DNA from: Limisphaerales bacterium
Lineage (GTDB): Bacteria > Verrucomicrobiota > Verrucomicrobiia > Limisphaerales > AAA164-E04
Assembly: GCA_024761205.1 (NCBI GenBank)
Contig: JAMASS010000029.1
Location: forward strand, 1-64,000
DNA length: 64,000 nt
Reading direction: 5' to 3'
Position 1 is the first letter of the stretch. Each line of letters opens with the position of its first letter. Below the pieces are notes generated by a model. The model saw nothing but the letters and a program-made list of their open reading frames with translations. It was not told where the DNA came from and did not search any database. Shown here in pieces: positions 1-64,000 of the stretch. The position numbers and the translations under genes were made by a program.

Positions 1-120
1 CCCGGTGGTGGTTGCCTTTCCTTGGGCTTGCCACCGAGATAGGTCTCATCCATCTCCACGGTCCCCCGAGCGCAACCGGGCTGCTCCCGAGGGGCGCACG
101 CAATCCGCTTGCGTCGGAAA
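1..120 (-). pseudogene. IS1595-family (ISXO2-like) transposase fragment
   Basis: Reading the minus strand into the left edge gives a frame containing VEMDETYLGGK, the hallmark start of the DDE domain of IS1595/ISXO2 transposases (first Asp followed by ETY-GG). The residues just before it (about 120 to 80) do not look like the usual zinc-ribbon linker, and no start codon is visible nearby, so the copy seems truncated at its 5' side. The rest lies outside the window, so whether the C-terminal half is intact cannot be judged. Confidence 0.6.
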
Positions 121-204
121 CTGATTGAACCTGTCCGAGCCGCTCACAACCTGAAACCACTCGAATAGAATGATTCCAAAATAGCCAACACCTTCTAGGA
201 AATT

Positions 205-545
205 CTGTTTGAATTAGCTTTTCGGATGCAGATGGTCGCGCCGGAAGTGCTAGCGATTGATCGAGGGCCGGAACCGACATCGGGGATGAGATCATCAAGG
301 GCGATGTTTTACGATGTGGCTAGCTGGGGGCGGCGTGAAGGTGGGGTGTGAGTACGGTCAGGTGGATGATTATTGTTACAACATCGTCCGAGGTCTGGTC
401 CACATGCGCGGTTTGAAGGCGGTGATCTTCATTTTTTTGGGATTGAGCATCGAAAGTTAACCTTCCGCTCTAAGGATTTGATCAGAAGTTGAGGGGGCGA
501 GGAAGAGACGCGAGTGGTTCGCGAGATATTGGGTTTAGGGAACGT
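205..545 (+). pseudogene. DUF1501 protein, C-terminal relic
   Basis: Scattered plus-strand frames match the end of DUF1501 proteins (secreted alkaline-phosphatase-like proteins common in Planctomycetes and Verrucomicrobia). MQMVAPEVLAID near 225 is followed by a gap, then GGGVKVGCEYGQVDDYCYNI near 323 and HFFGIEHRKLTFR near 430. These correspond to the family's conserved gly-rich, DDFGYN, VHVHD and LGIDH-RLT segments. The pieces lie in different frames with stops between them, so the gene is dead. No start region is present. The identification rests on recalled family motifs, not on an alignment. Confidence 0.5.
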
Positions 546-656
546 GACTGGGGTGGGTTTTGTTCCAAGTTAGGACGATAGATTGGTTTTCGGTTTTCTT
601 CCTAAGGAGCTTTACCCGGCATTCGAGTTGTCGCAGACTTCCACACTCACGTCTGT

Positions 657-2270
657 ATGGGTAAGGCGAGCCAATTGCGATCATTGATTACTCGGGATGA
701 GTTGGGCTTTTTGATGGAGGCCCATAACGGACTGAGCGCCAAAATCGTGGAGGAGGCTGGGTTTGAGGCTATCTGGGGAAGCGGGCTATCCATGTCGGCG
801 GCGATGGGTGTGCGGGACAATAATGAAGCGACTTGGACACAGGTTCTGGAGGTTTTGGAGTTTATGGCTGATCACACCTCGATCCCCATTTTGGTGGACG
901 GCGATACGGGGTATGGGGATTTTAACACGATGCGGCGGGTGGTGCGGAAGTTAGAGAGTCGTGGTGTTGCGGGAGTTTGTATTGAAGACAAGCTGTTTCC
1001 CAAAACGAATAGTTTTATCAATGGCGCTTCACAGCCTCTGGCCCCAATGGATGAGTTTTGTGGCAAGCTCAAGGCTGGCAACGATGCTCGGAATGATCCT
1101 GATTTCGTGATTGTGGCGCGTGTCGAAGCGTTTATCGCAGGGTGGGGGTTGGCGGAGGCGTTGCGGCGGGCGGAGGCTTATTGTGAGGCGGGGGCTGATG
1201 CGATACTGATTCATAGTGCTCGCAGACATCCGGATGAGGTCTTCGCTTTTGCGCGTGAATGGCAACGGCGGTCTCCGCTCATCTTGGTGCCGACAAAATA
1301 TTATAACACACCCACTGCAGCGTTTCGGCAGCACGGGATCGCAGCGGTGATTTGGGCCAACCATTTGTTGCGCGCCTCAATTCGAGCCATGCAACGAACG
1401 GCCAAAGAGATTTATTCTGCTCAGGCCCTCACTCCGGTTGAGGATAAGATCGTGACTGTTTCCGAAGTGTTTCGACTTCAAGGAGCTGATGAGTTGGCCG
1501 AGGCTGAGCAGCGATATCTTCCCGCTCCTCAGGATGAGGCGAAGGCGCTGATTTTGGCTTACGCTCGGGGTGAGGAAATGGCAGAACTCACCGTCGATCG
1601 CCCCAAGGCGATGGTGCACATCGGAGGACAACCGATTCTTCAGCATATTGCCGAGACTTTTCGGTCGGTCGGAGTTAAGGATCTTCGAGTGGTCCGCGGC
1701 TACGAGAAGGAGTCGGTCAGTCTCGATGGCTTGACTTACTATGATGCGTCCACGGAAGAGAAGTTTGATGAGGTGTTCGCGTTATCGTCGGCCCTCGAGT
1801 GTTTCAGTGGTGCGCTTGTCGTTTGTTATGGAGATGTGTTGTTTCGAAAATTTATCGTCAGCGAGCTGATCGATTCAAAGGCGGACTTTTGCGTGATGAT
1901 TGATGTCAATTGGCGTTCCAGTCGAAATCGAAATCGCTATGCCGACTATGTTATCTGTGACAGAGATCCCGTGACGGCAACCTTCTATGATGAAGTCTGG
2001 TTGAAGTCCGTTTTGAGTGATGCTGCTTCCGAGGGGATTCATGGCGAGTGGATGGGTTTTCTGAAATTATCGGCAAAAGGGGCGACGATTTGCAGGACGA
2101 TTATTGAACAATGGTTGCAGCGCCCGGAATCACTGGCGGGCGTGGATATACGGGGGTTGTTGAATCGGATCGTCGAGGAGGGGCATCGGATTCAAGTGTT
2201 GTCGACGGCTGGCAACTGGATCGACTGTGATAGTGCCCTGGACGCCATTGATGGGAGTGAGTTCACGTGA
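657..2270 (+). CDS. pepM: Phosphoenolpyruvate mutase fused to a nucleotidyltransferase-like domain
   Basis: 537 residues. The first ~290 form a PEP mutase/isocitrate lyase-type barrel: the metal-binding VDGDTGYG near residue 82 and the diagnostic [10 protein letters not shown] (EDKX5NS) near residue 111, which separates PEP mutase from other family members. It should isomerise phosphoenolpyruvate to phosphonopyruvate, the first step of phosphonate biosynthesis. Residues ~298-537 resemble an NTP-transferase (sugar or phosphonoalkyl nucleotidyltransferase): [18 protein letters not shown] is conserved. The usual GxGxR nucleotide loop before it, however, reads YARGEEM, so that domain may be inactive or altered. 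The ATG at 657 fits the family N-terminus. The stop overlaps the next gene by 4 bp (GTGA), indicating translational coupling. Confidence 0.9.
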
Positions 2271-3487
2271 TTGAGAGTCAGGCGTTCGTTGAAGCGATCC
2301 GGCGTCGCGGCTTCGGTTTGGTTTCGGGGGTACCGTGTTCTTATTTGACGCCCTTAATTAATGGTGTGATCAATTCGGCGGAGGTCGCGTATGTGAACGC
2401 TGCTAATGAGGGTGAGGCTGTGGCGATCGCGACAGGAGCCACTCTGGGCGGCTTGGGGGGCATTGTCATGTTTCAGAATTCGGGGCTGGGCAATGCTGTG
2501 AGTCCGCTGACGTCCCTCAATTGGGTGTTTCAGATTCCCGTTTTGATCATCACGACTTGGCGTGGTCAGCCCGGAGGTCCGCCTGATGAACCACAGCACG
2601 GCTTAATGGGGAGCATTACTGAGGATCAACTAAAGGTGATGGAGATTCCGTTCGAGCGCTTCCCTCGCCAGCTTAAGGAGGTGGACTCCGTGCTGAGATC
2701 CGCTTGTGACCATATGAATCAAACGGGGCGGCCCTATGCCCTTGTTATGGAGAAGGGGAGGGTCGCTCCGACTCCGTTGATGGAGCGGGAGAAACTCCCT
2801 AGATCAATCGGTGGGATCGAAAGGGCAGAGGCGGTGCCGGCGATTTTTGATCAGGATGAGGTGCTATGCCGAATTCAGGCAAGTGTTTCTGGCGAGGATA
2901 TCGTGGTGGCGACCGCGGGTTTCACGGGGCGAGCGTTGTATTCGTGTGGCGATTTGCCTAATCAGTTTTACATGGTGGGGTCGATGGGCTGTGTTTCTAC
3001 TTTTGGCTTGGGGTTGGCCCTTGCACAACCTCAGAAAAGGGTCGTGGTGATTGATGGGGATGGAGCGTTTCTAATGCGTTTAGGGGCTTTGGCAGCGGTT
3101 GGTGGAGAACAGCCGGTAAACCTGTTGCATATCGTGCTGAACAACGGTGTTCATGATTCGACGGGGAGTCAGGCGACTTTGGCTGCGCATGTGGATATTC
3201 CAGGAGCGGCCGTTGCTTGTGGTTATCCACGGGCGATTGATTTGGTTAGCTTGGATCGTTTAGGGGACGAAGTTTGCGGTCGGCAGCCGGGCCTACGGCT
3301 GCTGCATTTGCGGACTCAGCCGCGGAGGGACCGGAAGCTGCTGAGGCCCTCGATTGAGCCTGCGGCGGTGGCGAGGAGATTGCAGGGCTTTATGGGGGTG
3401 AAGGGGAGGGCGGTGCTGAAGCGCCGGGGTAGGATCGAATCATCCCGCCAGCATGATGAGAATGTCTGTTCCGAAGGGGTTGAATGA
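2267..3487 (+). CDS. aepY: Phosphonopyruvate decarboxylase
   Basis: 406-residue thiamine-diphosphate enzyme that decarboxylates phosphonopyruvate to phosphonoacetaldehyde, pulling the unfavourable PEP mutase equilibrium forward. The N-terminal half carries the Pyr-binding domain with [12 protein letters not shown] near residue 20 and the catalytic-Glu segment [11 protein letters not shown] near 47. The C-terminal PP-binding domain has the GDG...NN Mg-TPP motif ([10 protein letters not shown] to [10 protein letters not shown], ~residues 258-290). It starts with GTG overlapping the pepM stop. No 2-aminoethylphosphonate transaminase follows, so the final phosphonate cannot be told from this locus. 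The next reading frame starts inside the stop codon (ATGA) but is a decayed sulfatase. Confidence 0.9.
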
Positions 3488-4849
3488 ATCTGAAGGGGTC
3501 CGGCGTATTGCCGATATTGCTCGCTGGGATTTGCGTTTTTGTTGCTGAACGGAAATCGATCCTCGCAAGCCAATATCTGCCGAATGTTAGAGTGATTATA
3601 GTGGACGACATGGGGTATGGGGATTTGGGTTGTTATGGGAATGAAATGATCACCGCGCCCCCTCTGGGTCGCTTGGTGAGTGAGAGCTTAAGGTTCACGG
3701 ATTTCTGTGCTTCGGGTGCTTGGTGTGTGCCTGGCCACAAGGGCTTGATGAGCGGAGTTCATTCTTGTCGAGGAGACTGAATGATCCGAAGGGCCTGGCA
3801 GCGAGAATTATCCTGGCCGAGATGCTAAAGCGACGCGGATACGCGACAGCATTGTTGAGCAAGTGGCATTTGGGAATGGGCGAGGGAATCATCTGCTGGA
3901 TCAGGGTTTCGATTATTGCTATGGCATTCCCGGGGGCACATGAGGTGCCCGCGCCAAAAGGGAAACGACAGGACTACGACGTTTTCCAAACAATCGCAGA
4001 GTCAGATTAGCCGGTGCCTCTTGTTGCGGAATCGCGAGTGGATCGAGTTTCCGGCTAGGAAGTCTCTCTTCACCAAACAATATAGGAAAGAAGCGGTTCG
4101 CTGGATTCAGTAAAATAAAGAGCGATTGTTATTTCTGTACCTGGCGCACATTTACATTTATGCCGTGCGTGCCGATTTTGCTTCTGAGAGCTTTCGAGGG
4201 AAGAGTAAGGCGGGGCTTTACGGCGAGGTGATTGAGGGATTGGATTGGTCTGCCGGAGAGATTGTGGAGGCATTAGAACGAGATGGGCTTAGTGAACGAG
4301 CATTGTTTATTTTTACCAGCGGCACTGGTCAGTGGACGATGTTCAAAGAGTTTGGAGGCACAGCCAAGCCATTGCGAGGGGAGAAAGGTAAGGGTTGGAG
4401 GGGCTGGAGTAGCGGCAATCTTCCATTGGTTCGGCAAGATACCATCTGGGGTTTCATCAGCGTTCGGGGTCAATCTCGACCTTTATGCAACGGTCGCTTC
4501 CGCAATGGGAAATGAGTTGCCCAAAGATTATTCGCTGGATTCCTTGGATCTTTCTGGAGTGCTGTTTGATGGCTAACCGAGTCCGCGCGAACAATGCTTG
4601 TCCTATTCCGCTGGGCGATGGAAGACACCATTCTCCTATCGTTCGAGTTGTTACGAGACCAATGATATTCTGTGGCATCCGATTAACAGGGTGACGGCAC
4701 TAGTGATGTAGCATGAGCCGCCACTGTTGTTTGATCTTTATGAAGATCGTAGCGAAACGAGAAATATAGCGTCGCCGAGACCCAAGGTGCTGGCGCGTCT
4801 GATGCGAGAATTTCGTGAGGCTGCGGCAGATATTTCGAGATCGGAGTGA
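3484..4849 (+). pseudogene. Sulfatase, frameshifted relic 1
   Basis: A secreted arylsulfatase-type gene reconstructed from several frames. A hydrophobic leader is followed by VDDMGYGDLGCYGNEMITAP (3600-3660) and the active-site region at ~3715-3750, where the canonical CxPSR has become CVPGHKG. AEMLKRRGYATALLSKWHLG comes next (3815), then HEVPAPKGKRQDYDVFQTI in the same frame (3940). ESFRGKSKAGLYGEVIE (4185) and FKEFGGTAKPLRGEKG (4345) follow in another frame, and PPLLFDLYEDRSETRNIA (4715) closes it. At least four frame changes plus loss of the formylglycine signature mean it is inactive. Its ATG overlaps the preceding stop, so it was once the third gene of the phosphonate operon. Confidence 0.75.
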
Positions 4850-4880
4850 GGACGGGTGGCTTATTATTCGGTTTGCTGTT

Positions 4881-5680
4881 GAAATGGAACGGTAAGTAGG
4901 TGTTCCGGCCACGTGCTCTGGTGTTGTTTGGTTTTTTGGCATCGTTGCTGCTCCTGGGCCAAATCGAAACCTCGGGGGGATAGGCCAAACATTGTGATCA
5001 TTTTGCTGACGATATGGGATCCGGCGATGTGAGGTGTTACAATTCCGATTCAAAAATCCCGACGCCCCACATGAATCGTTTGGTCGCGCAAGGTGTTTGT
5101 TTCATGGACGCCCACTCAGTGGATTCGGTGTGCATGCCTTCTCGATATGCTCTCCTGACCAGGCGATATTGCTAGCGCACGCAGCTCTAGTACACGGTAT
5201 TGTTCAACTACGAGCCGCCTCTTATTGAGTCGGCTCCCTTAACTTTGGCTTCGTTGCTTCGTGGGCGGGGATATCGTGCCGGGATGGTCGGTGAATGGCA
5301 TCTTGGTTTGAGATTCACTGCGAGGAAAGGCAAGACTGTGGACTTCGATTACCCCCTGCCATGGACGGCCGGTCCGAGGCCCGATTGAAACATCAGCGAG
5401 AGTATCGTTTTCTCAGTCCCGGTTTTTGGTGATCCGAACGACTTGGGCTTTGACTACGCCTTCTATACACAGGTTACTCGACCGGTCTGGACCCTTTTGT
5501 TTCATTGAGAACCAGAGGATTCTTGTGCATGAAATAGGCATCGTATCGCCATCTCAATAGAAGTTGGTGCTTCAGAAGGGACCGCAGTCATTAGCAAAAT
5601 GGCTGCAGATCGGCTGGGAATCGTCGTGCTTACAAGGCCCGGATTTTTGAAGGAGGAGGACACTGCGAAGTGTTGTCCGT
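4881..5680 (+). pseudogene. Sulfatase, frameshifted relic 2
   Basis: A second sulfatase relic directly behind the first. A leader-like stretch (LVLFGFLASLLLLGQ, ~4918) is followed by PNIVIIL (4984). A frame with VDSVCMPSRYALLT around 5120-5160 preserves the CxPSR formylglycine-modification motif. Then come SAPLTLASLLRGRGYRAGMV and GEWHLGLRF (5230-5320), FGDPNDLGFDYAFYT (5430) and PFCFIENQRILVHE (5495). The order matches the N-terminal half of type I sulfatases. Several frame changes and stops separate the pieces, and the C-terminal half is missing. Confidence 0.65.
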
Positions 5681-5750
5681 TAAGTAGAGGGTTGCTCTTG
5701 GCGGTTAGAATTTTAAGTTAACGAATGGATTTGTTCTGAAGCATCTGCAG

Positions 5751-6246
5751 TCACTCTGTGCCTGGACTTTCGCAGTCTTTCCATTGAAGGCCCTGCCACT
5801 GGGAAGGTTGACTCGAGGATAGTAGAGATTGTAGCGTTGGGTGTAGTGGTGAAGAATCTTCTATATATCGCTGGTTAAAGACGGGATCTTCCATTTCCCA
5901 GATAAAGGCGGCGTATAGTTGGGCGCTATCCGAGCTAAAGGCGGTGGTATCGTATGATACGGCTTGAGCTATTGTGTCTCCCATCCTACGGTAATTCATT
6001 AAAATGTTCGGAGAGCTGCTGCGTTTTGAAATCATAGATCGTAATGCAAGGAAAGCCTTTATAGCCGCGCCAGACGATGAAGAGCGTTTCCTCCGTGGCA
6101 AACGCTTGTGGATACATATAGAGCCTTTTGAGGCCTCCGTTGTCAGCAAAAGACACGGGCTTTGCCATCATGTCTGCGATTAGTGAGTGTCCGATGAAAA
6201 CGATTGCTAATAGTGGCCAGAGCGACTTGGTTTGGGTTGATCTCAT
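5751..6246 (-). pseudogene. Secreted BNR-repeat-like protein, frameshifted
   Basis: A minus-strand ORF starts at 6246 with a clear Sec-type leader (SLWPLLAIVFIGHSLIA) and runs 86 residues to 5986. A second frame (6149-5751) continues with AQAVSYDTTAFSSDSAQLYA and IWEMEDPVFNQRYIED. Together they resemble the N-terminus of secreted BNR/sialidase-like proteins, where an 'FADNGG... YPQAFA..TLFIVWRG' type segment recurs. This family assignment is tentative. Neither piece alone is a plausible full protein, and both end abruptly, so the gene is scored as broken. Confidence 0.35.
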
Positions 6247-6489
6247 ATGACAGTGAACTTGATGATGAGGCGGAATGCCTGAGCAGGTTTGAGCGGTCGT
6301 TGTCTTTATGCTCAGTCGTTGAGTGGATCGGATGCATTCCTATCTGTTTGAGGCTACAGGGTGTCCCCTCCTATGCTGAGGACGTAGCAGACTATGTGAA
6401 TCGGCTCGAATCTTTTTCCGAAATGTTGGCTTAGTAATGAGCGAAGTCACATATGTTGTTACCCTTCGCTCTTCCCCTGAAGTGATTGA

Positions 6490-7540
6490 ATGAGGTGAGC
6501 CATTTCTTGGATGTGGGTGGGGGAACGGGGATTACAGCATTGCCATGCTCCAACGGTATCCCAAGCTTAGAGCGATAGTTATCGACTTGCCTCATGTGCT
6601 AGCTGGTGGCCGGAGAATTCGCGTCCAACTATGAAATCCAGGATCATTTATACTATCTGTTGAAAAATCATTTTCGGAAAGCGCAGATGGAGGCGGTTTG
6701 TTGAGAGGGCGTTCATGAAGGGCCGAAGCGCTGAGCTGAGGCGGTCCGCCACCTCCCACGGAGGGTCGGACGATGTCTTCCTGAAAACCGGCGGACATGA
6801 GCCGCCACTAGCGACGTTCGATCGGGTTGCTCTCCGGTGGGGAGGGTGGCAGCCACAGGGGCTTGAAGTGGCGCCCGTTTTTGGGCCGGGAAGCGTTGTC
6901 CTGCGCGGGGATCCGGCGGGTGTGCCGTCCTCTCGCTGACCCGTCCGACCGCTAGTTCGGCCGGAGACAATGAGGGCGTGGCACTCCCCCGGTCTCGGGG
7001 TGGATATCGACGCTGGTTGGTTGCCATCTCTCGTCGTCGTCGTTTTCGGCCTTGAATTGAATTCGAAGCGCCGACACCGCAGAGGCAACCCAAAACAGAA
7101 CCTAGCACAGTCTAAGTTTACGGAAACTTATCAGGGCAGATGCTCTCACACTCATTGAAGCAGATATGTTTGAATACCGGGAACCTTCCGATGCAGAGGT
7201 TATTCTGCTATCGAATGTCTTACATGACTGGGGTGTTGAGATATGTCAATCGCTCGTTAGTCACTACGCCCGGCATCTGTCGGTTGAGGGCAATTGCTAA
7301 TCCACGATGTGTTCTTGTATGATGGGCTGGATGGAGTCTTGCTGATTGCGCTGCAGAATGCAGCGCTTTTCACGCTAACGGAGGAGCGTGCCTATAGTGC
7401 ACTGGAGTATCGACAGTGAATGGAGGCTGCCGGTTTTGGAGGTCAGCAGATCAGTCTCCACTTTAATTCACTGTGGCGTTTTCGGTGGTGTTCGGTGTTA
7501 GTTTCCTGTGCTGGAAGACGTTAAAAAGCGTTTTGGATAC
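6490..7540 (+). pseudogene. SAM-dependent O-methyltransferase, split by an insertion
   Basis: The first part (6505-6600) encodes LDVGGGTGI (SAM-binding motif I), then after a frame change YSIAMLQRYPKLRAIVIDLPHVL. The second part resumes at ~7138 with ALTLIEADMFEYREP, AEVILLSNVLHDWGVEICQS and, after a one-base shift near 7295, LLIHDVFLYDGLDGVLLIAL and ALFTLTEERAYSALEYRQ. These are successive motifs of the acetylserotonin-O-methyltransferase-type family. About 500 bp of unrelated DNA (6610-7130) interrupts the gene between the DLPHV and EADMF motifs, where only ~30 residues are expected. The insertion carries an IS630-like fragment. Confidence 0.7.
6640..7100 (-). mobile_element. IS630-like insertion remnant
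   Basis: On the minus strand, about 6900-6770 reads FKPLWLPPSPPESNPIERRW followed by a stop. This matches the C-terminal catalytic block of IS630/DDE_3 transposases (LP-YSP-LNPIE--W), which contains the final Glu. Upstream residues are poorly conserved and the frame is interrupted, so only a transposase tail remains. The segment is GC-richer than the methyltransferase fragments on either side and sits exactly where that gene is interrupted. Terminal inverted repeats and the TA target duplication expected for IS630 could not be made out. Confidence 0.5.
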
Positions 7541-8116
7541 CCTTTTTACGGTTGTAGTTGCTATATAATTATTCAAGCTAAGTGCCTAAAATGTGATATA
7601 ATAGTTGTGCGAATTTAGATTGAGGTCTATGTTGCGGTTGCTTGGTCAATGATCGAGCGGTCTTTGGAAACAAGGCTGGGGGAGGTTTACCGTTTTGTTC
7701 CTCCCCTCAGGTTTTTTGGTTGAACTCGAGATTTGGAAGCTTTTCCGGGTGAGGAAACAACTCACGGGGAGGCGTTTGCGGAGTGCAGATCCCAAACACG
7801 TCTGGCAAAAAGTTCGGATGCAGCCACTAGGGGTGATATTTCAGCAGCTAAGAGCGACATTAGGCCGGTCTAATGGCAGTTTGGCGACCGGGGAGTTGAA
7901 AGGCGGTGGCTATCGGGCCTATTTCCGTCCGGATAACGCATCCCGACAGTCATCGCAGCTTCGATCGGGCCTGAGGCGGCAGGTATGTGCTGGGTTGGGA
8001 AAGTTGTGTGGATTGGCACCTGATGTGTTCCCGACTGGTTCCTGCGCTTGACCCGACGGTGGTTGGCGAAGCATCTAACCGTGGAACACTTGTAAGGGCC
8101 CTTTCCTCGACAAATG
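7541..8116 (+). other. Non-coding or unrecognised stretch
   Basis: No convincing gene. An open frame of 118 codons (7695-8051, plus) exists, but it has no recognisable domain, no ribosome-binding site and an erratic composition. It may be decayed coding DNA. An AT-rich patch lies at 7555-7620. The right end abuts the nadB stop at 8117. Confidence 0.5.
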
Positions 8117-9748
8117 TTAGGTGATCAAGAATCCTGGAGATTGGTCTTTGATCAGGATGGTGTCGCGAGTGGCCCAGGTGGGGTCTTGGTTAGGATGATC
8201 GAGAGTGTAGTGGAGGCCGCGGCTTTCGGGGCGGGTGAGGGAGGCGTTGATGATGAGGTCGGCGACGGTGGCGAGGTTTCTAATTTCGAGGAGGTCGGGG
8301 GTCACTTGGAAGTTGGGGTAGTAGTCGTGGATTTCAGACTGAAGATTCAGGATTCTTTTTTGGGCGCGTTCGAGACGTTTTTGGGTACGGACGATGCCAA
8401 CGTAATCCCACATGACTCGGCGAATCTCATCCCAGTTGTGAGCGATAACGACTAGTTCGTCCGGGTCGATGACGTCTCCGTCTTCCCAAGGGGGGAGGTT
8501 TGGGGCGGGTTCTTCAATGCTGAGTGTCTTGATTCGTTTGGCGGCACGGTAGGCGACCACTAGGGCCTCTAGCAGGGAATTACTGGCTAATCGATTGGCG
8601 CCGTGGAGTCCAGTGCACGCGACTTCGCCGATGGCGAAGAGGCCGGTGAGGCTAGTCTCGCCATTTGTGTTGGTTTGGATGCCGCCGCATTGGTAGTGAG
8701 CGGCGGGCACAATGGGGATGGGTTGTTTGGTGATGTCGATGCCAAAACGGAGGCAGGTTTCGTAGATGTTGGGGAATCGATTCATGATGAACGGTGCGGA
8801 CTTGTGGGTGATGTCTAGGTGGACATACTCTGACCCCTCACGCTTCATCTCCTTATCGATGGCTCGGGCGACGATGTCTCTCGGAGCCAAGGATTTAAGC
8901 GGATGATAGTCATCCATGAATTCGCGGCCCGTTTGGCTTTTGATGATGCCGCCTTCACCGCGAACGGCTTCGGTAATGAGAAAGGTTTTCGCTTTGGGAT
9001 GGTAGAGGCAGGTGGGGTGGAATTGGACGAACTCCATGTTTAATATCGGCACGCCGGCCCGGTAGGCCATGGCGACACCGTCCCCGGTGGCGATGTCTGG
9101 GTTGGTGGTGTAGAGATAGACTTTGCCGCAGCCACCGGTAGCCATAATGATGATCTTGGCGCGGAAGGTCATGACTTGGCCTTGACTGGTGTCGAGGACG
9201 TAGATGCCGTGGCAGCGATTCAACTCTTGCAGCCCCAGTTTCTCGGAGGTGATCAGTTCTATGGCAAAGTAGTTTTCGTAGATGTCTATGTTGGGATGGT
9301 CGGCGATGGCCTGCAGTAGGGCCCGTTCGACTTCCCGTCCGGTGATATCCTTGGCGTGGAGAATGCGGCGCTTGGAGTGACCGCCTTCTTTGCCCAGGTC
9401 CCATTCCCGTTTGCCAGCGGGCAAATCTTCCCGCTCGCTGAACTCCATTCCGAGGTCGACAAGGTCTTGAATTCGTGCCGGGCCTTCGGTGAGGATTTGT
9501 TTGACCGCATCCGGATGACAGAGACCGGCGCCAGCGGCGCAGGTGTCTTGGATGTGTTTCTCGATGGAATCCTCTTGGCTGGTGACTGCGGCGATGCCGC
9601 CTTGCGCGTAGTTGGTGTTGGATTCGGCGCGGTGTTTTTTGGTAATGATAGCGACTTTGCCTTGCGGGGCGGCTTTGAGAGAGAAATAGAGTCCAGCAAT
9701 GCCGCTGCCGAGAACAATGAAGTCGTAGTCGCGATTCTTGGGGGACAT
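8117..9748 (-). CDS. nadB: L-aspartate oxidase
   Basis: 543 residues. A FAD-dependent enzyme that oxidises L-aspartate to iminoaspartate, the first step of de novo NAD synthesis. The FAD-binding dinucleotide motif VLGSGIAGLY lies near residue 12, followed by AESNTNYAQGGIAA near 41, the conserved EFVQFHPTC near 243 and the C-terminal FAD segment ASNSLLEALV near 385, all typical of NadB. The length is normal (~530-550). The product is used by quinolinate synthase NadA, encoded separately here at 58358-59383. nadB lies 42 bp downstream of panC on the same strand and is probably co-transcribed with it, pairing the NAD and pantothenate pathways, both of which draw on aspartate. Confidence 0.95.
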   Translation of the reverse strand: MSPKNRDYDFIVLGSGIAGLYFSLKAAPQGKVAIITKKHRAESNTNYAQGGIAAVTSQEDSIEKHIQDTCAAGAGLCHPDAVKQILTEGPARIQDLVDLGMEFSEREDLPAGKREWDLGKEGGHSKRRILHAKDITGREVERALLQAIADHPNIDIYENYFAIELITSEKLGLQELNRCHGIYVLDTSQGQVMTFRAKIIIMATGGCGKVYLYTTNPDIATGDGVAMAYRAGVPILNMEFVQFHPTCLYHPKAKTFLITEAVRGEGGIIKSQTGREFMDDYHPLKSLAPRDIVARAIDKEMKREGSEYVHLDITHKSAPFIMNRFPNIYETCLRFGIDITKQPIPIVPAAHYQCGGIQTNTNGETSLTGLFAIGEVACTGLHGANRLASNSLLEALVVAYRAAKRIKTLSIEEPAPNLPPWEDGDVIDPDELVVIAHNWDEIRRVMWDYVGIVRTQKRLERAQKRILNLQSEIHDYYPNFQVTPDLLEIRNLATVADLIINASLTRPESRGLHYTLDHPNQDPTWATRDTILIKDQSPGFLIT

Positions 9749-9790
9749 GGTTGTCAGGTGGTCGCTATTTGCGAGGGTAGAATGGCGTTT

Positions 9791-10657
9791 TTACAGTTTT
9801 CCGTTGTCGATGAGCCTAGTCTTGCCGAAACGAACGGCTAGGGCGATACGGTCACTACGTTGAATGCGTCGCAACGGAATGAGGGTATTGGGATTGAAGA
9901 ATTCAATGTAGTCAAGTTCGGCTTCAGGAGTCGATTCAATCATCCGGGTCAGTTTGCGCTTTAACATGGGGGCGGTGAGGGCGGTCGTTCGGCTGCGAAC
10001 CGCTTTGCGAGCCGTATTGATGCAGCGCCAGAGTATGTTAGCGTGGGGGCGTTGACGTCTGGTCAGATAGGTGTTTCGCGAACTCATCGCGAGCCCATCC
10101 GGCTCTCTGATGGTCGGGCTGACCACGAGTCTTGTGGGGAACTTAAGGTCCCTGATGAGTTTTCGTACAATGGTTGCCTGTTGGAAGTCCTTTTCGCCAA
10201 AAACGGCGTGCGTGGGTTGGACGATGTTGAGAAGGATCGAAACAACCGTCGCGACACCGCGAAAGTGGATCGGACGTGATTGGCCCTCCATGGATTGACT
10301 CAGGCGTTCTTCGGTGACATAGGTGCTGAACGGAACGTTGTTGGTGTCGGGATAGATTTCATCGAGGCGCGGAAGGAAGAGGGCGTTCGCACCTCGGCGT
10401 TTGCAGAGTGTGATATCTGATCTTTCTGATCGGGGATAACTGGCGAGGTCTTCCGTGGGGCTGAATTGTGTGGGGTTGATGAAGATGCTGACGACCACTT
10501 GGCCTTTGGGCCCGACGGCTTTTCTCGCGCGAGTGATGAGACTTGCGTGTCCCGCGTGAAGGGAGCCCATGGTGGGGACGAGGGCGATTTTGTGACCGGA
10601 TCTTCGCCACGAGAGAGCTTGTGACTGCATGGAGGCGGCTCGAGCGAGGGTCCTCAT
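9791..10657 (-). CDS. panC: Pantothenate synthetase (pantoate--beta-alanine ligase)
   Basis: 288 residues. It condenses pantoate with beta-alanine using ATP to make pantothenate, the coenzyme A precursor. The PTMGSLHAGHASL nucleotide-binding motif (HIGH-like) lies near residue 28, followed by FINPTQF near 60, FGEKDFQQATIVRKL near 152 and the KMSKS-like MSSRNTYL near 190. The ATG at 10657 gives the expected N-terminus. The C-terminus ends normally with the tail LAVRFGKTRLIDN. It appears to be the first gene of a panC-nadB operon. No panB or panD is seen in the window. Confidence 0.95.
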   Translation of the reverse strand: MRTLARAASMQSQALSWRRSGHKIALVPTMGSLHAGHASLITRARKAVGPKGQVVVSIFINPTQFSPTEDLASYPRSERSDITLCKRRGANALFLPRLDEIYPDTNNVPFSTYVTEERLSQSMEGQSRPIHFRGVATVVSILLNIVQPTHAVFGEKDFQQATIVRKLIRDLKFPTRLVVSPTIREPDGLAMSSRNTYLTRRQRPHANILWRCINTARKAVRSRTTALTAPMLKRKLTRMIESTPEAELDYIEFFNPNTLIPLRRIQRSDRIALAVRFGKTRLIDNGKL

Positions 10658-10944
10658 GGCGCTGTCAAACGGTGTTTTTGCGGGCGAGGCGATGGCTCAT
10701 AAATGTTGGTTTGCCTATTGTACCTATCATGTTCGTTTTTCAAGTGACAAGGTTTCCGTGAGGTGGGCGAGGGTTTGTTGGGTGATTGAGCATGGGTGCC
10801 TTGGGGAGTGCGGACGCTCGTGTCCGTTCAATGCCGGGGGAGTAAGGTTCCGCACCAAGAGTATCCGTTGTTCTGGTTCACTTCGAGGTGATGCAAATCT
10901 ATTGTCAATTGGAAAATTTCCGAATTAAGATTGATTCGCTTGTG

Positions 10945-11603
10945 ATGGCTGTGATTCGCTGGTGTTGTTTTTATTTGGCTTTGGGATTGGTTTTCACGGG
11001 AACTCTTTTGCTGGGGCAGACTGTGAGTGGCGTTGTGGTCTTGGCAGTGCCGGATAATGATGGTTGGTATGCGCTTTTCGACAGGAAGACTTTCAACGGC
11101 CGTTGGTCTACGTTCCCACGCATGGGAAACTATCAGTGGCGGTATTTTCGAGGGACGAGTAGCCATTTGTTCAGTCCCTCGACCTACCGGAATCCAGAGT
11201 TCAAGGCGGAGATCAAGCTTAAAGGCAATAGGGTATGTGTATTTGAACGGTGTTAGGTCCGAGGTGGCCGAAGGGCTATGAGGCGCAGGTGGAGAATACT
11301 AGCCCGGATCTGTGGCGAACAGAGAGTCTTTATGATTTCGGCAAGACCGGAGAGCAACGGGTCACTGATGACATCTGGCGGACACAGTGTGTGGAGGCAG
11401 TGGGCAACCGGATTATCATCGATGTGAATGATAAGATGGTGGTGGATTTCGTTGATGAGAAGGAGACCTATAGGCAGGGACTTTGGCGGTCTAGCAGCAC
11501 GATCCTGGGAGTCAACTATCGGAATGTGATGGTCAGACCATTACCCGATGATCCGGAGGCGGCTTTGACGGTTGGGAAGAAGGGTCTTCCGTTGCTGAAA
11601 TAG
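10945..11603 (+). pseudogene. DUF1080 (3-keto-disaccharide hydrolase-like) secreted protein, frameshifted
   Basis: The first part has a Sec signal (CCFYLALGLVFTGTLLLGQ), then DGWYALFDRKTFNGRW and SHLFSPSTYRNPEFKAEIKL, the standard DUF1080 opening. At ~11235-11260 the frame breaks and some residues are lost. A second frame continues WPKGYEAQVENTSPD, SLYDFGKTGEQRVTDD and IIIDVNDKMVVDFVDEKETY to a stop at 11601-11603. DUF1080 proteins bind or cleave carbohydrates outside the cytoplasm. Without the middle strand region this copy should not fold. The start was chosen at the ATG directly before the hydrophobic leader. Confidence 0.75.
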
Positions 11604-11718
11604 CCGAGGTTGGTTACTGGGAAGTTTGCCCGATTCGGGCAGACGAATGCGGAGCACGATCCCGAAAGGGGCACAAGGCAGTCAACATTGTTAGGGATTG
11701 CTTGGCTGGGGCGGTTTG

Positions 11719-11815
11719 CCTAGGGAAACTTTGGTTAATAATCGGAAACTCGATTTTCTCTGGAAGAATCACCGAAAACAGCAAAGTTCAGGGATTAAAT
11801 CAGAGTTTCCCTAGG
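11719..11815. repeat. 12-bp inverted repeat in the ilvE leader
   Basis: CCTAGGGAAACT at 11719-11730 is matched by its exact complement AGTTTCCCTAGG at 11804-11815. The spacer is 73 bp and AT-rich (for example TTAATAATCGG), and the second arm ends about 20 bp before the ilvE ATG. Possible readings are a pair of operator half-sites or a miniature mobile element. A related palindrome, TCCCTAGGGA, occurs at 15471-15480 ahead of clpC. Confidence 0.55.
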
Positions 11816-11835
11816 TTTGAGTGGCGCTAGTTGGA

Positions 11836-12738
11836 ATGAAGATCTACATTAATGGAGAATTCTACGACCGAGAGAATGCGAAGATTTCAGTGTTCGATCA
11901 TGGTCTGTTGTACGGGGACGGAGTTTTTGAAGGGATTCGGGCGTATAGTGGGCGAATCTTCAGATTGCGCGAGCATGTGGAGCGCTTGTTCAAATCGGCC
12001 AAGGCTATTTTGTTGACCATTCCGCTGTCGGTCGATGAGATGTGTGAGGTGGTCCGGTTGACTTGTGCGGCGAACGACATCAAGGACGGCTATATTCGGC
12101 TCTTGGTGACGCGCGGCAAAGGCAGTCTGTCATTGGATCCGGGCAGTTGCAAGCGGGCTTCGGTCATCGTGATTGCCAGCGGCATCCGGCTTTACCCGCA
12201 GGAGTATTATGAGAAAGGATTGACCATCGTGACGGCGTCGACGATGCGCAATCTGCAAAATGCGATCAATCCCGCGATCAAATCGCTGAATTATCTTAAC
12301 AATATCCTGGCCAAGATCGAAGCTGGCATTGCGGGTTGCGAGGAGGCGATTATGTTGAATAGTGAGGGGTTCATCGCCGAATGCACGGGAGACAACTTGT
12401 TTATCATGAGTGAAGGAAATCTCTGCACGCCGCCGCTGGCTGCGGGGGCGCTCTACGGCATCACCCGGAATGTCGTGATGGAGCTGGCCCGTTCCGAGAG
12501 ACTGGAAGTTGTGGAGAAGAATCTATCGCGTTATGATGTCTTTGTGGCGGATGAATGCTTTTTGACCGGGACGGGGGCGGAAGTGGTCCCGGTGGTCAAA
12601 GTCGATGAACGAGTGATTGGCGACGGGGTTCCGGGGCCGGTGACTCGAAAGTTAGTCGCAGACTATCACGATTTGACGCGTTCGACGGGCGATCCGATAT
12701 CAAGGGAAGAACAAAGAGGCTCAAGGGACGGTGTGTAG
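11836..12738 (+). CDS. ilvE: Branched-chain amino acid aminotransferase (class IV PLP)
   Basis: About 300 residues of fold type IV aminotransferase. Early features are VFDHGLLYGDGVFEGIRAY near residue 19 (class IV signature with the phosphate-binding Arg following), LVTRGKG near 90, and the PLP-lysine region AINPAIKSLNYLNNILAK near 145 (lysine of IKSLNYL). EAIMLNSEGFIAECTGDNLF near 170 and FLTGTGAEVVPV near 245 complete the signature. It exchanges amino groups between Leu/Ile/Val and 2-oxoglutarate. D-amino-acid transaminase-like activity cannot be excluded. ATG 11836 is preferred over the in-frame GTG at 11821 because MKIYINGEF is the family's usual start. mcsA follows after 35 bp. Confidence 0.9.
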   Translation: MKIYINGEFYDRENAKISVFDHGLLYGDGVFEGIRAYSGRIFRLREHVERLFKSAKAILLTIPLSVDEMCEVVRLTCAANDIKDGYIRLLVTRGKGSLSLDPGSCKRASVIVIASGIRLYPQEYYEKGLTIVTASTMRNLQNAINPAIKSLNYLNNILAKIEAGIAGCEEAIMLNSEGFIAECTGDNLFIMSEGNLCTPPLAAGALYGITRNVVMELARSERLEVVEKNLSRYDVFVADECFLTGTGAEVVPVVKVDERVIGDGVPGPVTRKLVADYHDLTRSTGDPISREEQRGSRDGV

Positions 12739-12773
12739 CTTTGTGAATGAGTCGATAAACTGTGACTGGACCT

Positions 12774-13313
12774 ATGCTTTGCGATGTTTGTGGAAATAAT
12801 GAAGCCAAGGTGCATCTGGCAGAGGTGGTGAAGGGCAAGATGAAGAAGGTGGATCTTTGTGAGTCATGCGCCAAGGAGAAGCGTATTGATGACCCCACCG
12901 GATTTTCGTTGATGGACATGTTGACAGGAATAGAGGCGGTTCAGGGAGCCGAGACGGCGACGCCGAAAGCGGGGAGGGCGACGGAGTGCAGATTTTGTGG
13001 CTACACACAGGCTGAGTTCAAGAAAACCGGGCGATTGGGATGCGCTCACTGCTACGAGGTTTTTGAAGAGGGCTTGGAGCAGGTCTTTAAGACGATGCAT
13101 CGCGGGGTGCGTCACAAGGGAAAAGTGCCGGAGAAGCTCCGCAACAGCCAGGAGTTGCAGAATCGTTTGCGTGAATTGCAGGAGCGATTGGACAAAGCAG
13201 TGGAGCACGAGAAGTTTGAAGAAGCGGCTGTCATTCGGGATGAATTAAAGGTGGTTCGCGAGGAGATCGAGAAACTATCCTCGGGGCCGCAGAGCGATGA
13301 TGAAACTGTTTGA
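12774..13313 (+). CDS. mcsA: McsA-like zinc-finger/UVR protein, activator of McsB
   Basis: About 179 residues. Four CxxC-type metal-binding pairs: CDVCG (~3), CESCA (~33), CRFCG (~75) and the CAHC pair (~94). They are followed by a coiled-coil UVR domain (ELQERLDKAVEHEKFEEAAV, ~residues 140-160). This is the McsA architecture: in Firmicutes McsA binds and stimulates the arginine kinase McsB and can tether it to ClpC. Here it overlaps mcsB by 17 bp, strongly supporting joint function. ATG 12774 is preferred, since MLCDVCG is the typical beginning; an upstream in-frame GTG at 12762 is possible. Confidence 0.88.
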   Translation: MLCDVCGNNEAKVHLAEVVKGKMKKVDLCESCAKEKRIDDPTGFSLMDMLTGIEAVQGAETATPKAGRATECRFCGYTQAEFKKTGRLGCAHCYEVFEEGLEQVFKTMHRGVRHKGKVPEKLRNSQELQNRLRELQERLDKAVEHEKFEEAAVIRDELKVVREEIEKLSSGPQSDDETV

Positions 13314-14382
13314 ATTCTTAAAACCCCCGGATGTCTATACCAAGCGAAGCGGTCCTCTCGATAAGATCGTTCTGACTAGTCGGGTCCGGTTGGCAAGAAA
13401 CCTTGATTCGATGCCGTTCCCAGGGCGTTCTAAGAAGGTGCAGCGAGTGCGGGCGCTGGGGGTATTGTTGCCGGCGGTATCAGGGCTGGAACCCATGAGC
13501 GGTGGCATCCATGAAGGGATGGGAAAACTAACCTTGCTTGAGAAGCAGATTCTCGTCGAGCGTCACTTGATCAGCCGAGAGCACGCGGCTCGCGGGATTG
13601 GGAGTGCGGTTGCCTTGAGTGGTGATGAAGTGATTAGTGTGATGATCAACGAGGAGGATCATCTACGAATGCAAGTCATCCTGCCGGGACTTCAAGTGAA
13701 GGAGGCGTGGGATCGAATGAATTCGTTTGATTCGCTTTTGGAAGAAATAGTGCCCTACGCGTATTCCTCCAAATACGGTTATCTGACAGCTTGTCCGACG
13801 AATCTCGGAACTGGGATTCGGGTGAGTGCGATGTTGCATTTGCCGGGGCTGGTTTTGGCTGAGCACATTAACCAAATTATCACTTCGGTAAACAAACTGG
13901 GGCTGGCGGTTCGGGGGCTGTATGGAGAAGGAACCGAGGCCCTTGGGAATGTGTTCCAAGTGTCCAATCAGATGACTCTCGGTGAGTCGGAAGCCGAGAT
14001 CGTCGAGAAGTTGAACAAGGTGGTGCTCCAGATTGTCGAGAACGAAGAGAATGCCCGGAAGAAGGTTCTTGAAACGAATGCCAAGATGCTGCTGAACCAC
14101 ATCGGACGCGGCTACGGGATTTTATCGTATTCTCATAGTATCTCGTCCAAGGAGACCAAGAATCTCCTCTCATTGTTACGTCTGGGTGTGGACCTTGATC
14201 TCTTCTCGACCAAGCATCGGGCATTGGTCGATGAGCTTTTTATTGTGACCGAGCCGGCTCATATTCAGCGGCGGTCCGAGGGCAAGAAGAGCGCTGAAGA
14301 GCGCGACGTCTTACGAGCCGATCTGCTTCGCGAACGGTTGGCGGATGTAGAACGGCCGCTGGATCAAAAGCTGGGGGTTTGA
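13297..14382 (+). CDS. mcsB: Protein-arginine kinase
   Basis: 361 residues of the phosphagen-kinase family, which here phosphorylates arginines on proteins, marking them for ClpC. ATP-binding VLTSRVRLARN lies at ~25-35, INEEDHLRMQ at ~117-126 with the catalytic acidic residues, and the conserved cysteine of TACPTNLGTG at ~166. The C-terminal RDVLRA at ~336-341 fits the RDxxRA phosphoarginine-sensing loop that separates McsB from creatine/arginine kinases. All motifs are intact, so the enzyme is expected to be active. It is translated from within mcsA (ATG 13297 or 13300). clpC lies 1.3 kb downstream on the same strand, beyond one opposing gene. Confidence 0.93.
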   Translation: MMKLFEFLKPPDVYTKRSGPLDKIVLTSRVRLARNLDSMPFPGRSKKVQRVRALGVLLPAVSGLEPMSGGIHEGMGKLTLLEKQILVERHLISREHAARGIGSAVALSGDEVISVMINEEDHLRMQVILPGLQVKEAWDRMNSFDSLLEEIVPYAYSSKYGYLTACPTNLGTGIRVSAMLHLPGLVLAEHINQIITSVNKLGLAVRGLYGEGTEALGNVFQVSNQMTLGESEAEIVEKLNKVVLQIVENEENARKKVLETNAKMLLNHIGRGYGILSYSHSISSKETKNLLSLLRLGVDLDLFSTKHRALVDELFIVTEPAHIQRRSEGKKSAEERDVLRADLLRERLADVERPLDQKLGV

Positions 14383-14392
14383 GGGTCGAGGA

Positions 14393-15331
14393 TCAAAATC
14401 CCACCGAATCAAATAGCGCTTCAGTGTTGGATGGGGGTTGCGCCTCTGTTGGTGACTCCGGATTGAGGAGTTGCTTCAGGTAGGTGACCGCTTCATCGAA
14501 AGTGGTAACGGATCGTGGGAGGGTGGATCCTGCTGCGTTGGGATGACCGCCCCCTTGAAGCGATTTTGCTAGTGTGAGTGCTTCGCCATTTTGGCTGCAA
14601 ATGCTCACGGTCACGGGGCTGTTGGGTTTCTTGAATAAGGTGACCAAGGAGGTATAGGGGACTTCGTCGCTCTCTAGGAGGTGATGGATGATGTAGTTGG
14701 TGTCTCCGATGGTGGTCGCCACATAGCCGATTTCGGGGGTGATCTTGGTGATGTGATTTCGGCTCCAATTGAGCCCGATGGGATTCTCGACCTTGCGCTT
14801 GAGCCTCATAATTTCCAGGAGTGGATGATCCAACAAACTCTCAAGGTTATTGCCAACGAGCCGATAAAGAGGGCGGAAATGGTAGGTTTTGACAAGCTGA
14901 GCGTATTCTGACGCCAAATTGAATTCCGGATGCTCGTTGAGGTAAAGGTCGGCGATGTTCGTCAGCTCGACCAAGCGTTTTAGCGGGCCGTTCCCCTCAC
15001 TATGGCTGGCGAGGAGGTTGTAGCAAAGCTTTGCTGCCGAATGGTTTGTGTCATGGATCAACATGGTGGATTCGGGTTGATGTTCGGTGATGTGATGGTC
15101 GAAAACCACCCAGCCTTCGCGGTCGATTTTCGGTTCAAACGACAAATCACAAACCCACGCACGCTCAGGAAATCGTTTGAGCGTGGCCCATGGTCTTGAG
15201 GAAAGTGGTTCTAGGGGGACTGTGATTTCAAACAGGGACCGGGCTAGCCGTTGCAGGACACAGCCGGAGACGAATCCGTCGAGATCGCTTTCATGGGTAA
15301 AGATGATCTCGGGTTGTGGTAGCGATGACAT
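14393..15331 (-). CDS. DHH-family phosphoesterase
   Basis: 312 residues. Contains the metal-binding HESDLDGFVSG near residue 13, the family's name motif as VFDHH near 76, and a C-terminal DHHA1-type GGGHPNAAG near 260. This is the layout of cytoplasmic DHH/DHHA1 phosphoesterases that cut short nucleotides or phosphate esters (NrnA, cyclic-dinucleotide enzymes, exopolyphosphatase). It lacks PAS, GGDEF or membrane segments, so it is the soluble type. The true substrate is not predictable. It is convergent with mcsB (10 bp between stops) and divergent from clpC. Confidence 0.8.
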   Translation of the reverse strand: MSSLPQPEIIFTHESDLDGFVSGCVLQRLARSLFEITVPLEPLSSRPWATLKRFPERAWVCDLSFEPKIDREGWVVFDHHITEHQPESTMLIHDTNHSAAKLCYNLLASHSEGNGPLKRLVELTNIADLYLNEHPEFNLASEYAQLVKTYHFRPLYRLVGNNLESLLDHPLLEIMRLKRKVENPIGLNWSRNHITKITPEIGYVATTIGDTNYIIHHLLESDEVPYTSLVTLFKKPNSPVTVSICSQNGEALTLAKSLQGGGHPNAAGSTLPRSVTTFDEAVTYLKQLLNPESPTEAQPPSNTEALFDSVGF

Positions 15332-15652
15332 GTTGTATCATTATAGTGTCTCGCCGAGGCTGGGTGCGAGATGGAAACGCCAATTTGTCGCACTTGGGCT
15401 CGCGGTAGGGAGAAATATGGCCTTTTGGGTAAATTGCGGCTGGATTTTTGGATTGAGACGTTGTAGTAAGTCCCTAGGGAAATCGAAGAAGCCTTGGCGT
15501 GATGTCCCATCAGCTGGTCATCTTCTGAGAGGCCGGTTTGAGAGGTTGGGTTCGTAGGCGGTTCCCCATTTGGAACCCCTAAAGGACATTCAGTGGTAGC
15601 CCGATAGATGTCTTCGTAGAAGTGGCGATTTTATCAGTGAACAGGTTCAAAT
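15332..15652. promoter_or_regulatory. Divergent DHH phosphoesterase/clpC intergenic region with a palindrome
   Basis: A 321-bp gap between the starts of two divergent genes, so it must hold both promoters. The clearest element is the 10-bp palindrome TCCCTAGGGA at 15471-15480, which shares CCCTAGGGAAA with the inverted repeat ahead of ilvE. No CtsR-type heptad repeat and no CIRCE element was seen. A weak purine run (AACAGG) precedes the clpC ATG. Confidence 0.4.
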
Positions 15653-18145
15653 ATGAGCGAAGATGCTTTCAATAGTTTTACACCTCGGGCGCAGCAAGTG
15701 TTGGCACTTGCGCGCAAGGAGGCGGACCGATTTAATCACACCTATGTTGGGACCGAGCACTTGCTTTTGGGGTTGATCAAACTTGGTCAGGGCGTGGCGG
15801 TCAATGTCTTGCAGAAGATGGGATTAGATCTCGATACCGTTCGCTTGGCAGTTGAGAAGCATGTGCCCAGTGGGCCTGACCAAAAGGTCGTTGGTACTAT
15901 TCCCTACACGCCTCGGGTAAAAAAAATTCTCAACTTGGCGGCAAAAGAAGCCAAGCAGCTCGACCATACCTATGTGGGGACCGAACACATTCTGTTGGGG
16001 CTGTTGCGTGAGGGTGACGGCGTGGCTGCAAAGGTGCTGAAGACTTTGGATATCAATATCGAGCGAACCCGTCAGGAAGTCTTGCGTGAGCTTGATCCGA
16101 ACTTTCAGGGTGGCGATGAACTTGCCGGGGCGGAGATGGCGGAAAAAATAGGTGACAAGAAGGGCGAGATCAAAACGCCGGCCTTGCGCGCCTTCGGTCG
16201 TGACCTCACGGAGATCGCCAAGAAAGGGGAGATGGATCCTGTCATCGGACGGACCGATGAGATTGAACGCGTCATCCAGATTCTGTGCCGACGTACGAAA
16301 AATAACCCGGTGCTTCTCGGTGAAGCCGGTGTGGGGAAGACGGCGATCGTCGAAGGGTTAGCACAAGAGATTAGTCGCGGAAACGTTCCCGAAATTCTGC
16401 GAGAGAGGCGGGTCATCACGTTGGATCTTGCTCTGATGGTTGCGGGCACCAAATACCGTGGCCAGTTTGAGGAGCGGATCAAAGCCGTCATGGACGAAAT
16501 CAAGCGTTCACAAAACATCATTCTCTTTATCGATGAGCTCCACACGATCGTTGGCGCTGGGTCGGCTGAGGGGACCATGGACGCTTCAAATATTATCAAG
16601 CCCGCGCTCAGTCGGGGTGAAATGCAGTGCGTTGGTGCCACCACGTTGAATGAGTATCGCAAGTACATCGAGAAAGACGCTGCGCTCGAACGACGGTTTC
16701 AATCCGTGAAGGTGGAAGCGCCATCGATTGAGGATGCTGTGCTCATTCTCAAAGGGGTGCGATCGAAATACGAAGATCACCATAAGATTTCCCTAACCGA
16801 TGAGGCCCTTGAAGCGGCCGTAAAGCTGTCAGATCGTTATATCACTGGGCGTTACCTTCCGGACAAAGCGATCGATGTGATGGACGAGGCGGGTGCTCGA
16901 GCGCGGATCAAATCCATGACTCGCCCGCCCGATGTAAAGAGTTTGGAGGGTGAGATCGAGGAAATTAAATCCAAGAAGGAGAAGGCCATCAAGGAACAGG
17001 ACTTTGAGCGTGCCGCTTCGATGCGGGATAAGGAGAAGCAGGCTAAAGAAAAGCTTGGGACCATCTTGAACGCTTGGAAATCGACTCGTGAAGAACAACG
17101 AGTGGTCGTGGATGACGAGGATATTTTGAGCATAGTTGCTAAGTGGACGGGCATTCCGTTGAAGCGAATGGAGGCTGGTGAGGCGCAGCGACTTCTAGAT
17201 ATGGAAGAGGAGCTATCGCACACAGTTGTTGGACAGAATGAAGCTGTATCAGCTCTGTGCAAGGCGCTACGGCGTTCTCGAGCGGATTTGAAGGACCCCC
17301 GACGCCCCATCGGTACGTTTGCATTGCTCGGGCCTACCGGCGTTGGTAAGACGCTTCTTGCGAAGACCATTGCGATCAACATGTTTGGCGATCAGAAATG
17401 TCTGATCCAACTGGATATGAGTGAATATATGGAGAAATTCATGGTGTCGCGTCTAGTCGGATCACCTCCCGGCTATGTGGGCTACGAAGAAGGCGGTCAA
17501 TTGACCGAGCAAGTTCGCCGACAACCGTACTCAGTCGTTCTATTCGACGAAATCGAGAAAGCTCATCCAGATGTCATGGGCATGCTTCTTCAGATCCTTG
17601 AGGAAGGGAAGTTGACGGATAATGTGGGGCGAATCGTGGACTTTCGGAACACCATTATCCTGATGACCTCTAACGTCGGGGCAGGGTTAGCCGAAAACAA
17701 TGGTGTGATCGGTTTCACGCAGGGTGATGATGAGACGGACTATGGAGTGATGAGGGGACGCATCATGGACAAAGCGAAGCGGGTCTTTAATCCGGAATTT
17801 CTCAATCGTTTGGATGATGTGATCGTTTTTCGCTCATTGAGCAAGGCAGATTTGGTTGAGATTCTGGCCCTAGAAGTTGACAAAGTTTTGGAACGCTTGC
17901 GAAAGCGCGAGCTCGAGTTGTTGCTGGATGATAGCGCCAAGGACTTCCTGGTTGAGAAGGGATACGATCCTAGCTATGGCGCGAGACCGATGAGACGCGC
18001 AGTGGAACGCTATCTGGAAGATCCCTTGGCTGAAGAGATCTTGAAGGGCAACTTCAGCGGCAACAGTCCGATCAGAGTCACTGCGGATGGAAATCACCTT
18101 TCCTTTGTTCAAACGACGGCAGCAGAGGAACCCGTTTCCGGGTAG
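15653..18145 (+). CDS. clpC: ClpC AAA+ unfoldase (Clp protease ATPase subunit)
   Basis: 830 residues. Domains: a double Clp-N repeat (~5-150), AAA1 with Walker A GEAGVGKT (~224), a middle domain with a UVR-like stretch (FERAASMRDKEKQ, ~450), AAA2 with Walker A GPTGVGKT (~562), and a C-terminal D2-small domain. The two GTEH motifs at E35 and E111 align with the E32/E106 phosphoarginine-binding pockets of Bacillus subtilis ClpC. The protein unfolds tagged substrates for ClpP (not in this window). Together with the nearby mcsA-mcsB it forms a likely phosphoarginine-dependent degradation pathway. Length and motifs are complete. Confidence 0.95.
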   Translation: MSEDAFNSFTPRAQQVLALARKEADRFNHTYVGTEHLLLGLIKLGQGVAVNVLQKMGLDLDTVRLAVEKHVPSGPDQKVVGTIPYTPRVKKILNLAAKEAKQLDHTYVGTEHILLGLLREGDGVAAKVLKTLDINIERTRQEVLRELDPNFQGGDELAGAEMAEKIGDKKGEIKTPALRAFGRDLTEIAKKGEMDPVIGRTDEIERVIQILCRRTKNNPVLLGEAGVGKTAIVEGLAQEISRGNVPEILRERRVITLDLALMVAGTKYRGQFEERIKAVMDEIKRSQNIILFIDELHTIVGAGSAEGTMDASNIIKPALSRGEMQCVGATTLNEYRKYIEKDAALERRFQSVKVEAPSIEDAVLILKGVRSKYEDHHKISLTDEALEAAVKLSDRYITGRYLPDKAIDVMDEAGARARIKSMTRPPDVKSLEGEIEEIKSKKEKAIKEQDFERAASMRDKEKQAKEKLGTILNAWKSTREEQRVVVDDEDILSIVAKWTGIPLKRMEAGEAQRLLDMEEELSHTVVGQNEAVSALCKALRRSRADLKDPRRPIGTFALLGPTGVGKTLLAKTIAINMFGDQKCLIQLDMSEYMEKFMVSRLVGSPPGYVGYEEGGQLTEQVRRQPYSVVLFDEIEKAHPDVMGMLLQILEEGKLTDNVGRIVDFRNTIILMTSNVGAGLAENNGVIGFTQGDDETDYGVMRGRIMDKAKRVFNPEFLNRLDDVIVFRSLSKADLVEILALEVDKVLERLRKRELELLLDDSAKDFLVEKGYDPSYGARPMRRAVERYLEDPLAEEILKGNFSGNSPIRVTADGNHLSFVQTTAAEEPVSG

Positions 18146-18178
18146 GATCGGTCAAGCGGTTTTGCATTCATGTGTGCA

Positions 18179-18909
18179 ATGCCTGGCGAAACCCGCGTTG
18201 AATTAGTTACGAAGAATGACCCTGCCTATCTGGAATGGGTAAGTCGCTGGAAAAAACGTCGTCTTGCCTCTTGCCTTCGAGAGAAGAGAGACCCTTTTGC
18301 CGCCGATTATCAAACAATTTGCCTTGAGGCGGAAGCGGCGACTTTGAGATTGTTTTCCCGTCTCTTTGGTATTGAGCCTAATCTGGTCCTGAAGGTTTTG
18401 CAGAATCGATCATCGGTTTTGGGCCTGCATGAGTTTCTGGAGATTGATTTCGTCAAACTCAATGGAGGCACGCCCATCCTTTTCGGAGAACTGAAGTTTT
18501 CCATTAGTCCGAAGAGGGCCGTGAGCGCCGCACGAAAACAACTCCAACGGCGGATCGATTTTGCGAAAGCAAGGTGGCCGAAGTGCGTGGCGTGGTGGTT
18601 TGTTATTTTATGGACGGTTTTTCCGAGCGGGCAGTTTGCCCGAAAGTAATGCTTCCCCAGAGAAGGTTGCCCGAGGCGATTGCGGCATGCCTGCGTCTGC
18701 CGGCTGCGGTCGCTGCTTTTGATTTGGGTGCGGATGAACTCTTTGAGGAGTTGATCGCCCGAGAGTTCATTGAACCAGCTTTTCCGAATCATTTTCGGGA
18801 AGCTTTCGTGCAAATGGACCGCCCGATGAAATCCTCATTCTTTTCTCCTGAAATGTCCATCCACATGAACTCTCTTGGTGCGGCGTTCGATGCGCTGGAG
18901 GGCGAGTGA
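18179..18909 (+). pseudogene. Unknown protein, single frameshift; possible PD-(D/E)XK fold
   Basis: Two overlapping plus-strand frames (18179-18649 and 18574-18909) read as one ~240-residue protein if the frame changes near 18580: RRIDFAKARWPK then VRGVVVCYFMDGFSE. The family is not recognised. The run LEIDFVKLNG...LFGELKFS has the spacing of a PD-(D/E)XK nuclease core (acidic residue, ~15 residues, E-x-K), but this is a weak inference. The gene starts 33 bp after clpC on the same strand. Because only one frame change separates the halves, recent inactivation or programmed frameshifting are both conceivable; there is no obvious slippery heptamer. Confidence 0.5.
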
Positions 18910-18952
18910 GCGCAGCCTCATATGACTCTGCCGCTAGGCGGGTTAAATGGAT

Positions 18953-20002
18953 TCAAGCCATGCTCGAAAACCTGTGGACGGTGGTTTGGGTGTATTCCTG
19001 TCCTGGATTCAAGATAGTCGAAGGGAAATGGGGGTGGTTGGGGGAATCCGGGAAGTGCTGGCATTCGAGACAAAAACCGTGTTGAGACTCGTAAGGCGTG
19101 CCTGATTTCCCAATAAGTGTTCCATCCAGAAAATTGCCCGTGTAAAACTGTAACGCTGGTTCCGTGGTCAGCACGTCTAGTTGTCGTCCTGTTGTGGGAT
19201 GCGTCACTGTGGCCGCCAACTCTAGCGCCCCGGCTTGTGATTTATTGAGAACGAAATTGTGGTCGTAGCCGAGGGGGCGTCCACCAACTTGATTAATGTC
19301 CCTTCCAATGGCCTTTGGTTGGCGAAAATCGAGGGGGCTCCCTGCCACGAGGCGGATTTCACCGGTGGGGATTAACTCGCTATCCGTTGGGGTGTGATGA
19401 GTGGCATGGATTGTCAGGAGATGGTCGCCGATGTGGCCGGAGTGTTCGCCGCCGAGATTCCAGTAGGCATGATTGGTGAGGTTGAGCGGTGTGGGTTGAT
19501 CGCTTGTCGCGCGGTAATCGATTTTGAGTTCGTTGGCTTCGTTCAGGGAGTAGGTCAATTCCAGATGCACGTTGCCAGGATAGCCTTCTTCGCCGTCCGG
19601 ACTCGTGTAATGGAGTGACACGCCGCTTGCTTCCGCTGACTCGAACGAAGTCGCATTCCAAAGTTTTTTGTTGAACCCGGCGATGCCGCCGTGGAGGTGA
19701 TTGGAGCCATTGTTTGTGGCGAGTTGATAGGTTTGGCCGCCCAGCTTGAACCGGCCCTTCACGATTCGATTGGCATAGCGGCCCACAACCACGCCGAAAA
19801 AAGGATCGTTCTTAAGGTAACTAGTGAGGTTGTGAAAGCCTAGGGTGACATCAGCAAAGGTTCCATTTCGGTCCGGAACATGGACCTCGGTGACCGCAGC
19901 CCCGAAGTTTGTGATCTTGACCACGAGGCCATTTGAAGTTCGCAGAGTAAATAGCTGTGCTTCGTCACCAGTTTCGGTAGTGCCAAATGATGCTGTTTCC
20001 AT
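18953..20002 (-). CDS. galM: Aldose 1-epimerase (mutarotase)
   Basis: 349 residues. Interconverts alpha and beta anomers of glucose/galactose. Signature parts visible: NFGAAVTEVHVPDRNG near residue 32, GRYANRIVKGRF near 73 and NGSNHLHGGIAGFNKKLW near 98. TNHAYWNLGG near 176 holds the catalytic His, and LQFYTGNFLDG near 286 leads to the catalytic Glu region. All are intact and the length is normal for the family. No signal peptide, so it is cytoplasmic. It stands alone between relics, and no other galactose gene lies nearby. Confidence 0.93.
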   Translation of the reverse strand: METASFGTTETGDEAQLFTLRTSNGLVVKITNFGAAVTEVHVPDRNGTFADVTLGFHNLTSYLKNDPFFGVVVGRYANRIVKGRFKLGGQTYQLATNNGSNHLHGGIAGFNKKLWNATSFESAEASGVSLHYTSPDGEEGYPGNVHLELTYSLNEANELKIDYRATSDQPTPLNLTNHAYWNLGGEHSGHIGDHLLTIHATHHTPTDSELIPTGEIRLVAGSPLDFRQPKAIGRDINQVGGRPLGYDHNFVLNKSQAGALELAATVTHPTTGRQLDVLTTEPALQFYTGNFLDGTLIGKSGTPYESQHGFCLECQHFPDSPNHPHFPSTILNPGQEYTQTTVHRFSSMA

Positions 20003-20205
20003 TGGGCGATGCCTTCGTGAAATTATATGAGCCGAAAATCCGCACGGGGGGGATCGTAGCGCGGATCACCGTTCTGTTGGAAGGTTGAATACTGAGGATT
20101 TGCCTGAAGTTCCTTCAGTTGACTGAAAAAACGATACACTCCTCCCACGGTGGGGACCGAAGGTCGAGTGTCCAGTCTGAGATTTGGAAACACGGGATTG
20201 AAGCG

Positions 20206-20463
20206 CTAATTCTGCCCGAATGTCAATTTTTTGCGGAGGCAGAACTTATTATCAGTTGATAGCGATGGAGTTACGTCCTTCGTTGCAAATAGGTCCATGC
20301 TGGCCATCCACCGCCTAGCAGCGTTTCGGCCATGCCGAGAGACGGCGTGTTCAGAGGGACGCGGACTGTAGCCGTGTCCACCTTTTGGATAGAGGTGCAT
20401 TTGGGCAGGGACTTTAGCCTTCTTGGGGCCAAGTAATACACGATGCTGCTCTCTGACCTTCAC
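20206..20463 (-). pseudogene. Alpha/beta-hydrolase C-terminal relic
   Basis: The 85-codon minus frame contains VPAQMHLYPKGGHGYSPRPS, the region around the catalytic His of dienelactone-hydrolase/acetyl-xylan-esterase-type proteins (H-YPKGGHG). The nucleophile elbow and the rest of the fold are absent upstream, so this is the tail of a deleted gene. Confidence 0.55.
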
Positions 20464-20815
20464 CCGTTATGCTGGGTTTGAACGAGAAGGCTCAGCGGTG
20501 TGTCTGGAGTAACTTTGGCCTCCTCAGCGAGCTCCCGATTGTTGTCTAATTTTGTCTTATCAGGTAGGCAGGATAGATAAGAATTGCGAAATTGGACCGA
20601 CAACTCACCTGACCGCTAGCGTCTACCGCTGGCAGGTTCGCGCTTTTGGTAGTGATTCGAGTCCATGGCTGTGGGATGTTCACCAGTGGAGAAACTGAGA
20701 ACGCCGCCCCCGGTTGGGATCGATACCCCAACGCTCGGTGCGGTGTCTGGCCATGCTGATAACGCGCTGGGTGGAGGATAGTCGGTGAGGCTGGGTGCAG
20801 TGATGTTGGCCAATT
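20464..20815. other. No recognisable gene
   Basis: Open frames on both strands (for example minus 20546-20932) have no recognisable domain and overlap the amidase relic. The stretch is probably decayed coding DNA. Confidence 0.4.
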
Positions 20816-21180
20816 GTGATGATCTGTTGGTTCAGCAAACTGGCGTGGCTCAATGCCTTTTGGCGATCCTGGTTTGTGCCCGCGGTGGAGTTGGTGCAGG
20901 CCGATCGATTGAGACAGAAGACGATGGAGCATATGGCGAAGGTGTTTGAGTCGGTGGATGTATATTATTCAGTCCAAGGGTTGCGGGGTTGTTGTTGTTG
21001 ATTATGAACTTCACTGGACATCCTTCTTTGATCCTGCGGTTCGGGTTTCGAGCGGATGGGACGCCCACGGGGGTAACGTTTTGGGGCAGGCTGTTTGGGG
21101 GAGGGAAACTTCACCGGATTTTGGCGGCGTTGGAGAAGCGGCTGGATGTTTGGCGTCGGCGGTTTCGTCTGGAAAATTGA
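20816..21180 (+). pseudogene. Amidase (GatA-like signature family), C-terminal relic
   Basis: A first frame reads AVELVQADRLRQKTMEHMAK and VFESVDVYYS (20880-20970). A second frame reads LLLIMNFTGHPSLILRFGF, RADGTPTGVTFWGRLFGG and ends at 21180. Both fit the C-terminal third of amidase-signature enzymes, where N-TGHP and DGTP-G--F-GR-F are conserved. The Ser-Ser-Lys catalytic region is missing and the two parts are out of frame. The stop is directly followed by a copy of a dispersed repeat. Confidence 0.65.
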
Positions 21181-21210
21181 GCAGAGGCTTCGCTGTTCCT
21201 TCGTTATCGC

Positions 21211-21281
21211 TCGGGAATGCGGATTCCGCTCTCCTTCACTATGCCGGAGGACGGCGGCTCGACGGAGTCTCGCCCCACCTT
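21211..21281 (+). repeat. Dispersed repeat, copy A
   Basis: The core GGCTCGACGGAGTCTCGCCC and its flanks (GGATTCCG... about 30 bp earlier) recur at 46679-46742 (opposite orientation), 46803-46829 and 56003-56032. Copy A lies between the amidase relic and the ABC ATPase stop. Confidence 0.65.
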
Positions 21282-21286
21282 CTTTT

Positions 21287-21925
21287 CTACTGCGTGTGTA
21301 ATTTGCCGTCTTCCAGCCTGAAGCGGCAATCACCAAGTTTTTGGGCTTCTTGTTGGCTGTGGGTAATGTGGAGAACGGTGACACTGGTTTGCTGGTGGAT
21401 TTTTTTGAGGAGCTCGCACATTTCTGTGTGCAATTCTTCGTCAAGCGCGCTGAGGGGTTCGTCAAGGAGGAGAACGGTGGGTTTGCTGGCGAGGGCGCGG
21501 CCGAGGGCGACGCGTTGAGCTTCGCCGCCGCTCAGACTAGCGGGCATGCGATCTAGCAGGTGATCGATACTCATGAGGTCTGCGAGCTCGTTGACGCGGC
21601 CGGCGATCAAAGGTGTGGCAAGGCGCCGGGTGACGAGGGAGAAGGCGAGTTGAGCGCGGACGCGCATGGTCGGGAAGAGCGCACGATCTTGCGGTACGTA
21701 GCCAACGCCGCGTTCTGCCGGTTTCAGCAAGGTGACATCGCGGTTGGATAATCGAATGTGGCCCGCTTGGATCGGCCTCAGTCCACAGATCGCTTCGAGC
21801 AGAGTGGTCTTACCGCAACCACTGCGTCCCATGAGGACCGCGTATTGCCCGGATTCAACATGAAGACTGAAATCATCGAGGACGAAGTCCCCTTGTTGAA
21901 TTTTCAACTGTTGGACGTCGATCAT
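21287..21925 (-). CDS. Oxyanion ABC transporter, ATP-binding subunit (molybdate/tungstate-type)
   Basis: 212 residues. Walker A GRSGCGKTT near residue 33, Q-loop YVPQDRALFPTM near 75, signature SLSGGEAQRVALGRALA near 126, Walker B VLLLDEPLSALD and H-loop ITHS near 180. It lacks the C-terminal TOBE ligand-sensing domain of ModC, so it is of the short type. The start overlaps the permease stop by 4 bp, and the three genes form one minus-strand operon (binding protein, permease, ATPase). The substrate class is inferred from the binding protein. Sulfate cannot be excluded. Confidence 0.85.
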   Translation of the reverse strand: MIDVQQLKIQQGDFVLDDFSLHVESGQYAVLMGRSGCGKTTLLEAICGLRPIQAGHIRLSNRDVTLLKPAERGVGYVPQDRALFPTMRVRAQLAFSLVTRRLATPLIAGRVNELADLMSIDHLLDRMPASLSGGEAQRVALGRALASKPTVLLLDEPLSALDEELHTEMCELLKKIHQQTSVTVLHITHSQQEAQKLGDCRFRLEDGKLHTQ

Positions 21926-22791
21926 GCGTTGAGTCGTTGCATCCCAAAAAGACGAGCGATAATCAGCACCACGGCCGCTGTGGCGACCATAATGATCGAG
22001 ATGGCGAGCATGCCTTTGAGATTGCCCGTTTGGAGTTCCAAGTAGACCGAGGTGGAAAGGACCTCGGTGCGCAAGCGGGTGGAGCCTGCAAAAACTAGGA
22101 TGGGCCCGAATTCACCTAGGGATCGGGCCCACGCCAAAGTTCCCGCAGCCAGGAGGCCATGTTTCGCCTGTGGTAGGATCACTTGCCAGAAGGCTTGTTT
22201 GCGGTTGCAACCGAGAGTCATGGCGACGTCTTCGAATCGGGATGGAATTTGGTCGAACGTCACCCGCATGGTTCGGCTGGCGAAAGCCGCCGCCACGGTG
22301 AACTGAGCGATAATAACGGCGGGCACTTCGAAAACCACGATAGAGCTAAACCACGAAAGGGGAGGGAAGTTGAATAGGATCAGCAGGCTGACGCCGATCA
22401 CCAACGGCGGGAGAACGATGGGAATGTCCAAGACCGCCTCGATAAAGCTTTTCCCGCGAAATTGAAACCTTGACATCAGGTAACCGATGGGGACCGACAC
22501 CCAGAGGGATAATAAGGTGGAGATGTTACAACTAAGGAGGCTCAGTTTGATAGAGAACCGAATCTCTTTGCTATTCAGCGCTGCGAGAAAGGATTGCTGG
22601 TCGGTATAGACGATATTGGCCAGAATCATCAGCACAATGACCGCTACGTAAGCGCCGCCCAGGACGATAAGGGCGGCGAGAAACGGCTTGTCGGAGCGGA
22701 CCTTTAAGGGCCGGGCAAGAGCCTGGTCAAAGTCTGAGACCGTAGGTTCACAATGCTGAGACTGCGGCTTGGCGGCGTTGGTATCGGTCAT
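21922..22791 (-). CDS. Oxyanion ABC transporter, permease subunit
   Basis: About 289 residues with roughly six membrane segments; the first is FLAALIVLGGAYVAVIVLMI near residue 33. The binding-protein-dependent permease loop (EAA-type) appears as EDVAMTLGCNRKQAFWQVIL, with the family Gly. It is similar in layout to ModB/WtpB-type permeases. Start assigned to ATG 22791 (MTDTNAAK); an in-frame ATG at 22863 would extend further into the upstream gene. Even from 22791 it overlaps the binding-protein gene by 44 bp, unusually long for a simple coupling junction. Confidence 0.83.
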   Translation of the reverse strand: MTDTNAAKPQSQHCEPTVSDFDQALARPLKVRSDKPFLAALIVLGGAYVAVIVLMILANIVYTDQQSFLAALNSKEIRFSIKLSLLSCNISTLLSLWVSVPIGYLMSRFQFRGKSFIEAVLDIPIVLPPLVIGVSLLILFNFPPLSWFSSIVVFEVPAVIIAQFTVAAAFASRTMRVTFDQIPSRFEDVAMTLGCNRKQAFWQVILPQAKHGLLAAGTLAWARSLGEFGPILVFAGSTRLRTEVLSTSVYLELQTGNLKGMLAISIIMVATAAVVLIIARLFGMQRLNA

Positions 22792-24256
22792 TGCTGGCTT
22801 GCAGATGCCGTGATTGTTTCCCGGCCACGGTGTTCTGCACGGTCTTAGCCGTTGGCAGATCAATGCGGATGAGATCGAACCTCTTGGTTAGTTTCTGGCA
22901 GTTTGCTTCGTAGATGAGTGCCGCATCGAGCTTGGTGTAGCCTTCCATTTGCAGAACCGACTCATGGGCTGTCGGTGTGGTGACGATGACGGATTGATGC
23001 TTCTCCATTTGCTCTTTGATTCCAGCTTCCTCAAACATCTGCCAACTGAGAGCGCTCAAAGTGCTAAGCTTGGGGCCGGTCGTGCCAATGGAAACGTCGG
23101 GTTGAACGAGGTCTAACAGGCTCCTAATGTTCTTGGGATTGCCTCGGCGCACCATGATAACGACCTTGTTACTGGAGCCGTCGCTGGCCTCCATGAGATC
23201 GGACGACACCCTGTCCATGTAGTTGGCGTCACACGTCATGAACATGTCAGGGAGGTGAAACTTTCTGGCTTTGATGTTGCCGACGATTGTGCCGCAGCCG
23301 GCGTATTGCGTTTTGATGAGGCAGCCTCCCTGTTTTCCGAAGTCTGTAAAGGTTCCGACCAACGCGTTGTGTTTGACGCCACCGCAATAAATCACGAGTT
23401 CTGGTACTTCTTCCCAAGGATCACCGGGGAGCGTCTCAAAATGAAACTGCTTGAAGAAGGGTTTGCCCTTCTCCGGTGCGGCGAGGTAGCGGGCAAAGTG
23501 CAGGGCTTCTTTGGTCTTTGCCGTTTGGGCGGTCACGTCGGCTGAGATGGTTGCGATTCCCGTGGCTAGCTCGGGACACTCAATAGTTTTCAGACCGAAT
23601 TGTCGAGCGGTGGCGTCCCAAATGAAGGCAGCTTGAATATCGTCCGAAGTCTTGACGGCGTTCGCTGCCTCGGGAACTCGTGGGAATGATGACTTTTTGT
23701 TGCGAAAGACCTCTTCCCAAAGATCGCGGGCCTTGAGCGCAGATTGCGTTCGGTTGCCGACGCCTGCTTGTTCATTGCAGATAACGTAGGATAGGTTCTG
23801 ACTGAGTAGATCGCGGATGGATTTGATTCGTAAGGTCGAATCCGGTTTCACCGCGAGAACGACTCGGAATTGGGCCAGCGGAATCGCTCCTTTAGTCAGG
23901 CCCCTGTTCCTTGCGCGATCGCTAAAAAATTGGTCGGCGGGGATGTAGAGATCGCAGCGGGGCGCTTTGTTCTCCTGTTCCAAAGCGATCTTGCTTTCGA
24001 GCTCTCCGGTGGAGCCATAATCCAATCGGATCGCCACATCATACTCTTTCTCGTACTGTTTGGCGGCGGCTTCCACCGGTTTGCGAATGCCGGCGGCACA
24101 ATAAACGACGAGGTTCGATTGGGTCGATGTGGGGTGAGCAATTTCGCGTCGGATCAAAACAATTAGGGCGAACACCATCACCACCGAAGCGAGGGTAAGA
24201 AGGATCCAATTGGCACTGACCCTGCGATACTGATAGTTCTCTGCGGACATTGGCAA
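22748..24256 (-). CDS. Oxyanion-binding protein with two tandem substrate-binding domains
   Basis: 502 residues. One membrane anchor near the N-terminus (ILLTLASVVMVFALIVLI, ~18-35) leaves the rest outside the membrane. Residues ~47-280 form a ModA-like domain starting NLVVYCAAGIRKPVE with YGSTGELESKI. A second similar domain follows from ~287, starting ELVIYCGGVKHNALV, with QYAGCGTIVGNIKA and VVIMVRRGNPKNI. This internal duplication gives two binding lobes in one chain feeding one permease. The C-terminal ~25 residues are read in frame with the permease start region and look atypical (NDRYQRRQAAVSAL), so the original stop may have been earlier. Confidence 0.82.
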   Translation of the reverse strand: MPMSAENYQYRRVSANWILLTLASVVMVFALIVLIRREIAHPTSTQSNLVVYCAAGIRKPVEAAAKQYEKEYDVAIRLDYGSTGELESKIALEQENKAPRCDLYIPADQFFSDRARNRGLTKGAIPLAQFRVVLAVKPDSTLRIKSIRDLLSQNLSYVICNEQAGVGNRTQSALKARDLWEEVFRNKKSSFPRVPEAANAVKTSDDIQAAFIWDATARQFGLKTIECPELATGIATISADVTAQTAKTKEALHFARYLAAPEKGKPFFKQFHFETLPGDPWEEVPELVIYCGGVKHNALVGTFTDFGKQGGCLIKTQYAGCGTIVGNIKARKFHLPDMFMTCDANYMDRVSSDLMEASDGSSNKVVIMVRRGNPKNIRSLLDLVQPDVSIGTTGPKLSTLSALSWQMFEEAGIKEQMEKHQSVIVTTPTAHESVLQMEGYTKLDAALIYEANCQKLTKRFDLIRIDLPTAKTVQNTVAGKQSRHLQASNDRYQRRQAAVSAL

Positions 24257-24499
24257 GGCGACTTTAGGCGTGGTGTCAGGTTATTCGGACCTCAGAACGG
24301 CGAGGCTACTTGGCAGGATTGAGCAAACCAAGCTTTTTTGGTGCTCTATCTTCGCGCACGATCTCAAAAACCTGGAGCATTGGGTCTTCGCCCGGTCGGC
24401 TGTTTTCACGACGTTCAGTGAAATGGAGATGAAGCTGAGAGGCAACTTTGATTCCGGAGGGTTCTTTGACCACGTCCTGTCGGGGAACTTCAGCTTCGT

Positions 24500-24874
24500 T
24501 AGGACGCCGAAGTTGTTAAAGACGGTATTTCCAGCCGCTCTTCCAACGCAAACGGCTAATATACCCATCCGGCTCGGGATGCACCAATACCTTGTAGATA
24601 TAATAGATATTAACGCTTTTGGAGGAGCAATCCTGATAAACCGTCTCCGAACTGGAGCATTTCTCAAAAAAGACGGTCAAGTGAGACAACCGAAAACGAT
24701 GACCGAGTAGTTACCCTTCAGATTCTGAAGCGGGAAAGGATCACCAGCATGAGCATATCCCGTGACATTGAGAATGGGAGTTTGAAAATCCTCCCACTCA
24801 CTAGCCGCCCGACGCCTCCCGAACGGGCCATTTGGCAGCGCCATATTCTTCGGCAACTTTACCCTGCCTCCCAA
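24500..24874 (-). pseudogene. Redoxin (deiodinase-like) relic
   Basis: The minus frame at 24874-24677 gives MALPNGPFGRR, FQTPILNVTGYAHAGDPFPL and NLKGNYSVIVFGCLT. A second frame then reads ETVYQDCSSKSVNIYYIYKV followed by LVHPEPDGYI. This matches thioredoxin-fold proteins of the iodothyronine-deiodinase-like/redoxin type common in PVC bacteria, where Y-VIVFG--TCPPF precedes VY--Y---GVNFYYIYK. The frame change and missing C-terminus mark it as dead. Further minus-strand coding remnants may continue to 24281, but were not identified. Confidence 0.5.
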
Positions 24875-24919
24875 GCTCTGACCAACAAGTACACCCGACC
24901 CGATAGAATCCTCATTTGG

Positions 24920-25560
24920 CGTTTTGCACTTATTTCTATTTTTTCAGTCTCACGAATCCAGACCTGGCCACACCGTCACTCTCACCGGTCTGAAACCTGA
25001 CACAGCGTACGTCTACACCGTCGGCGATAGATCATCCTCCGAAGGGGCGGTAGCATTGTCTGATCTCACAACGGCACCGGATCGTTGGGGCACTCTGGTC
25101 CGCAACGCCTTCCACGAGCGGCTGGGCGCTGTGTTCTACATCATGGCCGCGATCTCGTGAACGGCGGCAACGACCGCGACGACTAGGACAGCCTCTTCGC
25201 CAACGCAGCGACTATCTTCTATAATCGACGCCAACTCGTGCCCGCCATCGGAAACCATGAAAACCAGGGTGGTCATCCGACGCCCTGCCTAAAGAACTTC
25301 ACCTTACCGACGAACGGTCCGGCATCTAGGGGGGAGGGGCTGAGCGCACCTGCTAATTTGAATACAGCAATGCCTTGTTCGTGATCCTGCATTCAAACTT
25401 AAAACCTGAAGATCCGTCCGAGTGGTTGAATCAAGTGCTGGAGAATTCCAATGCGGCTTGGAAGTTTGCCGGCCATCATCACCCCGCTTATTCCTCAGCC
25501 TAAACCGAAACAATACCGACATCCGAACACATTGGGCTGCCTCGACTCCTCCGTCGATCA
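24920..25560 (+). pseudogene. Purple-acid-phosphatase-type metallophosphoesterase relic
   Basis: VTLTGLKPDTAYVYTVGD (~24970) is the end of the fibronectin-like N-terminal domain. Pieces in shifting frames then match the phosphatase core: NGGNDRDDWDSLFA near 25157, LVPAIGNHENQGGHP (metal-binding GNHE) near 25235, NALFVILHSNL near 25365, and WKFAGHHHPAYSS (metal-binding His) near 25460 with RNNTDIRTHW near 25507. At least three frame changes break it. The C-terminal metal ligands (GHDH-Y) are lost, because the sequence passes straight into a PQQ-propeller relic. Confidence 0.65.
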
Positions 25561-25589
25561 CCAAATCCGCGCCATTGACACCCGCACGG

Positions 25590-25880
25590 ACAAATTGGAA
25601 TGAGGTTCTATACCAACGGCGCTATGTCTATTGTCTTTCCATTACGGACGGACAAACAATCTGGCGCTACCGTCCCGGTCCCGCCGATGAGCGAATCATT
25701 GAAACCGGACGAATAATCGTCACTTGGCCGGTCCATACGGGACTCACCATGAACAATGGAATTGTGCATAGCGGACGCAGGCGTCTCCATCGTTGCCCTC
25801 AACGCAAACGACGAATTCGTCTCTGGAAAAACGACACTGCCAGTGACCTCTCGCCTGAGGACTGCATACGGGGCTCTCCA
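25590..25880 (+). pseudogene. PQQ-propeller protein relic
   Basis: RRYVYCLSITDGQTIWRYRP, GPADERIIETGR and VHTGLTMNNGIVHSG are followed after a frame change by ALNANDEFVW and NDTASDLSPEDC. These are the blade motifs of PQQ-like beta-propeller proteins (VY-L---DG--IWR). Only two or three blades are left. It is fused end-to-end with the phosphatase relic, indicating that a deletion joined two unrelated genes. Confidence 0.55.
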
Positions 25881-26640
25881 GGGAAACCCACTACACCGTT
25901 GCGCGGCTTGGGCCCGACGCTTGGCCCGCCATCGCTCGGGCAACTGAAAGGCCCTGGCAACGGTCCGAATCCCGCCCCAAGACCAAAGCACGGGGAAGGG
26001 CTGTCTGCCGTTCGCACAAGCCAAATCCATGAGCGACGGCCATAGGGCGCGGGCAACTGCTCTGGACCGGGGCGGCCAAGACCTTGGAATGCATGGCTTG
26101 GGAAGTCCGTGAGGAACACGCCTTGGCTTGCGTCAACAAATGAGCGGCGATGGCGCGGAAGAAGCAGGCGCTCCAGCGGCGCGTTGAGCCCCAAGGCTGT
26201 CAACTGTCGATTGAGTCACTCAACTAGTTGCACGGGCCAAGCGCATGATCCCCCCGGCAGCCCCAAGGCCTCCTGGTCCAGCCTTGAGCGCCCCGCCTCC
26301 TCAAACCCCAAGCCCCTGGCCGAGCCCGGAAGAAGGCCATTGCGGCGGCTAGACGCTAGCCATCGAAAAGCAAGATTGCCGGCAGGCGCGTTCCAAGGGC
26401 GGCGGCCGCTCGTCCGCCGCACTGAACGCCGGGCCCACCTTTGGTCCGATTTAGAGATTGGGGGCCGGTTTCGCGGCCCTTTAGCCGCAATCGGATGAGC
26501 CGAGCCGGAGGCTGACATCTCTGGGCGCATCAACCGCGGAGGGCAGGCTGAGGGCTTGGGGAAACGCGACCTCCCGGCTCGCGGAGTGATCGGAAGGACC
26601 AACGAACACGGAGAAACCAGCGGAACAATTCAACGTTCAG
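25881..26640. other. GC-rich stretch without an identified gene
   Basis: Long open frames occur on both strands simply because the GC content is high (for example plus 26109-26498, minus 25799-26203). None shows a recognisable domain or start context. The base composition differs sharply from the feo operon downstream, so this may be an old inserted element. Confidence 0.4.
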
Positions 26641-26665
26641 AGCAGTGCAGCGACTCTGCACTGCT
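26641..26665. repeat. Perfect 10-bp hairpin
   Basis: AGCAGTGCAG and CTGCACTGCT separated by CGACT form a perfect stem with a 5-nt loop. No U-run follows (next bases TTGGCC), so it is not a standard terminator. It may be a REP-like palindrome. Confidence 0.6.
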
Positions 26666-26962
26666 TTGGCCTTCAAGTCTCTAATACTCCGAATACGCGC
26701 TTTTCGACTCGCCTCCACCTTGATCGCCAACGGTGAGCATTTCACTTCGTTCGTCGGCGTAACACAGCTTTTTTGACCACGGATCTAAAACACCATGAAA
26801 ATTATGGCCATCCGTGTAATTCGAGTGATTCGCGGTTTAAGTTCAGAATGAACTGAGATGTGCGTCCCCCAAAACTGCGCCTCAAAATTTCTTATTGATC
26901 TTGAGACCTAATCTCAATAACTTACCGCTGTTGTTAACGAACCACGTGACGCATTGCAAATA
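26666..26962. other. feo operon upstream region
   Basis: No gene seen. Short A/T-rich patches at 26760-26830 and 26880-26925 could hold the feo promoter. No clear Fur box (19-bp GATAATGATAATCATTATC-like palindrome) was recognised. Confidence 0.35.
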
Positions 26963-27211
26963 ATGGCAACCGCTGAATCCACTAGGTGGGTCTCCCTTCA
27001 GGACATTAAACCTGGGCAAAAAGTGCGGGTTCAGAAGCTTGCCGGGCAGCCCGCTCTCTGCCATCGCCTGCGCGAAATGGGGTTCTGCGAATACGCTGAG
27101 GTTCAGATTCTCAACAAAAGCGGCGCCATGCTCTGCCAGGTCTGTAACTCCAAAATCTGTCTGAGCCGTCAGCTTGCTGAGTGGATTCTGGTCGAACCTG
27201 CCCTCACCTAG
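26963..27211 (+). CDS. feoA: FeoA-like protein 1
   Basis: About 82 residues with the SH3-like FeoA fold: SLQDIKPGQKVRVQKLAG, then the invariant-type HRLREMGFCEYAEVQIL, then the closing strand SRQLAEWILVEP. FeoA is a small cytoplasmic partner needed for FeoB-mediated Fe(II) uptake. It has an unusual cysteine cluster (MLCQVCNSKICLS, ~residues 57-69) that might sense iron or redox state. The ATG at 26963 was chosen over the TTG at 26954. First of two feoA copies. Confidence 0.88.
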   Translation: MATAESTRWVSLQDIKPGQKVRVQKLAGQPALCHRLREMGFCEYAEVQILNKSGAMLCQVCNSKICLSRQLAEWILVEPALT

Positions 27212-27305
27212 CTCCCGATCGGGTGGCCATGTTCGCTAGAAAACCTGACTTCATCTCTCCCTGTCGTCTTCCCTCAATACCTGAGTGAGGATATTGTGTG
27301 AACCG

Positions 27306-27545
27306 ATGTCGACAACGGTAAAACTAGCCGACCTGCCCACCGGTCATACCGCCGTGATCGCGTCCCTGCCCAGCGGCGTCCCTAGTCTCACGCGCTTACG
27401 GGAGATGGGGGTTCTCCCCGGGACCAAGATTCTCCTCGTTCGCCGCGCGCCGCTAGGCGACCCCTTGGAGATTTCAGTCAGAGGATCCCTGCTTTCCCTT
27501 CGTCGCCAAGAAACCGAACTCATCGAGGTTCACCCAGAAGCCTGA
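27306..27545 (+). CDS. feoA: FeoA-like protein 2
   Basis: 79 residues: KLADLPTGHTAVIASL, TRLREMGVLPGTKILLVRRA (the standard LREMG--PG signature) and PLEISVRGSLLSLRRQET. A second FeoA of the common type, without the cysteine cluster of copy 1. It lies 94 bp after copy 1 and 16 bp before feoB, so it probably supplies the canonical FeoA function. Start ATG 27306. Confidence 0.9.
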   Translation: MSTTVKLADLPTGHTAVIASLPSGVPSLTRLREMGVLPGTKILLVRRAPLGDPLEISVRGSLLSLRRQETELIEVHPEA

Positions 27546-27561
27546 CGAGCCGCATTCGACT

Positions 27562-29664
27562 ATGCCGACATCACCTGTTATTCCTTCCCCAGCGACCTCC
27601 AAGATGACTTATGCCCTGGTTGGGAACCCGAACTGCGGTAAGACAACCGTTTTCAATGCACTCACCGGCCTTCGACAAAAAGTCGGCAACTATCCAGGAG
27701 TCACCGTCGAGTGGAAAGAAGGTGAGTGCACGTCTCCCCGAGGCGAACGACTCCGGCTCATTGACCTGCCGGGCGCCTACAGTCTCAATGCACGATCACC
27801 CGACGAGGCAGTGCTCCTCGACGTCCTGCTCGGGCGACGATCCGATACACCCCGGCCGGACCGAATCATATGCATCCTCGACGCGAGTAACCTGGAGCGG
27901 AACCTCTACCTAGCCACCCACATCTTAGAACTCGGGCTGCCCACGATTCTGGTTCTCAACATGATCGATGTGGCCGAAGAAAAGGGTCTTAAGATCGATT
28001 TCCCCGCCCTCGAAAAACAGTTCGGCTCCGTCATCATTCCGATGCAGGCCAACACTCAGAAAGGTTTGGTCGAACTCAAATTCGCGATGGACCGTGAAGA
28101 TCTCCCAACGCCCACAAAGATTGATCTCCGACTGCCTCAAACCCTTAACGACGCCTTACAAGCAGGCTACCAATCCCTAAACAAAGCCGGAGTGATCCAA
28201 CACAAAGAACTCACCGCAGAATCGCTTTGCCTCCTCTCACAACATGATCCCGGTCATCACGGTATTACCGACACCCAATGGCCAGCCATCGTGGCTGCGC
28301 GAAAGATCCTCGAAGCGCAAGCACCCGCCTGGGAAGACCAGCTCGTCTCCGCCCGATACGATTGGATTCACGAACACTGTGAATCCAGCGTCCGGCGCCC
28401 CGGCGCCGCAAAAGCTTCGGCCACCGATCTCTTTGACGCCGTGTTACTCCATCCGCTCTGGGGCTGGGCCACCGTGACTGTGATTTTGGGAATCCTCTTT
28501 TACCTCATCTTCAGCCTCGCCGAAGGTCCGATGAGCTGGATTGAAGACGGATTTGCTGCTGCTGGACAGACGGTCCAAAAGATCATGCCGCCCGGTGATC
28601 TGCGCGACCTGATCACGAAAGGGATCATCGCCGGTGTCGGAAGCGTTGTAGTGTTCTTGCCGCAAATCCTCATCTTGTTTTTCTTCATCGGTCTGATGGA
28701 AGACACCGGTTACATGGCTCGAGTTGCCTTCATCATGGACCGCCTAATGAGCAAGGTCGGCCTCAACGGAAAGTCATTCCTTCCGTTGCTCAGCTCGTAC
28801 GCCTGCGCCGTTCCGGGAGTGATGGCAACCCGCACGATTGATAATCCCAAAGATCGGTTGATCACGATCCTGGTCGTGCCGCTGGCGAGCTGTTCGGCGC
28901 GGCTTCCCGTCTATTTGCTCATGATTGCCACGATGATTCCCGCCGAACACGTTCCGGTCACCACCAAGGTCGGATTGATGGTTCTCATGTATTTTCTGGG
29001 AACGTTCGGCGCATTCGTTTTCGCTTGGATCTTCAACCGCAGCATCATGAAGGGAGAAAACTCATTGATGATCCTCGAATTGCCATCCTATAAGACACCA
29101 TCATTCAAAGGCATCGCCATCCAACTTTGGGAACGGAGCCGAATCTTCATTCGGCGAGCCGGCACCATTATTCTCGGAATCTCCATTCTGCTCTGGGCCG
29201 CCGCCACGTATCCCAAATCCGATTCTCCAGACCCCTCCGTCCAACTCTCTGAAAGCCTGGCCGGAAAAATCGGGCGCGGGATAGAACCGCTAATCGCACC
29301 CCTTGGTTACGATTGGAAGATGGGAATCGGCCTGCTGGCATCGTTTGCTGCCCGGGAAGTCTTTGTGAGCACAATGTCGATTGTTTACTCCGTAGAGAAA
29401 TCTGAAGATGAAGAGACTCAGCCCCTCCGCGACCGCCTTCTTGTGGAAGTCAAACCCGACGGACAGCCTCGGTACACGCCCCTCGTGTGCCTTAGCCTTA
29501 TGGTGTTTTATGTCTTTGCCATGCAGTGCATGAGCACCGTGGCTATCGTAAAACGGGAAACCAACGGTTGGAAATGGCCGCTGTTTCAACTAGGGTATAT
29601 GACAGTGGCGGCCTATGTAGCCGCCTTGCTGGTGTTTCAAATCGGATCGGCTCTCGGATATTAA
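27562..29664 (+). CDS. feoB: Ferrous iron transporter FeoB
   Basis: 700 residues. The N-terminal G domain carries G1 GNPNCGKTT (~23), G2/G3 VGNYPGVTVEWKEGE with DLPGAYSL (~69), and G4-type NMID (~132). It is followed by a helical linker and a membrane part with Gate motifs, including CAVPGVMATRTI near 413 and PLASCSARLPVYLLMIA near 440, and about eight to ten transmembrane segments in all. It imports Fe(II) across the inner membrane. Length and motifs are complete. It forms an operon with the two feoA genes and the small protein immediately after it. Confidence 0.95.
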   Translation: MPTSPVIPSPATSKMTYALVGNPNCGKTTVFNALTGLRQKVGNYPGVTVEWKEGECTSPRGERLRLIDLPGAYSLNARSPDEAVLLDVLLGRRSDTPRPDRIICILDASNLERNLYLATHILELGLPTILVLNMIDVAEEKGLKIDFPALEKQFGSVIIPMQANTQKGLVELKFAMDREDLPTPTKIDLRLPQTLNDALQAGYQSLNKAGVIQHKELTAESLCLLSQHDPGHHGITDTQWPAIVAARKILEAQAPAWEDQLVSARYDWIHEHCESSVRRPGAAKASATDLFDAVLLHPLWGWATVTVILGILFYLIFSLAEGPMSWIEDGFAAAGQTVQKIMPPGDLRDLITKGIIAGVGSVVVFLPQILILFFFIGLMEDTGYMARVAFIMDRLMSKVGLNGKSFLPLLSSYACAVPGVMATRTIDNPKDRLITILVVPLASCSARLPVYLLMIATMIPAEHVPVTTKVGLMVLMYFLGTFGAFVFAWIFNRSIMKGENSLMILELPSYKTPSFKGIAIQLWERSRIFIRRAGTIILGISILLWAAATYPKSDSPDPSVQLSESLAGKIGRGIEPLIAPLGYDWKMGIGLLASFAAREVFVSTMSIVYSVEKSEDEETQPLRDRLLVEVKPDGQPRYTPLVCLSLMVFYVFAMQCMSTVAIVKRETNGWKWPLFQLGYMTVAAYVAALLVFQIGSALGY

Positions 29665-30054
29665 ATGTTCATGTTGACCACGGATTGGCAGAGTATCGTT
29701 GCTCCCGGAATTGTGGCCGTGGTCGCGATCATTTTCATCTTACGGCTAGTGCGCAGGCAAGGCGCCTCCTGCGGACCCGCCTGTGGCTGCTCGGCATCAG
29801 GCCTGCCCCAAAAAACCACTCGCACAAAAGATCGCCTTAACGCTGAGCCAAATTCTCGGCGTGAATTTGCTTCAACAGTTGGATGGCCGCGCCATTTCAC
29901 TTCTCACCAGACCCCGCCGCACAATACACACTCACCACCTCCTAACTCCCTTGCGGACAAGCCCTCATATTCTCAAGATACAAACTCAACGGGACGAAAA
30001 CCACACCAGGAAACGCACCCTCAATCCCGTTGTGTCACCAAAGTCACCACCTGA
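29665..30054 (+). CDS. FeoB-associated Cys-rich membrane protein (N-terminal part convincing)
   Basis: The frame starts on the base after the feoB stop. Residues 1-45 look like the FeoB-associated small membrane protein: TDWQSIVAPGIVAVVAIIFI forms one helix, then RLVRRQ and a Cys cluster CGPACGCSA. Such proteins normally stop soon after the cysteines (50-70 residues). Here the frame runs to 129 residues with a low-complexity, proline/threonine-rich tail. The tail is probably read-through of non-coding DNA after loss of the original stop. Confidence 0.5.
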   Translation: MFMLTTDWQSIVAPGIVAVVAIIFILRLVRRQGASCGPACGCSASGLPQKTTRTKDRLNAEPNSRREFASTVGWPRHFTSHQTPPHNTHSPPPNSLADKPSYSQDTNSTGRKPHQETHPQSRCVTKVTT

Positions 30055-30147
30055 CCCCCCCCTCCCACAGCTCGCCTTGCCGATCGGCGATACCCAAAAC
30101 TTGGTGCGCCTCCACTAACTTCATGAAATTGTCCCGACATCAGGCCG

Positions 30148-31824
30148 TTAAGTGGCCATCTGTGTCACGTCCCACGCCTGAGCATGAACACCCCGAAAAA
30201 ATACGCCAACACGGTCAACCTGCGACTCCACCGACTCCTCCCTGCCGTCGAAGTCGCTCTCGTCGCCTGCATCGAAGTGACCATCCATCTCGTCAGCGGC
30301 GGCGAGCGGATCGAGCTCGGACAGTCCGTCCGCCGCCTCGCGCACATCAAGCTTGCCGGTCACGACATCAAGTCGGCCTGTTACCTCTGCTGACTCCTCC
30401 CTGCCGTCGAAGTCGCTCTCGTCGCCTGCATCGAAGTGATCATCCATCTCGTCATCGTCGGCGAGCGGATCGAACTCGGGCAGCGCATCCGCCGCTTCAC
30501 GCACATCAAGCTTGCCGGTCACGACATCGGCGATCAGGCGCGTGCGGTATTCGCGGAACAATTCAATCTGACGTTGAGCATGGGCGATTGCACGCTTGAT
30601 ACTAGCGGTGGTTTCATCGAGGAAGCGGGCGATAGCGTTCTGTTCGGGGAGGGGCGGAACAGGTAGTTGAACAGATTTGATTGCGCTGTACGAGAGGCCA
30701 TATCGCGTGACGCCATTTGCTCGTACATGAAGCTGGTGCGCGACTCCCCGGCTTTGCAAGGCGCGGAATAAAAATTCGCCAAGAAGGGTTGTTGTGTCTG
30801 GCCGAAGCAGGGCCAAGTGGTAACCACTCACAATGTCGTCCTCGGCATTCTGAACCAGAGCAGGAACCGCAATATCGTTCCATACTTCGGAGTCTTTTGT
30901 GATCAGAACGTCGCGCGACTGCAATCTGAAGCGTTCTATTTCATTCATTGTGGCAGTCGCCTCCATGAAAGGCATATCGGTGTGGATGCGATCATTCTTG
31001 TAAACATCGACGTAATTGCAGAGGCGAATCGAAATTTCTCCCGACTGCGAATGCTTGTTAACGTTACTTACTCGCAGGTCGGAGATATTCCGCAATCTTC
31101 GGACATCCCAATGCCCCGGCACATCGCCCAGCCACTCCACGCCGGAGGGTTTGTAGGCCGGGTAGGGCTGGCCGGTGCGGACATCGATCTGGCCTGTGAC
31201 CGCTTGGTGGATGATGGCCTGCTTCTGCTCCTCCAGCAGCGCGATCAGTTTTTCCTTGGCGCGGATGTAGCGCTGGATGCGCCGGTCGGCGTGGTCGAGG
31301 TAGCGGACGATGGTGGCTTGTTTGGGTAGGGGTGGAAAGGGCACGAATTGTGCACCAAAATCTTTGTATCTAAAATCAGATGAACGCTCCCTGATACCTT
31401 TCGCAAGCGCTTGTATCCATTTATTGCGAGACATTTCACGAAGGGTATAGGCGTAATACCAAGCGTTGGTTTGCGGACCAGGTTTGCAGACCGAGTAAAC
31501 TGGCGTCCCTTTCCCGTCGGAGTCGGCAACCCCAATTGCTCCGGCAAAAGCATCCATTGAGTGAATAACGAGATCACCACGCCGAATACCTTGATAACCA
31601 ATTTCCTTTATAGATTCTGTGAAGCCCAGTTCACGACGGTTTTTTCGAAGCGTCACAGTGCCGTCACGAAAGCATGTAACTACTCCATCGCTCTCTCGAT
31701 CTGATCTCTCCATCTTCTGAAAGAGCCGCTTTGCGTACTTTATATACCAATGCTCAGGTATATCTCCAAGCCATTCAACGTCAGTAGGCTTGTAAGCGGG
31801 GTACGGAACCAATACTGCGCTCAT
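30148..31824 (-). CDS. hsdS: Type I restriction-modification specificity subunit HsdS
   Basis: 558 residues. Two target-recognition halves each start with the same motif, YPAYKPTDVEWLGDIPEHW (~8) and YPAYKPSGVEWLGDVPGHW (~221). Each ends in a conserved coiled spacer (KEKLIALLEEQKQAIIHQAV and QIELFREYRTRLIADVV). HsdS recognises the two-part DNA target and holds HsdM/HsdR. The C-terminal ~110 residues are abnormal: an acidic segment (FDPLADDDEMDDHFDAGDES) follows VVTGKLDVREA and is duplicated. Neither hsdM nor hsdR is next to it. It overlaps the stop of the upstream ATPase gene by 4 bp. The far end (VDRVGVFFRGVHAQ) may be read-through. Confidence 0.88.
   Translation of the reverse strand: MSAVLVPYPAYKPTDVEWLGDIPEHWYIKYAKRLFQKMERSDRESDGVVTCFRDGTVTLRKNRRELGFTESIKEIGYQGIRRGDLVIHSMDAFAGAIGVADSDGKGTPVYSVCKPGPQTNAWYYAYTLREMSRNKWIQALAKGIRERSSDFRYKDFGAQFVPFPPLPKQATIVRYLDHADRRIQRYIRAKEKLIALLEEQKQAIIHQAVTGQIDVRTGQPYPAYKPSGVEWLGDVPGHWDVRRLRNISDLRVSNVNKHSQSGEISIRLCNYVDVYKNDRIHTDMPFMEATATMNEIERFRLQSRDVLITKDSEVWNDIAVPALVQNAEDDIVSGYHLALLRPDTTTLLGEFLFRALQSRGVAHQLHVRANGVTRYGLSYSAIKSVQLPVPPLPEQNAIARFLDETTASIKRAIAHAQRQIELFREYRTRLIADVVTGKLDVREAADALPEFDPLADDDEMDDHFDAGDESDFDGREESAEVTGRLDVVTGKLDVREAADGLSELDPLAAADEMDGHFDAGDESDFDGREESVESQVDRVGVFFRGVHAQAWDVTQMAT
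30233..30527 (-). repeat. 159-bp tandem duplication inside hsdS
   Basis: On the plus strand GACTCCTCCCTGCCGTCGAA occurs at 30233 and again at 30392. About 136 bp after each copy start are nearly identical (both end GCTTGCCGGTCACGACATC). The period of 159 bp is 53 codons, so the duplication keeps the frame and repeats the VVTGKLDVREA...DDEM...DGREES segment of HsdS. Differences between copies (for example DDDEMDDH versus AADEMDGH) show it is not brand new. Confidence 0.85.
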
Positions 31825-33428
31825 GAGAAAATATCACTTTCCAGTTCTTGAAACACACTAGTTGTTTCTTTCAGTGCAGGAACCAAATGCTGTAAGGCGA
31901 ATTCCTTACACGCGTTACCCAAGTGCCCAAGATGTGTTGATCTTTTAATTCGATTTAGAACTTGCTGGGTTACATTCTTCATATCGCTCACCGATATACC
32001 AGATGGGAGAAGACTAGACTGGTAATCAAGAATTTCTTCTACAACATCCCCTTTCTCTTTTGACTTGAGAAATGTCTCCAGAACTTCTGGTGCATACAAG
32101 TAGTTCTCAATTTCTCTTCGGCCAAGTACACGTATCCCATTCTTGATTTTCTCCTTTCGCACATCGTCCGTCATGTCGTCGCGGTCAATGAGGCGATAAA
32201 CATTGATACCTTTCGCGACACGCTCAAGAATCATTATCAGATCTTCGCTATTCTCAACTTGCTTTGAGCTGCCGCGAGACATAAATAAGGTGTCAGAATG
32301 TGTACTAGAAAAAATTTGATTGTAGCAATCAGCATCAAATCCCTTATCTATCTCGGATCTGCTTCCCTCACAGATGACTATATTTTTAGGCGCGATCAGG
32401 TCAGATAGGTCATCAAGCGCGACCTCATAGGTTGTCTTCCAGAAAGTGCGATCTGTCGCTCTAGGTGTTAGCTCTACTTTTTGGTCAAAGTCCCGACCAG
32501 AAAAGTCCAAGAAGACCACGTCATTATTTTTCTGCATCATTTCATACGCTTTCCGAACAAAACCCACGGAGTGTGTTGCAATCCACAATTGCGACTCTTC
32601 TGGTATAAGACCAATCATCGTTTCTAGAAGACGTCCATGAAGTGCTGTAGCAACGTGGGCCTCCGGTTCATCAATACAGTAGATCGCATTCTGATACTCG
32701 TCACGTTTGACGGATATGTCCAGCAACAGATCGAAGGCTGCCTTTTCACCTCCAGACAGATTTTTGTAGTGGAAGTCAGATGCCGTGCCCTTGTCAAATC
32801 GGAAGGTGCCGGAGTCTTGGAGCCCGCCAAAATCCTGAAGTTCCAGAACTGGGTGTGTGAAGAGCGTCTTCATGGCTTTTTGCAAATCCCCGAGTACTTT
32901 CCTTCGATAGTCGTCAAATGTGGTTTTGCCGGATCCTTTTCCGAATAGATCCTTCAGGCCCTGCCACGTTAATCGACGGTAATTGTCGGACACTGCTGTG
33001 GCATCGGTATCGATGATGCGTCCGAAGCGTTGGGTCTCTGCTGCTGTCTTTACACACTCTAGGGTAGCGGTTTGAGAATCTGCCTCGTTGCGATAGGCCG
33101 ACCGGATGTAGAATGCAGCGGCCCATTCATCACGCTGGAGGTCGCGTCCATGAAAACTCACGTCAATCTTTTGCCGAACGCCGCCCGTGGACTGTGGTCG
33201 CGCGTCTGCGGTTGACGTGTCCTTCACGTAATAGTCAACCTGTTTGTTGGAAAGACCGAAGTTGCTTATCGCTTCCTGTGATTTGAGAAGGAACGCGTCG
33301 AACAGCGACGATTTGCCAGAGCCATTTGGGCCGATCAATACGACCAGCTTAGCCGACTCAGGTATTTCATCTACGCGAAGGTCTGTAAAGCGCTTATAGT
33401 TGCGCAACCGGACACTTTTGATTCTCAT
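31821..33428 (-). CDS. Fused ABC-type ATPase and TOPRIM/DUF4435-like nuclease (PARIS/OLD-like defence protein)
   Basis: About 535 residues. N-terminal ATPase: Walker A GPNGSGKSS (33-41), signature LSGGEKAAFDLLLDI (~232), Walker B YCIDEPEAHV and H-loop IATHSVGFV. From ~350 a TOPRIM-type domain: IVICEGSRSEIDKGFDADCY (catalytic Glu), FMSRGSSKQVEN, YRLIDRDDMTDD (acidic pair) and GRREIENYLY, the last typical of DUF4435. ATPase plus TOPRIM nuclease is the composition of OLD proteins and of the AriA-AriB (PARIS) anti-phage pair, which is sometimes fused. PARIS senses phage anti-restriction proteins, so its coupling to hsdS (ATGA overlap) makes sense. Start chosen at MRIKSV (33428). OLD versus PARIS remains open. 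Confidence 0.75.
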   Translation of the reverse strand: MRIKSVRLRNYKRFTDLRVDEIPESAKLVVLIGPNGSGKSSLFDAFLLKSQEAISNFGLSNKQVDYYVKDTSTADARPQSTGGVRQKIDVSFHGRDLQRDEWAAAFYIRSAYRNEADSQTATLECVKTAAETQRFGRIIDTDATAVSDNYRRLTWQGLKDLFGKGSGKTTFDDYRRKVLGDLQKAMKTLFTHPVLELQDFGGLQDSGTFRFDKGTASDFHYKNLSGGEKAAFDLLLDISVKRDEYQNAIYCIDEPEAHVATALHGRLLETMIGLIPEESQLWIATHSVGFVRKAYEMMQKNNDVVFLDFSGRDFDQKVELTPRATDRTFWKTTYEVALDDLSDLIAPKNIVICEGSRSEIDKGFDADCYNQIFSSTHSDTLFMSRGSSKQVENSEDLIMILERVAKGINVYRLIDRDDMTDDVRKEKIKNGIRVLGRREIENYLYAPEVLETFLKSKEKGDVVEEILDYQSSLLPSGISVSDMKNVTQQVLNRIKRSTHLGHLGNACKEFALQHLVPALKETTSVFQELESDIFS

Positions 33429-33430
33429 GG

Positions 33431-33611
33431 CTACGATGTGCTCCACTTCAACTCAGGCGGACGCGGGTACGTTGACCTGGCGTTCGGGTTGCCGAGCCAT
33501 ATCTTTCCTGCCCGCGCCCTCTGCAGCAGTTCGTCGTCCGGGTCGAGGCCGTGTGGCGCGCAGACACTCGCTGAGCTGGCTCTTCAAGGTGCGGATTCCG
33601 ATGGTCTTCAT
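33431..33611 (-). pseudogene. Phd/YefM-type antitoxin, internally deleted relic
   Basis: From 33611 the minus strand reads MKTIGIRTLKSQLSECLRAT, the standard N-terminus of Phd/YefM antitoxins (MKTVGIRELK--LSEYLR). A different frame then gives LDPDDELLQRARAGKIWLG and NPNARSTYPRPPELKWS, the usual C-terminal end of the same family, stopping 2 bp before the ATG of the ATPase gene. The DNA-binding centre between them (GETVLVTDRG-type) is missing and the frame has shifted. No PIN or RelE toxin is beside it. Confidence 0.6.
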
Positions 33612-33695
33612 GGCGGCAATGTAGCGTCAACGCAGCGGCGGGCGCAAGAATCGGACGTGGAACAATGTCCGTTGTGCCAGTGCCCTGGTTCTACG

Positions 33696-33828
33696 TCACT
33701 TCCTGTTGTTCTGCTCTTCACGGGAGCCTAGTATCTCCCCAAGCAGCCCCCTCTGTGATCGACTTCCGGAGTGCTGTCGCCGCTTCTCGCGAATATCGAG
33801 TTTGCTGGTCACAACATCAGCGATCAGA
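33696..33828 (-). pseudogene. hsdS C-terminal fragment
   Basis: LIADVVTSKLDIRE on the minus strand matches the LIADVVTGKLDVRE segment of the HsdS encoded at 30148-31824, then continues ~30 residues to a stop at 33696. It is the tail of a second hsdS gene whose body has been lost, and it indicates an older or larger type I locus here. Confidence 0.6.
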
Positions 33829-33854
33829 GTTGAGGGTTCATAGCTGCCCGTTTG

Positions 33855-35060
33855 CTACATATCCGAGGGCCGGTCAGTGCCTTCGGTAAAGATGTTGATG
33901 TAAGGCTTGTAGTAGAAGATGCGGTTGCGCTTTTGCCCGGTAACCTCTTTAAGGATACCGATCTTGGCAAGAAGGGAAACCAAGTTATTGGCGGCGGCGT
34001 AGGTGGTTCCGATTATCTCTTGAGCACCTGCCACGGAGAGGAAAGGGTGTCGGTATAGGCTTTCAAGGATGCGGTGACCGTTCCCGGCGGCGCGGCCAAG
34101 GTGCTCGGTGACGGCGGTGCGGTGCTTCTCCCGCAGAGCAATGATGCGCCGAGCGGTTTTCGCAGCACCTTCGCTGACTTCGACCACACCCCGAAGGAAG
34201 AAGGCCAACCAACCCTCCCAATCACCCGTCTCGCGCACTGACTGGAGCCGCTCGTAATACTCGCTCTTGTGCTTCTTGAAGAAATGCGAGAGATAGAGGA
34301 CGGGCTTTTGCAAGAGGCCGTGGTGGGTCAGAAGAAAGGTGATGAGGAGCCGGCCCACACGGCCATTCCCGTCAAGGAAGGGATGGATAGTTTCAAAATG
34401 GGTGTGGACGAGCCCTACGCGCACTAGGATCAAAATGTTGTCCTTTCTGTGAAGGAAGGTTTCCAATTCGCCCAGAAATCGGGGCACCTCGAATGGCGGA
34501 GGAGGTACGAAGATGGCTTCGTTAAGCGTACAGCCCGCAGGACCGATCCAGTTTTGGCTGGTCCGTAGCTCCCCGGGTTGGAGCCGCGCACCTCGTACGT
34601 CGCGCAGCAGGCGCTCATGGATTTCTTTGATGAGCCGAACGGAAATTGGCAGGCTCTCAAGACGCTCCAGCCCGTAGTTCATGGCATTCACGTAATTGAT
34701 CACCTCTCGAACGTCAGAGGGACGATTCGCAGAGAAAATCCTTGCCTCAGCGGCCAACACTTCCTGAAGGGAACTCTGCGTACCCTCTATCTGGCTCGAC
34801 AGCACGGCTTCTTTCCTTACATACATGGCCACGAAAAGGTCGGGGTTGGGCAGTGTCTGGATAGATCCGTCGAGACGACCCAGGGCAAGGGCTGCCTCGG
34901 AAAGCAGCGTTTGCAGCTCTCCGGTCATGCGGACGGGCGGGTCGGGGCGGTAGCCTCGCCGGCATAAAAGCTCGGTAGCCGCTTGGCTGGGTGACGTAGC
35001 GTCCTGCGCGAACGGACATTTTGTGGGGCGATCTTCCATCGTGAAGGATCGCTTTCGCAT
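33855..35060 (-). CDS. Fic-domain protein (AMPylator) with winged-helix C-terminus
   Basis: 401 residues. The Fic active site HPFLDGNGRVGR lies at ~215, with VHTHFETIHPF before it. It carries its own inhibitory helix (SSQIEGTQSSL, ~90), so it belongs to the class II, N-terminally autoinhibited type. It also has a Fic N-terminal domain and a C-terminal part (~300-400) containing AQEIIGTTYAAANNLVSLL, which looks like a DNA-binding winged helix. Such proteins AMPylate targets or regulate their own genes. It starts at ATG 35060 or 35039 (MEDRPTK) and is preceded by three 40-bp-spaced direct repeats. Confidence 0.88.
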   Translation of the reverse strand: MRKRSFTMEDRPTKCPFAQDATSPSQAATELLCRRGYRPDPPVRMTGELQTLLSEAALALGRLDGSIQTLPNPDLFVAMYVRKEAVLSSQIEGTQSSLQEVLAAEARIFSANRPSDVREVINYVNAMNYGLERLESLPISVRLIKEIHERLLRDVRGARLQPGELRTSQNWIGPAGCTLNEAIFVPPPPFEVPRFLGELETFLHRKDNILILVRVGLVHTHFETIHPFLDGNGRVGRLLITFLLTHHGLLQKPVLYLSHFFKKHKSEYYERLQSVRETGDWEGWLAFFLRGVVEVSEGAAKTARRIIALREKHRTAVTEHLGRAAGNGHRILESLYRHPFLSVAGAQEIIGTTYAAANNLVSLLAKIGILKEVTGQKRNRIFYYKPYINIFTEGTDRPSDM

Positions 35061-35084
35061 TGCTGCTGGGTGAATCTATGTTAA

Positions 35085-35180
35085 AGGTTGCGTTCACTAT
35101 AGAGCGATATCGAATCCATATCATAGGCTGCGTTCAATATGAAAGCGAAAATCGTCCATATTATAGGCTGAGTTTACTAC
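35085..35180 (-). promoter_or_regulatory. Three direct repeats with exact 40-bp period upstream of fic
   Basis: On the plus strand AGGTTGCGTTCACTAT (35085), AGGCTGCGTTCAATAT (35125) and AGGCTGAGTTTACTAC (35165) recur exactly every 40 bp. CCATATNATAGG precedes the second and third. On the transcribed strand this reads CCTATAATATGG and CCTATGATATGG, good -10-like sequences. Likely operator sites placed on the same helix face (nearly four turns apart), perhaps for the winged helix of the Fic protein itself. Confidence 0.65.
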
Positions 35181-35425
35181 AGTCGCTCCCCGAACGACCA
35201 CCGACTTTCGCCCCTCAGCCCCTCGGTCTCACGTTCCACCGCCCGGATGTCGGCGCGGTTCGTGCGGGCGAAAGCAGTTTCTTCGCCGCCAACTATCGCC
35301 GTCCGGCGCGGCGTTCACCTCGGCAGGCAGGGAAAGGGCAACCTGTGTAGTAGGCTTGGCCCGAACGCAGACGACAGGCAGACGGTAGACAGCGCCCAAA
35401 ACCAAACCATACCGGAATCACAGCC

Positions 35426-36232
35426 ATGTCCAAAACAAACGTAACGCGGCAATTCATAGACGTCACAACCGGGCAACTGCACTTGCGAGTGGCCGGCCAG
35501 TCTTCCGCAAAGCCGACGGTCATCTGTCTGCACATGATGCCCAAGTCCGGGGCACCTTCGCCCAACTGATGCCGGAACTGGCGCGGGACCGCTTGGTCAT
35601 CGCCCCGGACTATCCCGGTTACGGCGAGTCCGACCACTGGCCGGAGGAGGTGCAGCCTGCGATTACCGACTACGCGGATTCAATGGAAGAAGTCATCCGT
35701 CATTTTGGCCTTGAGCAGCTCCATTTGGTGGGGCACCACACCGGAGCCATGGTTGCGGTGGAGCTGGCGCAACGCCATCCGCAACTCGTTGGCAAGGTCA
35801 TCAACATCTCAGCGCCCATACTCAACGAGCAAGAAGTTCAGTACTTGCACGACTACTTTGCCACGATACCGCTGGACCAAGAAGGCACCCGTTTTCAAAC
35901 CATGTGGCAGCGGGTTCTGAAATTTCGCGGCCCCGGCATGACGCTGGAGATGGCGGCGGCTTCCTTGGCGGACAACCTGCGCGGCGGCGAGCGCTATGAA
36001 GACGGGCACCGGGCCGCCTTCAACCACAGCCACACCTATGCGGAAACCCTGGCCCGGATTGACCAGCCGGTGCTGGTAATGAATGTCTGCGACGACCTGT
36101 TTGAGCCGTCCAAAGCGGGCGGACAACTACTTGAAGAACGGCAAGCGCGTCGACTATCCAGACTGGGGGCACGGCTTTCTCGATATCTGGCCCGGCGAGG
36201 TCGCGGCGGAGATGCTTGCCTTCCTAGATTGA
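35426..36232 (+). pseudogene. Alpha/beta-hydrolase with two frameshifts
   Basis: MSKTNVTRQFIDVTTGQLHL and AGQSSAKPTVICLHMMPKSG (35426-35550) run out of frame at a GGGG run near 35550. The main part then reads APDYPGYGESDHWPE and LHLVGHHTGAMVAVELAQRH (nucleophile elbow with H instead of the usual S: G-H-H-T-G). Another shift near 36115 leads to NGKRVDYPDWGHGFLDIWPG (catalytic-His region) and a stop at 36230-36232. Only two indels separate it from an intact ~268-residue hydrolase. A sequencing error is possible but less likely, as neighbours are intact. The substrate is unknown. Confidence 0.65.
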
Positions 36233-36286
36233 TTCCGACGCTGGGGTATTTGGGTCGGGCCCTGTTGCTGCCGGGTGAATGGCGGG

Positions 36287-39200
36287 TTATGAGTTTTTAC
36301 CGGCGGCGACGGCTGATTCCAGCCATTGCGCTACCTTCCGGACATCGTCGACATCAGCATCGGCGCCACGCACGACCCGTTGGAGGATCAACGGGCTGCG
36401 GTCTTCAGTAGACAGCGTCGGCTGATCGTCGGTATAGCCCTTGTCGGCAAGCCATTGTTCGAGCTTGTCGGTGGCTTTGGTCTGAAAGCGGTGCACTTCA
36501 CCGCGGCGTAATGCGCTGACGAGCTGTTTGCCATCGCCCCCCAAGGATTCCGCCAATTTCGCGACACGGTCAATGAATACGTCTGATATGGCTTCGCTGG
36601 CCTCCAGAACGCTACGGTCCACGGGCTGCCCCCGGCCCTGCCGCCACAATATAAGCCAGGCGCGGGCGGTCTGGCATCGCTGCCGCAGACGAAGACAATC
36701 ATCCTTCCCGCCGATGGCATGTTGCGCCGCATCGCCGTCGAGCAACCCTTCTAGCTGACCGAGGCTGGTAATGCGCCATGGGTCCATCAACCGATGGAGC
36801 AACTGAAGGTCGTCCTGAAGCACATAGAAGAGGTGAATGCTGCCAGCGTCAAGATACGGATCGATCGGTCGCACGCTCAACTGGCTGGCATATTCCTCCG
36901 GGCTGCGGCCATCCGGCGGCGGCAGCGAGGGCGGCAGTTCAACGACATAGTCGGCAGGGCTTAACTCCCCGGGCGGGAACCGCACCGCCTCCAAGTCGAT
37001 CACTTGGGGTTCGACTCCGGTGGTCTGCCGCCACAAGGCGCTTTCATGGCGGCGTGCGGAGAGGTAGAAGATCTGCCGACGGCCCTCGTTGGCAGCGGCA
37101 ATCCGCTCCAGGCTTTTGGCCATCACGGTGAAGCGCCCCTCATCGCTGGTGGTCAGCGCCTCGTCGAGAAACAACGGCAAGGCCTCGCCATCCCCCTCCA
37201 AGGATTCGATCCACGCCAACCGCAGGGCGAGCAGCAATTGCATCCTCGTGCCCGAGGACAGTTCCACCAATTCCTTGCGCTGGTCTTGGCGGCGATCTTT
37301 GGCGGCAAACGCACCCTCGGAACGGAGCACGAGATCGAATTCCTGCGCCGTCACTTCGGCGAAAATCGCCCGGGCACGGCGCAGAACCTCCGGTTGGTGT
37401 TTGGCCTTATACGCCTGCTCCACATCGGTGAGCAGTGTTTCGGTGACCACGGACAGCAACGCCTCGTCGTGTTTGTCCTCCAACGCTTGCCTCGCCTGAC
37501 CCTCCTTGGCGGCGGCCTTCTCCAATTCACGATCCTTGCCGGCTCTATCAAGTTCCGTTTTGAGTGCCGAACGCTCCTCGACTAAGCCTACGTGGCCCTC
37601 GGCTTTGCTCGAAGCTTCCCGAAAATCCTCTTCCAGTTGCTCTTGACGGCCTTCGTCAACCAGCCGGATGATTTTAGGCTCAGCCTTGAGTTTGCCCCGC
37701 AGCCGCCGTTCTTCAATTTGCGCCTCTTGCAAGGTGTCTCTTGCTTTCTTCCATGCAGGCAGCTGCTCGATTCGCTGGTTGAGGGCTGCGGAGTCGCCCA
37801 GTTCAAGCCGTGCCTTGGCATACAGTTCGGCGATGTTCTGCTCAACGTCATTGATCTGCTCCTCCCGTGAGCGTATCGCTTGGTTGCAACTGCGAATCGT
37901 TTCGTTCGCCTTGTCGGCTAATCCAACGCGTTTCTGAAGACTTTCAAAATCGCTGCGCAACCGGGCGGTATCCAAGGCACCTGCGGAATCGTCGGGCTGC
38001 TGAGCGGCGGTGCTTTGCCAAGGCGCAAGCGCGTCACGAATCTTTCGGCTGATATCGTCGATCTTCTGATCAAGCAACTTGAGACGACGTGTTTTCTGGG
38101 CATGAGTCGTGCGAGCGTCATCCCACTCTCGGCACAGATCAATGAATCGCTGGAACTCGGCCACCGGCAAACTCGGATCGAAGCCGATTTCTTGGGCAAG
38201 CGCGGTTTTGCTCGCTTCCAACTTCTCGATCTCTGATTTAGTTTCGGCAATGTCGTATTCGATTCTGCTGGCGTTGGCAGCTTTCTCCCGTTGCAGAAGC
38301 AGCGCATTCAGTCGGCTTTCAAGCGCGTTCAGGCATTCCCGAACGGCTTGACCACTCCATTCGGTCGGGGCGTCCAAACCGGTTTTCTCAAAGTCACGCT
38401 TGGCAGAATCCATGGGCGTGCCGACTGTGGACCGGCTGCGTCGCAAAAACAGGGCGCTAGCGGAGACGAGAAACGCGATCAAGAAGAGTGGCAGCACAAA
38501 GAGCGCCCCTTGAAAAAACGCCATAGCCGCTGCCAAGGCCGCCGCTGCCAAAGCAACCCAGTGAGCGCTCCGCTGCAGCTTATCTGCCCCGCCAGTGCCC
38601 GCCCCAGCGGCGTTACCGGCCAGCCATTCTAGCAAGGCTGCGACACCTTTTTGGCATTGCTCGACCTCCGCTTCTTCCGGCGCTTGGCCCGCCATCTCAA
38701 GCTGCACCGTCAGTTCGCTGTGCCGTTTGTTCGCCTCCATCAGCGGGACTGCGATTTTTTCAGCGCGCTTGAAGGCATCGGTGTCGAGCGTCGGCGGAGT
38801 GTCGCCGCCGCCGAATCGAGCAACCACGGTCTGCACGTGGGCTTCCGCATCGGCACAGGCTTCCGCGGCGTGTTCTTGACCAACAGATTTCTTGTCAAGC
38901 TCTCCAAACCACTGGCGGATCGTCTCGATCTGGGCTGGCTGAGGCGCCGCATCGGCTAACCCGGTCTTTCGCAGCTCAGCTTGGGCCAACTTCAGGCCGT
39001 GTTCTTCCCCACGCAATTCTTTGCTCCGTTGCTCGCGTTTTTGCTGGAACTCCTCAAGCTGCTTCAGCTCACCGCCTTGGAGCTGGTCCATGGCTGGCGG
39101 AAACGCCTCCAGAGCGGCTTTGCTGGCCTTGCAGGCCGCAACGGCGGCAATCAGCTCCTTCCCCAATTGCAAATATTTCTGACGGTTTGCGGCCTCCTTA

Positions 39201-39778
39201 GCCCCTTCGATTCGCTCCTCAAGGTCGGGCAATTCCTTTTCTTCGCGGTCCTGCAAACGGGCGTGATTGTTCTCGATCTCCCTCCTGTCTTTGGCGGCGC
39301 GGCGCAGCTGCGTAGCTTCGTGCTGAGCAAACCGAGACGTGATTTCGGCCCCTCTTGCGGCATCCAAATCAAAATTGCCGTGCAGTTCGCGCCGCAGTTG
39401 CTCTGCCAACGCTTTGTCGTCCTTGTCGTCGTCCTGAAGCAGGCTCTCCACAGACAGCCGGTAACTGCTGAACTGAGCTGACCCCGGCAGCACCGGGGGC
39501 GACGTATTAACGCCATCGCGCTGCCAGACGATATGACTGCCGTGGCGAGTCACACGCCAGTGAGCAGCACTGCCTTGGAACGTTGCTTCCAAATTCAATG
39601 CCAACGGATCGGACACCTCACGTACCAGCAGGTATTTCAGGGCACGCACCAGAGAGCTTTTGCCGATGGCATTCGGTCCGGTGACGATGTTAACGCCGGT
39701 TCCAGAAGGCGGCGCAAAAAACGTGAAGCCCCGGTCAATGCCCGGCAAGGAGTGGATATTGAGCTTGCACAGGCGCAT
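36287..39778 (-). CDS. Membrane-anchored Rad50/SbcC-like ATPase (YhaN-like)
   Basis: 1163 residues from the ATG at 39778. SMC-type layout: Walker A GPNAIGKSS at 34-42, long coiled coils (~155-400 and ~450-850), and C-terminal VELSSGTRMQLLLALRLAW (signature) with LPLFLDEALTTSDEGR (Walker B). Unlike SbcC it has two transmembrane segments in the middle (~406-422 and ~424-446) and no zinc hook, a feature of YhaN-type proteins. A further ~230 residues after the ATPase head (ELPPSLPPPDGRSPEEYASQ onward) have no recognised domain. It begins inside the stop of the partner nuclease gene (TGATG). Predicted to process DNA ends as a Mre11-Rad50-like complex at the membrane. Confidence 0.82.
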   Translation of the reverse strand: MRLCKLNIHSLPGIDRGFTFFAPPSGTGVNIVTGPNAIGKSSLVRALKYLLVREVSDPLALNLEATFQGSAAHWRVTRHGSHIVWQRDGVNTSPPVLPGSAQFSSYRLSVESLLQDDDKDDKALAEQLRRELHGNFDLDAARGAEITSRFAQHEATQLRRAAKDRREIENNHARLQDREEKELPDLEERIEGAKEAANRQKYLQLGKELIAAVAACKASKAALEAFPPAMDQLQGGELKQLEEFQQKREQRSKELRGEEHGLKLAQAELRKTGLADAAPQPAQIETIRQWFGELDKKSVGQEHAAEACADAEAHVQTVVARFGGGDTPPTLDTDAFKRAEKIAVPLMEANKRHSELTVQLEMAGQAPEEAEVEQCQKGVAALLEWLAGNAAGAGTGGADKLQRSAHWVALAAAALAAAMAFFQGALFVLPLFLIAFLVSASALFLRRSRSTVGTPMDSAKRDFEKTGLDAPTEWSGQAVRECLNALESRLNALLLQREKAANASRIEYDIAETKSEIEKLEASKTALAQEIGFDPSLPVAEFQRFIDLCREWDDARTTHAQKTRRLKLLDQKIDDISRKIRDALAPWQSTAAQQPDDSAGALDTARLRSDFESLQKRVGLADKANETIRSCNQAIRSREEQINDVEQNIAELYAKARLELGDSAALNQRIEQLPAWKKARDTLQEAQIEERRLRGKLKAEPKIIRLVDEGRQEQLEEDFREASSKAEGHVGLVEERSALKTELDRAGKDRELEKAAAKEGQARQALEDKHDEALLSVVTETLLTDVEQAYKAKHQPEVLRRARAIFAEVTAQEFDLVLRSEGAFAAKDRRQDQRKELVELSSGTRMQLLLALRLAWIESLEGDGEALPLFLDEALTTSDEGRFTVMAKSLERIAAANEGRRQIFYLSARRHESALWRQTTGVEPQVIDLEAVRFPPGELSPADYVVELPPSLPPPDGRSPEEYASQLSVRPIDPYLDAGSIHLFYVLQDDLQLLHRLMDPWRITSLGQLEGLLDGDAAQHAIGGKDDCLRLRQRCQTARAWLILWRQGRGQPVDRSVLEASEAISDVFIDRVAKLAESLGGDGKQLVSALRRGEVHRFQTKATDKLEQWLADKGYTDDQPTLSTEDRSPLILQRVVRGADADVDDVRKVAQWLESAVAAGKNS

Positions 39779-41055
39779 CAGTTCTTTTCCGCCTCCTGAG
39801 CCAGCAGGGTGTCCAAGGCGCGATAACCAGCCCGGCGCAGCCAATCCACCGGGTCCGCAATATCCTCTGCCAGCCCCAGACCTTGCCAAGTGGCCTTGTC
39901 AGACTCTTCACGCAGCGCCTTGCCTGCGGCGGCCAGCAGCCGGTCGCGTTCGGCATCGCCTTCCTCCCGGTCGAGCCAGAGCAGGCGGGCGGCCAGCAAC
40001 CCGGCCGGGTCCGGGCGCTTGGCCAGTTCCTCAAGATCGATTACCGGCCTGGTGTTGAGTTCGAGTTTGACGATGAAATAATGCCTTGCGTCGGCCCCGA
40101 GATCGATCGACTGCCGATCCTCTACGGAGAATGTCTCAATGGCCTGCTGGCCAAGTTCCGTGCGTCCTGACAACGTGATGGTCAACCCCAGGGCGCGAGG
40201 CGGCGAGGGCCGGAGCGAAAGTTCGGCATCCAGGCGGCGCAACTTCGCCAACACACGGTCCTGGGCTTGGTTCGGTTCGCTGATGCCTTCCAAGTCAACA
40301 TCCAGCGCCTTCCAGCGCAGCGGCGCGATGGGCAATTGAGTAACGTCCGTGATGCGCCCGTCCGATGCGGTAATCAGCCAGGGGCCGTGGTCGCCGGTTT
40401 CACCGCGGTCCATGCCGGTCAGGCTCCCCAGATAGCCGTTCAGCCGTTCCACACTGAGAACATCGGGCTTGTGAATGTGGCCAAGCAGCCAGCCGTCCAG
40501 GCCGGCCGCGTCGAGTTCCCGCTGGGCGACGGGGGCATAGGGCGAGCCTTCTCCCGCATTCCAGTCGCAATGCAACAACCCCAGGTTGATGCCGGGCGCA
40601 CGCTCAAAGGGCTTTTCGGGAAGCGGACTTACAGTTGCCTTGGCCTCGCGGAACGACCAGCCCCAGACGGTAACGCCGCCGGCGCCTTCGCCGCCAATGT
40701 GGCAGGCTTCCCAAACCCCGTTCGCCCCCAACAGCCGGAATGCTTCAATCTGCTCGTTCAGCCTCGGCAATACCTTGACATCATGATTCCCCGCCACGCC
40801 GATGACTTGAATACCCGCTTCGGTCAGCTCAGCGACGCCCCTCTCCAACGTCCGGTAAGCCTCAAAGAAATCATCGTCCCGATCCACCACATCCCCGGCC
40901 AGCAACACCGCGCTCACCTGCTCGGCCACAGCAGCCTTCACCGTACGATCCCAAGCCTCCGCCGGCCCAAGCTGCGACGCCATCGCAGATAACGGCGCCG
41001 GCAAGCGAGAGGGCGTTCGACCCAGGTGGATATCACCAACGGCGAGGATCTTCAC
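39778..41055 (-). CDS. Mre11/SbcD-like metallophosphoesterase (YhaO-like)
   Basis: 425 residues. Phosphodiesterase motifs in order: VGDIHLGR (~6, D-x-H), LLAGDVVDRDDDFF (~52, GD), GVAGNHDVKVLP (~87, GNHD), LGLLHCDWN (~158, H) and LLGHIHKPD (~190, GHxH). All five metal-binding motifs are present, so it should be a Mn-dependent nuclease. The C-terminal ~170 residues presumably contact the ATPase partner. Overlaps the partner gene by one base. It is the first gene of the pair, preceded by a 13-bp direct repeat. Confidence 0.87.
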   Translation of the reverse strand: MKILAVGDIHLGRTPSRLPAPLSAMASQLGPAEAWDRTVKAAVAEQVSAVLLAGDVVDRDDDFFEAYRTLERGVAELTEAGIQVIGVAGNHDVKVLPRLNEQIEAFRLLGANGVWEACHIGGEGAGGVTVWGWSFREAKATVSPLPEKPFERAPGINLGLLHCDWNAGEGSPYAPVAQRELDAAGLDGWLLGHIHKPDVLSVERLNGYLGSLTGMDRGETGDHGPWLITASDGRITDVTQLPIAPLRWKALDVDLEGISEPNQAQDRVLAKLRRLDAELSLRPSPPRALGLTITLSGRTELGQQAIETFSVEDRQSIDLGADARHYFIVKLELNTRPVIDLEELAKRPDPAGLLAARLLWLDREEGDAERDRLLAAAGKALREESDKATWQGLGLAEDIADPVDWLRRAGYRALDTLLAQEAEKN

Positions 41056-41063
41056 GGCGGGTT

Positions 41064-41105
41064 GTATGCTCCAACAACTTATGGCTTACAGTTTATGCTC
41101 CAACA
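41064..41105 (-). promoter_or_regulatory. Direct repeat in the promoter of the Mre11/Rad50-like operon
   Basis: TATGCTCCAACAA occurs at 41064-41076 and 41093-41105 (29-bp period). Read on the transcribed strand it is TTGTTGGAGCATA twice, just 9 bp before the start codon at 41055, suggesting a repressor operator overlapping the promoter. Confidence 0.5.
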
Positions 41106-41223
41106 ATGATTTCAGCGAACAACGAAGGATATACCGACGACCGAACACCCTGATCAGGGAACAACGTCTGCGCGCCATACCGCAACAAGCGGCGCCGGAA
41201 GACAAATTCCACGTGGGCCACAC

Positions 41224-42699
41224 TCATGAACCGAAGAGCGCAATTTGTTGCGGAACATCCGACCATACGGGGAGGGATACCCCTGCTTCTTCAGCCAACA
41301 TCCCGAGGTCGAGGCTTTCGAGCAATTGAGCCGTTATAGGTCGTTTTGCATCCCAGAATATGAAAGAATAAAAAAAAACCTTTGCAGCCTCAGAATTGAG
41401 CAGTTCTGCAAGAACCTGAGCATCATGTTCAGTTTGACACGGCAAGAAGTAACAAGTGTCGTCAAGCACGACGGGTGTGTTCCCGGCAGGCCCAACACAG
41501 CGAAAATCGATACGCTTATAGAAGCCGGAGATTGCGACCTTCCAAGGTGCGAAGCTATACGGTCCTATCCCGAAGACCGAGAAACGGGGCCGGTTCCGAT
41601 AGATTGAACTCATGCGGTTATCAAGCTCTTTTGCGTGCGACTGAAGGTAATCCCAAGTCCATGGAGCTTCACGCTCTATTCGAGAAGTATCTTCTCCCAC
41701 CCACCGTTGGGTAACGAGCATGTACCGTGACGGGGTTGGTTGCGGTTTCATGAGTTCGGAACTTTTGAGCATGGGATAAAGATAATTTGGCTCCAAACTC
41801 ACAACTTCGCCCAAGCCGTTCTCGAAATCGTCACGGCCCTTGGGATGCAACTCCATGATTCGCGTACAATCATGTTTCACTCCCGATCTCCACTTGAGAG
41901 GCGATTTACCACGTAGGTATCCATAAGATTCGTTAGCCTGCAAGTTTGAGACCAATCGTCCATTTCGAAATGCAAATTTGGAATCATGGGCAGATGCTTC
42001 GAGATCCAGATAAATGTCACATTCCTTGGAAGCGGATACTGGTTCGAGGATGCAAACCAGAAGGCATGCATCGACTGAGGCGTCAAAATGCCTGGTTGCA
42101 TCAATCGAGTAGATGGCTGACCTTGCTATTTGCAAATTCTTATTCCAAACGTAACCGAGTACCTTACGAGCGATTGCAACCTTGCATAGCATTGCGAGCA
42201 CAGCCTTTCGCCCTGAGAGGCATTCTAGGAGGTGGACGAGCATCCACTCAGAGATATCAAAGTTGCTTTTGCCTGTGATTGCATCGAAACCACTAAACCT
42301 CTGAAAATTCGATTTATTGGGCAGGTTCGTGCCACCTAGTGAGCCCACGGTAGAATTGGTTACCCAAGGCGGGTTGCCAATGACAAGAATAGGTTCTCGA
42401 AGACTATTCAGCGTTGCGAGCCAATCTTTCTTGAAAAAGTCCTCGCAATGAACCTTTGCCTGTTCCACTGCTTGAGCTGCTTCTGCGTATTCAGGATTTA
42501 TCTCGAATCCGAAGATCGGGACATTTTTGGAAAAGGTGGCCGCTGAGGCTCGAAGAAATGAACCTTTCCCGCAGGTTGGTTCAACAATTGATTCAGGAAT
42601 GACTCCCAAACATCGGACTACATCGCATACTCCCTGAGCGAGTGCGTCGGGAGTCTGGAAGTCTCCAAATTCTGCCTTCTGCTTCGTTTTCACCGACAT
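41224..42699 (-). CDS. Adenine-specific DNA methyltransferase (type II R-M)
   Basis: 491 residues. SAM-binding motif I IVEPTCGKGSFLRA near residue 38, motif IV VIGNPPWV near 107 (NPPW, N6-adenine methyltransferase), and an N-terminal FGDFQTPDALAQGVCDVV typical of Eco57I/gamma-type enzymes. A C-terminal part (VAISGFYKRIDFRCV onward) resembles the target-recognition region. The methylation target is not predictable. It begins 3 bp after the stop of a restriction-nuclease-like gene on the same strand. It appears intact, so it would still protect or methylate the genome even though the nuclease frame is broken. Confidence 0.86.
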   Translation of the reverse strand: MSVKTKQKAEFGDFQTPDALAQGVCDVVRCLGVIPESIVEPTCGKGSFLRASAATFSKNVPIFGFEINPEYAEAAQAVEQAKVHCEDFFKKDWLATLNSLREPILVIGNPPWVTNSTVGSLGGTNLPNKSNFQRFSGFDAITGKSNFDISEWMLVHLLECLSGRKAVLAMLCKVAIARKVLGYVWNKNLQIARSAIYSIDATRHFDASVDACLLVCILEPVSASKECDIYLDLEASAHDSKFAFRNGRLVSNLQANESYGYLRGKSPLKWRSGVKHDCTRIMELHPKGRDDFENGLGEVVSLEPNYLYPMLKSSELMKPQPTPSRYMLVTQRWVGEDTSRIEREAPWTWDYLQSHAKELDNRMSSIYRNRPRFSVFGIGPYSFAPWKVAISGFYKRIDFRCVGPAGNTPVVLDDTCYFLPCQTEHDAQVLAELLNSEAAKVFFYSFIFWDAKRPITAQLLESLDLGMLAEEAGVSLPVWSDVPQQIALFGS

Positions 42700-42702
42700 G
42701 TT

Positions 42703-43372
42703 CTAACCTACTCGCAGGATTCCTCTGATACTTCCGGCCTGCTTAATGACTCGCTTATGTTGAAGCCGCCATTGAAGGGCATTTGAAATAGTCAAGTACC
42801 CTAGTTTCGGCGTGTTTTTCAGTAACTCTTCAGCGAGTTCCACGGCTTCGGTATCGTCTATGGGAAGGTTTCGATCACTCATGAATGCGACTAGGTCATC
42901 TGAGTTGCCGTTACGCTTAAGTATGTCTCGAATGCCCCCGCGTGGTTTGGTAGTCAGCAGTACGCGATGCGTCGACAAAAATGGCATGGAGGATTTTGAG
43001 TCTTGCAGTTCGACTGACTTTATCATCTGTCTTCTCATAGACGAATACGAGCAGAGAGTATCCCAGCCCCAGCACCTTCTGTCGAGCAGACCTGAATGGG
43101 GAAGACGATTGTGGCTGCCTGATGCTTGTTACTTTCAAATCGCCATTGAGATCAGGGAAGTCGATTCCGATGGCCGAACTGCCTTCCTCGTACGTGTACT
43201 CCGTATGGAGCAGTTTCTGGAACTTGTGTTCCAAGTAAGTACCCACCGCTTTGCCGTCCGTCACACCATACAGGCTTGGTTCTTGATGAATGGATTCCGC
43301 TGTTGCAAAGGCAGCCGCTTCCGTTCGAAGTGCCTCGGTGGTCAGTTGGGGTTTCATGGATACGTTCGCCAC
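42703..43372 (-). pseudogene. Type II restriction endonuclease, frameshifted
   Basis: The first frame (43372-42917) gives ESIHQEPSLYGVTDGKAVGT, a helical segment LEHKFQKLLHTEYTY, and the catalytic PD-(D/E)XK-type core GIDFPDLNGDLKVTS (D...D-x-K). It then runs out at YQTTRGHSRHT. The second frame (43038-42703) continues TKPRGGIRDILKRNGN and WRLQHKRVIKQAGSIRGIL to a stop 3 bp before the methyltransferase. Joined, they make ~223 residues. The shift lies near 42950, in a stretch of C/G and A runs. The catalytic core precedes the shift, so a truncated product would lose the C-terminal ~75 residues. Confidence 0.65.
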
Positions 43373-43559
43373 TGTGGTGAAGTGGTCTTGTTTGTTGGGC
43401 AGCCGAGGGCCGAAACAAAGCGTGCTGCGATGGATGTGAGGCCCTCAATGAATGCAATATGTCGCGCCGGTTGGGCAATGTCAAAGGCGCTGTGGTTGGC
43501 GTGAACCCGAAGTGGAAATGTCGTCTTTTGTCCAATTTGGAAATGTTGCCTTTGACGCA

Positions 43560-45722
43560 CCCGCCGTCATTCGCTCCCCGTGGCCAAGATTTGATGTTGA
43601 TCATGCCATCGCGATTGCTAGCGTCGAATCTCTGTCCTTCAACACTGTGATCTTTGAATCCGAGCGGAAACAAATCCACACCAGCCATGGCGTTGTTTTC
43701 TTGCATGGACACGTAGGCCAATTGGCTGCCCGGAGTAACGGTGATGTATTCCGGTTCCAAATCTTCAGCCAAGCCCGAAGATGCGCACGCCACCTCTTGC
43801 AGGGTGTCACTAAAAAAGTTGTAGGGCGTAAAATCGATCGTCGCCACCGCAGCCTGAGACAAGTTCACCACGTTGACAAACGACCCCGAACCCAGGTCAA
43901 TCACCGAGATCAATCCGAGCGGATCAACGGTGTACTTATCGTTTGGCTCGCCCTCATTGACGGTCAGCACCCTTGATGCCACCCAGTCTGAATGTCACCA
44001 TGTCGGGAAGCACACCCACTTGAACACGATTCAGTTCGGTTCCCAACCGCGGGTCCAAGAACACGACAAATCCATCTTGCAAGAAATCGTCGTTCTCAAC
44101 GGCAGCCGCTACAATACCCTTGGTGACAGCGACGCTGTTTACGTTGCGCCCAATTCGCCGATGGAGAATTCCAAAGTCGGTGCTTCCGGGTTGTGGTCTA
44201 ACACATCGATGCCGTTGATGAAGACGTTGGTCTCGAAACGGGCGAATTTGCCCAACTCGTTGAAGACTTGTGCCCGAGGATCCACGGGAGCATCCGAAAG
44301 ATCCACCACGCCACCGAGCGCTTCGTGGATGCAATCAGCGAGAATCTGTTGCTCCCCCATCTCTGGCCGAAGAAGTTAGCCGACTCTCATCAAAACTTAC
44401 GGCTTCAAAAACCCGATAACCGTCACCTCCGGCAACCAAGAAACTGTTTTCCATCGCAACCAAAAGCTCACAGCCGGTCAACTCAATGATCACAAGTCCA
44501 ATCGTCAGTTTGGTAACGTTGGGACCGAGAATCGTATCGCAAACGCCGCTGCCATTCTCAAGCGCGATATCCATGCTGACTTCCAATCCCTCGCATCGGC
44601 CGAATCGGCGAGCCCATCACAACGCAGAATCACTGGCCAACCGTCCTAGATTTGTCTCCCGAGTTCGAACATCCGCCCGAGCACCGTTCAGCGCCGAAAC
44701 TATCGTTTCGACGCCCTTCTGAAGCAACGGGGATGTTCACCAACGCACCAAAGCCAGCCTGCACTTCATCCGACGCCTGCAAAGTGGGCACGAGCAATTC
44801 TGTGCTGACCTCTGCAATCGCTTCGGACGTGCTCGCAATCGGACAGCTGCGCTCATCAGTGTGCGTGATCAGGCCCTGAGCATTGAAACTCGCGATCAGA
44901 TTACCCACGTAGCGATACATCTGATCGTTGTCCACGACGAAGACAGGATTGCCCTCAGCATCCTCGGGCAAGGTCGGATAATCTGCTGAAGGACTATCCT
45001 CCGGACGCAAAAGGTTGAATGGGCCATCCGGTTCTGACTTGACCATGAGGCCGTGCTGCCAGCCGCAACGATGATATACGATACCGCGCAGTTCACTGGC
45101 CGATAGCGGATCGCCGGTGAAATCCTGCGCGTGATCCAACAAAATGATTTTGTTCACACCCTGCGCCTTCAGAAGATACACCTGCTCAAGCTCTGGCGGG
45201 ATAGTGGACTCCAAAGGCTGGTTATTCTCCGGATTTCGGCCGCCCACGAAGCCGAGCCCCGGCAGGTTCACATCCGTATCATCAATCACATTGAAGAAGT
45301 CCGCCGGTGCGCGGCCAATCAAACCAATGCGCTCACCATTGACTTCAACCCATGTGCTGTTGGCCGCGCCGCTGGACCCTTCTTCGCTAATCTCAATCGC
45401 CGGAACGCCTTCCGAAAGCCGCACCATTTGAGAAGTCCAGATTGACCGCCAAAAACGGATACTCGGACGCATTTGACAAACGGGCGAAATCATCAATGCC
45501 GCCGTCAAACGCATGATTGCCGATCCCGTTGGCCGTCAGCCCCATCGCATTGAAGAAGGCAATATCGCCCAAACCACGCGCGCTCAAAAAGTCCACTTCC
45601 GCGGTGGCTTGATAAAACGGACTCGGTAGAGTGTGATCGCTTGCCGTGAGGTAAATCGAGGCTAGCCCCTCGTGTTCCTCCAAGATATTCAAACCGCGAA
45701 CGACGGCGCCATAGTTCAGCAA
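43560..45722 (-). pseudogene. Extracellular 5'-nucleotidase-type metallophosphatase plus choice-of-anchor I domain, decayed
   Basis: Reading right to left: NYGAVVRGLNILEEHEGLAS, HTLPSPFYQATAEVDF and ANGIGNHAFDGGIDDF (metal motif GNHEFD with E changed to A) come first. Then, in another frame, EVNGERIGLIGRAPADFFNV, VNKIILLDHAQDF and DNDQMYRYVGNLIASF, the metallophosphatase body. Further pieces (ETNVFINGIDVLDHNPEAP; GIVAAAVENDDFLQDGFVVF; LTVNEGEPNDKYTVDPLGLI; DLEPEYITVT; YVSMQENNAMAGVDL) are the choice-of-anchor I family propeller. At least four frame changes. An intact version would be ~750+ residues. The relic ends near 43560, beside the restriction gene. Confidence 0.7.
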
Positions 45723-46201
45723 TTTCGGCTCCAGTGTATTCGGATCTTGGAATGACGATTTGTTGTCCGAAGCACATGCAAGATTTCTAGGGCTTGTTTT
45801 GCGCCCTTGAGATTCGGAGACAAGTTGATGGGCGAAGGTGCTTTGCCTAGGAAATTATGTGGGGGAGAGACGTTCTGCTCGATCTCAGTGTTGCGTAGCT
45901 CGGCTTTTGTTGAATGGTTGCCCGAGCGAGGAGGATTCTCGGACTGAAGAAACAGGTAGGTGGCCACCGTAAGAGTGAGGGAGGCGGCAACGGGCGCAAC
46001 ACCGGGTGCGCTAAAAAAACAGGGACTAATTTTGGAAGCCGTTGTCGGTAATAAGCGAAGAATTTGTTCACTTAAGGGACTCTGTGTGGCCTTGGGGTGG
46101 CAGTCAGCGGCCTTTGCTTGCAGGAGGCTGGATGAAACGGGCGATCCCTTCTCTATTAATCGCGTCACGTGGAGTTTCTCCAGCGTTCGTTTGACTTGCA
46201 T
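45716..46201 (-). CDS. Hypothetical protein, doubtful
   Basis: 161 codons with one possible membrane helix (APVAASLTLTVATYLFLQ, ~residues 70-87). Otherwise a mixed composition without a known domain. It overlaps the start of the decayed nucleotidase by a few bases. It could be the degraded 5' part (leader and anchor) of that protein or an unrelated relic. Confidence 0.25.
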   Translation of the reverse strand: MQVKRTLEKLHVTRLIEKGSPVSSSLLQAKAADCHPKATQSPLSEQILRLLPTTASKISPCFFSAPGVAPVAASLTLTVATYLFLQSENPPRSGNHSTKAELRNTEIEQNVSPPHNFLGKAPSPINLSPNLKGAKQALEILHVLRTTNRHSKIRIHWSRNC

Positions 46202-46678
46202 TTTGCCGCTCTCTCCAGGGTGCGGTGATGGCGAGCGTATCCGACCACTTCATGTTTTGGAAGAAGCGCATGAGGATACGAGACCATTCTCAATCCTTGA
46301 GTGATATTAGGCAGCGATCGAGTTTTGGGATTAATCGTTCCCAGAGATCGTTAGCAGGCGTTTTTTTGATCGTCGGTCATGAGGCAGGCAGTTCGGTGGA
46401 GCTTAGCCGTGGAGGTTTGGGTGTCGCGTTAGTGATGGCGCTTTTTTCGCGAGGGGGATGAAGACTGCTTGAGTGATGTCGTCTACGTTGGGGTTGTCTT
46501 GGGTCACCCGAGTCGTCTAGGCCAGTCCTAATGGAGCGTTGCAGCCGTTTGGCGAAGGCGTCGTGGGGGAAGGGGTGCAGTGCAAAGCGGCGCAACAGTT
46601 CTTAGGCATCGGTCATTTGTCTTAAAATGTCCGATTGATTGGAAACGGCACGACGATTTTTTGAGTGGCGCGAGAGGA
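46202..46678. other. No recognisable gene
   Basis: Only short frames without domains. The stretch contains a T-run (46364) and ends at the dispersed repeat copy B. Confidence 0.4.
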
Positions 46679-46742
46679 AGGTGGGGCGAGTCTCCGCCGA
46701 GCCGCCGTCCTCTGGAGTGCAGCGCAGGAGGACGGAATCCGG
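46679..46742 (-). repeat. Dispersed repeat, copy B
   Basis: The reverse complement contains GAGGACGGCGGCTCGGCGGA and GACTCGCCCCACCTT. It aligns with copy A over about 70 bp including the flanking GGATTCCG, but lies in the opposite orientation. Copy C, about 60 bp away, faces it. Confidence 0.65.
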
Positions 46743-46802
46743 GCATTGTTGCACGCACGGTCGAAGTGGATGCTCATTGTGGCGTCAGATATTGCCGGTG
46801 AT

Positions 46803-46829
46803 AACGGCTCGACGGAGTCGCGCTCCATT
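46803..46829 (+). repeat. Dispersed repeat, copy C
   Basis: ACGGCTCGACGGAGTCGCGC is a shorter, diverged copy in inverted orientation to copy B, so the pair can fold into a large hairpin of the REP/BIME type. Confidence 0.5.
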
Positions 46830-46862
46830 TTTTCGGCTTGGATTGCGTATGTTGCGGTTTGG

Positions 46863-47429
46863 CTAGGTCGATTGCCCAGCGCAATGGCAATTGTGGCCGC
46901 AGGTTGGAGTAGATGGATTTTGTGAAGGATTGACAGGGGCTGGGTGTTCGGCGGGTTCGGCGCCAACGAAATCTGCAAGTTCACATATGGCGTCGTAGTA
47001 GGCGCCAACGTCTAGGCCAAGCAGAGCGGCGCCATAGATGAGGCAATGGTCGTCGGAGATGATTTTGCCGAAGTTGATGACGGGTATCATGTAGGACACG
47101 GCGCGGACTAGGTAGTCGGGGTGTTTGCCGAGGATGGGGCGCAGATAGAGCATGACGCCGCCAGGGTTTCGAATATCGGGCTCCGGGTGTGCGAATTGGT
47201 GCGTGCCCATCTCACCAAACTCGAGCACTAGTCGGGTCGGATAGCGGATGAACTCGGAGTCCGCCAAGAATGCCCCTAGGTTGGATGGCCGCAGGCCTCG
47301 GTATTTGTCGCGGGCGTGACCGGCTTGTGCTCTAAGTCGAGACGTGAGCCCGTCCTCGGCGACGTTGGCCAGCTCCGCTTCTGACATGCGCCGGAGTTCG
47401 TCGACGGTATCGAGTAGATTTTTTTCCAT
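46863..47429 (-). CDS. Unknown soluble protein, last gene of the octaheme cytochrome operon
   Basis: 188 residues, not recognised. It has an all-helical N-terminus (MEKNLLDTVDELRRMSEAEL), a middle with FGEMGTHQFAHPEPDIRNPG, LYLRPILGKHPDYLVRAVSY and DDHCLIYGAALLGLDVGAYY, and a Cys/His-rich end CGHNCHC that could bind a metal or heme. There is no signal peptide. It starts 7 bp after the octaheme cytochrome stop, so it is surely co-transcribed and may assist assembly or metal delivery; that role is inference from position only. Confidence 0.7.
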   Translation of the reverse strand: MEKNLLDTVDELRRMSEAELANVAEDGLTSRLRAQAGHARDKYRGLRPSNLGAFLADSEFIRYPTRLVLEFGEMGTHQFAHPEPDIRNPGGVMLYLRPILGKHPDYLVRAVSYMIPVINFGKIISDDHCLIYGAALLGLDVGAYYDAICELADFVGAEPAEHPAPVNPSQNPSTPTCGHNCHCAGQST

Positions 47430-47436
47430 GGCAGGG

Positions 47437-48909
47437 TTACTTTGTGTAACGGCCTTGAAACTCTTCCACCGCAGCTTCGCGCCGGGCTTTTTCTTCGGGA
47501 TCCATTTTGTTCAGAAACCATTTGTGGTTGTCCCCGTTCAGTGTTTCGTCCAAGAGCCGAGCTAGGTTCTCAGCCGCTTGTTTGCGTGCTGGGTCATCGG
47601 AGTGGGTGTTGTGCTCCGCTAACTCGCGAAGTTCGGGGATGTATTCGGTGTAAAAGTTTCGGGCGATTTCGTAGGTGCCGTGCCAATGAGTATAGTCCGG
47701 CCCCATCATGCTGGCGCCATGTCGGGCGCGACGGCCTTCATGATGCCACAGTTCGAACCAGATGAAGTCGATCTTGTTGCTGAACTTTGGCTTGCTCAAA
47801 AGTGGTTGCGCGGCGTTGTAGAGTGCCAGTCCCGGCTTGGCGAACTTGTCATGGTAGAGATCGATGAGGGCGTCGTATTGAACATAGAATCCGTCGACGA
47901 AGTTACGATTGTGGCAGTTGATGCAGACGTTGATCATGTTCTCACGTCGTTTTTGCCAAGGCACGTCTTTGCCGGGTAGACCGAGTTTGGCATCAGATAC
48001 TTCCGGGCGAACGGAGATGGCGGGACGGTTGTTCCAGGAAATGCGCATCCCGACGTCGTGAGTCACGGGTTGGTCTTTGGTGGCGCTCATGTGACAGGTC
48101 GCACATGTAGCTGAGGCGCTGTAGTCTTCGCCTACCACCCACTTCGCGTTGTCGAGAGCCATTTTCTCAAGATTTGCATAGTAAGCGATGCCGTGTTTAG
48201 ACTCGTTAAAGATCTCCAAGTGCGGATGGTCCGGCCCCATATGGCATTTGCCGCACGTATCTGGAGTTCGTGCTTGAGCGGCGGAGAATTCGTGCCGGGA
48301 ATGACAGGCGGTGCAGGAGCCTTCGGAACCGTCGGGATTGATGCGTCCGATGCCGGTGTTGGGCCAAGTGGCGGGATCGAGTCGTCCATTCGCGAGCACC
48401 TTCACCTGTGAGCCATGGCACTGCCAACAGCCATTGACTGCCGCAGCAGATGTCCCGTGGGGAAATCCGGTTGTGATGAAGGCGTTATTGCCTTCCACCA
48501 CTTCGGCAAGGACGTTGTCGAGTGAACCGAGAATGCGGCCTCCCTTGGCGTGATGGGAGTCGTTGAATTCTTGAACTTCATGTTCGTGACAGCGGGCGCA
48601 ATCGCGGGGCGAAACGATCGTGGAAATGAATTGCCCATAATGGTCGTAGGCATCGGCATCCTGCTCGTTGGCGGTATGGCACTCAAAGCAACCCACGTTG
48701 GCTCGGAAGTGCTTTGAGGACCCCCATTGCTGATAGACGGCAGGACTCTGCGTTCGATGGCAGGCGGTGCAGACCGCGCTTTCGGCCGTGGGTCGCGACG
48801 GCGCGAAGGCGGCGTTTGAGCTGAGAGAAAACCAAAGGCCGTTGAGGGCCAGAATGAGCAGGCAGGTCAGGTGTTGTCGTGTTTCCATCGTTGCGAATTG
48901 TTTAATCAT
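47437..48909 (-). CDS. Octaheme cytochrome c, hydroxylamine oxidoreductase (HAO)-like
   Basis: 490 residues with a Sec leader (LTCLLILALNGLWFSLSSNA). Eight CxxCH heme sites start at C47, C74, C104, C161, C199, C219, C269 and C329. After heme 6 comes KCHMGPDHPH; the D227-H228 pair corresponds to the active-site Asp-His of HAO. The C-terminal LWHHEGRRARHGASMMGPDY and WHGTYE are also HAO-type. The family oxidises hydroxylamine/hydrazine (with Tyr-crosslinked P460 trimers) or reduces nitrite/hydroxylamine. With NrfD-type partners upstream, the reductive direction is more likely. Whether the crosslinking Tyr is present (candidate Y406) could not be settled. It overlaps the NrfD stop by 8 bp; an alternative start is M8. 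Confidence 0.88.
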   Translation of the reverse strand: MIKQFATMETRQHLTCLLILALNGLWFSLSSNAAFAPSRPTAESAVCTACHRTQSPAVYQQWGSSKHFRANVGCFECHTANEQDADAYDHYGQFISTIVSPRDCARCHEHEVQEFNDSHHAKGGRILGSLDNVLAEVVEGNNAFITTGFPHGTSAAAVNGCWQCHGSQVKVLANGRLDPATWPNTGIGRINPDGSEGSCTACHSRHEFSAAQARTPDTCGKCHMGPDHPHLEIFNESKHGIAYYANLEKMALDNAKWVVGEDYSASATCATCHMSATKDQPVTHDVGMRISWNNRPAISVRPEVSDAKLGLPGKDVPWQKRRENMINVCINCHNRNFVDGFYVQYDALIDLYHDKFAKPGLALYNAAQPLLSKPKFSNKIDFIWFELWHHEGRRARHGASMMGPDYTHWHGTYEIARNFYTEYIPELRELAEHNTHSDDPARKQAAENLARLLDETLNGDNHKWFLNKMDPEEKARREAAVEEFQGRYTK

Positions 48910-50137
48910 TGGAAAGAATCGGTTGAGTTTTGGCGTTGAGTTCGCCGCTCATGATAGGGATGGCGACATGCAGCATCCATGAATATATGAGGGCGCCGAA
49001 GGCCCAGATGCCGAGACAGGTCCAAGTCTCATTCCAGGTCGGTTGATATTCGACAAATTGGCCGAGTGGCGTGGGCACGAATCCTGGGATGATCAGGCCC
49101 ATCCCTTTCTCAATCCAAATGCCTACGATGAGGGAGACACACGCGATGTCCAATAGCCAGATGCGAGCTGCAAACGGCGAGATGAGAATGCCAAGAGCGA
49201 GTAGATTCAGGAACAGGGCGGTCCAAATCCACGGGACTAGTCGATCGTGGCCGTGATGGCCCAACCAGAGATACTTAGCCGAAATGCTGTGATACGTGCC
49301 GGAGTAGAACTCGACGAATAATTCGCATCCGAGCAGGAACACGTTGATTAATAGGGAGATCGTGACAATTCGGCGGAGCAGTTGGAGGGGTTCGTTGCCG
49401 ATGTAATAACCGGTCCAACGCCGAATCATTTGAAAGGTCAGAATGAGCAGCGCTGGTCCGGCTGCGAAGGCGGATGCCAGGAATCGGGGAGCGACGATTG
49501 GGTGATTCCAGAAAGGACGACCGGCGAGGCCGACATACAAGAACGCGGTCACCGTGTGGATGCTGATGGCCCAAAAGATGGCGATGAACACAAAGGGAAT
49601 GTAAAAGAGTTTGGTTGGCGTCTTGTCGAGATACTTCATGTAGAGCAGATAGCCGCAGATGTGGATGTTGAGCAGCAGATAGCCGTTGAGGACAATCACG
49701 TCCCAACTGAGCATGGAGATCGGCCAATTCATGCGCCCAAGGGGTGGGATGAGATGTAGGAAACGATCAGGGCGGCCGAGGTCCACGGTGACGAACAAAA
49801 GACACATCACGATGACGGCGATGGCCATGAGCTCGCCGAACAGGACCACCTTGTGCATGGATTCAATGCGGTAGATATAGGCCGGGATGACCAGCATCAC
49901 AGCAGCGGCCGCAACCCCGACCAAGAATGTGAAGTTGGCGATGTAAGCGCCCCAGGAAACTTGATTGGTCATCCCGGTGGTTTGGAGTCCGTTGACCAAC
50001 TGATGGGCCCAGGCATTCACCCCGATCAGTGAGATCACGCTCAAGAGTCCCATCCACGCGTAAAATCGCCAGCTTCCTTCCCAGGAGAGAAACCAGATTC
50101 GGCCGAGAAACTGAAGGTATTGTCTAGTGTGACCCAT
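48902..50137 (-). CDS. nrfD: NrfD/PsrC-like membrane subunit
   Basis: 411 residues, almost entirely membrane. About ten predicted helices, for example WMGLLSVISLIGVNAWAHQL (~28), FLVGVAAAAVMLVIPAYIYR, FIAIFWAISIHTVTAFLYV and IWTALFLNLLALGILISPFA. It belongs to the long NrfD/PsrC/HybB-type quinol-interacting anchors, which exchange electrons between the quinone pool and the periplasmic ferredoxin subunit. The gene lies 9 bp after the ferredoxin gene and overlaps the octaheme gene. Start ATG 50137. Confidence 0.88.
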   Translation of the reverse strand: MGHTRQYLQFLGRIWFLSWEGSWRFYAWMGLLSVISLIGVNAWAHQLVNGLQTTGMTNQVSWGAYIANFTFLVGVAAAAVMLVIPAYIYRIESMHKVVLFGELMAIAVIVMCLLFVTVDLGRPDRFLHLIPPLGRMNWPISMLSWDVIVLNGYLLLNIHICGYLLYMKYLDKTPTKLFYIPFVFIAIFWAISIHTVTAFLYVGLAGRPFWNHPIVAPRFLASAFAAGPALLILTFQMIRRWTGYYIGNEPLQLLRRIVTISLLINVFLLGCELFVEFYSGTYHSISAKYLWLGHHGHDRLVPWIWTALFLNLLALGILISPFAARIWLLDIACVSLIVGIWIEKGMGLIIPGFVPTPLGQFVEYQPTWNETWTCLGIWAFGALIYSWMLHVAIPIMSGELNAKTQPILSND

Positions 50138-50146
50138 ACCGCGATA

Positions 50147-51106
50147 CTAATCAAAAAAGTAATAGAACCTCGGAACAGTTCCGGCGTCCTCTTTGAGAAT
50201 ATAGACTCGCTTGTTCTGCAGGATGTAGTTGATTTCACTATCCGGATCCAAGAGATTGCCGAACACTCGGGCACCGGTCGGGCAGACCTCTAGGCAGGCC
50301 GGGTATTTTCCTTCGCGAGTGCGGTGAAGGCAGAAGGTACACTTTTCAACAACCCCTTGGGGGCGGAGGCGATTGCTGAGATACCCTTGATTGGGATTGA
50401 TGGCCTCGGGCGAAATGGTGGGTTTCTTCCAGTTGAACCGGCGAGCGTCGTAGGGACAGGCGGCCATGCAATAACGGCAACCGATGCACCAATTGTAGTC
50501 CACTACCACGACGCCATCGGGCTCCATCCAGGTCGCTTCAACGGGGCAGGCCTTGGTGCAGGGGGAGTCTTTGCATTGGTGGCATTGAACCGGCATGTAG
50601 TATTTACCTTTTTGCGGCACCTCGCCCTCGTAATACTGGTCGGATGCTTCGAGATTGATGGCTCCCTTGTCTAGCTCCAGCACCCGGATGTAGGACATTT
50701 CAATATCGTCGGCCGCATCTCGGGATTGGTTGTTTTCAGCCATGCAGGCATGGGCGCAGCGACGACAGCCGACGCATTTGGAAAGGCTGAGGGCGTAGGC
50801 GAATTCGATCCCTTCTTGCGGCTTGGTATCGGAGATGGTGCTGGTGACGCCGTAGTCTTTTTGGGTCTTGCGTTCCAATGAGTGAAGAATCCGTTGCATG
50901 TCCTCTGGACCAAGCTCCTGGTAATGTTTTTGCAGGAGGTCACTCAACGTGATTTCGCCTCGCTCAAGGGAGAGAAGCGGCTTGAGTGCGGTCACCAGCC
51001 CAGCGATCCCAACCATGGTCGCTCCAGTTCCTTTGAGAAACGTCCGCCGCCCGATCCTTCGGGGGGGCCTTGGTGTCGGGTGCTTGTCTGAGGAATTCGC
51101 CGTCAT
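50147..51106 (-). CDS. nrfC: Tat-exported ferredoxin subunit with four 4Fe-4S clusters (NrfC/PsrB-like)
   Basis: 319 residues. Twin-arginine leader GRRTFLKGTGATMVGIAGLV. Four Cys groups: CVGCRRCAHAC (~113), CHQCKDSPCTKACP (~175), CIGCRYCMAACP (~207) and CTFCLHRTREGKYPACLEVC (~256), i.e. 16 ligands for four cubane clusters. It relays electrons between the NrfD membrane subunit and the periplasmic cytochromes. Start overlaps the tetraheme stop (TGATG). There is no molybdopterin subunit in the operon, which argues against a polysulfide, DMSO or thiosulfate reductase and in favour of a cytochrome acceptor. Confidence 0.9.
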   Translation of the reverse strand: MTANSSDKHPTPRPPRRIGRRTFLKGTGATMVGIAGLVTALKPLLSLERGEITLSDLLQKHYQELGPEDMQRILHSLERKTQKDYGVTSTISDTKPQEGIEFAYALSLSKCVGCRRCAHACMAENNQSRDAADDIEMSYIRVLELDKGAINLEASDQYYEGEVPQKGKYYMPVQCHQCKDSPCTKACPVEATWMEPDGVVVVDYNWCIGCRYCMAACPYDARRFNWKKPTISPEAINPNQGYLSNRLRPQGVVEKCTFCLHRTREGKYPACLEVCPTGARVFGNLLDPDSEINYILQNKRVYILKEDAGTVPRFYYFFD

Positions 51107-51756
51107 CAGTGCTGCTTGTCTTTCGATCGAGAGGATTGAGCGGCTCGGGCCGGATACTTCGGAGGAGGGAGGCTCTCTACGGTCGGAAACTTTGGCTGAT
51201 GGGGATCATGGCACTCGATGCAGCGGAGTTTTGTCCGCTGGCCTCGGGTAGTGTCCCAATACCCGTTTTGTCTTCCGTGAACGCCTGCTTTCCAGTCGCG
51301 ATGGACGGTTCCATGACAGCGGGCACAGAGTGAAACGACATCCCGTTCAGCGATTTCCGAGCCGTCGTAGTCGACGAAGGCATTTCGATTTGTCGGGTGA
51401 TGGCAGTTGAGGCAGAAACGGTTGTTGCCGTGTTGCAGGGTGATCCCGCGGTGTTCGACCATAGGCCGATCGATCTGCCATTTCGGCGTTAGGGCCTTGT
51501 GACACTCCATGCAGTTGTATCGCCAACCAAGCTTGATCATATCTAGGCCGGTCGGCTGACGTGGGGGGTGTTTATCGAGATGGGTATCTTCGGCTGGCGA
51601 GACCGGTGCGGTTTGGCGGGCTTGTTGTGTGTTCGGGTTGTTTGGTGATTGGGCGTCGCTGGAGATGAGGGGGGCTGTTAGGAGCAGGAAACCGCCAAGA
51701 ATGGCGGATGCAGCCGCAGTGGTTGCCTTGGACACCCGTTTCTTGTGCTTTGCCAC
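51106..51756 (-). CDS. Tetraheme cytochrome c (electron carrier of the operon)
   Basis: 216 residues with an N-terminal leader (AAASAILGGFLLLTAPLISS). Four CxxCH sites: CMECH (~82), CLNCH (~115), CARCH (~143) and CIECH (~179), with extra His residues between them for bis-His coordination. It resembles the NapC/NrfB-like small multiheme carriers, but without the membrane anchor of NapC. As the first gene of the operon it probably shuttles electrons from the ferredoxin subunit to the octaheme cytochrome. No obvious promoter box was identified in the ~120 bp upstream, which is also the downstream end of the next gene. Confidence 0.88.
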   Translation of the reverse strand: MAKHKKRVSKATTAAASAILGGFLLLTAPLISSDAQSPNNPNTQQARQTAPVSPAEDTHLDKHPPRQPTGLDMIKLGWRYNCMECHKALTPKWQIDRPMVEHRGITLQHGNNRFCLNCHHPTNRNAFVDYDGSEIAERDVVSLCARCHGTVHRDWKAGVHGRQNGYWDTTRGQRTKLRCIECHDPHQPKFPTVESLPPPKYPARAAQSSRSKDKQH

Positions 51757-51874
51757 TCAGGGAGCATGTGGCGTCGCGGGATTTATGGCTTCGTAGGATT
51801 TGGCCAAGGCTTTGTAATTTTTGCTAATTATTGGAGGGCAATTCGCAGGGTACCGACGTACAGGTGCGCGGGGC

Positions 51875-52840
51875 TTACGTCGATAATTGTTGCACAACGA
51901 AGCTCGATGTGTGAGTGCGAAAATAGGTGATTGTTTTCTCCAACCCTTCCGCAAGTGAGACTTTTGGTTCCCAGCCGAGCTTCTTTTTCGCAAGTGAGAT
52001 ATCTGGTTTTCGGCGCTGGGGATCGTCCTTCGGTAAGTCTCGAAATACGATTTTCGATGAGGTGCCGGTGAGTCTGATGATTTCATTCGCAAGCTCGAGG
52101 ATCGTGAACTCCGAGGGATTTCCCAGATTGACTGGTCCGACGAAGGCATCCTGTTCCATGTGTTGAACTATGCCCTTGATGAGATCGCTCACATAGCAGA
52201 AGCTCCGGGTTTGTTCACCGATTCCGTAAGCGGTGAGGTCCTCGTTTTGGAGTGCTTGGATGATGAAATTGGACACTACACGACCGTCTTTGGCGAACAT
52301 GCGGGGGCCGTAGGTGTTGAAGATGCGAATGAGGCGGACCTCGATTCGGTGTTGGCGGTGATAGTCGAACATCAACGTTTCGGCGCAGCGTTTTCCTTCG
52401 TCGTAGCAGGAGCGGATACCAATGGGATTGACGTTGCCCCGGTAAGATTCTGTTTGAGGGTGCTCCAACGGGTCGCCATAAATCTCAGACGTGCTGGCTT
52501 GGAGGATTCGGGCGCCATGCAGCTTGGCCATGCCGAGCATGTTGATGGTGCCGAGAATGTTGGTCTTGATGGTTCGGATGGCGTTGTGTTGGTAGTGGAT
52601 CGGCGAGGCCGGGCAGGCTAGATTGTAAATTCGATCGACTTGTTGATCCTCAAGGAACAGGGGATCGATGATGTCGTGTTCGATAAAGGTGAAGTTGTCT
52701 CGCTTGAGCAGATGCGCAATGTTGTGCTTCTGACCGGTGAAGAAATTGTCGATACAGATCACCTGGTGGGTGTCGATAAGCTCGTCGCATAGATGGCTGC
52801 CGAGGAAGCCTGCGCCTCCGGAAATCAGAGCTGTTTTCAT
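51875..52840 (-). CDS. uxs: UDP-glucuronate decarboxylase (UDP-xylose synthase type)
   Basis: 321 residues of short-chain dehydrogenase fold. [16 protein letters not shown] near residue 7 (GxxGxxG), [20 protein letters not shown] near 74, [18 protein letters not shown] near 117 (Thr/Ser and glutamate typical of UXS), [13 protein letters not shown] near 144 (YxxxK) and [10 protein letters not shown] near 170. NAD-dependent conversion of UDP-glucuronate to UDP-xylose for surface polysaccharides. No polysaccharide cluster is adjacent, though a glycosyltransferase occurs at 56-57.5 kb. It lies about 120 bp upstream of the cytochrome operon on the same strand. Confidence 0.92.
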
Positions 52841-52853
52841 TCAATGGTATGAA

Positions 52854-52883
52854 GGAACCCCAAGTCCACGGACTTGGGGTTCC
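52854..52883. terminator. Strong hairpin between uxs and the decayed assembly line
   Basis: GGAACCCCAAGTCC pairs perfectly with GGACTTGGGGTTCC around an ACG... core, giving a ~13-bp GC-rich stem. The flanking T-run is short (TTCCTTACG), so termination would be weak or factor-assisted. It lies 14 bp upstream of the uxs start and would end minus-strand transcription coming from the right. Confidence 0.55.
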
Positions 52884-53587
52884 TTACGAAATCAGCCGAA
52901 AGCGTAGCGATCCGTTCGGCTGGGCTCAAGTCATTATGTTTGCAACTCACGGGTGACATTTGTATTGCGCTCGGGGTTTCGTCACTTCGCAAGCAACCGG
53001 GTTTTCCGCCGTGGGCTTTCCGGCAAATTTGAGCTTTGGATGTTCCAGTAATGACCGTCGATCGCGTTAACGTTGGTGAGCTTGTATTCCCTGCCGTTCA
53101 GGGTGATGTTACCGCTGTGTCTGTGTTTTTGCATCGAGGTGATTGGAAACGAGGGAACAAATCGGAACTGCTGCATCCCGCCATGCGATTGATTGGGATG
53201 GCTTCTGCATGGTTGGATTCCAGAGGCCAGGACAAGTCCACTTTGTCGGCGATGAGCATGCCCCAGGCCTGGTGATTGGTGATACCGGAGGTGTTACCGA
53301 TCTTGAGATTGTACTTGTGGCAGTCCCATGTCGCTTGGCCAAAGGGGGTAGATTTGCTGAAAGGCGGTATCGACGTCGTTAGCTCGATCCGCGGAACTAG
53401 GCCCAGACTTGAGCGGCTTTCGTGTCATCGTCGGGTTCGTTGAAGAGGACACAGCGGATTAGCATGCTGAGTTTCTGAGCGGGGCCGGTCCAGGTAACGT
53501 GGTGGGCTTCGTTGAAGCCCAATAATGGATGAATCGAAATACGGTTCTGTTGTCAATCACTTCCATGATTGTTTGGGATGGTTAGGG
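52884..53587 (-). other. Decayed coding DNA, unidentified
   Basis: Minus-strand pieces such as SIHPLLGFNEAHHVTWTGPA (~53525-53465), KIGNTSGITNHQAWGMLIAD (~53305) and LNGREYKLTNVNAIDGHYWN (~53110-53050) look like protein-derived sequence in several frames, but the family was not recognised. They may include the tail of the assembly-line relic next to them. Confidence 0.35.
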
Positions 53588-56230
53588 TTAGGCGGAGGAA
53601 AAGGCGGTTTCCATGGCGGCGGTGCCGGAGTATTCCCAGAACTGCGTGAGTTTTTCGTTTTCCTCTTTGGCGACAGCAGGCAGGCCGTTTTTGAAAACTC
53701 TGCCGGTACTTTTCACGCAGCACTCTTCGTAAAAAAGGATGGTGGTTAGCTCTCCGGAGGCGCGGGTGGTATGGGCTTCGCATGTGATATATTCAATGGA
53801 ATTCTCTTCCGCGAATCGCGTGAACTCCTGCCCTTGGTAGTGGCGGTTCCGCTCCGGGGAGGATTCGGCTAGATCCAGGGAAGTGCCAATCGTAGTCTTC
53901 GTGAATAATCTCGAGAAGCGATGCCTGGTCCTTCGGCCGGTGTCGAGGCACGGACAAATCGGCAGTTGCCGGCGACATTGGTTTGGACTATGAGTTCCGA
54001 GAGGAGGAACGCGCCGAGACAACCAGTGACGCCAGTTATAGAGTACGCGTGACATGGGAGTATTGTAGGTCGTGGGATCATAGCTCTTTGTTGCGGATGT
54101 CCTCGGAGGGCTTGCCCTTTCTGTTCGAGGGATACGAGGTCGGTGACCAAGTGTTGCTGTCTTGCTGGACTTCACGTCTTCAATAGCCTGACAAAGCACA
54201 GCAACGTGGGTTTGGGAATGTTAAGGAACCTCTGGACCGGCACAGAGTGCATCCGCAGGGCTGGCAAGTGCCCGGGCGCTTGCCAGCGTGCCGACAGTTT
54301 TGAGTTCACTGCACTGGAGGATGGCCTGGCCGCGGGCCGCCTCTTGGATTACGGAGATCTCACCGTGAGTTTCGGCGATTCGTTGCAATCCGGTGGAGAC
54401 CTTGACTTGGCTGGTTACCGCCCCTGGTGTGGGCTTGGATTTGGATTGCCGACCGGGTTCGCGTTTTGCCGCTTCGGTAGATTCCGCGAAAGCGGAATTG
54501 ATCTCGCAGGCAGCAAAGCGGATTGCCTGGAGATTCACCGCCCATGTCTGCGAATGGGAGGTTCAGGCTGTCGTAGAAGGCCTTGATAGGCTGGTTCTTG
54601 GCCGAAGTTCTGAAGTGGAGCGACATGTTATTGAGATTGGCGCTGGTCGCCTGCAGGGCGAGGTGTCGGACCATATTCTGCTCGATCCGCTTCCCGAGAC
54701 CGCGACAACTCATCAGAAAGGTTTCCGCTGCTAGTGTGTTTTCTTCCCGGACGGTGATCAGCAAGCCGACAGTGCCGGAATCGCCGAATCGATCGGAGAC
54801 GCGTACGGTCTCGATGGGATGATGCGGCGGCTTCCTCACCTTCGGCCGGATTGTCGCCGACGAAAATAAGGCTATCTAGGCCGAGGTTGAACTGCTGGGA
54901 GAGTCCAGTGAGATTTTGTGATTTTCGATTCCAATTGATTCGCGTTACGATGATGTCGCCTTGAGTCAGCACCATATCCATATCCGGGCGAAGTTCGAAG
55001 ACTTTGTGGAAAGCGGCTGGAGCAAACGTCCCGCATTCGCGGAGCGCACCGGTGATCGTGGCTTTGATGTCTGTCGGGGCTAATTCTTTCCGTTGACAAT
55101 GATCAGATACTTGAGTCGTCCCGTGAGGTAGAGTTCGTTCTCGTAAAAGAATCCCAAATCCCCGGGCTGGGAATAAGACTCGGAATGATCATTTGCTGGA
55201 TGTGCCTTACAGACCTTTTGGTTGAGGGTTTTCCTGCTTCCAGAAGGCACTGGTGACACTGCCTCCTCGCAGCCAGGGCTTGCTGATTTCATTATCGTCC
55301 GCAGGCTTGAGCGTTTCCAGATTCACGACGCTGGCTTGGGCATCTCTAAGGAGCCGGCCGTTGGAGATGAAGCTCGATGGCATCGGTTTCGCTGCCTTCG
55401 CTGGCACGCCCTCGTTAATTTCCAGGGGCGCGCGTTCAAAATGCTGGCCGGATCAATCGGATTGGTTGGGGGATAGTGGGGCAGAGCGTCTCTGTGGCAT
55501 CCCGAAATAAGGCAAAAGGCGCTTTTTTGAAACCCGGATGTGGCATAGCGTTGGGAGAATTGCTCCACGGTCGCGGGCTGTACGACTTCGCCACCGGAAA
55601 TGGCATTTTCCACGAGCTAAGGCCCAGCGCTTGGGTGAACGCGGAATCAGGCAGGGACCGGCACAGGTCTAAGCAAAGGTTTGGCGCCGTCGACATGTGA
55701 ACTTTGTGTGTGGAGATGGCCTGCAGCCAAAGGGCCGGATTATTGAGGAACGCGTCGGGACAAACACGATAGTCGGGTTTTGCCGCTGAGGATATCAGTG
55801 AGCCGCGTGTAGAGATCGGTGATGTGAAAGTTTGGGGGCCAAGTGCATATGGGGGTCGTAGGCGAGAGACTGAACGCATAGCTGAAGGCGGTGAAGTTCG
55901 TCATGAGATTGCGGTGGGAAAGGACCACGCCCTTGTGGGGTTGCCGGTAGAGCCGGAGGTAAGATCAAGGCGGAGTTCTCAGGGTGGTTTTCATTTGGCA
56001 AAAGCGGCTCGATGGAGTCTCGCCCCCCCTTTAACCGGATTTCTCGCCCATAGAGATGGCGCCATGAGGCGGCCGGGATTTTGCGGGCTTCTCGAGAGTG
56101 GGGTAGGGGGCAGGGCTCATCTCTTGGCCGTGAGATCAAAGCCCCGCCTATGGCGCGGTTGGGCAGCGAGTTCAGCGGGTTGTTCCTTGCGGGGTTGGGC
56201 GGACATGGGGGGCAATCCCTATGCTTCGCC
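53588..56230 (-). pseudogene. Relic of a FAAL-FkbH-thioester reductase assembly line
   Basis: Reading right to left, motifs of a large enzyme appear in changing frames. Fatty-acyl-AMP ligase: LTSGSTGNP, VVLSHRNLMTNFTAFSYAFS, NNPALWLQAISTHKVHMSTA, LRGGSVTSAFW and GDLGFFYENELYLTGRLKYL (55970-55085). HAD/FkbH domain: RINWNRKSQNLTGLSQQFN, LGLDSLIFVGDNPAE and SDRFGDSGTVGLLITV (54930-54740). A linker possibly covering an acyl carrier follows (~54340-54220). NAD-binding thioester-reductase start: ITGVTGCLGAFLLSELI (~54095). The last ~80 codons (to 53588) were not identified. It would have activated a fatty acid, loaded a glyceryl-type unit and released an aldehyde. Many frameshifts; dead. Confidence 0.65.
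56003..56032 (+). repeat. Dispersed repeat, copy D
   Basis: AGCGGCTCGATGGAGTCTCG followed by CCCCCCTT matches the core of copies A-C. It lies inside the FAAL relic, just 5' of its adenylation core, so it seems to have entered or spread after inactivation. Confidence 0.55.
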
Positions 56231-56342
56231 AATTTCCTTGCCGTTGGAGAACTTTTGTTGGCGAGGAATCCGGGCTAGAGCTGTTGTTTCTGAACCATTG
56301 GAAAATGTGGGCCGAGTCACCTTGGCTGCTGCGGTCGGGTTG

Positions 56343-57539
56343 TTAGTTTTGGAGTGGGTTTGCTCGGAAGAAGCCTTTTGGGTGATAACGATGGAGGAGG
56401 CCGAAGGGGAGGTGGTCGGAGAGAAGAAAGGGGCGTTTGGGACTGAAGTTGCGGGAAACCTTGGGCAGCTCCAGCACGGAATCAAGAAACTCAATGAAGT
56501 GCTTGTGGTACGATTTCGGTGAATGGCCAAGACTAATCTCTCGACTCTTCTCGCGAGCGGCCGTGTATTCAGGGGCCGGTTTCAACTGCCAGTCTTTGAT
56601 GGTGTTGGTGACTTGGTGCCAATCTTCGGGCGCGTACAAGAGCTGCGGGTCGAGTGACTCAACCAGAAGATCGCCCCCGCTGCCAATGCTTGGGAAGATC
56701 GGTAGGCAGCCCACGCTCATGCATTCAATCAGCGCCAAAGGCGAGCCTTCGTGATCGCTGGTGTACACGACGAAATCCCATTTCGACATGATTTTCCAGT
56801 AATCATCCCCGGCCTTTCGACCAAAGAAAGTGACGGGAGCGTTCGCGGGGAATTTCGACGGTAAGCTTGCGCTCGCGTTTCCGTCACCGAGGAACTGAAG
56901 TTCGCAATCGATTTTCGCCGTGTTCAGCTGCTCCAGAAGGTGCGGGAATCGGTCGACGCGTTTCTGGGCGTAATCGAGCCGCCCGACGAATCCGATCAGG
57001 AGGCGCCGGTTGGCCAATGGCGGGTGTTTTCTTAAGTGCTGTTGAGGTGCGATCCTTGCTGGGACGGGGAGGTGTTTTATCCTTAAGGGTTCGAGACGGG
57101 GGTATTGTGATCGAACCCGAGCCGCAATCGCTTGGCTATCGGTGAAGATGCCGTCGAGGCTGCCTGTTAACTGCCGAAGCTGATAAGACAGGTGAGGCCA
57201 GGTCGAGTGAACGGCGCCGATTCTTCGGCGGGACTGTGTGTCGTATTCGCCCAAGAACGCCAGTCCCCAGAGATCGTGATAAATGCGTACATTGTGTTGA
57301 GTCTGTTCATGTTGCCGGAATTTTCTTCGAGCCGAGCGAATCGTGTCTCTGCCAGATAGTCCCAATCCTGTGACCGCGGGATTGGAGGATGATTGGCCGG
57401 CGGGTTCGAAGAAGGCGAGCAGCGAGCTGGAGAGCCCGTTCTGCGGATCGAGTTTCAGGTGGGTATCCAGAATGGATTGGACGCCGCCGAGGGTCTCGTA
57501 GTGAGTGAAGTAATGGCGGAGGCGAGCGCGGCTGTTCAT
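56343..57539 (-). CDS. Glycosyltransferase family 4-like
   Basis: About 398 residues with a GT-B layout. The N-terminal acceptor domain has FTHYETLGGVQSILDTHLKL (~12). The C-terminal domain starts at RRLLIGFVGRLDYAQKRVDR (~183; the G-RLD-QK segment of GT4) and carries the sugar-nucleotide motif YTSDHEGSPLALIECMSVGC (~263, EX7E). Probably transfers a sugar to an envelope polysaccharide or lipid; donor unknown. Start set at ATG 57539 (MNSRARL), with 57545 as alternative. The last ~25 codons (FLLSDHLPFGLLHRYHPKGF) look unlike GT4 proteins and may be an extended tail. Confidence 0.8.
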   Translation of the reverse strand: MNSRARLRHYFTHYETLGGVQSILDTHLKLDPQNGLSSSLLAFFEPAGQSSSNPAVTGLGLSGRDTIRSARRKFRQHEQTQHNVRIYHDLWGLAFLGEYDTQSRRRIGAVHSTWPHLSYQLRQLTGSLDGIFTDSQAIAARVRSQYPRLEPLRIKHLPVPARIAPQQHLRKHPPLANRRLLIGFVGRLDYAQKRVDRFPHLLEQLNTAKIDCELQFLGDGNASASLPSKFPANAPVTFFGRKAGDDYWKIMSKWDFVVYTSDHEGSPLALIECMSVGCLPIFPSIGSGGDLLVESLDPQLLYAPEDWHQVTNTIKDWQLKPAPEYTAAREKSREISLGHSPKSYHKHFIEFLDSVLELPKVSRNFSPKRPFLLSDHLPFGLLHRYHPKGFFRANPLQN

Positions 57540-57781
57540 GGGCAATGAATCTCCGGTGGGCGCTTTTTGTGGTCGGGGCTGATTCCTGGAGGGATGACTT
57601 TCCGAACGTGAGACATTCTGCGAACTTCAGAGATGTTGTAGCTTTGAAGGGGAAACATTCGCAAATGAAAAGCGTGAATGTGTCGGCAGCATGCGGTTGT
57701 TGGGCGTCCGGTCCATTGTTGAGGGGTGTGAGGCATCATTTTTTTCTGGCAAGGAGGGAATGAATCATCTCATTTTCAGGA

Positions 57782-58345
57782 ATGGCATTGAAACTCCAGG
57801 ATATGCGAATCGGGATGAGGGTGCGGCACCCTCAGGTGGGCATTGGCGTGGTGCGATCTTTGGGCGAAAATGTTGCTGAGATTCGGTTTGATGAAGGGAT
57901 GCGTCGAATCAGTCCCGAAGCAAGTGATTTGGAATCGGCCGAGGAGGTCGCAACGATCTCGACTGAAGGGCAGTCGGATACGCTGGTGCCGGTTGATCAA
58001 GTGGTGCGGGATACCGTGGAGGCAGTGTTGACCCGACTGGGTGTCGAATTCGATTCGGGGGCGGTCGAGGGCTTGGCATCTCGGTGGAAGAGAGGGAAGC
58101 TGGTCATCCGTTCTGGAGATCCAAATTTACAGCCCAAAGAAGTCGAATTGGAGACCTTCTTTCACAAGATCGTGATGATGCGCAACAACCTCCGAACTTT
58201 GGAGCAAAAGTTGAACAGCAATACCCTTCTGAGTGAAGGGGACAAGTTTGAACTCCAGCAGTATATCACTCGTTGCTACGGCTCGATGACCACGTTCAAT
58301 GTCCTATTCAAGGACAAGGACGATCATTTCCGCTCAAAGGCTTAG
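57782..58345 (+). CDS. Conserved unknown protein with SH3/Tudor-like N-terminus
   Basis: 187 residues, not recognised as a named family. The N-terminus (RIGMRVRHPQVGIGVVRSLG, then AEIRFDEGMRRISP) resembles the beta-barrel of CarD/UvrD-C-type Tudor domains ('G--V-H---G-G-V'). A helical C-terminus follows (FFHKIVMMRNNLRTLEQKLN, LLSEGDKFELQQYITRCYGS). It is clean and intact among relics, with a good reading frame, so it is clearly under selection. A role in transcription or DNA-linked processes is only suggested by the barrel. Convergent with nadA. Confidence 0.75.
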   Translation: MALKLQDMRIGMRVRHPQVGIGVVRSLGENVAEIRFDEGMRRISPEASDLESAEEVATISTEGQSDTLVPVDQVVRDTVEAVLTRLGVEFDSGAVEGLASRWKRGKLVIRSGDPNLQPKEVELETFFHKIVMMRNNLRTLEQKLNSNTLLSEGDKFELQQYITRCYGSMTTFNVLFKDKDDHFRSKA

Positions 58346-58357
58346 GCGGTGTTTGGC

Positions 58358-59383
58358 CTAGGCGGAGAGCTCCAACATGCGATCGATCGGCGCGCGGGCG
58401 CGAGCCATCAGATCGAGCGCCAACTCAAGCTTCGGCTCTCGGGACTCCATACAGGCGTGGAGTTTGCTGAGCGTGTTCAGCTTCATGTATTTGCACTCAT
58501 TGCAGCGGCACGAATCCGTGGGAGCGGGGATGAACTCCTTATCAGGACACTCTTTTTTGAGTCGGTGTAGCATACCGGATTCGGTGGCAATGATGATCGC
58601 TCTGGCGTCGGAGGCCTTGCAATAGCCGACCATTTTCTCAGTGGAACAGATCTCATCGGCTAAGAGTCTGACGGACTTGGTACATTCGGGATGGGCCACT
58701 AGTGGTGCGTCGGGATGGGACTCCCGAATGTTCATGATGCTGTCATGGGTGAACTCGACGTGGGCGTAACAATTGCCCTGCCAAAGGGTCATGGGGCGGT
58801 TGGTTTGTTCGGTTACCCAAGCGCCCAAATTCTCATCGGGAACGAACAACAAGTCCCGATCCTTGGGCGCCGCTTCGACGATCTTCTTGGCGTTGCCGCT
58901 GGTACAAATCACATCGCTCAACGCCTTGACCTCGGCGCTGCAATTGATGTAGGCGATGGTGTAAAAATTAGGGTTCCGAGCTTGGAATGCTTCGAGCCGA
59001 CCCGCCGGACAACTTTGTTCAAGCGAGCAACCGGCGTCTCGATCCGGCAAAATCACGGTCTTGGCGGGGTTGATGATCTTGGCGGTTTCCGCCATGAAAT
59101 GCACCCCGCAAAACACGATAACCTCAGCTTCCGTCTTGGCCGCCTGTTGTGAAAGCCCGAGGGAATCGCCCACGTAATCCGCCAGGTCTTGGATTTCCGG
59201 CGCCTGGTAATTGTGCGCGAGAATCACTGCGTTTAGCTCGCCCTTGAGCCGGAGGACCTCTTGTGACAACCGATCAAGATGCCTTGGCGTGGACGGTTCA
59301 CGGACCCTCAGGTCCGGTCCGCCACGGTGCTCAAGTGTGATCGGATCGCCCATCGGTGCAAAGTTTATATCTCGAAAAATCAT
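58358..59383 (-). CDS. nadA: Quinolinate synthase
   Basis: 341 residues. Condenses iminoaspartate (from NadB) with dihydroxyacetone phosphate to quinolinate for NAD synthesis, using a 4Fe-4S cluster. VILAHNYQAPEIQDLADYVG (~53) and VIVFCGVHFMAETAKIINP (~88, first cluster Cys) are followed by the middle SDVICTSGNAKKI (~157; Cys of CTSGN) and the C-terminal cluster Cys region CRCNECKYMKLNT (~293). GVHFMAET and the cysteines are intact. Start: ATG 59383 or the in-frame ATG 59350 (MGDPITLEH). It lies 49 kb from nadB, so the NAD genes are dispersed; nadC was not seen. Confidence 0.93.
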   Translation of the reverse strand: MIFRDINFAPMGDPITLEHRGGPDLRVREPSTPRHLDRLSQEVLRLKGELNAVILAHNYQAPEIQDLADYVGDSLGLSQQAAKTEAEVIVFCGVHFMAETAKIINPAKTVILPDRDAGCSLEQSCPAGRLEAFQARNPNFYTIAYINCSAEVKALSDVICTSGNAKKIVEAAPKDRDLLFVPDENLGAWVTEQTNRPMTLWQGNCYAHVEFTHDSIMNIRESHPDAPLVAHPECTKSVRLLADEICSTEKMVGYCKASDARAIIIATESGMLHRLKKECPDKEFIPAPTDSCRCNECKYMKLNTLSKLHACMESREPKLELALDLMARARAPIDRMLELSA

Positions 59384-59547
59384 CTTGGCAACGATTTGTC
59401 ACCAAAGTTTGGCCGAACAACGGCGCTCCCGCCGGCGGCACTCGCCCCACTGACCGGCCTCGCTTAAGGCGGTCAGGGAGCCTGCCTTCTGCTGGCGCCC
59501 GAAAAAAACCTTGCCGCAAGGCTCCCCAAAGCACACCCTCCCCGCCA

Positions 59548-60495
59548 ATGAAAACTTATATGAAATCCCTTACTAAACACTTGCCCCTCCCGACAGCTGC
59601 CGCCGTGAAACCCGGAAAACCGCTCTTGGCAATCCTCTGCCTCGCCGCCCTCTCACTCACCGCCCGCGCCCAACAAGTTGACGCAGTGTCCGTCACCATC
59701 GTGTGGTGGGAAAACGGAAGCTCCGAAATCTTCCACTACCCCAAGGACTCAACGCAACTGATTTTGGCCGGTCTAAAGTTTTACAGCGTCGCCTTCAGCA
59801 AAGGCTGGACGAATCTGAAGAGGTTGGATCTTGCGAACAACAGCCTGAGGAGCCTGACTTTGCCCGAAGACATGACGAGTCTGGAGGAGTTGCTTCTTAG
59901 TGGCAACTACCTGAGGAGCCTGACGCTGCCCGAAGACCTGGCGAGTTTGAAGGTGTTGGATCTTCAGGGCAACCAACTGACGAGCCTGACGCTGCCCGAA
60001 GACCTGGCGAGTTTGAAGGTGTTGGATCTTCAGGGCAACCAACTGAGGAGCCTGACGCTGCCCGAAGGCTTGACGAGTCTGAAGGTGTTGGATCTTCAGG
60101 GCAACCAACTGACGAGCCTAACCCTGCCCGAAGACCTGGCGAGTCTGGAGGTGTTGGATATTCAGAGCAACGACCTGCAGCTGCTGACCCTGCCAGAGGG
60201 CATGACGAGTCTGAGGCGGTTGAATCTTGCGTTCAATCCCATTGGGGTATTGCGAATGCCACAGGGTTTCCATTTTTCCGAGCTCAGTTTTTCCGAACGT
60301 TTCAGTGTCGACGTGACTTATTATTATTACGACCCGCCGCCCGTGGAGCCGCCGGCCGAAGTTGAGTTCATGCTGCAATGGGCGGATTCGGTGGAGGGCC
60401 CTTGGATGCCGTTGGTTGTTTCCGACGGCGTGGTGCGTCTGCCCAACGAAGGCGGGAGGCGGTTCTTCCGACTCGCACCGGCGGGCGAGAATTAG
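59548..60495 (+). CDS. Secreted leucine-rich-repeat protein 1
   Basis: 315 residues. Signal peptide LLAILCLAALSLTARAQQ, then a variable cap (VSVTIVWWENGSSEIFHYPK), about six 22-residue LRRs of the form LTSLTLPEDLASLKVLDLQGNQ (split here: LTSLTLPEDLASLKVLDLQG), then a shared C-terminal module (LQWADSVEGPWMPLVVSDGV, VRLPNEGG, RFFRLAP). LRR arrays usually mediate protein binding; the binding partner is unknown. The first of three tandem paralogues. Start chosen at ATG 59548 because the signal peptide follows directly; the open frame upstream is non-coding. DNA of neighbouring repeats is nearly identical. Confidence 0.85.
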   Translation: MKTYMKSLTKHLPLPTAAAVKPGKPLLAILCLAALSLTARAQQVDAVSVTIVWWENGSSEIFHYPKDSTQLILAGLKFYSVAFSKGWTNLKRLDLANNSLRSLTLPEDMTSLEELLLSGNYLRSLTLPEDLASLKVLDLQGNQLTSLTLPEDLASLKVLDLQGNQLRSLTLPEGLTSLKVLDLQGNQLTSLTLPEDLASLEVLDIQSNDLQLLTLPEGMTSLRRLNLAFNPIGVLRMPQGFHFSELSFSERFSVDVTYYYYDPPPVEPPAEVEFMLQWADSVEGPWMPLVVSDGVVRLPNEGGRRFFRLAPAGEN

Positions 60496-60591
60496 AGGGC
60501 CTTGCAACTGTTGGCCGAGGGGCGGGAAACAGCTGCCGGCGCCCGAGAAAAACCTTGCCGCAAGTCTCCCCAAAGCACACCCTTCCCGCCA

Positions 60592-61605
60592 ATGAAAAAT
60601 CACGTGAAATCCCTCGCCAAACACTTGCCCCACCCGACGGCTGCCGCCATGAAACCCGGAAAACCGCTCTTGGCAGTCCTCTGCCTCGCCGCCCTCTCAC
60701 TCACCGCCCGCGCCCAACAAGCTGACGCAGTGTCCGTCATCTTCGAGGTAGGTAGGGGAAGCTCCGAAACCCACCACTACCCCAAGGACACGACGCAACT
60801 GGATTTGTCCCAGCGAGAGTTGACCGGCAGCGTCGGCTTCAGCAGAGGCTGGACGAATCTGAAGGGGTTGGATCTTTCGGGCAATGACCTGCAGAGCCTG
60901 ACGCTGCGTGAAGACATGACGAGTTTGGAGTGGTTGAATCTTGCAAACACTGGCCTGCAGAGTCTGACGCTGCCCGAAGGCTTGATGAGTCTGAAGTGGT
61001 TGAATCTTGCAAGCACTGGCCTGAGGAGCCTGACGCTGCCTAAAGGCATGACGAATCTGGAGTGGTTGAATCTTTCAAACATCCACAACCTGAGGAGCCT
61101 GCCCGAAGGCTTAACGGGTAGTCTGAAGTCGTTGTATCTTTCGGGCAACAGACTGGAGAGCCTGACGCTGCCTAAAGACATGACAAATCTGGAATGGTTG
61201 GATCTTTCGAGCACCCACAACCTGCAGAGCCTGACGCTGCCCGAAGGCTTGACGAATCTGAAGGGGGTGGATCTTGGGGGCACTGACGATCTGAGGAGCC
61301 TGACGCTGCCCGAAGACATGACGAGTCTGAGAATATTAGACCTTACGAGTGCTCCCATTGGGGTGTTACGGGTGCCGCGGGGTTTCAATCTTTCCGAGCT
61401 TGATCTTCGCGGATTTTTCAAGGACGGCGTGACTTATTACGGCCCGCCGCCTGTGGAGCCGCCGGCCGAGCTTGAGTTCATGCTGCAATGGGCGGATTCG
61501 GTGGAGGGCCCTTGGATGCCGTTGGTTGTTTCCGACGGCGTGGTGCGTCTGCCCAACGAAGGCGGGAAGCGGTTCTTCCGGCTCGCACCGGCGGGCGAGA
61601 ATTAG
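60592..61605 (+). CDS. Secreted leucine-rich-repeat protein 2
   Basis: 337 residues. Same signal peptide (LLAVLCLAALSLTARAQQ), cap (VSVIFEVGRGSSETHHYPKD) and C-terminal module as its neighbours. It has about eight LRRs, with WLNLA and WLDLS variants and two repeats of 23 residues (for example NLSNIHN, DLSSTHN). The 96 bp before its ATG are almost identical to those before gene 3, and partly to those before gene 1. It is therefore a tandem duplicate including its leader region. No internal stops; probably functional. Confidence 0.85.
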   Translation: MKNHVKSLAKHLPHPTAAAMKPGKPLLAVLCLAALSLTARAQQADAVSVIFEVGRGSSETHHYPKDTTQLDLSQRELTGSVGFSRGWTNLKGLDLSGNDLQSLTLREDMTSLEWLNLANTGLQSLTLPEGLMSLKWLNLASTGLRSLTLPKGMTNLEWLNLSNIHNLRSLPEGLTGSLKSLYLSGNRLESLTLPKDMTNLEWLDLSSTHNLQSLTLPEGLTNLKGVDLGGTDDLRSLTLPEDMTSLRILDLTSAPIGVLRVPRGFNLSELDLRGFFKDGVTYYGPPPVEPPAELEFMLQWADSVEGPWMPLVVSDGVVRLPNEGGKRFFRLAPAGEN

Positions 61606-61701
61606 AGGGCCTTGCAACTGTTGGCCGAGGGGCGGGAAACAGCTGCCGGCGCCCGAGAAAAACCTTGCCGCAAGTCTCCCCAAAGCACACCCTTCCCGCC
61701 A

Positions 61702-63120
61702 ATGAAAAATCACGTGAAATCCCTTACTAAACACTTGCCCCTCCCGACAGCTGCCGCCGTGAAACCCGGAAAACCGCTCTTGGCAATCCTTTGCCTCGCC
61801 GCCCTCTCACTCACCGCCCGCGCCCAACAAGCTGACGAAGTATCCGTCACCTTCATGCGGGAAGACGGAAGCTCCGAAACCCGCCACTACCCCAAGGACA
61901 CGACAGAACTGGATTTGACCGATCGAGAGTCAACCAGCATCACCTTCAGCAGAGGCTGGACGAATCTGAAGAAGTTGGATCTTTTTGCCAGCCAACTGAC
62001 GAGCCTGACTTTGCCCGAAGGCATGACGAGTCTGGAGTCATTGTGGCTTGGGGGCAGCGGCCGGACGAGGAGCTCGTGGAGTCTGACGCTGCCCGAAGAC
62101 ATGACGAGTCTGAAGGAATTGAATTTTAGGAGCAACGGCCTGACGAACCTGACGCTGCCCAAAGGCTTGGCGAGTCTGGAGAGGTTGTGGCTTGTGGGCA
62201 ACCGCCTGACGAGCTGGACGCTGCCCGAAGGCCTGACGAGTCTGTGGTGGTTGCATCTTTCGGGCAACGGACTGACGAGCTGGACGCTGCCCGAAGGCTT
62301 GACGAGTCTGGAGTCGTTGAGTCTTTCGGGCAACCGCCTGACGAGCCTGACGCTGCCCGAAAGCTTGACGAGTCTGGAGACGTTGGATCTTTCGCGCAAC
62401 GAACTGACGAGCTGGACGCTACCCGAAGGCTTGACGAGTCTGGAGAGGTTGGATCTTTCGGACAATCAACTGACGAGCCTGACGCTACCCGAAGGCCTGA
62501 CGAGTCTGAAGACGTTGAATCTTTGGGGCAATCAACTGGCGAGCCTGACGCTGCCCGAAGACATGATGAGTCTGGTGGAGTTGGAACTTAGGCACAACGA
62601 GCTGACGAGCCTGCCCTTGTCCGAAGGCTTGACGAGTCTGGAGACGTTGAATCTTGAGAACAACAGACTGACGAGCTGGACGCTGTCCGAAGGCTTGGCG
62701 AGTTTGGAGACGTTGACTCTTGGGGCCAACGAACTGACGAGCCTGACCTTGCCCGAAGGCTTGGCGAGTCTGGAGACGTTGACTCTTCAGAACAACCCAA
62801 TGATGAGCCTGACCCTGCCTGAGGGCCTGACGAGTTTGAGCATATTGGATCTTGTGGGTGCTCCCATTGGGGTATTACGAGTGCCGCGGGGTTTCAATCT
62901 TTCTGGTCTCAATCTTTACGGCTTTTCCAAGGACGGCGTGACTTACTATGACCCGGCTCCCGGGCCGCCGGTCGAGCTTGAGTTCATGCTGCAATGGGCG
63001 GATTCGGTGGAGGGCCCTTGGACGAGGGCGACGCGCGCCACCATCACGGAGGGCGTGGTGCGTCTGCCCAACGAGGGCGGGAAGCGGTTCTTCCGGCTGG
63101 TGCCGGCGGGCGGGGATTGA
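61702..63120 (+). CDS. Secreted leucine-rich-repeat protein 3
   Basis: 472 residues, the longest of the three, with about thirteen 22-residue LRRs. Many carry a W in the variable strand position (LTSWTLPEGLTSLESLSLSG), a feature not seen in gene 1. The N-terminus is as in gene 2. The C-terminal module differs slightly (PWTRATRATITEGVVRLPNE). Repeat-number differences (6, 8, 13) between paralogues suggest expansion by unequal crossing-over. The next gene starts 163 bp downstream. Confidence 0.85.
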   Translation: MKNHVKSLTKHLPLPTAAAVKPGKPLLAILCLAALSLTARAQQADEVSVTFMREDGSSETRHYPKDTTELDLTDRESTSITFSRGWTNLKKLDLFASQLTSLTLPEGMTSLESLWLGGSGRTRSSWSLTLPEDMTSLKELNFRSNGLTNLTLPKGLASLERLWLVGNRLTSWTLPEGLTSLWWLHLSGNGLTSWTLPEGLTSLESLSLSGNRLTSLTLPESLTSLETLDLSRNELTSWTLPEGLTSLERLDLSDNQLTSLTLPEGLTSLKTLNLWGNQLASLTLPEDMMSLVELELRHNELTSLPLSEGLTSLETLNLENNRLTSWTLSEGLASLETLTLGANELTSLTLPEGLASLETLTLQNNPMMSLTLPEGLTSLSILDLVGAPIGVLRVPRGFNLSGLNLYGFSKDGVTYYDPAPGPPVELEFMLQWADSVEGPWTRATRATITEGVVRLPNEGGKRFFRLVPAGGD

Positions 63121-63282
63121 GAGGGGTTATTTGCGACGCTCACCGATGAGGGTGGAGAATGGGCTTGACGGCGGGCGGGGCGGATGTCCATGATCCCGAC
63201 ACTGCCCATGATGTCAACAACGGTTGGTTTGCCTACCTTAATCGAGTTGCTTTCGGCCTCAGCACGGCAAGGGATGACTTAA

Positions 63283-64000
63283 ATGAGCGACAAGAAAGTG
63301 AACATTGCAGTGATTGGTTTGGGCTTTGGCGCTGAATTTGTTCCCATCCACCAAGCCCATCCCAATGTAGAACTTTTGGGCGTCTGCCGCCGTAACGAAG
63401 CAGAATTGAACAAGGTGGCCGACTTGTTCAATGTCCCGAAGCGCTACACTGATTATGACGAGTTGCTCAAGGACCCCGAGATCGACGCCGTTCACATCAA
63501 CTCACCCATTCCTGACCACGCTCCGCAGTCTCTCAAGGCCCTTCGCGCCGGTAAGCATGTCATGTGCACGGTCCCGATGGCGACCACGACCGAGGAGTGC
63601 GAAGAGATTTGCAAAACGGTCGAGGAGACCGGGCTCAGTTACATGATGGCGGAGACTGTGGTCTACAGCCGTGAGTTCCTTTACGTCAAAGAACTCTACG
63701 ACAAGGGCGAACTCGGCAAACTGCAATATTTAGCGGCCAGCCATCCACAAGACATGGATGGCTGGCCTTCCTATTGGGAAGAGATGATTCCCATGCACTA
63801 TGCCACTCATGCCGTCAGTCCTTGTCTGGGATTGGTGGATGGCAAGGCGGAGTATGTGAGTTGTTTTGGCAGCGGGACCGTTCGGGATGACATCGCCCAA
63901 AAGAGCGGCAACAAGTTTGCGGTTGAGACCTGCCACGTCAAGGTCAAGGGCTCAGACCTCACCGCCCACGTCTGGCGCTTCCTTTATGATGTTGCCCGGC
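63283..64000 (+). CDS. Gfo/Idh/MocA-family oxidoreductase (3' end outside window)
   Basis: At least 239 residues, open to the window edge. MSDKKVNIAVIGLGFGAEFV starts a Rossmann fold with the family GxGxxG-type turn. HINSPIPDHAPQSLKALRAG and KHVMCTVPMATT (~80-110) correspond to the EKP segment; the usual EKP is replaced by TVPMA, so the catalytic Lys position differs. AETVVYSREFLYVKEL (~125) follows, then WPSYWEEMIPMHYATHAVSP (~165) with a conserved His. These NAD(P)-dependent enzymes oxidise or reduce sugars and cyclitols; the substrate is unknown. ATG 63283 is preceded by AAGGGA. Confidence 0.85.
   Translation, partial: MSDKKVNIAVIGLGFGAEFVPIHQAHPNVELLGVCRRNEAELNKVADLFNVPKRYTDYDELLKDPEIDAVHINSPIPDHAPQSLKALRAGKHVMCTVPMATTTEECEEICKTVEETGLSYMMAETVVYSREFLYVKELYDKGELGKLQYLAASHPQDMDGWPSYWEEMIPMHYATHAVSPCLGLVDGKAEYVSCFGSGTVRDDIAQKSGNKFAVETCHVKVKGSDLTAHVWRFLYDVAR

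What the first reader, a model, noticed from the sequence alone, without database searches (positions are those of the whole stretch)
46863..51756. Octaheme HAO-like cytochrome in an nrfBCD-like operon
Five overlapping or near-abutting genes: a tetraheme cytochrome, a Tat ferredoxin with four clusters, an NrfD quinol subunit, an octaheme cytochrome with the HAO Asp-His pair (GPDHPH), and a small unknown protein. In E. coli nrf, NrfB-NrfC-NrfD feed pentaheme NrfA. Here an HAO-type octaheme enzyme takes that place and there is no molybdopterin subunit. This suggests a quinol-driven nitrite, NO or hydroxylamine reductase (or the reverse, oxidation feeding the quinone pool). The linkage of HAO-like enzymes to NrfCD is not one I know as a described complex.
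Basis: partly seen in the sequence, partly recalled or inferred. Interest (0 to 1): 0.75.

Follow-up and report, generated by a model that had tools for sequence, protein, structure and literature searches.

The report
Quinol-fed octaheme nitrogen-oxide reductase operon
A five-gene bacterial operon most likely passes electrons from the membrane quinone pool to an eight-heme cytochrome that reduces nitrite, probably to ammonium, and the same gene set recurs, often beside nitrate reductase genes, in several phyla whose genomes mostly lack the textbook nitrite reductases.

Summary
The operon is real: five genes on the minus strand, 51756-46863, overlapping by at most 8 nt or separated by at most 9 nt. 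It encodes a tetraheme cytochrome, a Tat-exported protein with 16 Cys (four 4Fe-4S sites), an NrfD-family quinol subunit, an octaheme cytochrome (OCC), and a small protein with no Pfam match. Two labels need correction. The membrane pair is DsrO/DsrP-type (10 predicted TM), not E. coli NrfCD-type. The OCC groups with Ignicoccus IhOCC, outside the HAO/HOX/HDH clade, and has His408 where HAO carries its cross-linking Tyr; a His there marks the reductive form. The four-gene core is conserved (52 of 60 relatives with enough flank, several phyla), and 26 of 80 loci carry napA nearby. In 31 of 45 module-bearing genomes no NrfA, NirK or NirS was found. Best reading: a quinol:nitrite reductase working like NrfABCD, most likely forming ammonium (reaction inferred, not shown). 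Prior art: the same gene content and order next to nap was noted in Thermosulfurimonas dismutans and Dissulfuribacter thermophilus (2017) as a possible nitrite reductase, and MccACD is a known octaheme-plus-NrfCD complex, for sulfite. A new variant of a known kind, widespread and apparently uncharacterised.

The parts
51106..51756 (-). Tetraheme c-type cytochrome (216 aa, 4 CXXCH, N-terminal signal peptide or anchor); proposed relay from the Fe-S protein to the octaheme enzyme, NrfB-like in role
   Evidence: position conserved upstream of the Fe-S gene in 58 of 80 loci
50147..51106 (-). Tat-exported ferredoxin with 16 Cys = four [4Fe-4S] sites, DsrO-like
   Evidence: DsrO 179.5 bits, below the 200 cut-off; NrfC 113 bits; Cys positions, RRTFLK
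48902..50137 (-). NrfD-family integral membrane quinol subunit, DsrP-type, 10 predicted TM segments
   Evidence: Pfam NrfD 1.1e-35; DsrP 406.4 bits over the 350 cut-off; hydropathy
47437..48909 (-). Octaheme cytochrome c of the HAO superfamily, IhOCC side; proposed catalytic subunit. D227-H228 pair kept; His408 at the HAO cross-link Tyr position
   Evidence: PDB 4qo5 best; tree; residues; model and fold search
46863..47429 (-). Small protein without signal peptide or Pfam match, Cys-rich C-terminal tail; family found at 51 of 80 loci, sometimes after napDAB instead of directly after the octaheme gene; role unknown (possible maturation or assembly factor)
   Evidence: (model pLDDT 90)

Best explanation
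The operon encodes a periplasm-facing quinol:nitrogen-oxide oxidoreductase. The DsrP-type membrane subunit oxidises (mena)quinol; electrons pass through the four Fe-S clusters of the DsrO-type protein to the tetraheme cytochrome and on to the octaheme enzyme, whose heme 4 without Tyr cross-link reduces nitrite, most likely by six electrons to ammonium, and probably also NO and hydroxylamine. It works like E. coli NrfABCD with the pentaheme NrfA replaced by a reductive octaheme cytochrome. Shown here: the genes, conserved order, family placement, cofactor motifs, missing Tyr, linkage to napA, and no detected canonical nitrite reductase in most carriers. Inferred: the electron path, the substrate, and ammonium rather than NO as product (about 60:40).
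For: Operon structure and cofactor motifs. Core gene order in 58 of 80 relatives, and FeS + NrfD in 52 of 60 with enough upstream flank; subunit distance matrices correlate (Mantel r 0.71-0.86). Octaheme protein related to IhOCC (2e-51); tree split 100/100 from HAO/HOX/HDH/HAOr. His, not Tyr, at the cross-link position; PMC12758564 describes reductive enzymes with His at the key site. NapA in 26 of 80 loci, NapD/NapB/NapG in some. Of 45 module genomes, strong NrfA in 5, NirK in 10, NirS in 1, union 14. Hcp strong in 9 of 45 and not found in the window genome, so a free-hydroxylamine route needing Hcp is not general. Same gene content and order beside nap in two experimentally nitrate-ammonifying thermophiles without nrfA (PMC5276818).
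Against: No biochemistry. No nap or nar gene was recognised in the window's own genome (95% complete), so it would rely on outside nitrite or use another substrate. 10 of 45 carriers also have NirK. Eight loci with enough upstream flank carry this octaheme gene without the module, so it can work with other partners. Genes next to the window operon are unrelated to nitrogen. Ammonium as product is not tested; HAOr, which also lacks the Tyr, makes NO.
Confidence: 0.62

Rival explanations
1. NO-forming version: the complex reduces nitrite by one electron to NO, replacing NirK/NirS in partial denitrifiers, as proposed for HAOr of Kuenenia and for octaheme proteins of Phycisphaerae.
For: HAOr, also without Tyr, makes NO from nitrite, slowly (PMC12485887); PMC11266412 proposes this for octaheme proteins in Phycisphaerae lacking nirK/nirS.
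Against: 10 of 45 carriers also have NirK, redundant for this step. A quinol chain with four Fe-S clusters and four relay hemes suits a many-electron reduction. No NosZ found in the window genome, though that search had no positive control. HAOr lies in the other clade of the tree.
Confidence: 0.22
2. Oxidative enzyme: hydroxylamine (or hydrazine) oxidation feeding electrons into the quinone pool.
For: Same superfamily as HAO/HOX/HDH and same Asp-His pair; NrfD-type subunits can in principle run towards quinone reduction.
Against: Cross-link Tyr replaced by His, the mark of the reductive form (PMC12758564); NapA beside the module in 26 of 80 loci; outside the oxidative clade.
Confidence: 0.06
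3. Sulfur-compound respiration: the octaheme enzyme reduces sulfite, tetrathionate or another sulfur species, as MccA and OTR do; the DsrOP-like pair reflects that.
For: Subunits O and P are nearest to DsrO/DsrP; MccACD combines a multiheme cytochrome c sulfite reductase with NrfCD-type subunits (PMC8076601); PMC5276818 kept a sulfur role open for the same locus.
Against: NapA, not sulfur genes, recurs beside the module. No MccA or OTR match at E <= 1e-3 among solved structures. No dsrA match in 45 genomes, but that search had no positive control.
Confidence: 0.1

Closest known systems
TDIS_0606-0609 / DBT_2326-2329 of Thermosulfurimonas dismutans and Dissulfuribacter thermophilus (PMC5276818)
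   Same: HaoA homolog, NrfD, 4Fe-4S protein, cytochrome c in the same order read backwards; in an 11-gene cluster with napMADGH; both organisms ammonify nitrate and lack nrfA
   Different: Sequences could not be fetched and compared here; the paper leaves the function open; window operon has no nap beside it
E. coli NrfABCD
   Same: Overall plan: NrfD quinol subunit, four-cluster ferredoxin, small multiheme cytochrome, terminal multiheme enzyme
   Different: Octaheme, all-CXXCH enzyme instead of pentaheme NrfA with CXXCK; DsrP-type membrane subunit with 10 predicted TM instead of 8; tetraheme instead of pentaheme NrfB
MccACD of Wolinella succinogenes (sulfite)
   Same: A multiheme (octaheme, from general knowledge) cytochrome c coupled to NrfC/NrfD-type subunits
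   Different: MccA is another multiheme family; the window enzyme matches IhOCC and HAO, and no MccA match was seen
IhOCC of Ignicoccus hospitalis (PDB 4qo5)
   Same: Closest solved structure; same side of the tree (100/100); no cross-link Tyr
   Different: About 32% identity over the VIA-aligned part; Asp-Val instead of Asp-His; no Tat ferredoxin encoded in that genome (PMC4429474)
HAOr (kustc0458, PDB 6h5l) and nap-hao of Deferribacter autotrophicus (PMC6896113)
   Same: Reductive HAO-like octaheme cytochromes; in Deferribacter, next to nap and proposed for nitrite ammonification
   Different: HAOr is in the other clade of the tree and partnered by kustc0457; the Deferribacter cluster carries hcp and a decaheme cytochrome, with no NrfD module described
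DsrMKJOP
   Same: O and P subunits are the nearest named relatives of the Fe-S and membrane proteins
   Different: No DsrM/DsrK seen in the operon; octaheme enzyme present; 4 hemes instead of the 3 of DsrJ

Membership tests
HAO superfamily of octaheme cytochromes (OCC) | Eight c-type heme motifs and sequence similarity to solved members | tested here: met
   8 CXXCH; 4qo5 2e-51, 6h5l 1e-17, 1fgj 2e-16; Foldseek top five hits are all family members
Oxidative HAO/HOX/HDH | Tyr that cross-links to heme 4 of the neighbouring subunit (Y491 of PDB 6m0p) | tested here: not met
   Aligned residue is His408, His in nearly all homologs
Oxidative HAO/HOX/HDH | Placement inside the HAO/HOX/HDH clade | tested here: not met
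   Groups with IhOCC, split 100/100; some long branches in the set
Reductive octaheme cytochromes (IhOCC, HAOr, epsilon-HAO) | No cross-link Tyr | tested here: met
Reductive octaheme cytochromes (IhOCC, HAOr, epsilon-HAO) | Nitrite or hydroxylamine reductase activity | not testable with these tools
NrfA / ONR | Active-site heme with CXXCK motif | tested here: not met
   All eight motifs are CXXCH; no NrfA or ONR sequence match at 1e-3
MccA sulfite reductase | Sequence match to the MccA family | tested here: inconclusive
   No match at E <= 1e-3 among solved structures; its special heme motif was not tested directly
NrfABCD complex | NrfD membrane subunit with 8 TM and NrfC as best match | tested here: not met
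   DsrP/DsrO are best; 10 hydrophobic segments
DsrMKJOP complex | DsrP-type membrane subunit over the curated cut-off | tested here: met
   406.4 bits, cut-off 350
DsrMKJOP complex | DsrM, DsrK and triheme DsrJ in the same operon | tested here: not met
   None in the five-gene operon; the cytochrome has 4 hemes

The most novel reading that the evidence does not exclude
A so far unrecognised quinol-linked nitrite-ammonification complex, built from a reductive octaheme cytochrome on a DsrOP-type, possibly ion-translocating module, is a major nitrate/nitrite-to-ammonium route in Verrucomicrobiota, Planctomycetota and several other phyla, missed because its enzyme is annotated as hao (nitrification) and its membrane subunit as DsrP (sulfur); the conserved small protein would be a new dedicated assembly factor.
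Probability: 0.35. Interest if true: 0.75.

Novelty: new variant of a known kind. Interest (0 to 1): 0.52.

Why it matters
Surveys of ammonifiers count nrfA and onr; PMC10716430, for example, treated HAO and ihOCC sequences as distant homologs when checking for false positives. If this complex reduces nitrite to ammonium, many carriers (31 of 45 checked have no recognised NrfA, NirK or NirS) would be wrongly scored as unable to reduce nitrite, or as nitrifiers because of the HAO label. It also gives the reductive octaheme family a concrete quinol partner, which makes energy conservation testable.

Tried and rejected
The AF2 model of the octaheme protein (no hemes, 35-row alignment) has low confidence at residues 205-234, so no cross-link or trimer conclusion was drawn from it; the Tyr question was settled by alignment instead. 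VIA-align showed no ONR, OTR or MccA at high Z, which excludes nothing. The small protein has no significant Foldseek hit; its VIA matches to IrrE/PprI and selecase metallopeptidases (Z 5.2-8.5) are at the level of chance best hits and I saw no HExxH motif in the family alignment, so this is only a lead. dsrA and nosZ searches gave no match but had no positive control. NapA/NarG profiles in the window genome hit only low-scoring molybdopterin proteins on contigs C17 and C9, not nitrate reductase. Reading the C17 region with TGA as Sec used the wrong frame and settled nothing. epsilon-HAO, ONR and OTR sequences could not be fetched for the tree. Ferousi 2021 is not held.
Full report
Observation. 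The five genes are present as described, on the minus strand from 51756 to 46863: 216-aa tetraheme cytochrome, 319-aa Tat Fe-S protein, 411-aa NrfD-family protein, 490-aa octaheme cytochrome, 188-aa small protein. Neighbours overlap by 1 or 8 nt or are 7-9 nt apart, so one transcription unit is likely. Four and eight CXXCH motifs, 16 Cys and a Tat motif were counted. GC of the operon (55.8%) is like the window (54.7%). The next genes on either side are an NAD-dependent epimerase and fragments of a choice-of-anchor-I protein, not nitrogen genes.

Identity of the electron-transfer module. NCBIfam gives DsrP for the membrane subunit (406 bits, cut-off 350) and DsrO as the best model for the Fe-S protein (180, cut-off 200), ahead of NrfC (113). 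Hydropathy shows 10 segments, as published for DsrP (PMC8076601) against 8 for E. coli NrfD (PMC12285233). No DsrM or DsrK is in the operon, so this is a DsrOP-type quinol module in another setting, comparable in plan to NrfCD or MccCD.

Identity of the octaheme protein. The closest solved structure is IhOCC, 4qo5 (2e-51), then kustc0458 (6h5l) and HAO (with the profile). Reference paralogs came from a Scalindua genome and PDB rows from alignments. A careful IQ-TREE of 35 rows puts the window family with IhOCC against HAO, HOX, HDH and kustc0458, support 100/100, with the caution that some branches are long (the row it labels kuste4574 is 6h5l, i.e. kustc0458). At the column of HAO Tyr491 (6m0p numbering) the window has His408, and nearly all relatives have His. 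The Asp-His pair of HAO is kept (D227-H228), whereas IhOCC has Asp-Val. PMC12758564 states that oxidative enzymes have Tyr and reductive ones His at this site, and that most non-anammox bacterial members are predicted to be reductive. Scalindua also carries two further members of this family (L130, L131) and an IhOCC-like protein (L132).

Distribution. A scan of one genome per species found 252 stretches encoding relatives and kept the best 80, 63-79% identical over their best segments. The core order tetraheme - FeS - NrfD - octaheme, or the variant with the octaheme gene first, is present in 58 of the 80; of 60 with at least 3.6 kb upstream, 52 carry NrfD and FeS. The octaheme-first variant is in Myxococcota and Bdellovibrionota loci L061, L083 and L086. 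Phyla with the core include Verrucomicrobiota, Planctomycetota (with Scalindua), Kiritimatiellota, Hydrogenedentota, Myxococcota, Bdellovibrionota and one MAG labelled Proteobacteria. Distance matrices of the subunits correlate (Mantel r 0.71-0.86, none of 2000 permutations as high), as expected if they travel together; shared organism ancestry would also contribute. The small protein family is found at 51 of 80 loci. Of 13 genomes whose octaheme locus showed no NrfD (several of these contigs are short), 11 lack a P0002-like protein at 1e-30 and two have one at 43-45% identity. Within the window's genus the trait is patchy: present in G002, absent from the single-contig G001.

Link to nitrate reduction. 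NapA lies in 26 of 80 loci, often as octaheme-napD-napA-cytochrome-small protein; two of three NapA tested pass the curated cut-off of NF010055 (931 and 917 against 904), the third does not (660), and NapD, a NapB-like and a NapG-like protein are recognised. With roughly one napA per several Mb, a hit in a third of windows of up to 17 kb is far above chance (inference). Among 45 module-bearing genomes, strong hits were NrfA 5, NirK 10, NirS 1 (union 14), so 31 have no recognised nitrite reductase; most are MAGs of unknown completeness. Hcp was strong in 9 of 45. The window genome has no recognised NapA, NarG, NrfA, NirK, NirS or Hcp.

Mechanism. Quinol oxidation at the DsrP-type subunit, electrons through four Fe-S clusters and four hemes to the octaheme enzyme, nitrite reduced at heme 4. 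The module and motifs are shown; electron path, substrate and product are inferred. I favour ammonium because the chain suits a many-electron reaction, because NO formation would be redundant in the carriers that also have NirK or NirS, and because the same gene set occurs beside nap in two nitrate-ammonifying thermophiles without nrfA (PMC5276818). NO is the main rival, since the related HAOr makes NO.

Small protein. Its predicted model is confident (pLDDT 90), but no fold match is significant by Foldseek. Matches to IrrE/PprI and selecase metallopeptidases (Z up to 8.5 over about 100 residues) are at the level seen for unrelated best hits, and I saw no HExxH motif in the family alignment. 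Conservation beside the octaheme gene or after napDAB suggests a role in assembly, unproven.

Prior work. Slobodkina et al. 2017 (PMC5276818) described the same four gene types next to nap and proposed nitrite reduction, with a sulfur role as alternative. PMC6896113 proposed nap-hao ammonification in Deferribacter without an NrfD module. PMC11266412 noted 'Onr' octaheme proteins in Phycisphaerae. The NrfD review lists many complexes including MccACD, but the words octaheme, HAO and hydroxylamine do not occur in its text, and octahaem only in one reference title. No characterised HAO-superfamily + NrfD complex was found in ten literature searches of open-access papers; subscription papers were not covered.

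Verdict. Real, conserved, likely a reductive N-oxide complex; known enzyme class with an uncharacterised quinol module, partly anticipated in the literature. New variant of a known kind.

Noticed in passing
window 59356-63120 (+): Three tandem ORFs with near-identical N- and C-terminal parts and long runs of 66-nt (22-aa) leucine-rich repeats; copies share 218-300-nt blocks at 90-97% identity, so a recent triplication.
   Followed up: partly
window 43152-45722 (-): A choice-of-anchor-I protein (PF22494) and adjoining ORF fragments in different frames; looks like one large gene broken by frameshifts (decay or assembly error).
   Followed up: partly
L130 1-2301, L131 1-2401, L132 1-2601 (Scalindua genome G040): The anammox bacterium Scalindua carries, besides the module copy (L075), two more members of this octaheme family and one IhOCC-like protein, on other contigs.
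   Followed up: partly
L036, L045, L048, L052, L056, L066, L068, L074: Octaheme gene without the tetraheme-FeS-NrfD genes, mostly Planctomycetota; its electron donor there is unknown.
   Followed up: partly
L023 10187-11716, L077 13821-15218 and others: An Alginate_exp-family (PF13372) outer-membrane porin recurs beside the module in about 18 loci; possibly a nitrate/nitrite channel.
   Followed up: partly
G000:C17:37447-39474 (-): Molybdopterin oxidoreductase, weak NapA-profile match with one in-frame TGA reported; preceded by a NuoF-like C-terminus; possibly formate dehydrogenase, frame not resolved.
   Followed up: partly
window 30148-33446 (-): Type I restriction specificity subunit (PF01420) next to an AAA ATPase gene: probable restriction or defence remnant.
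   Followed up: no
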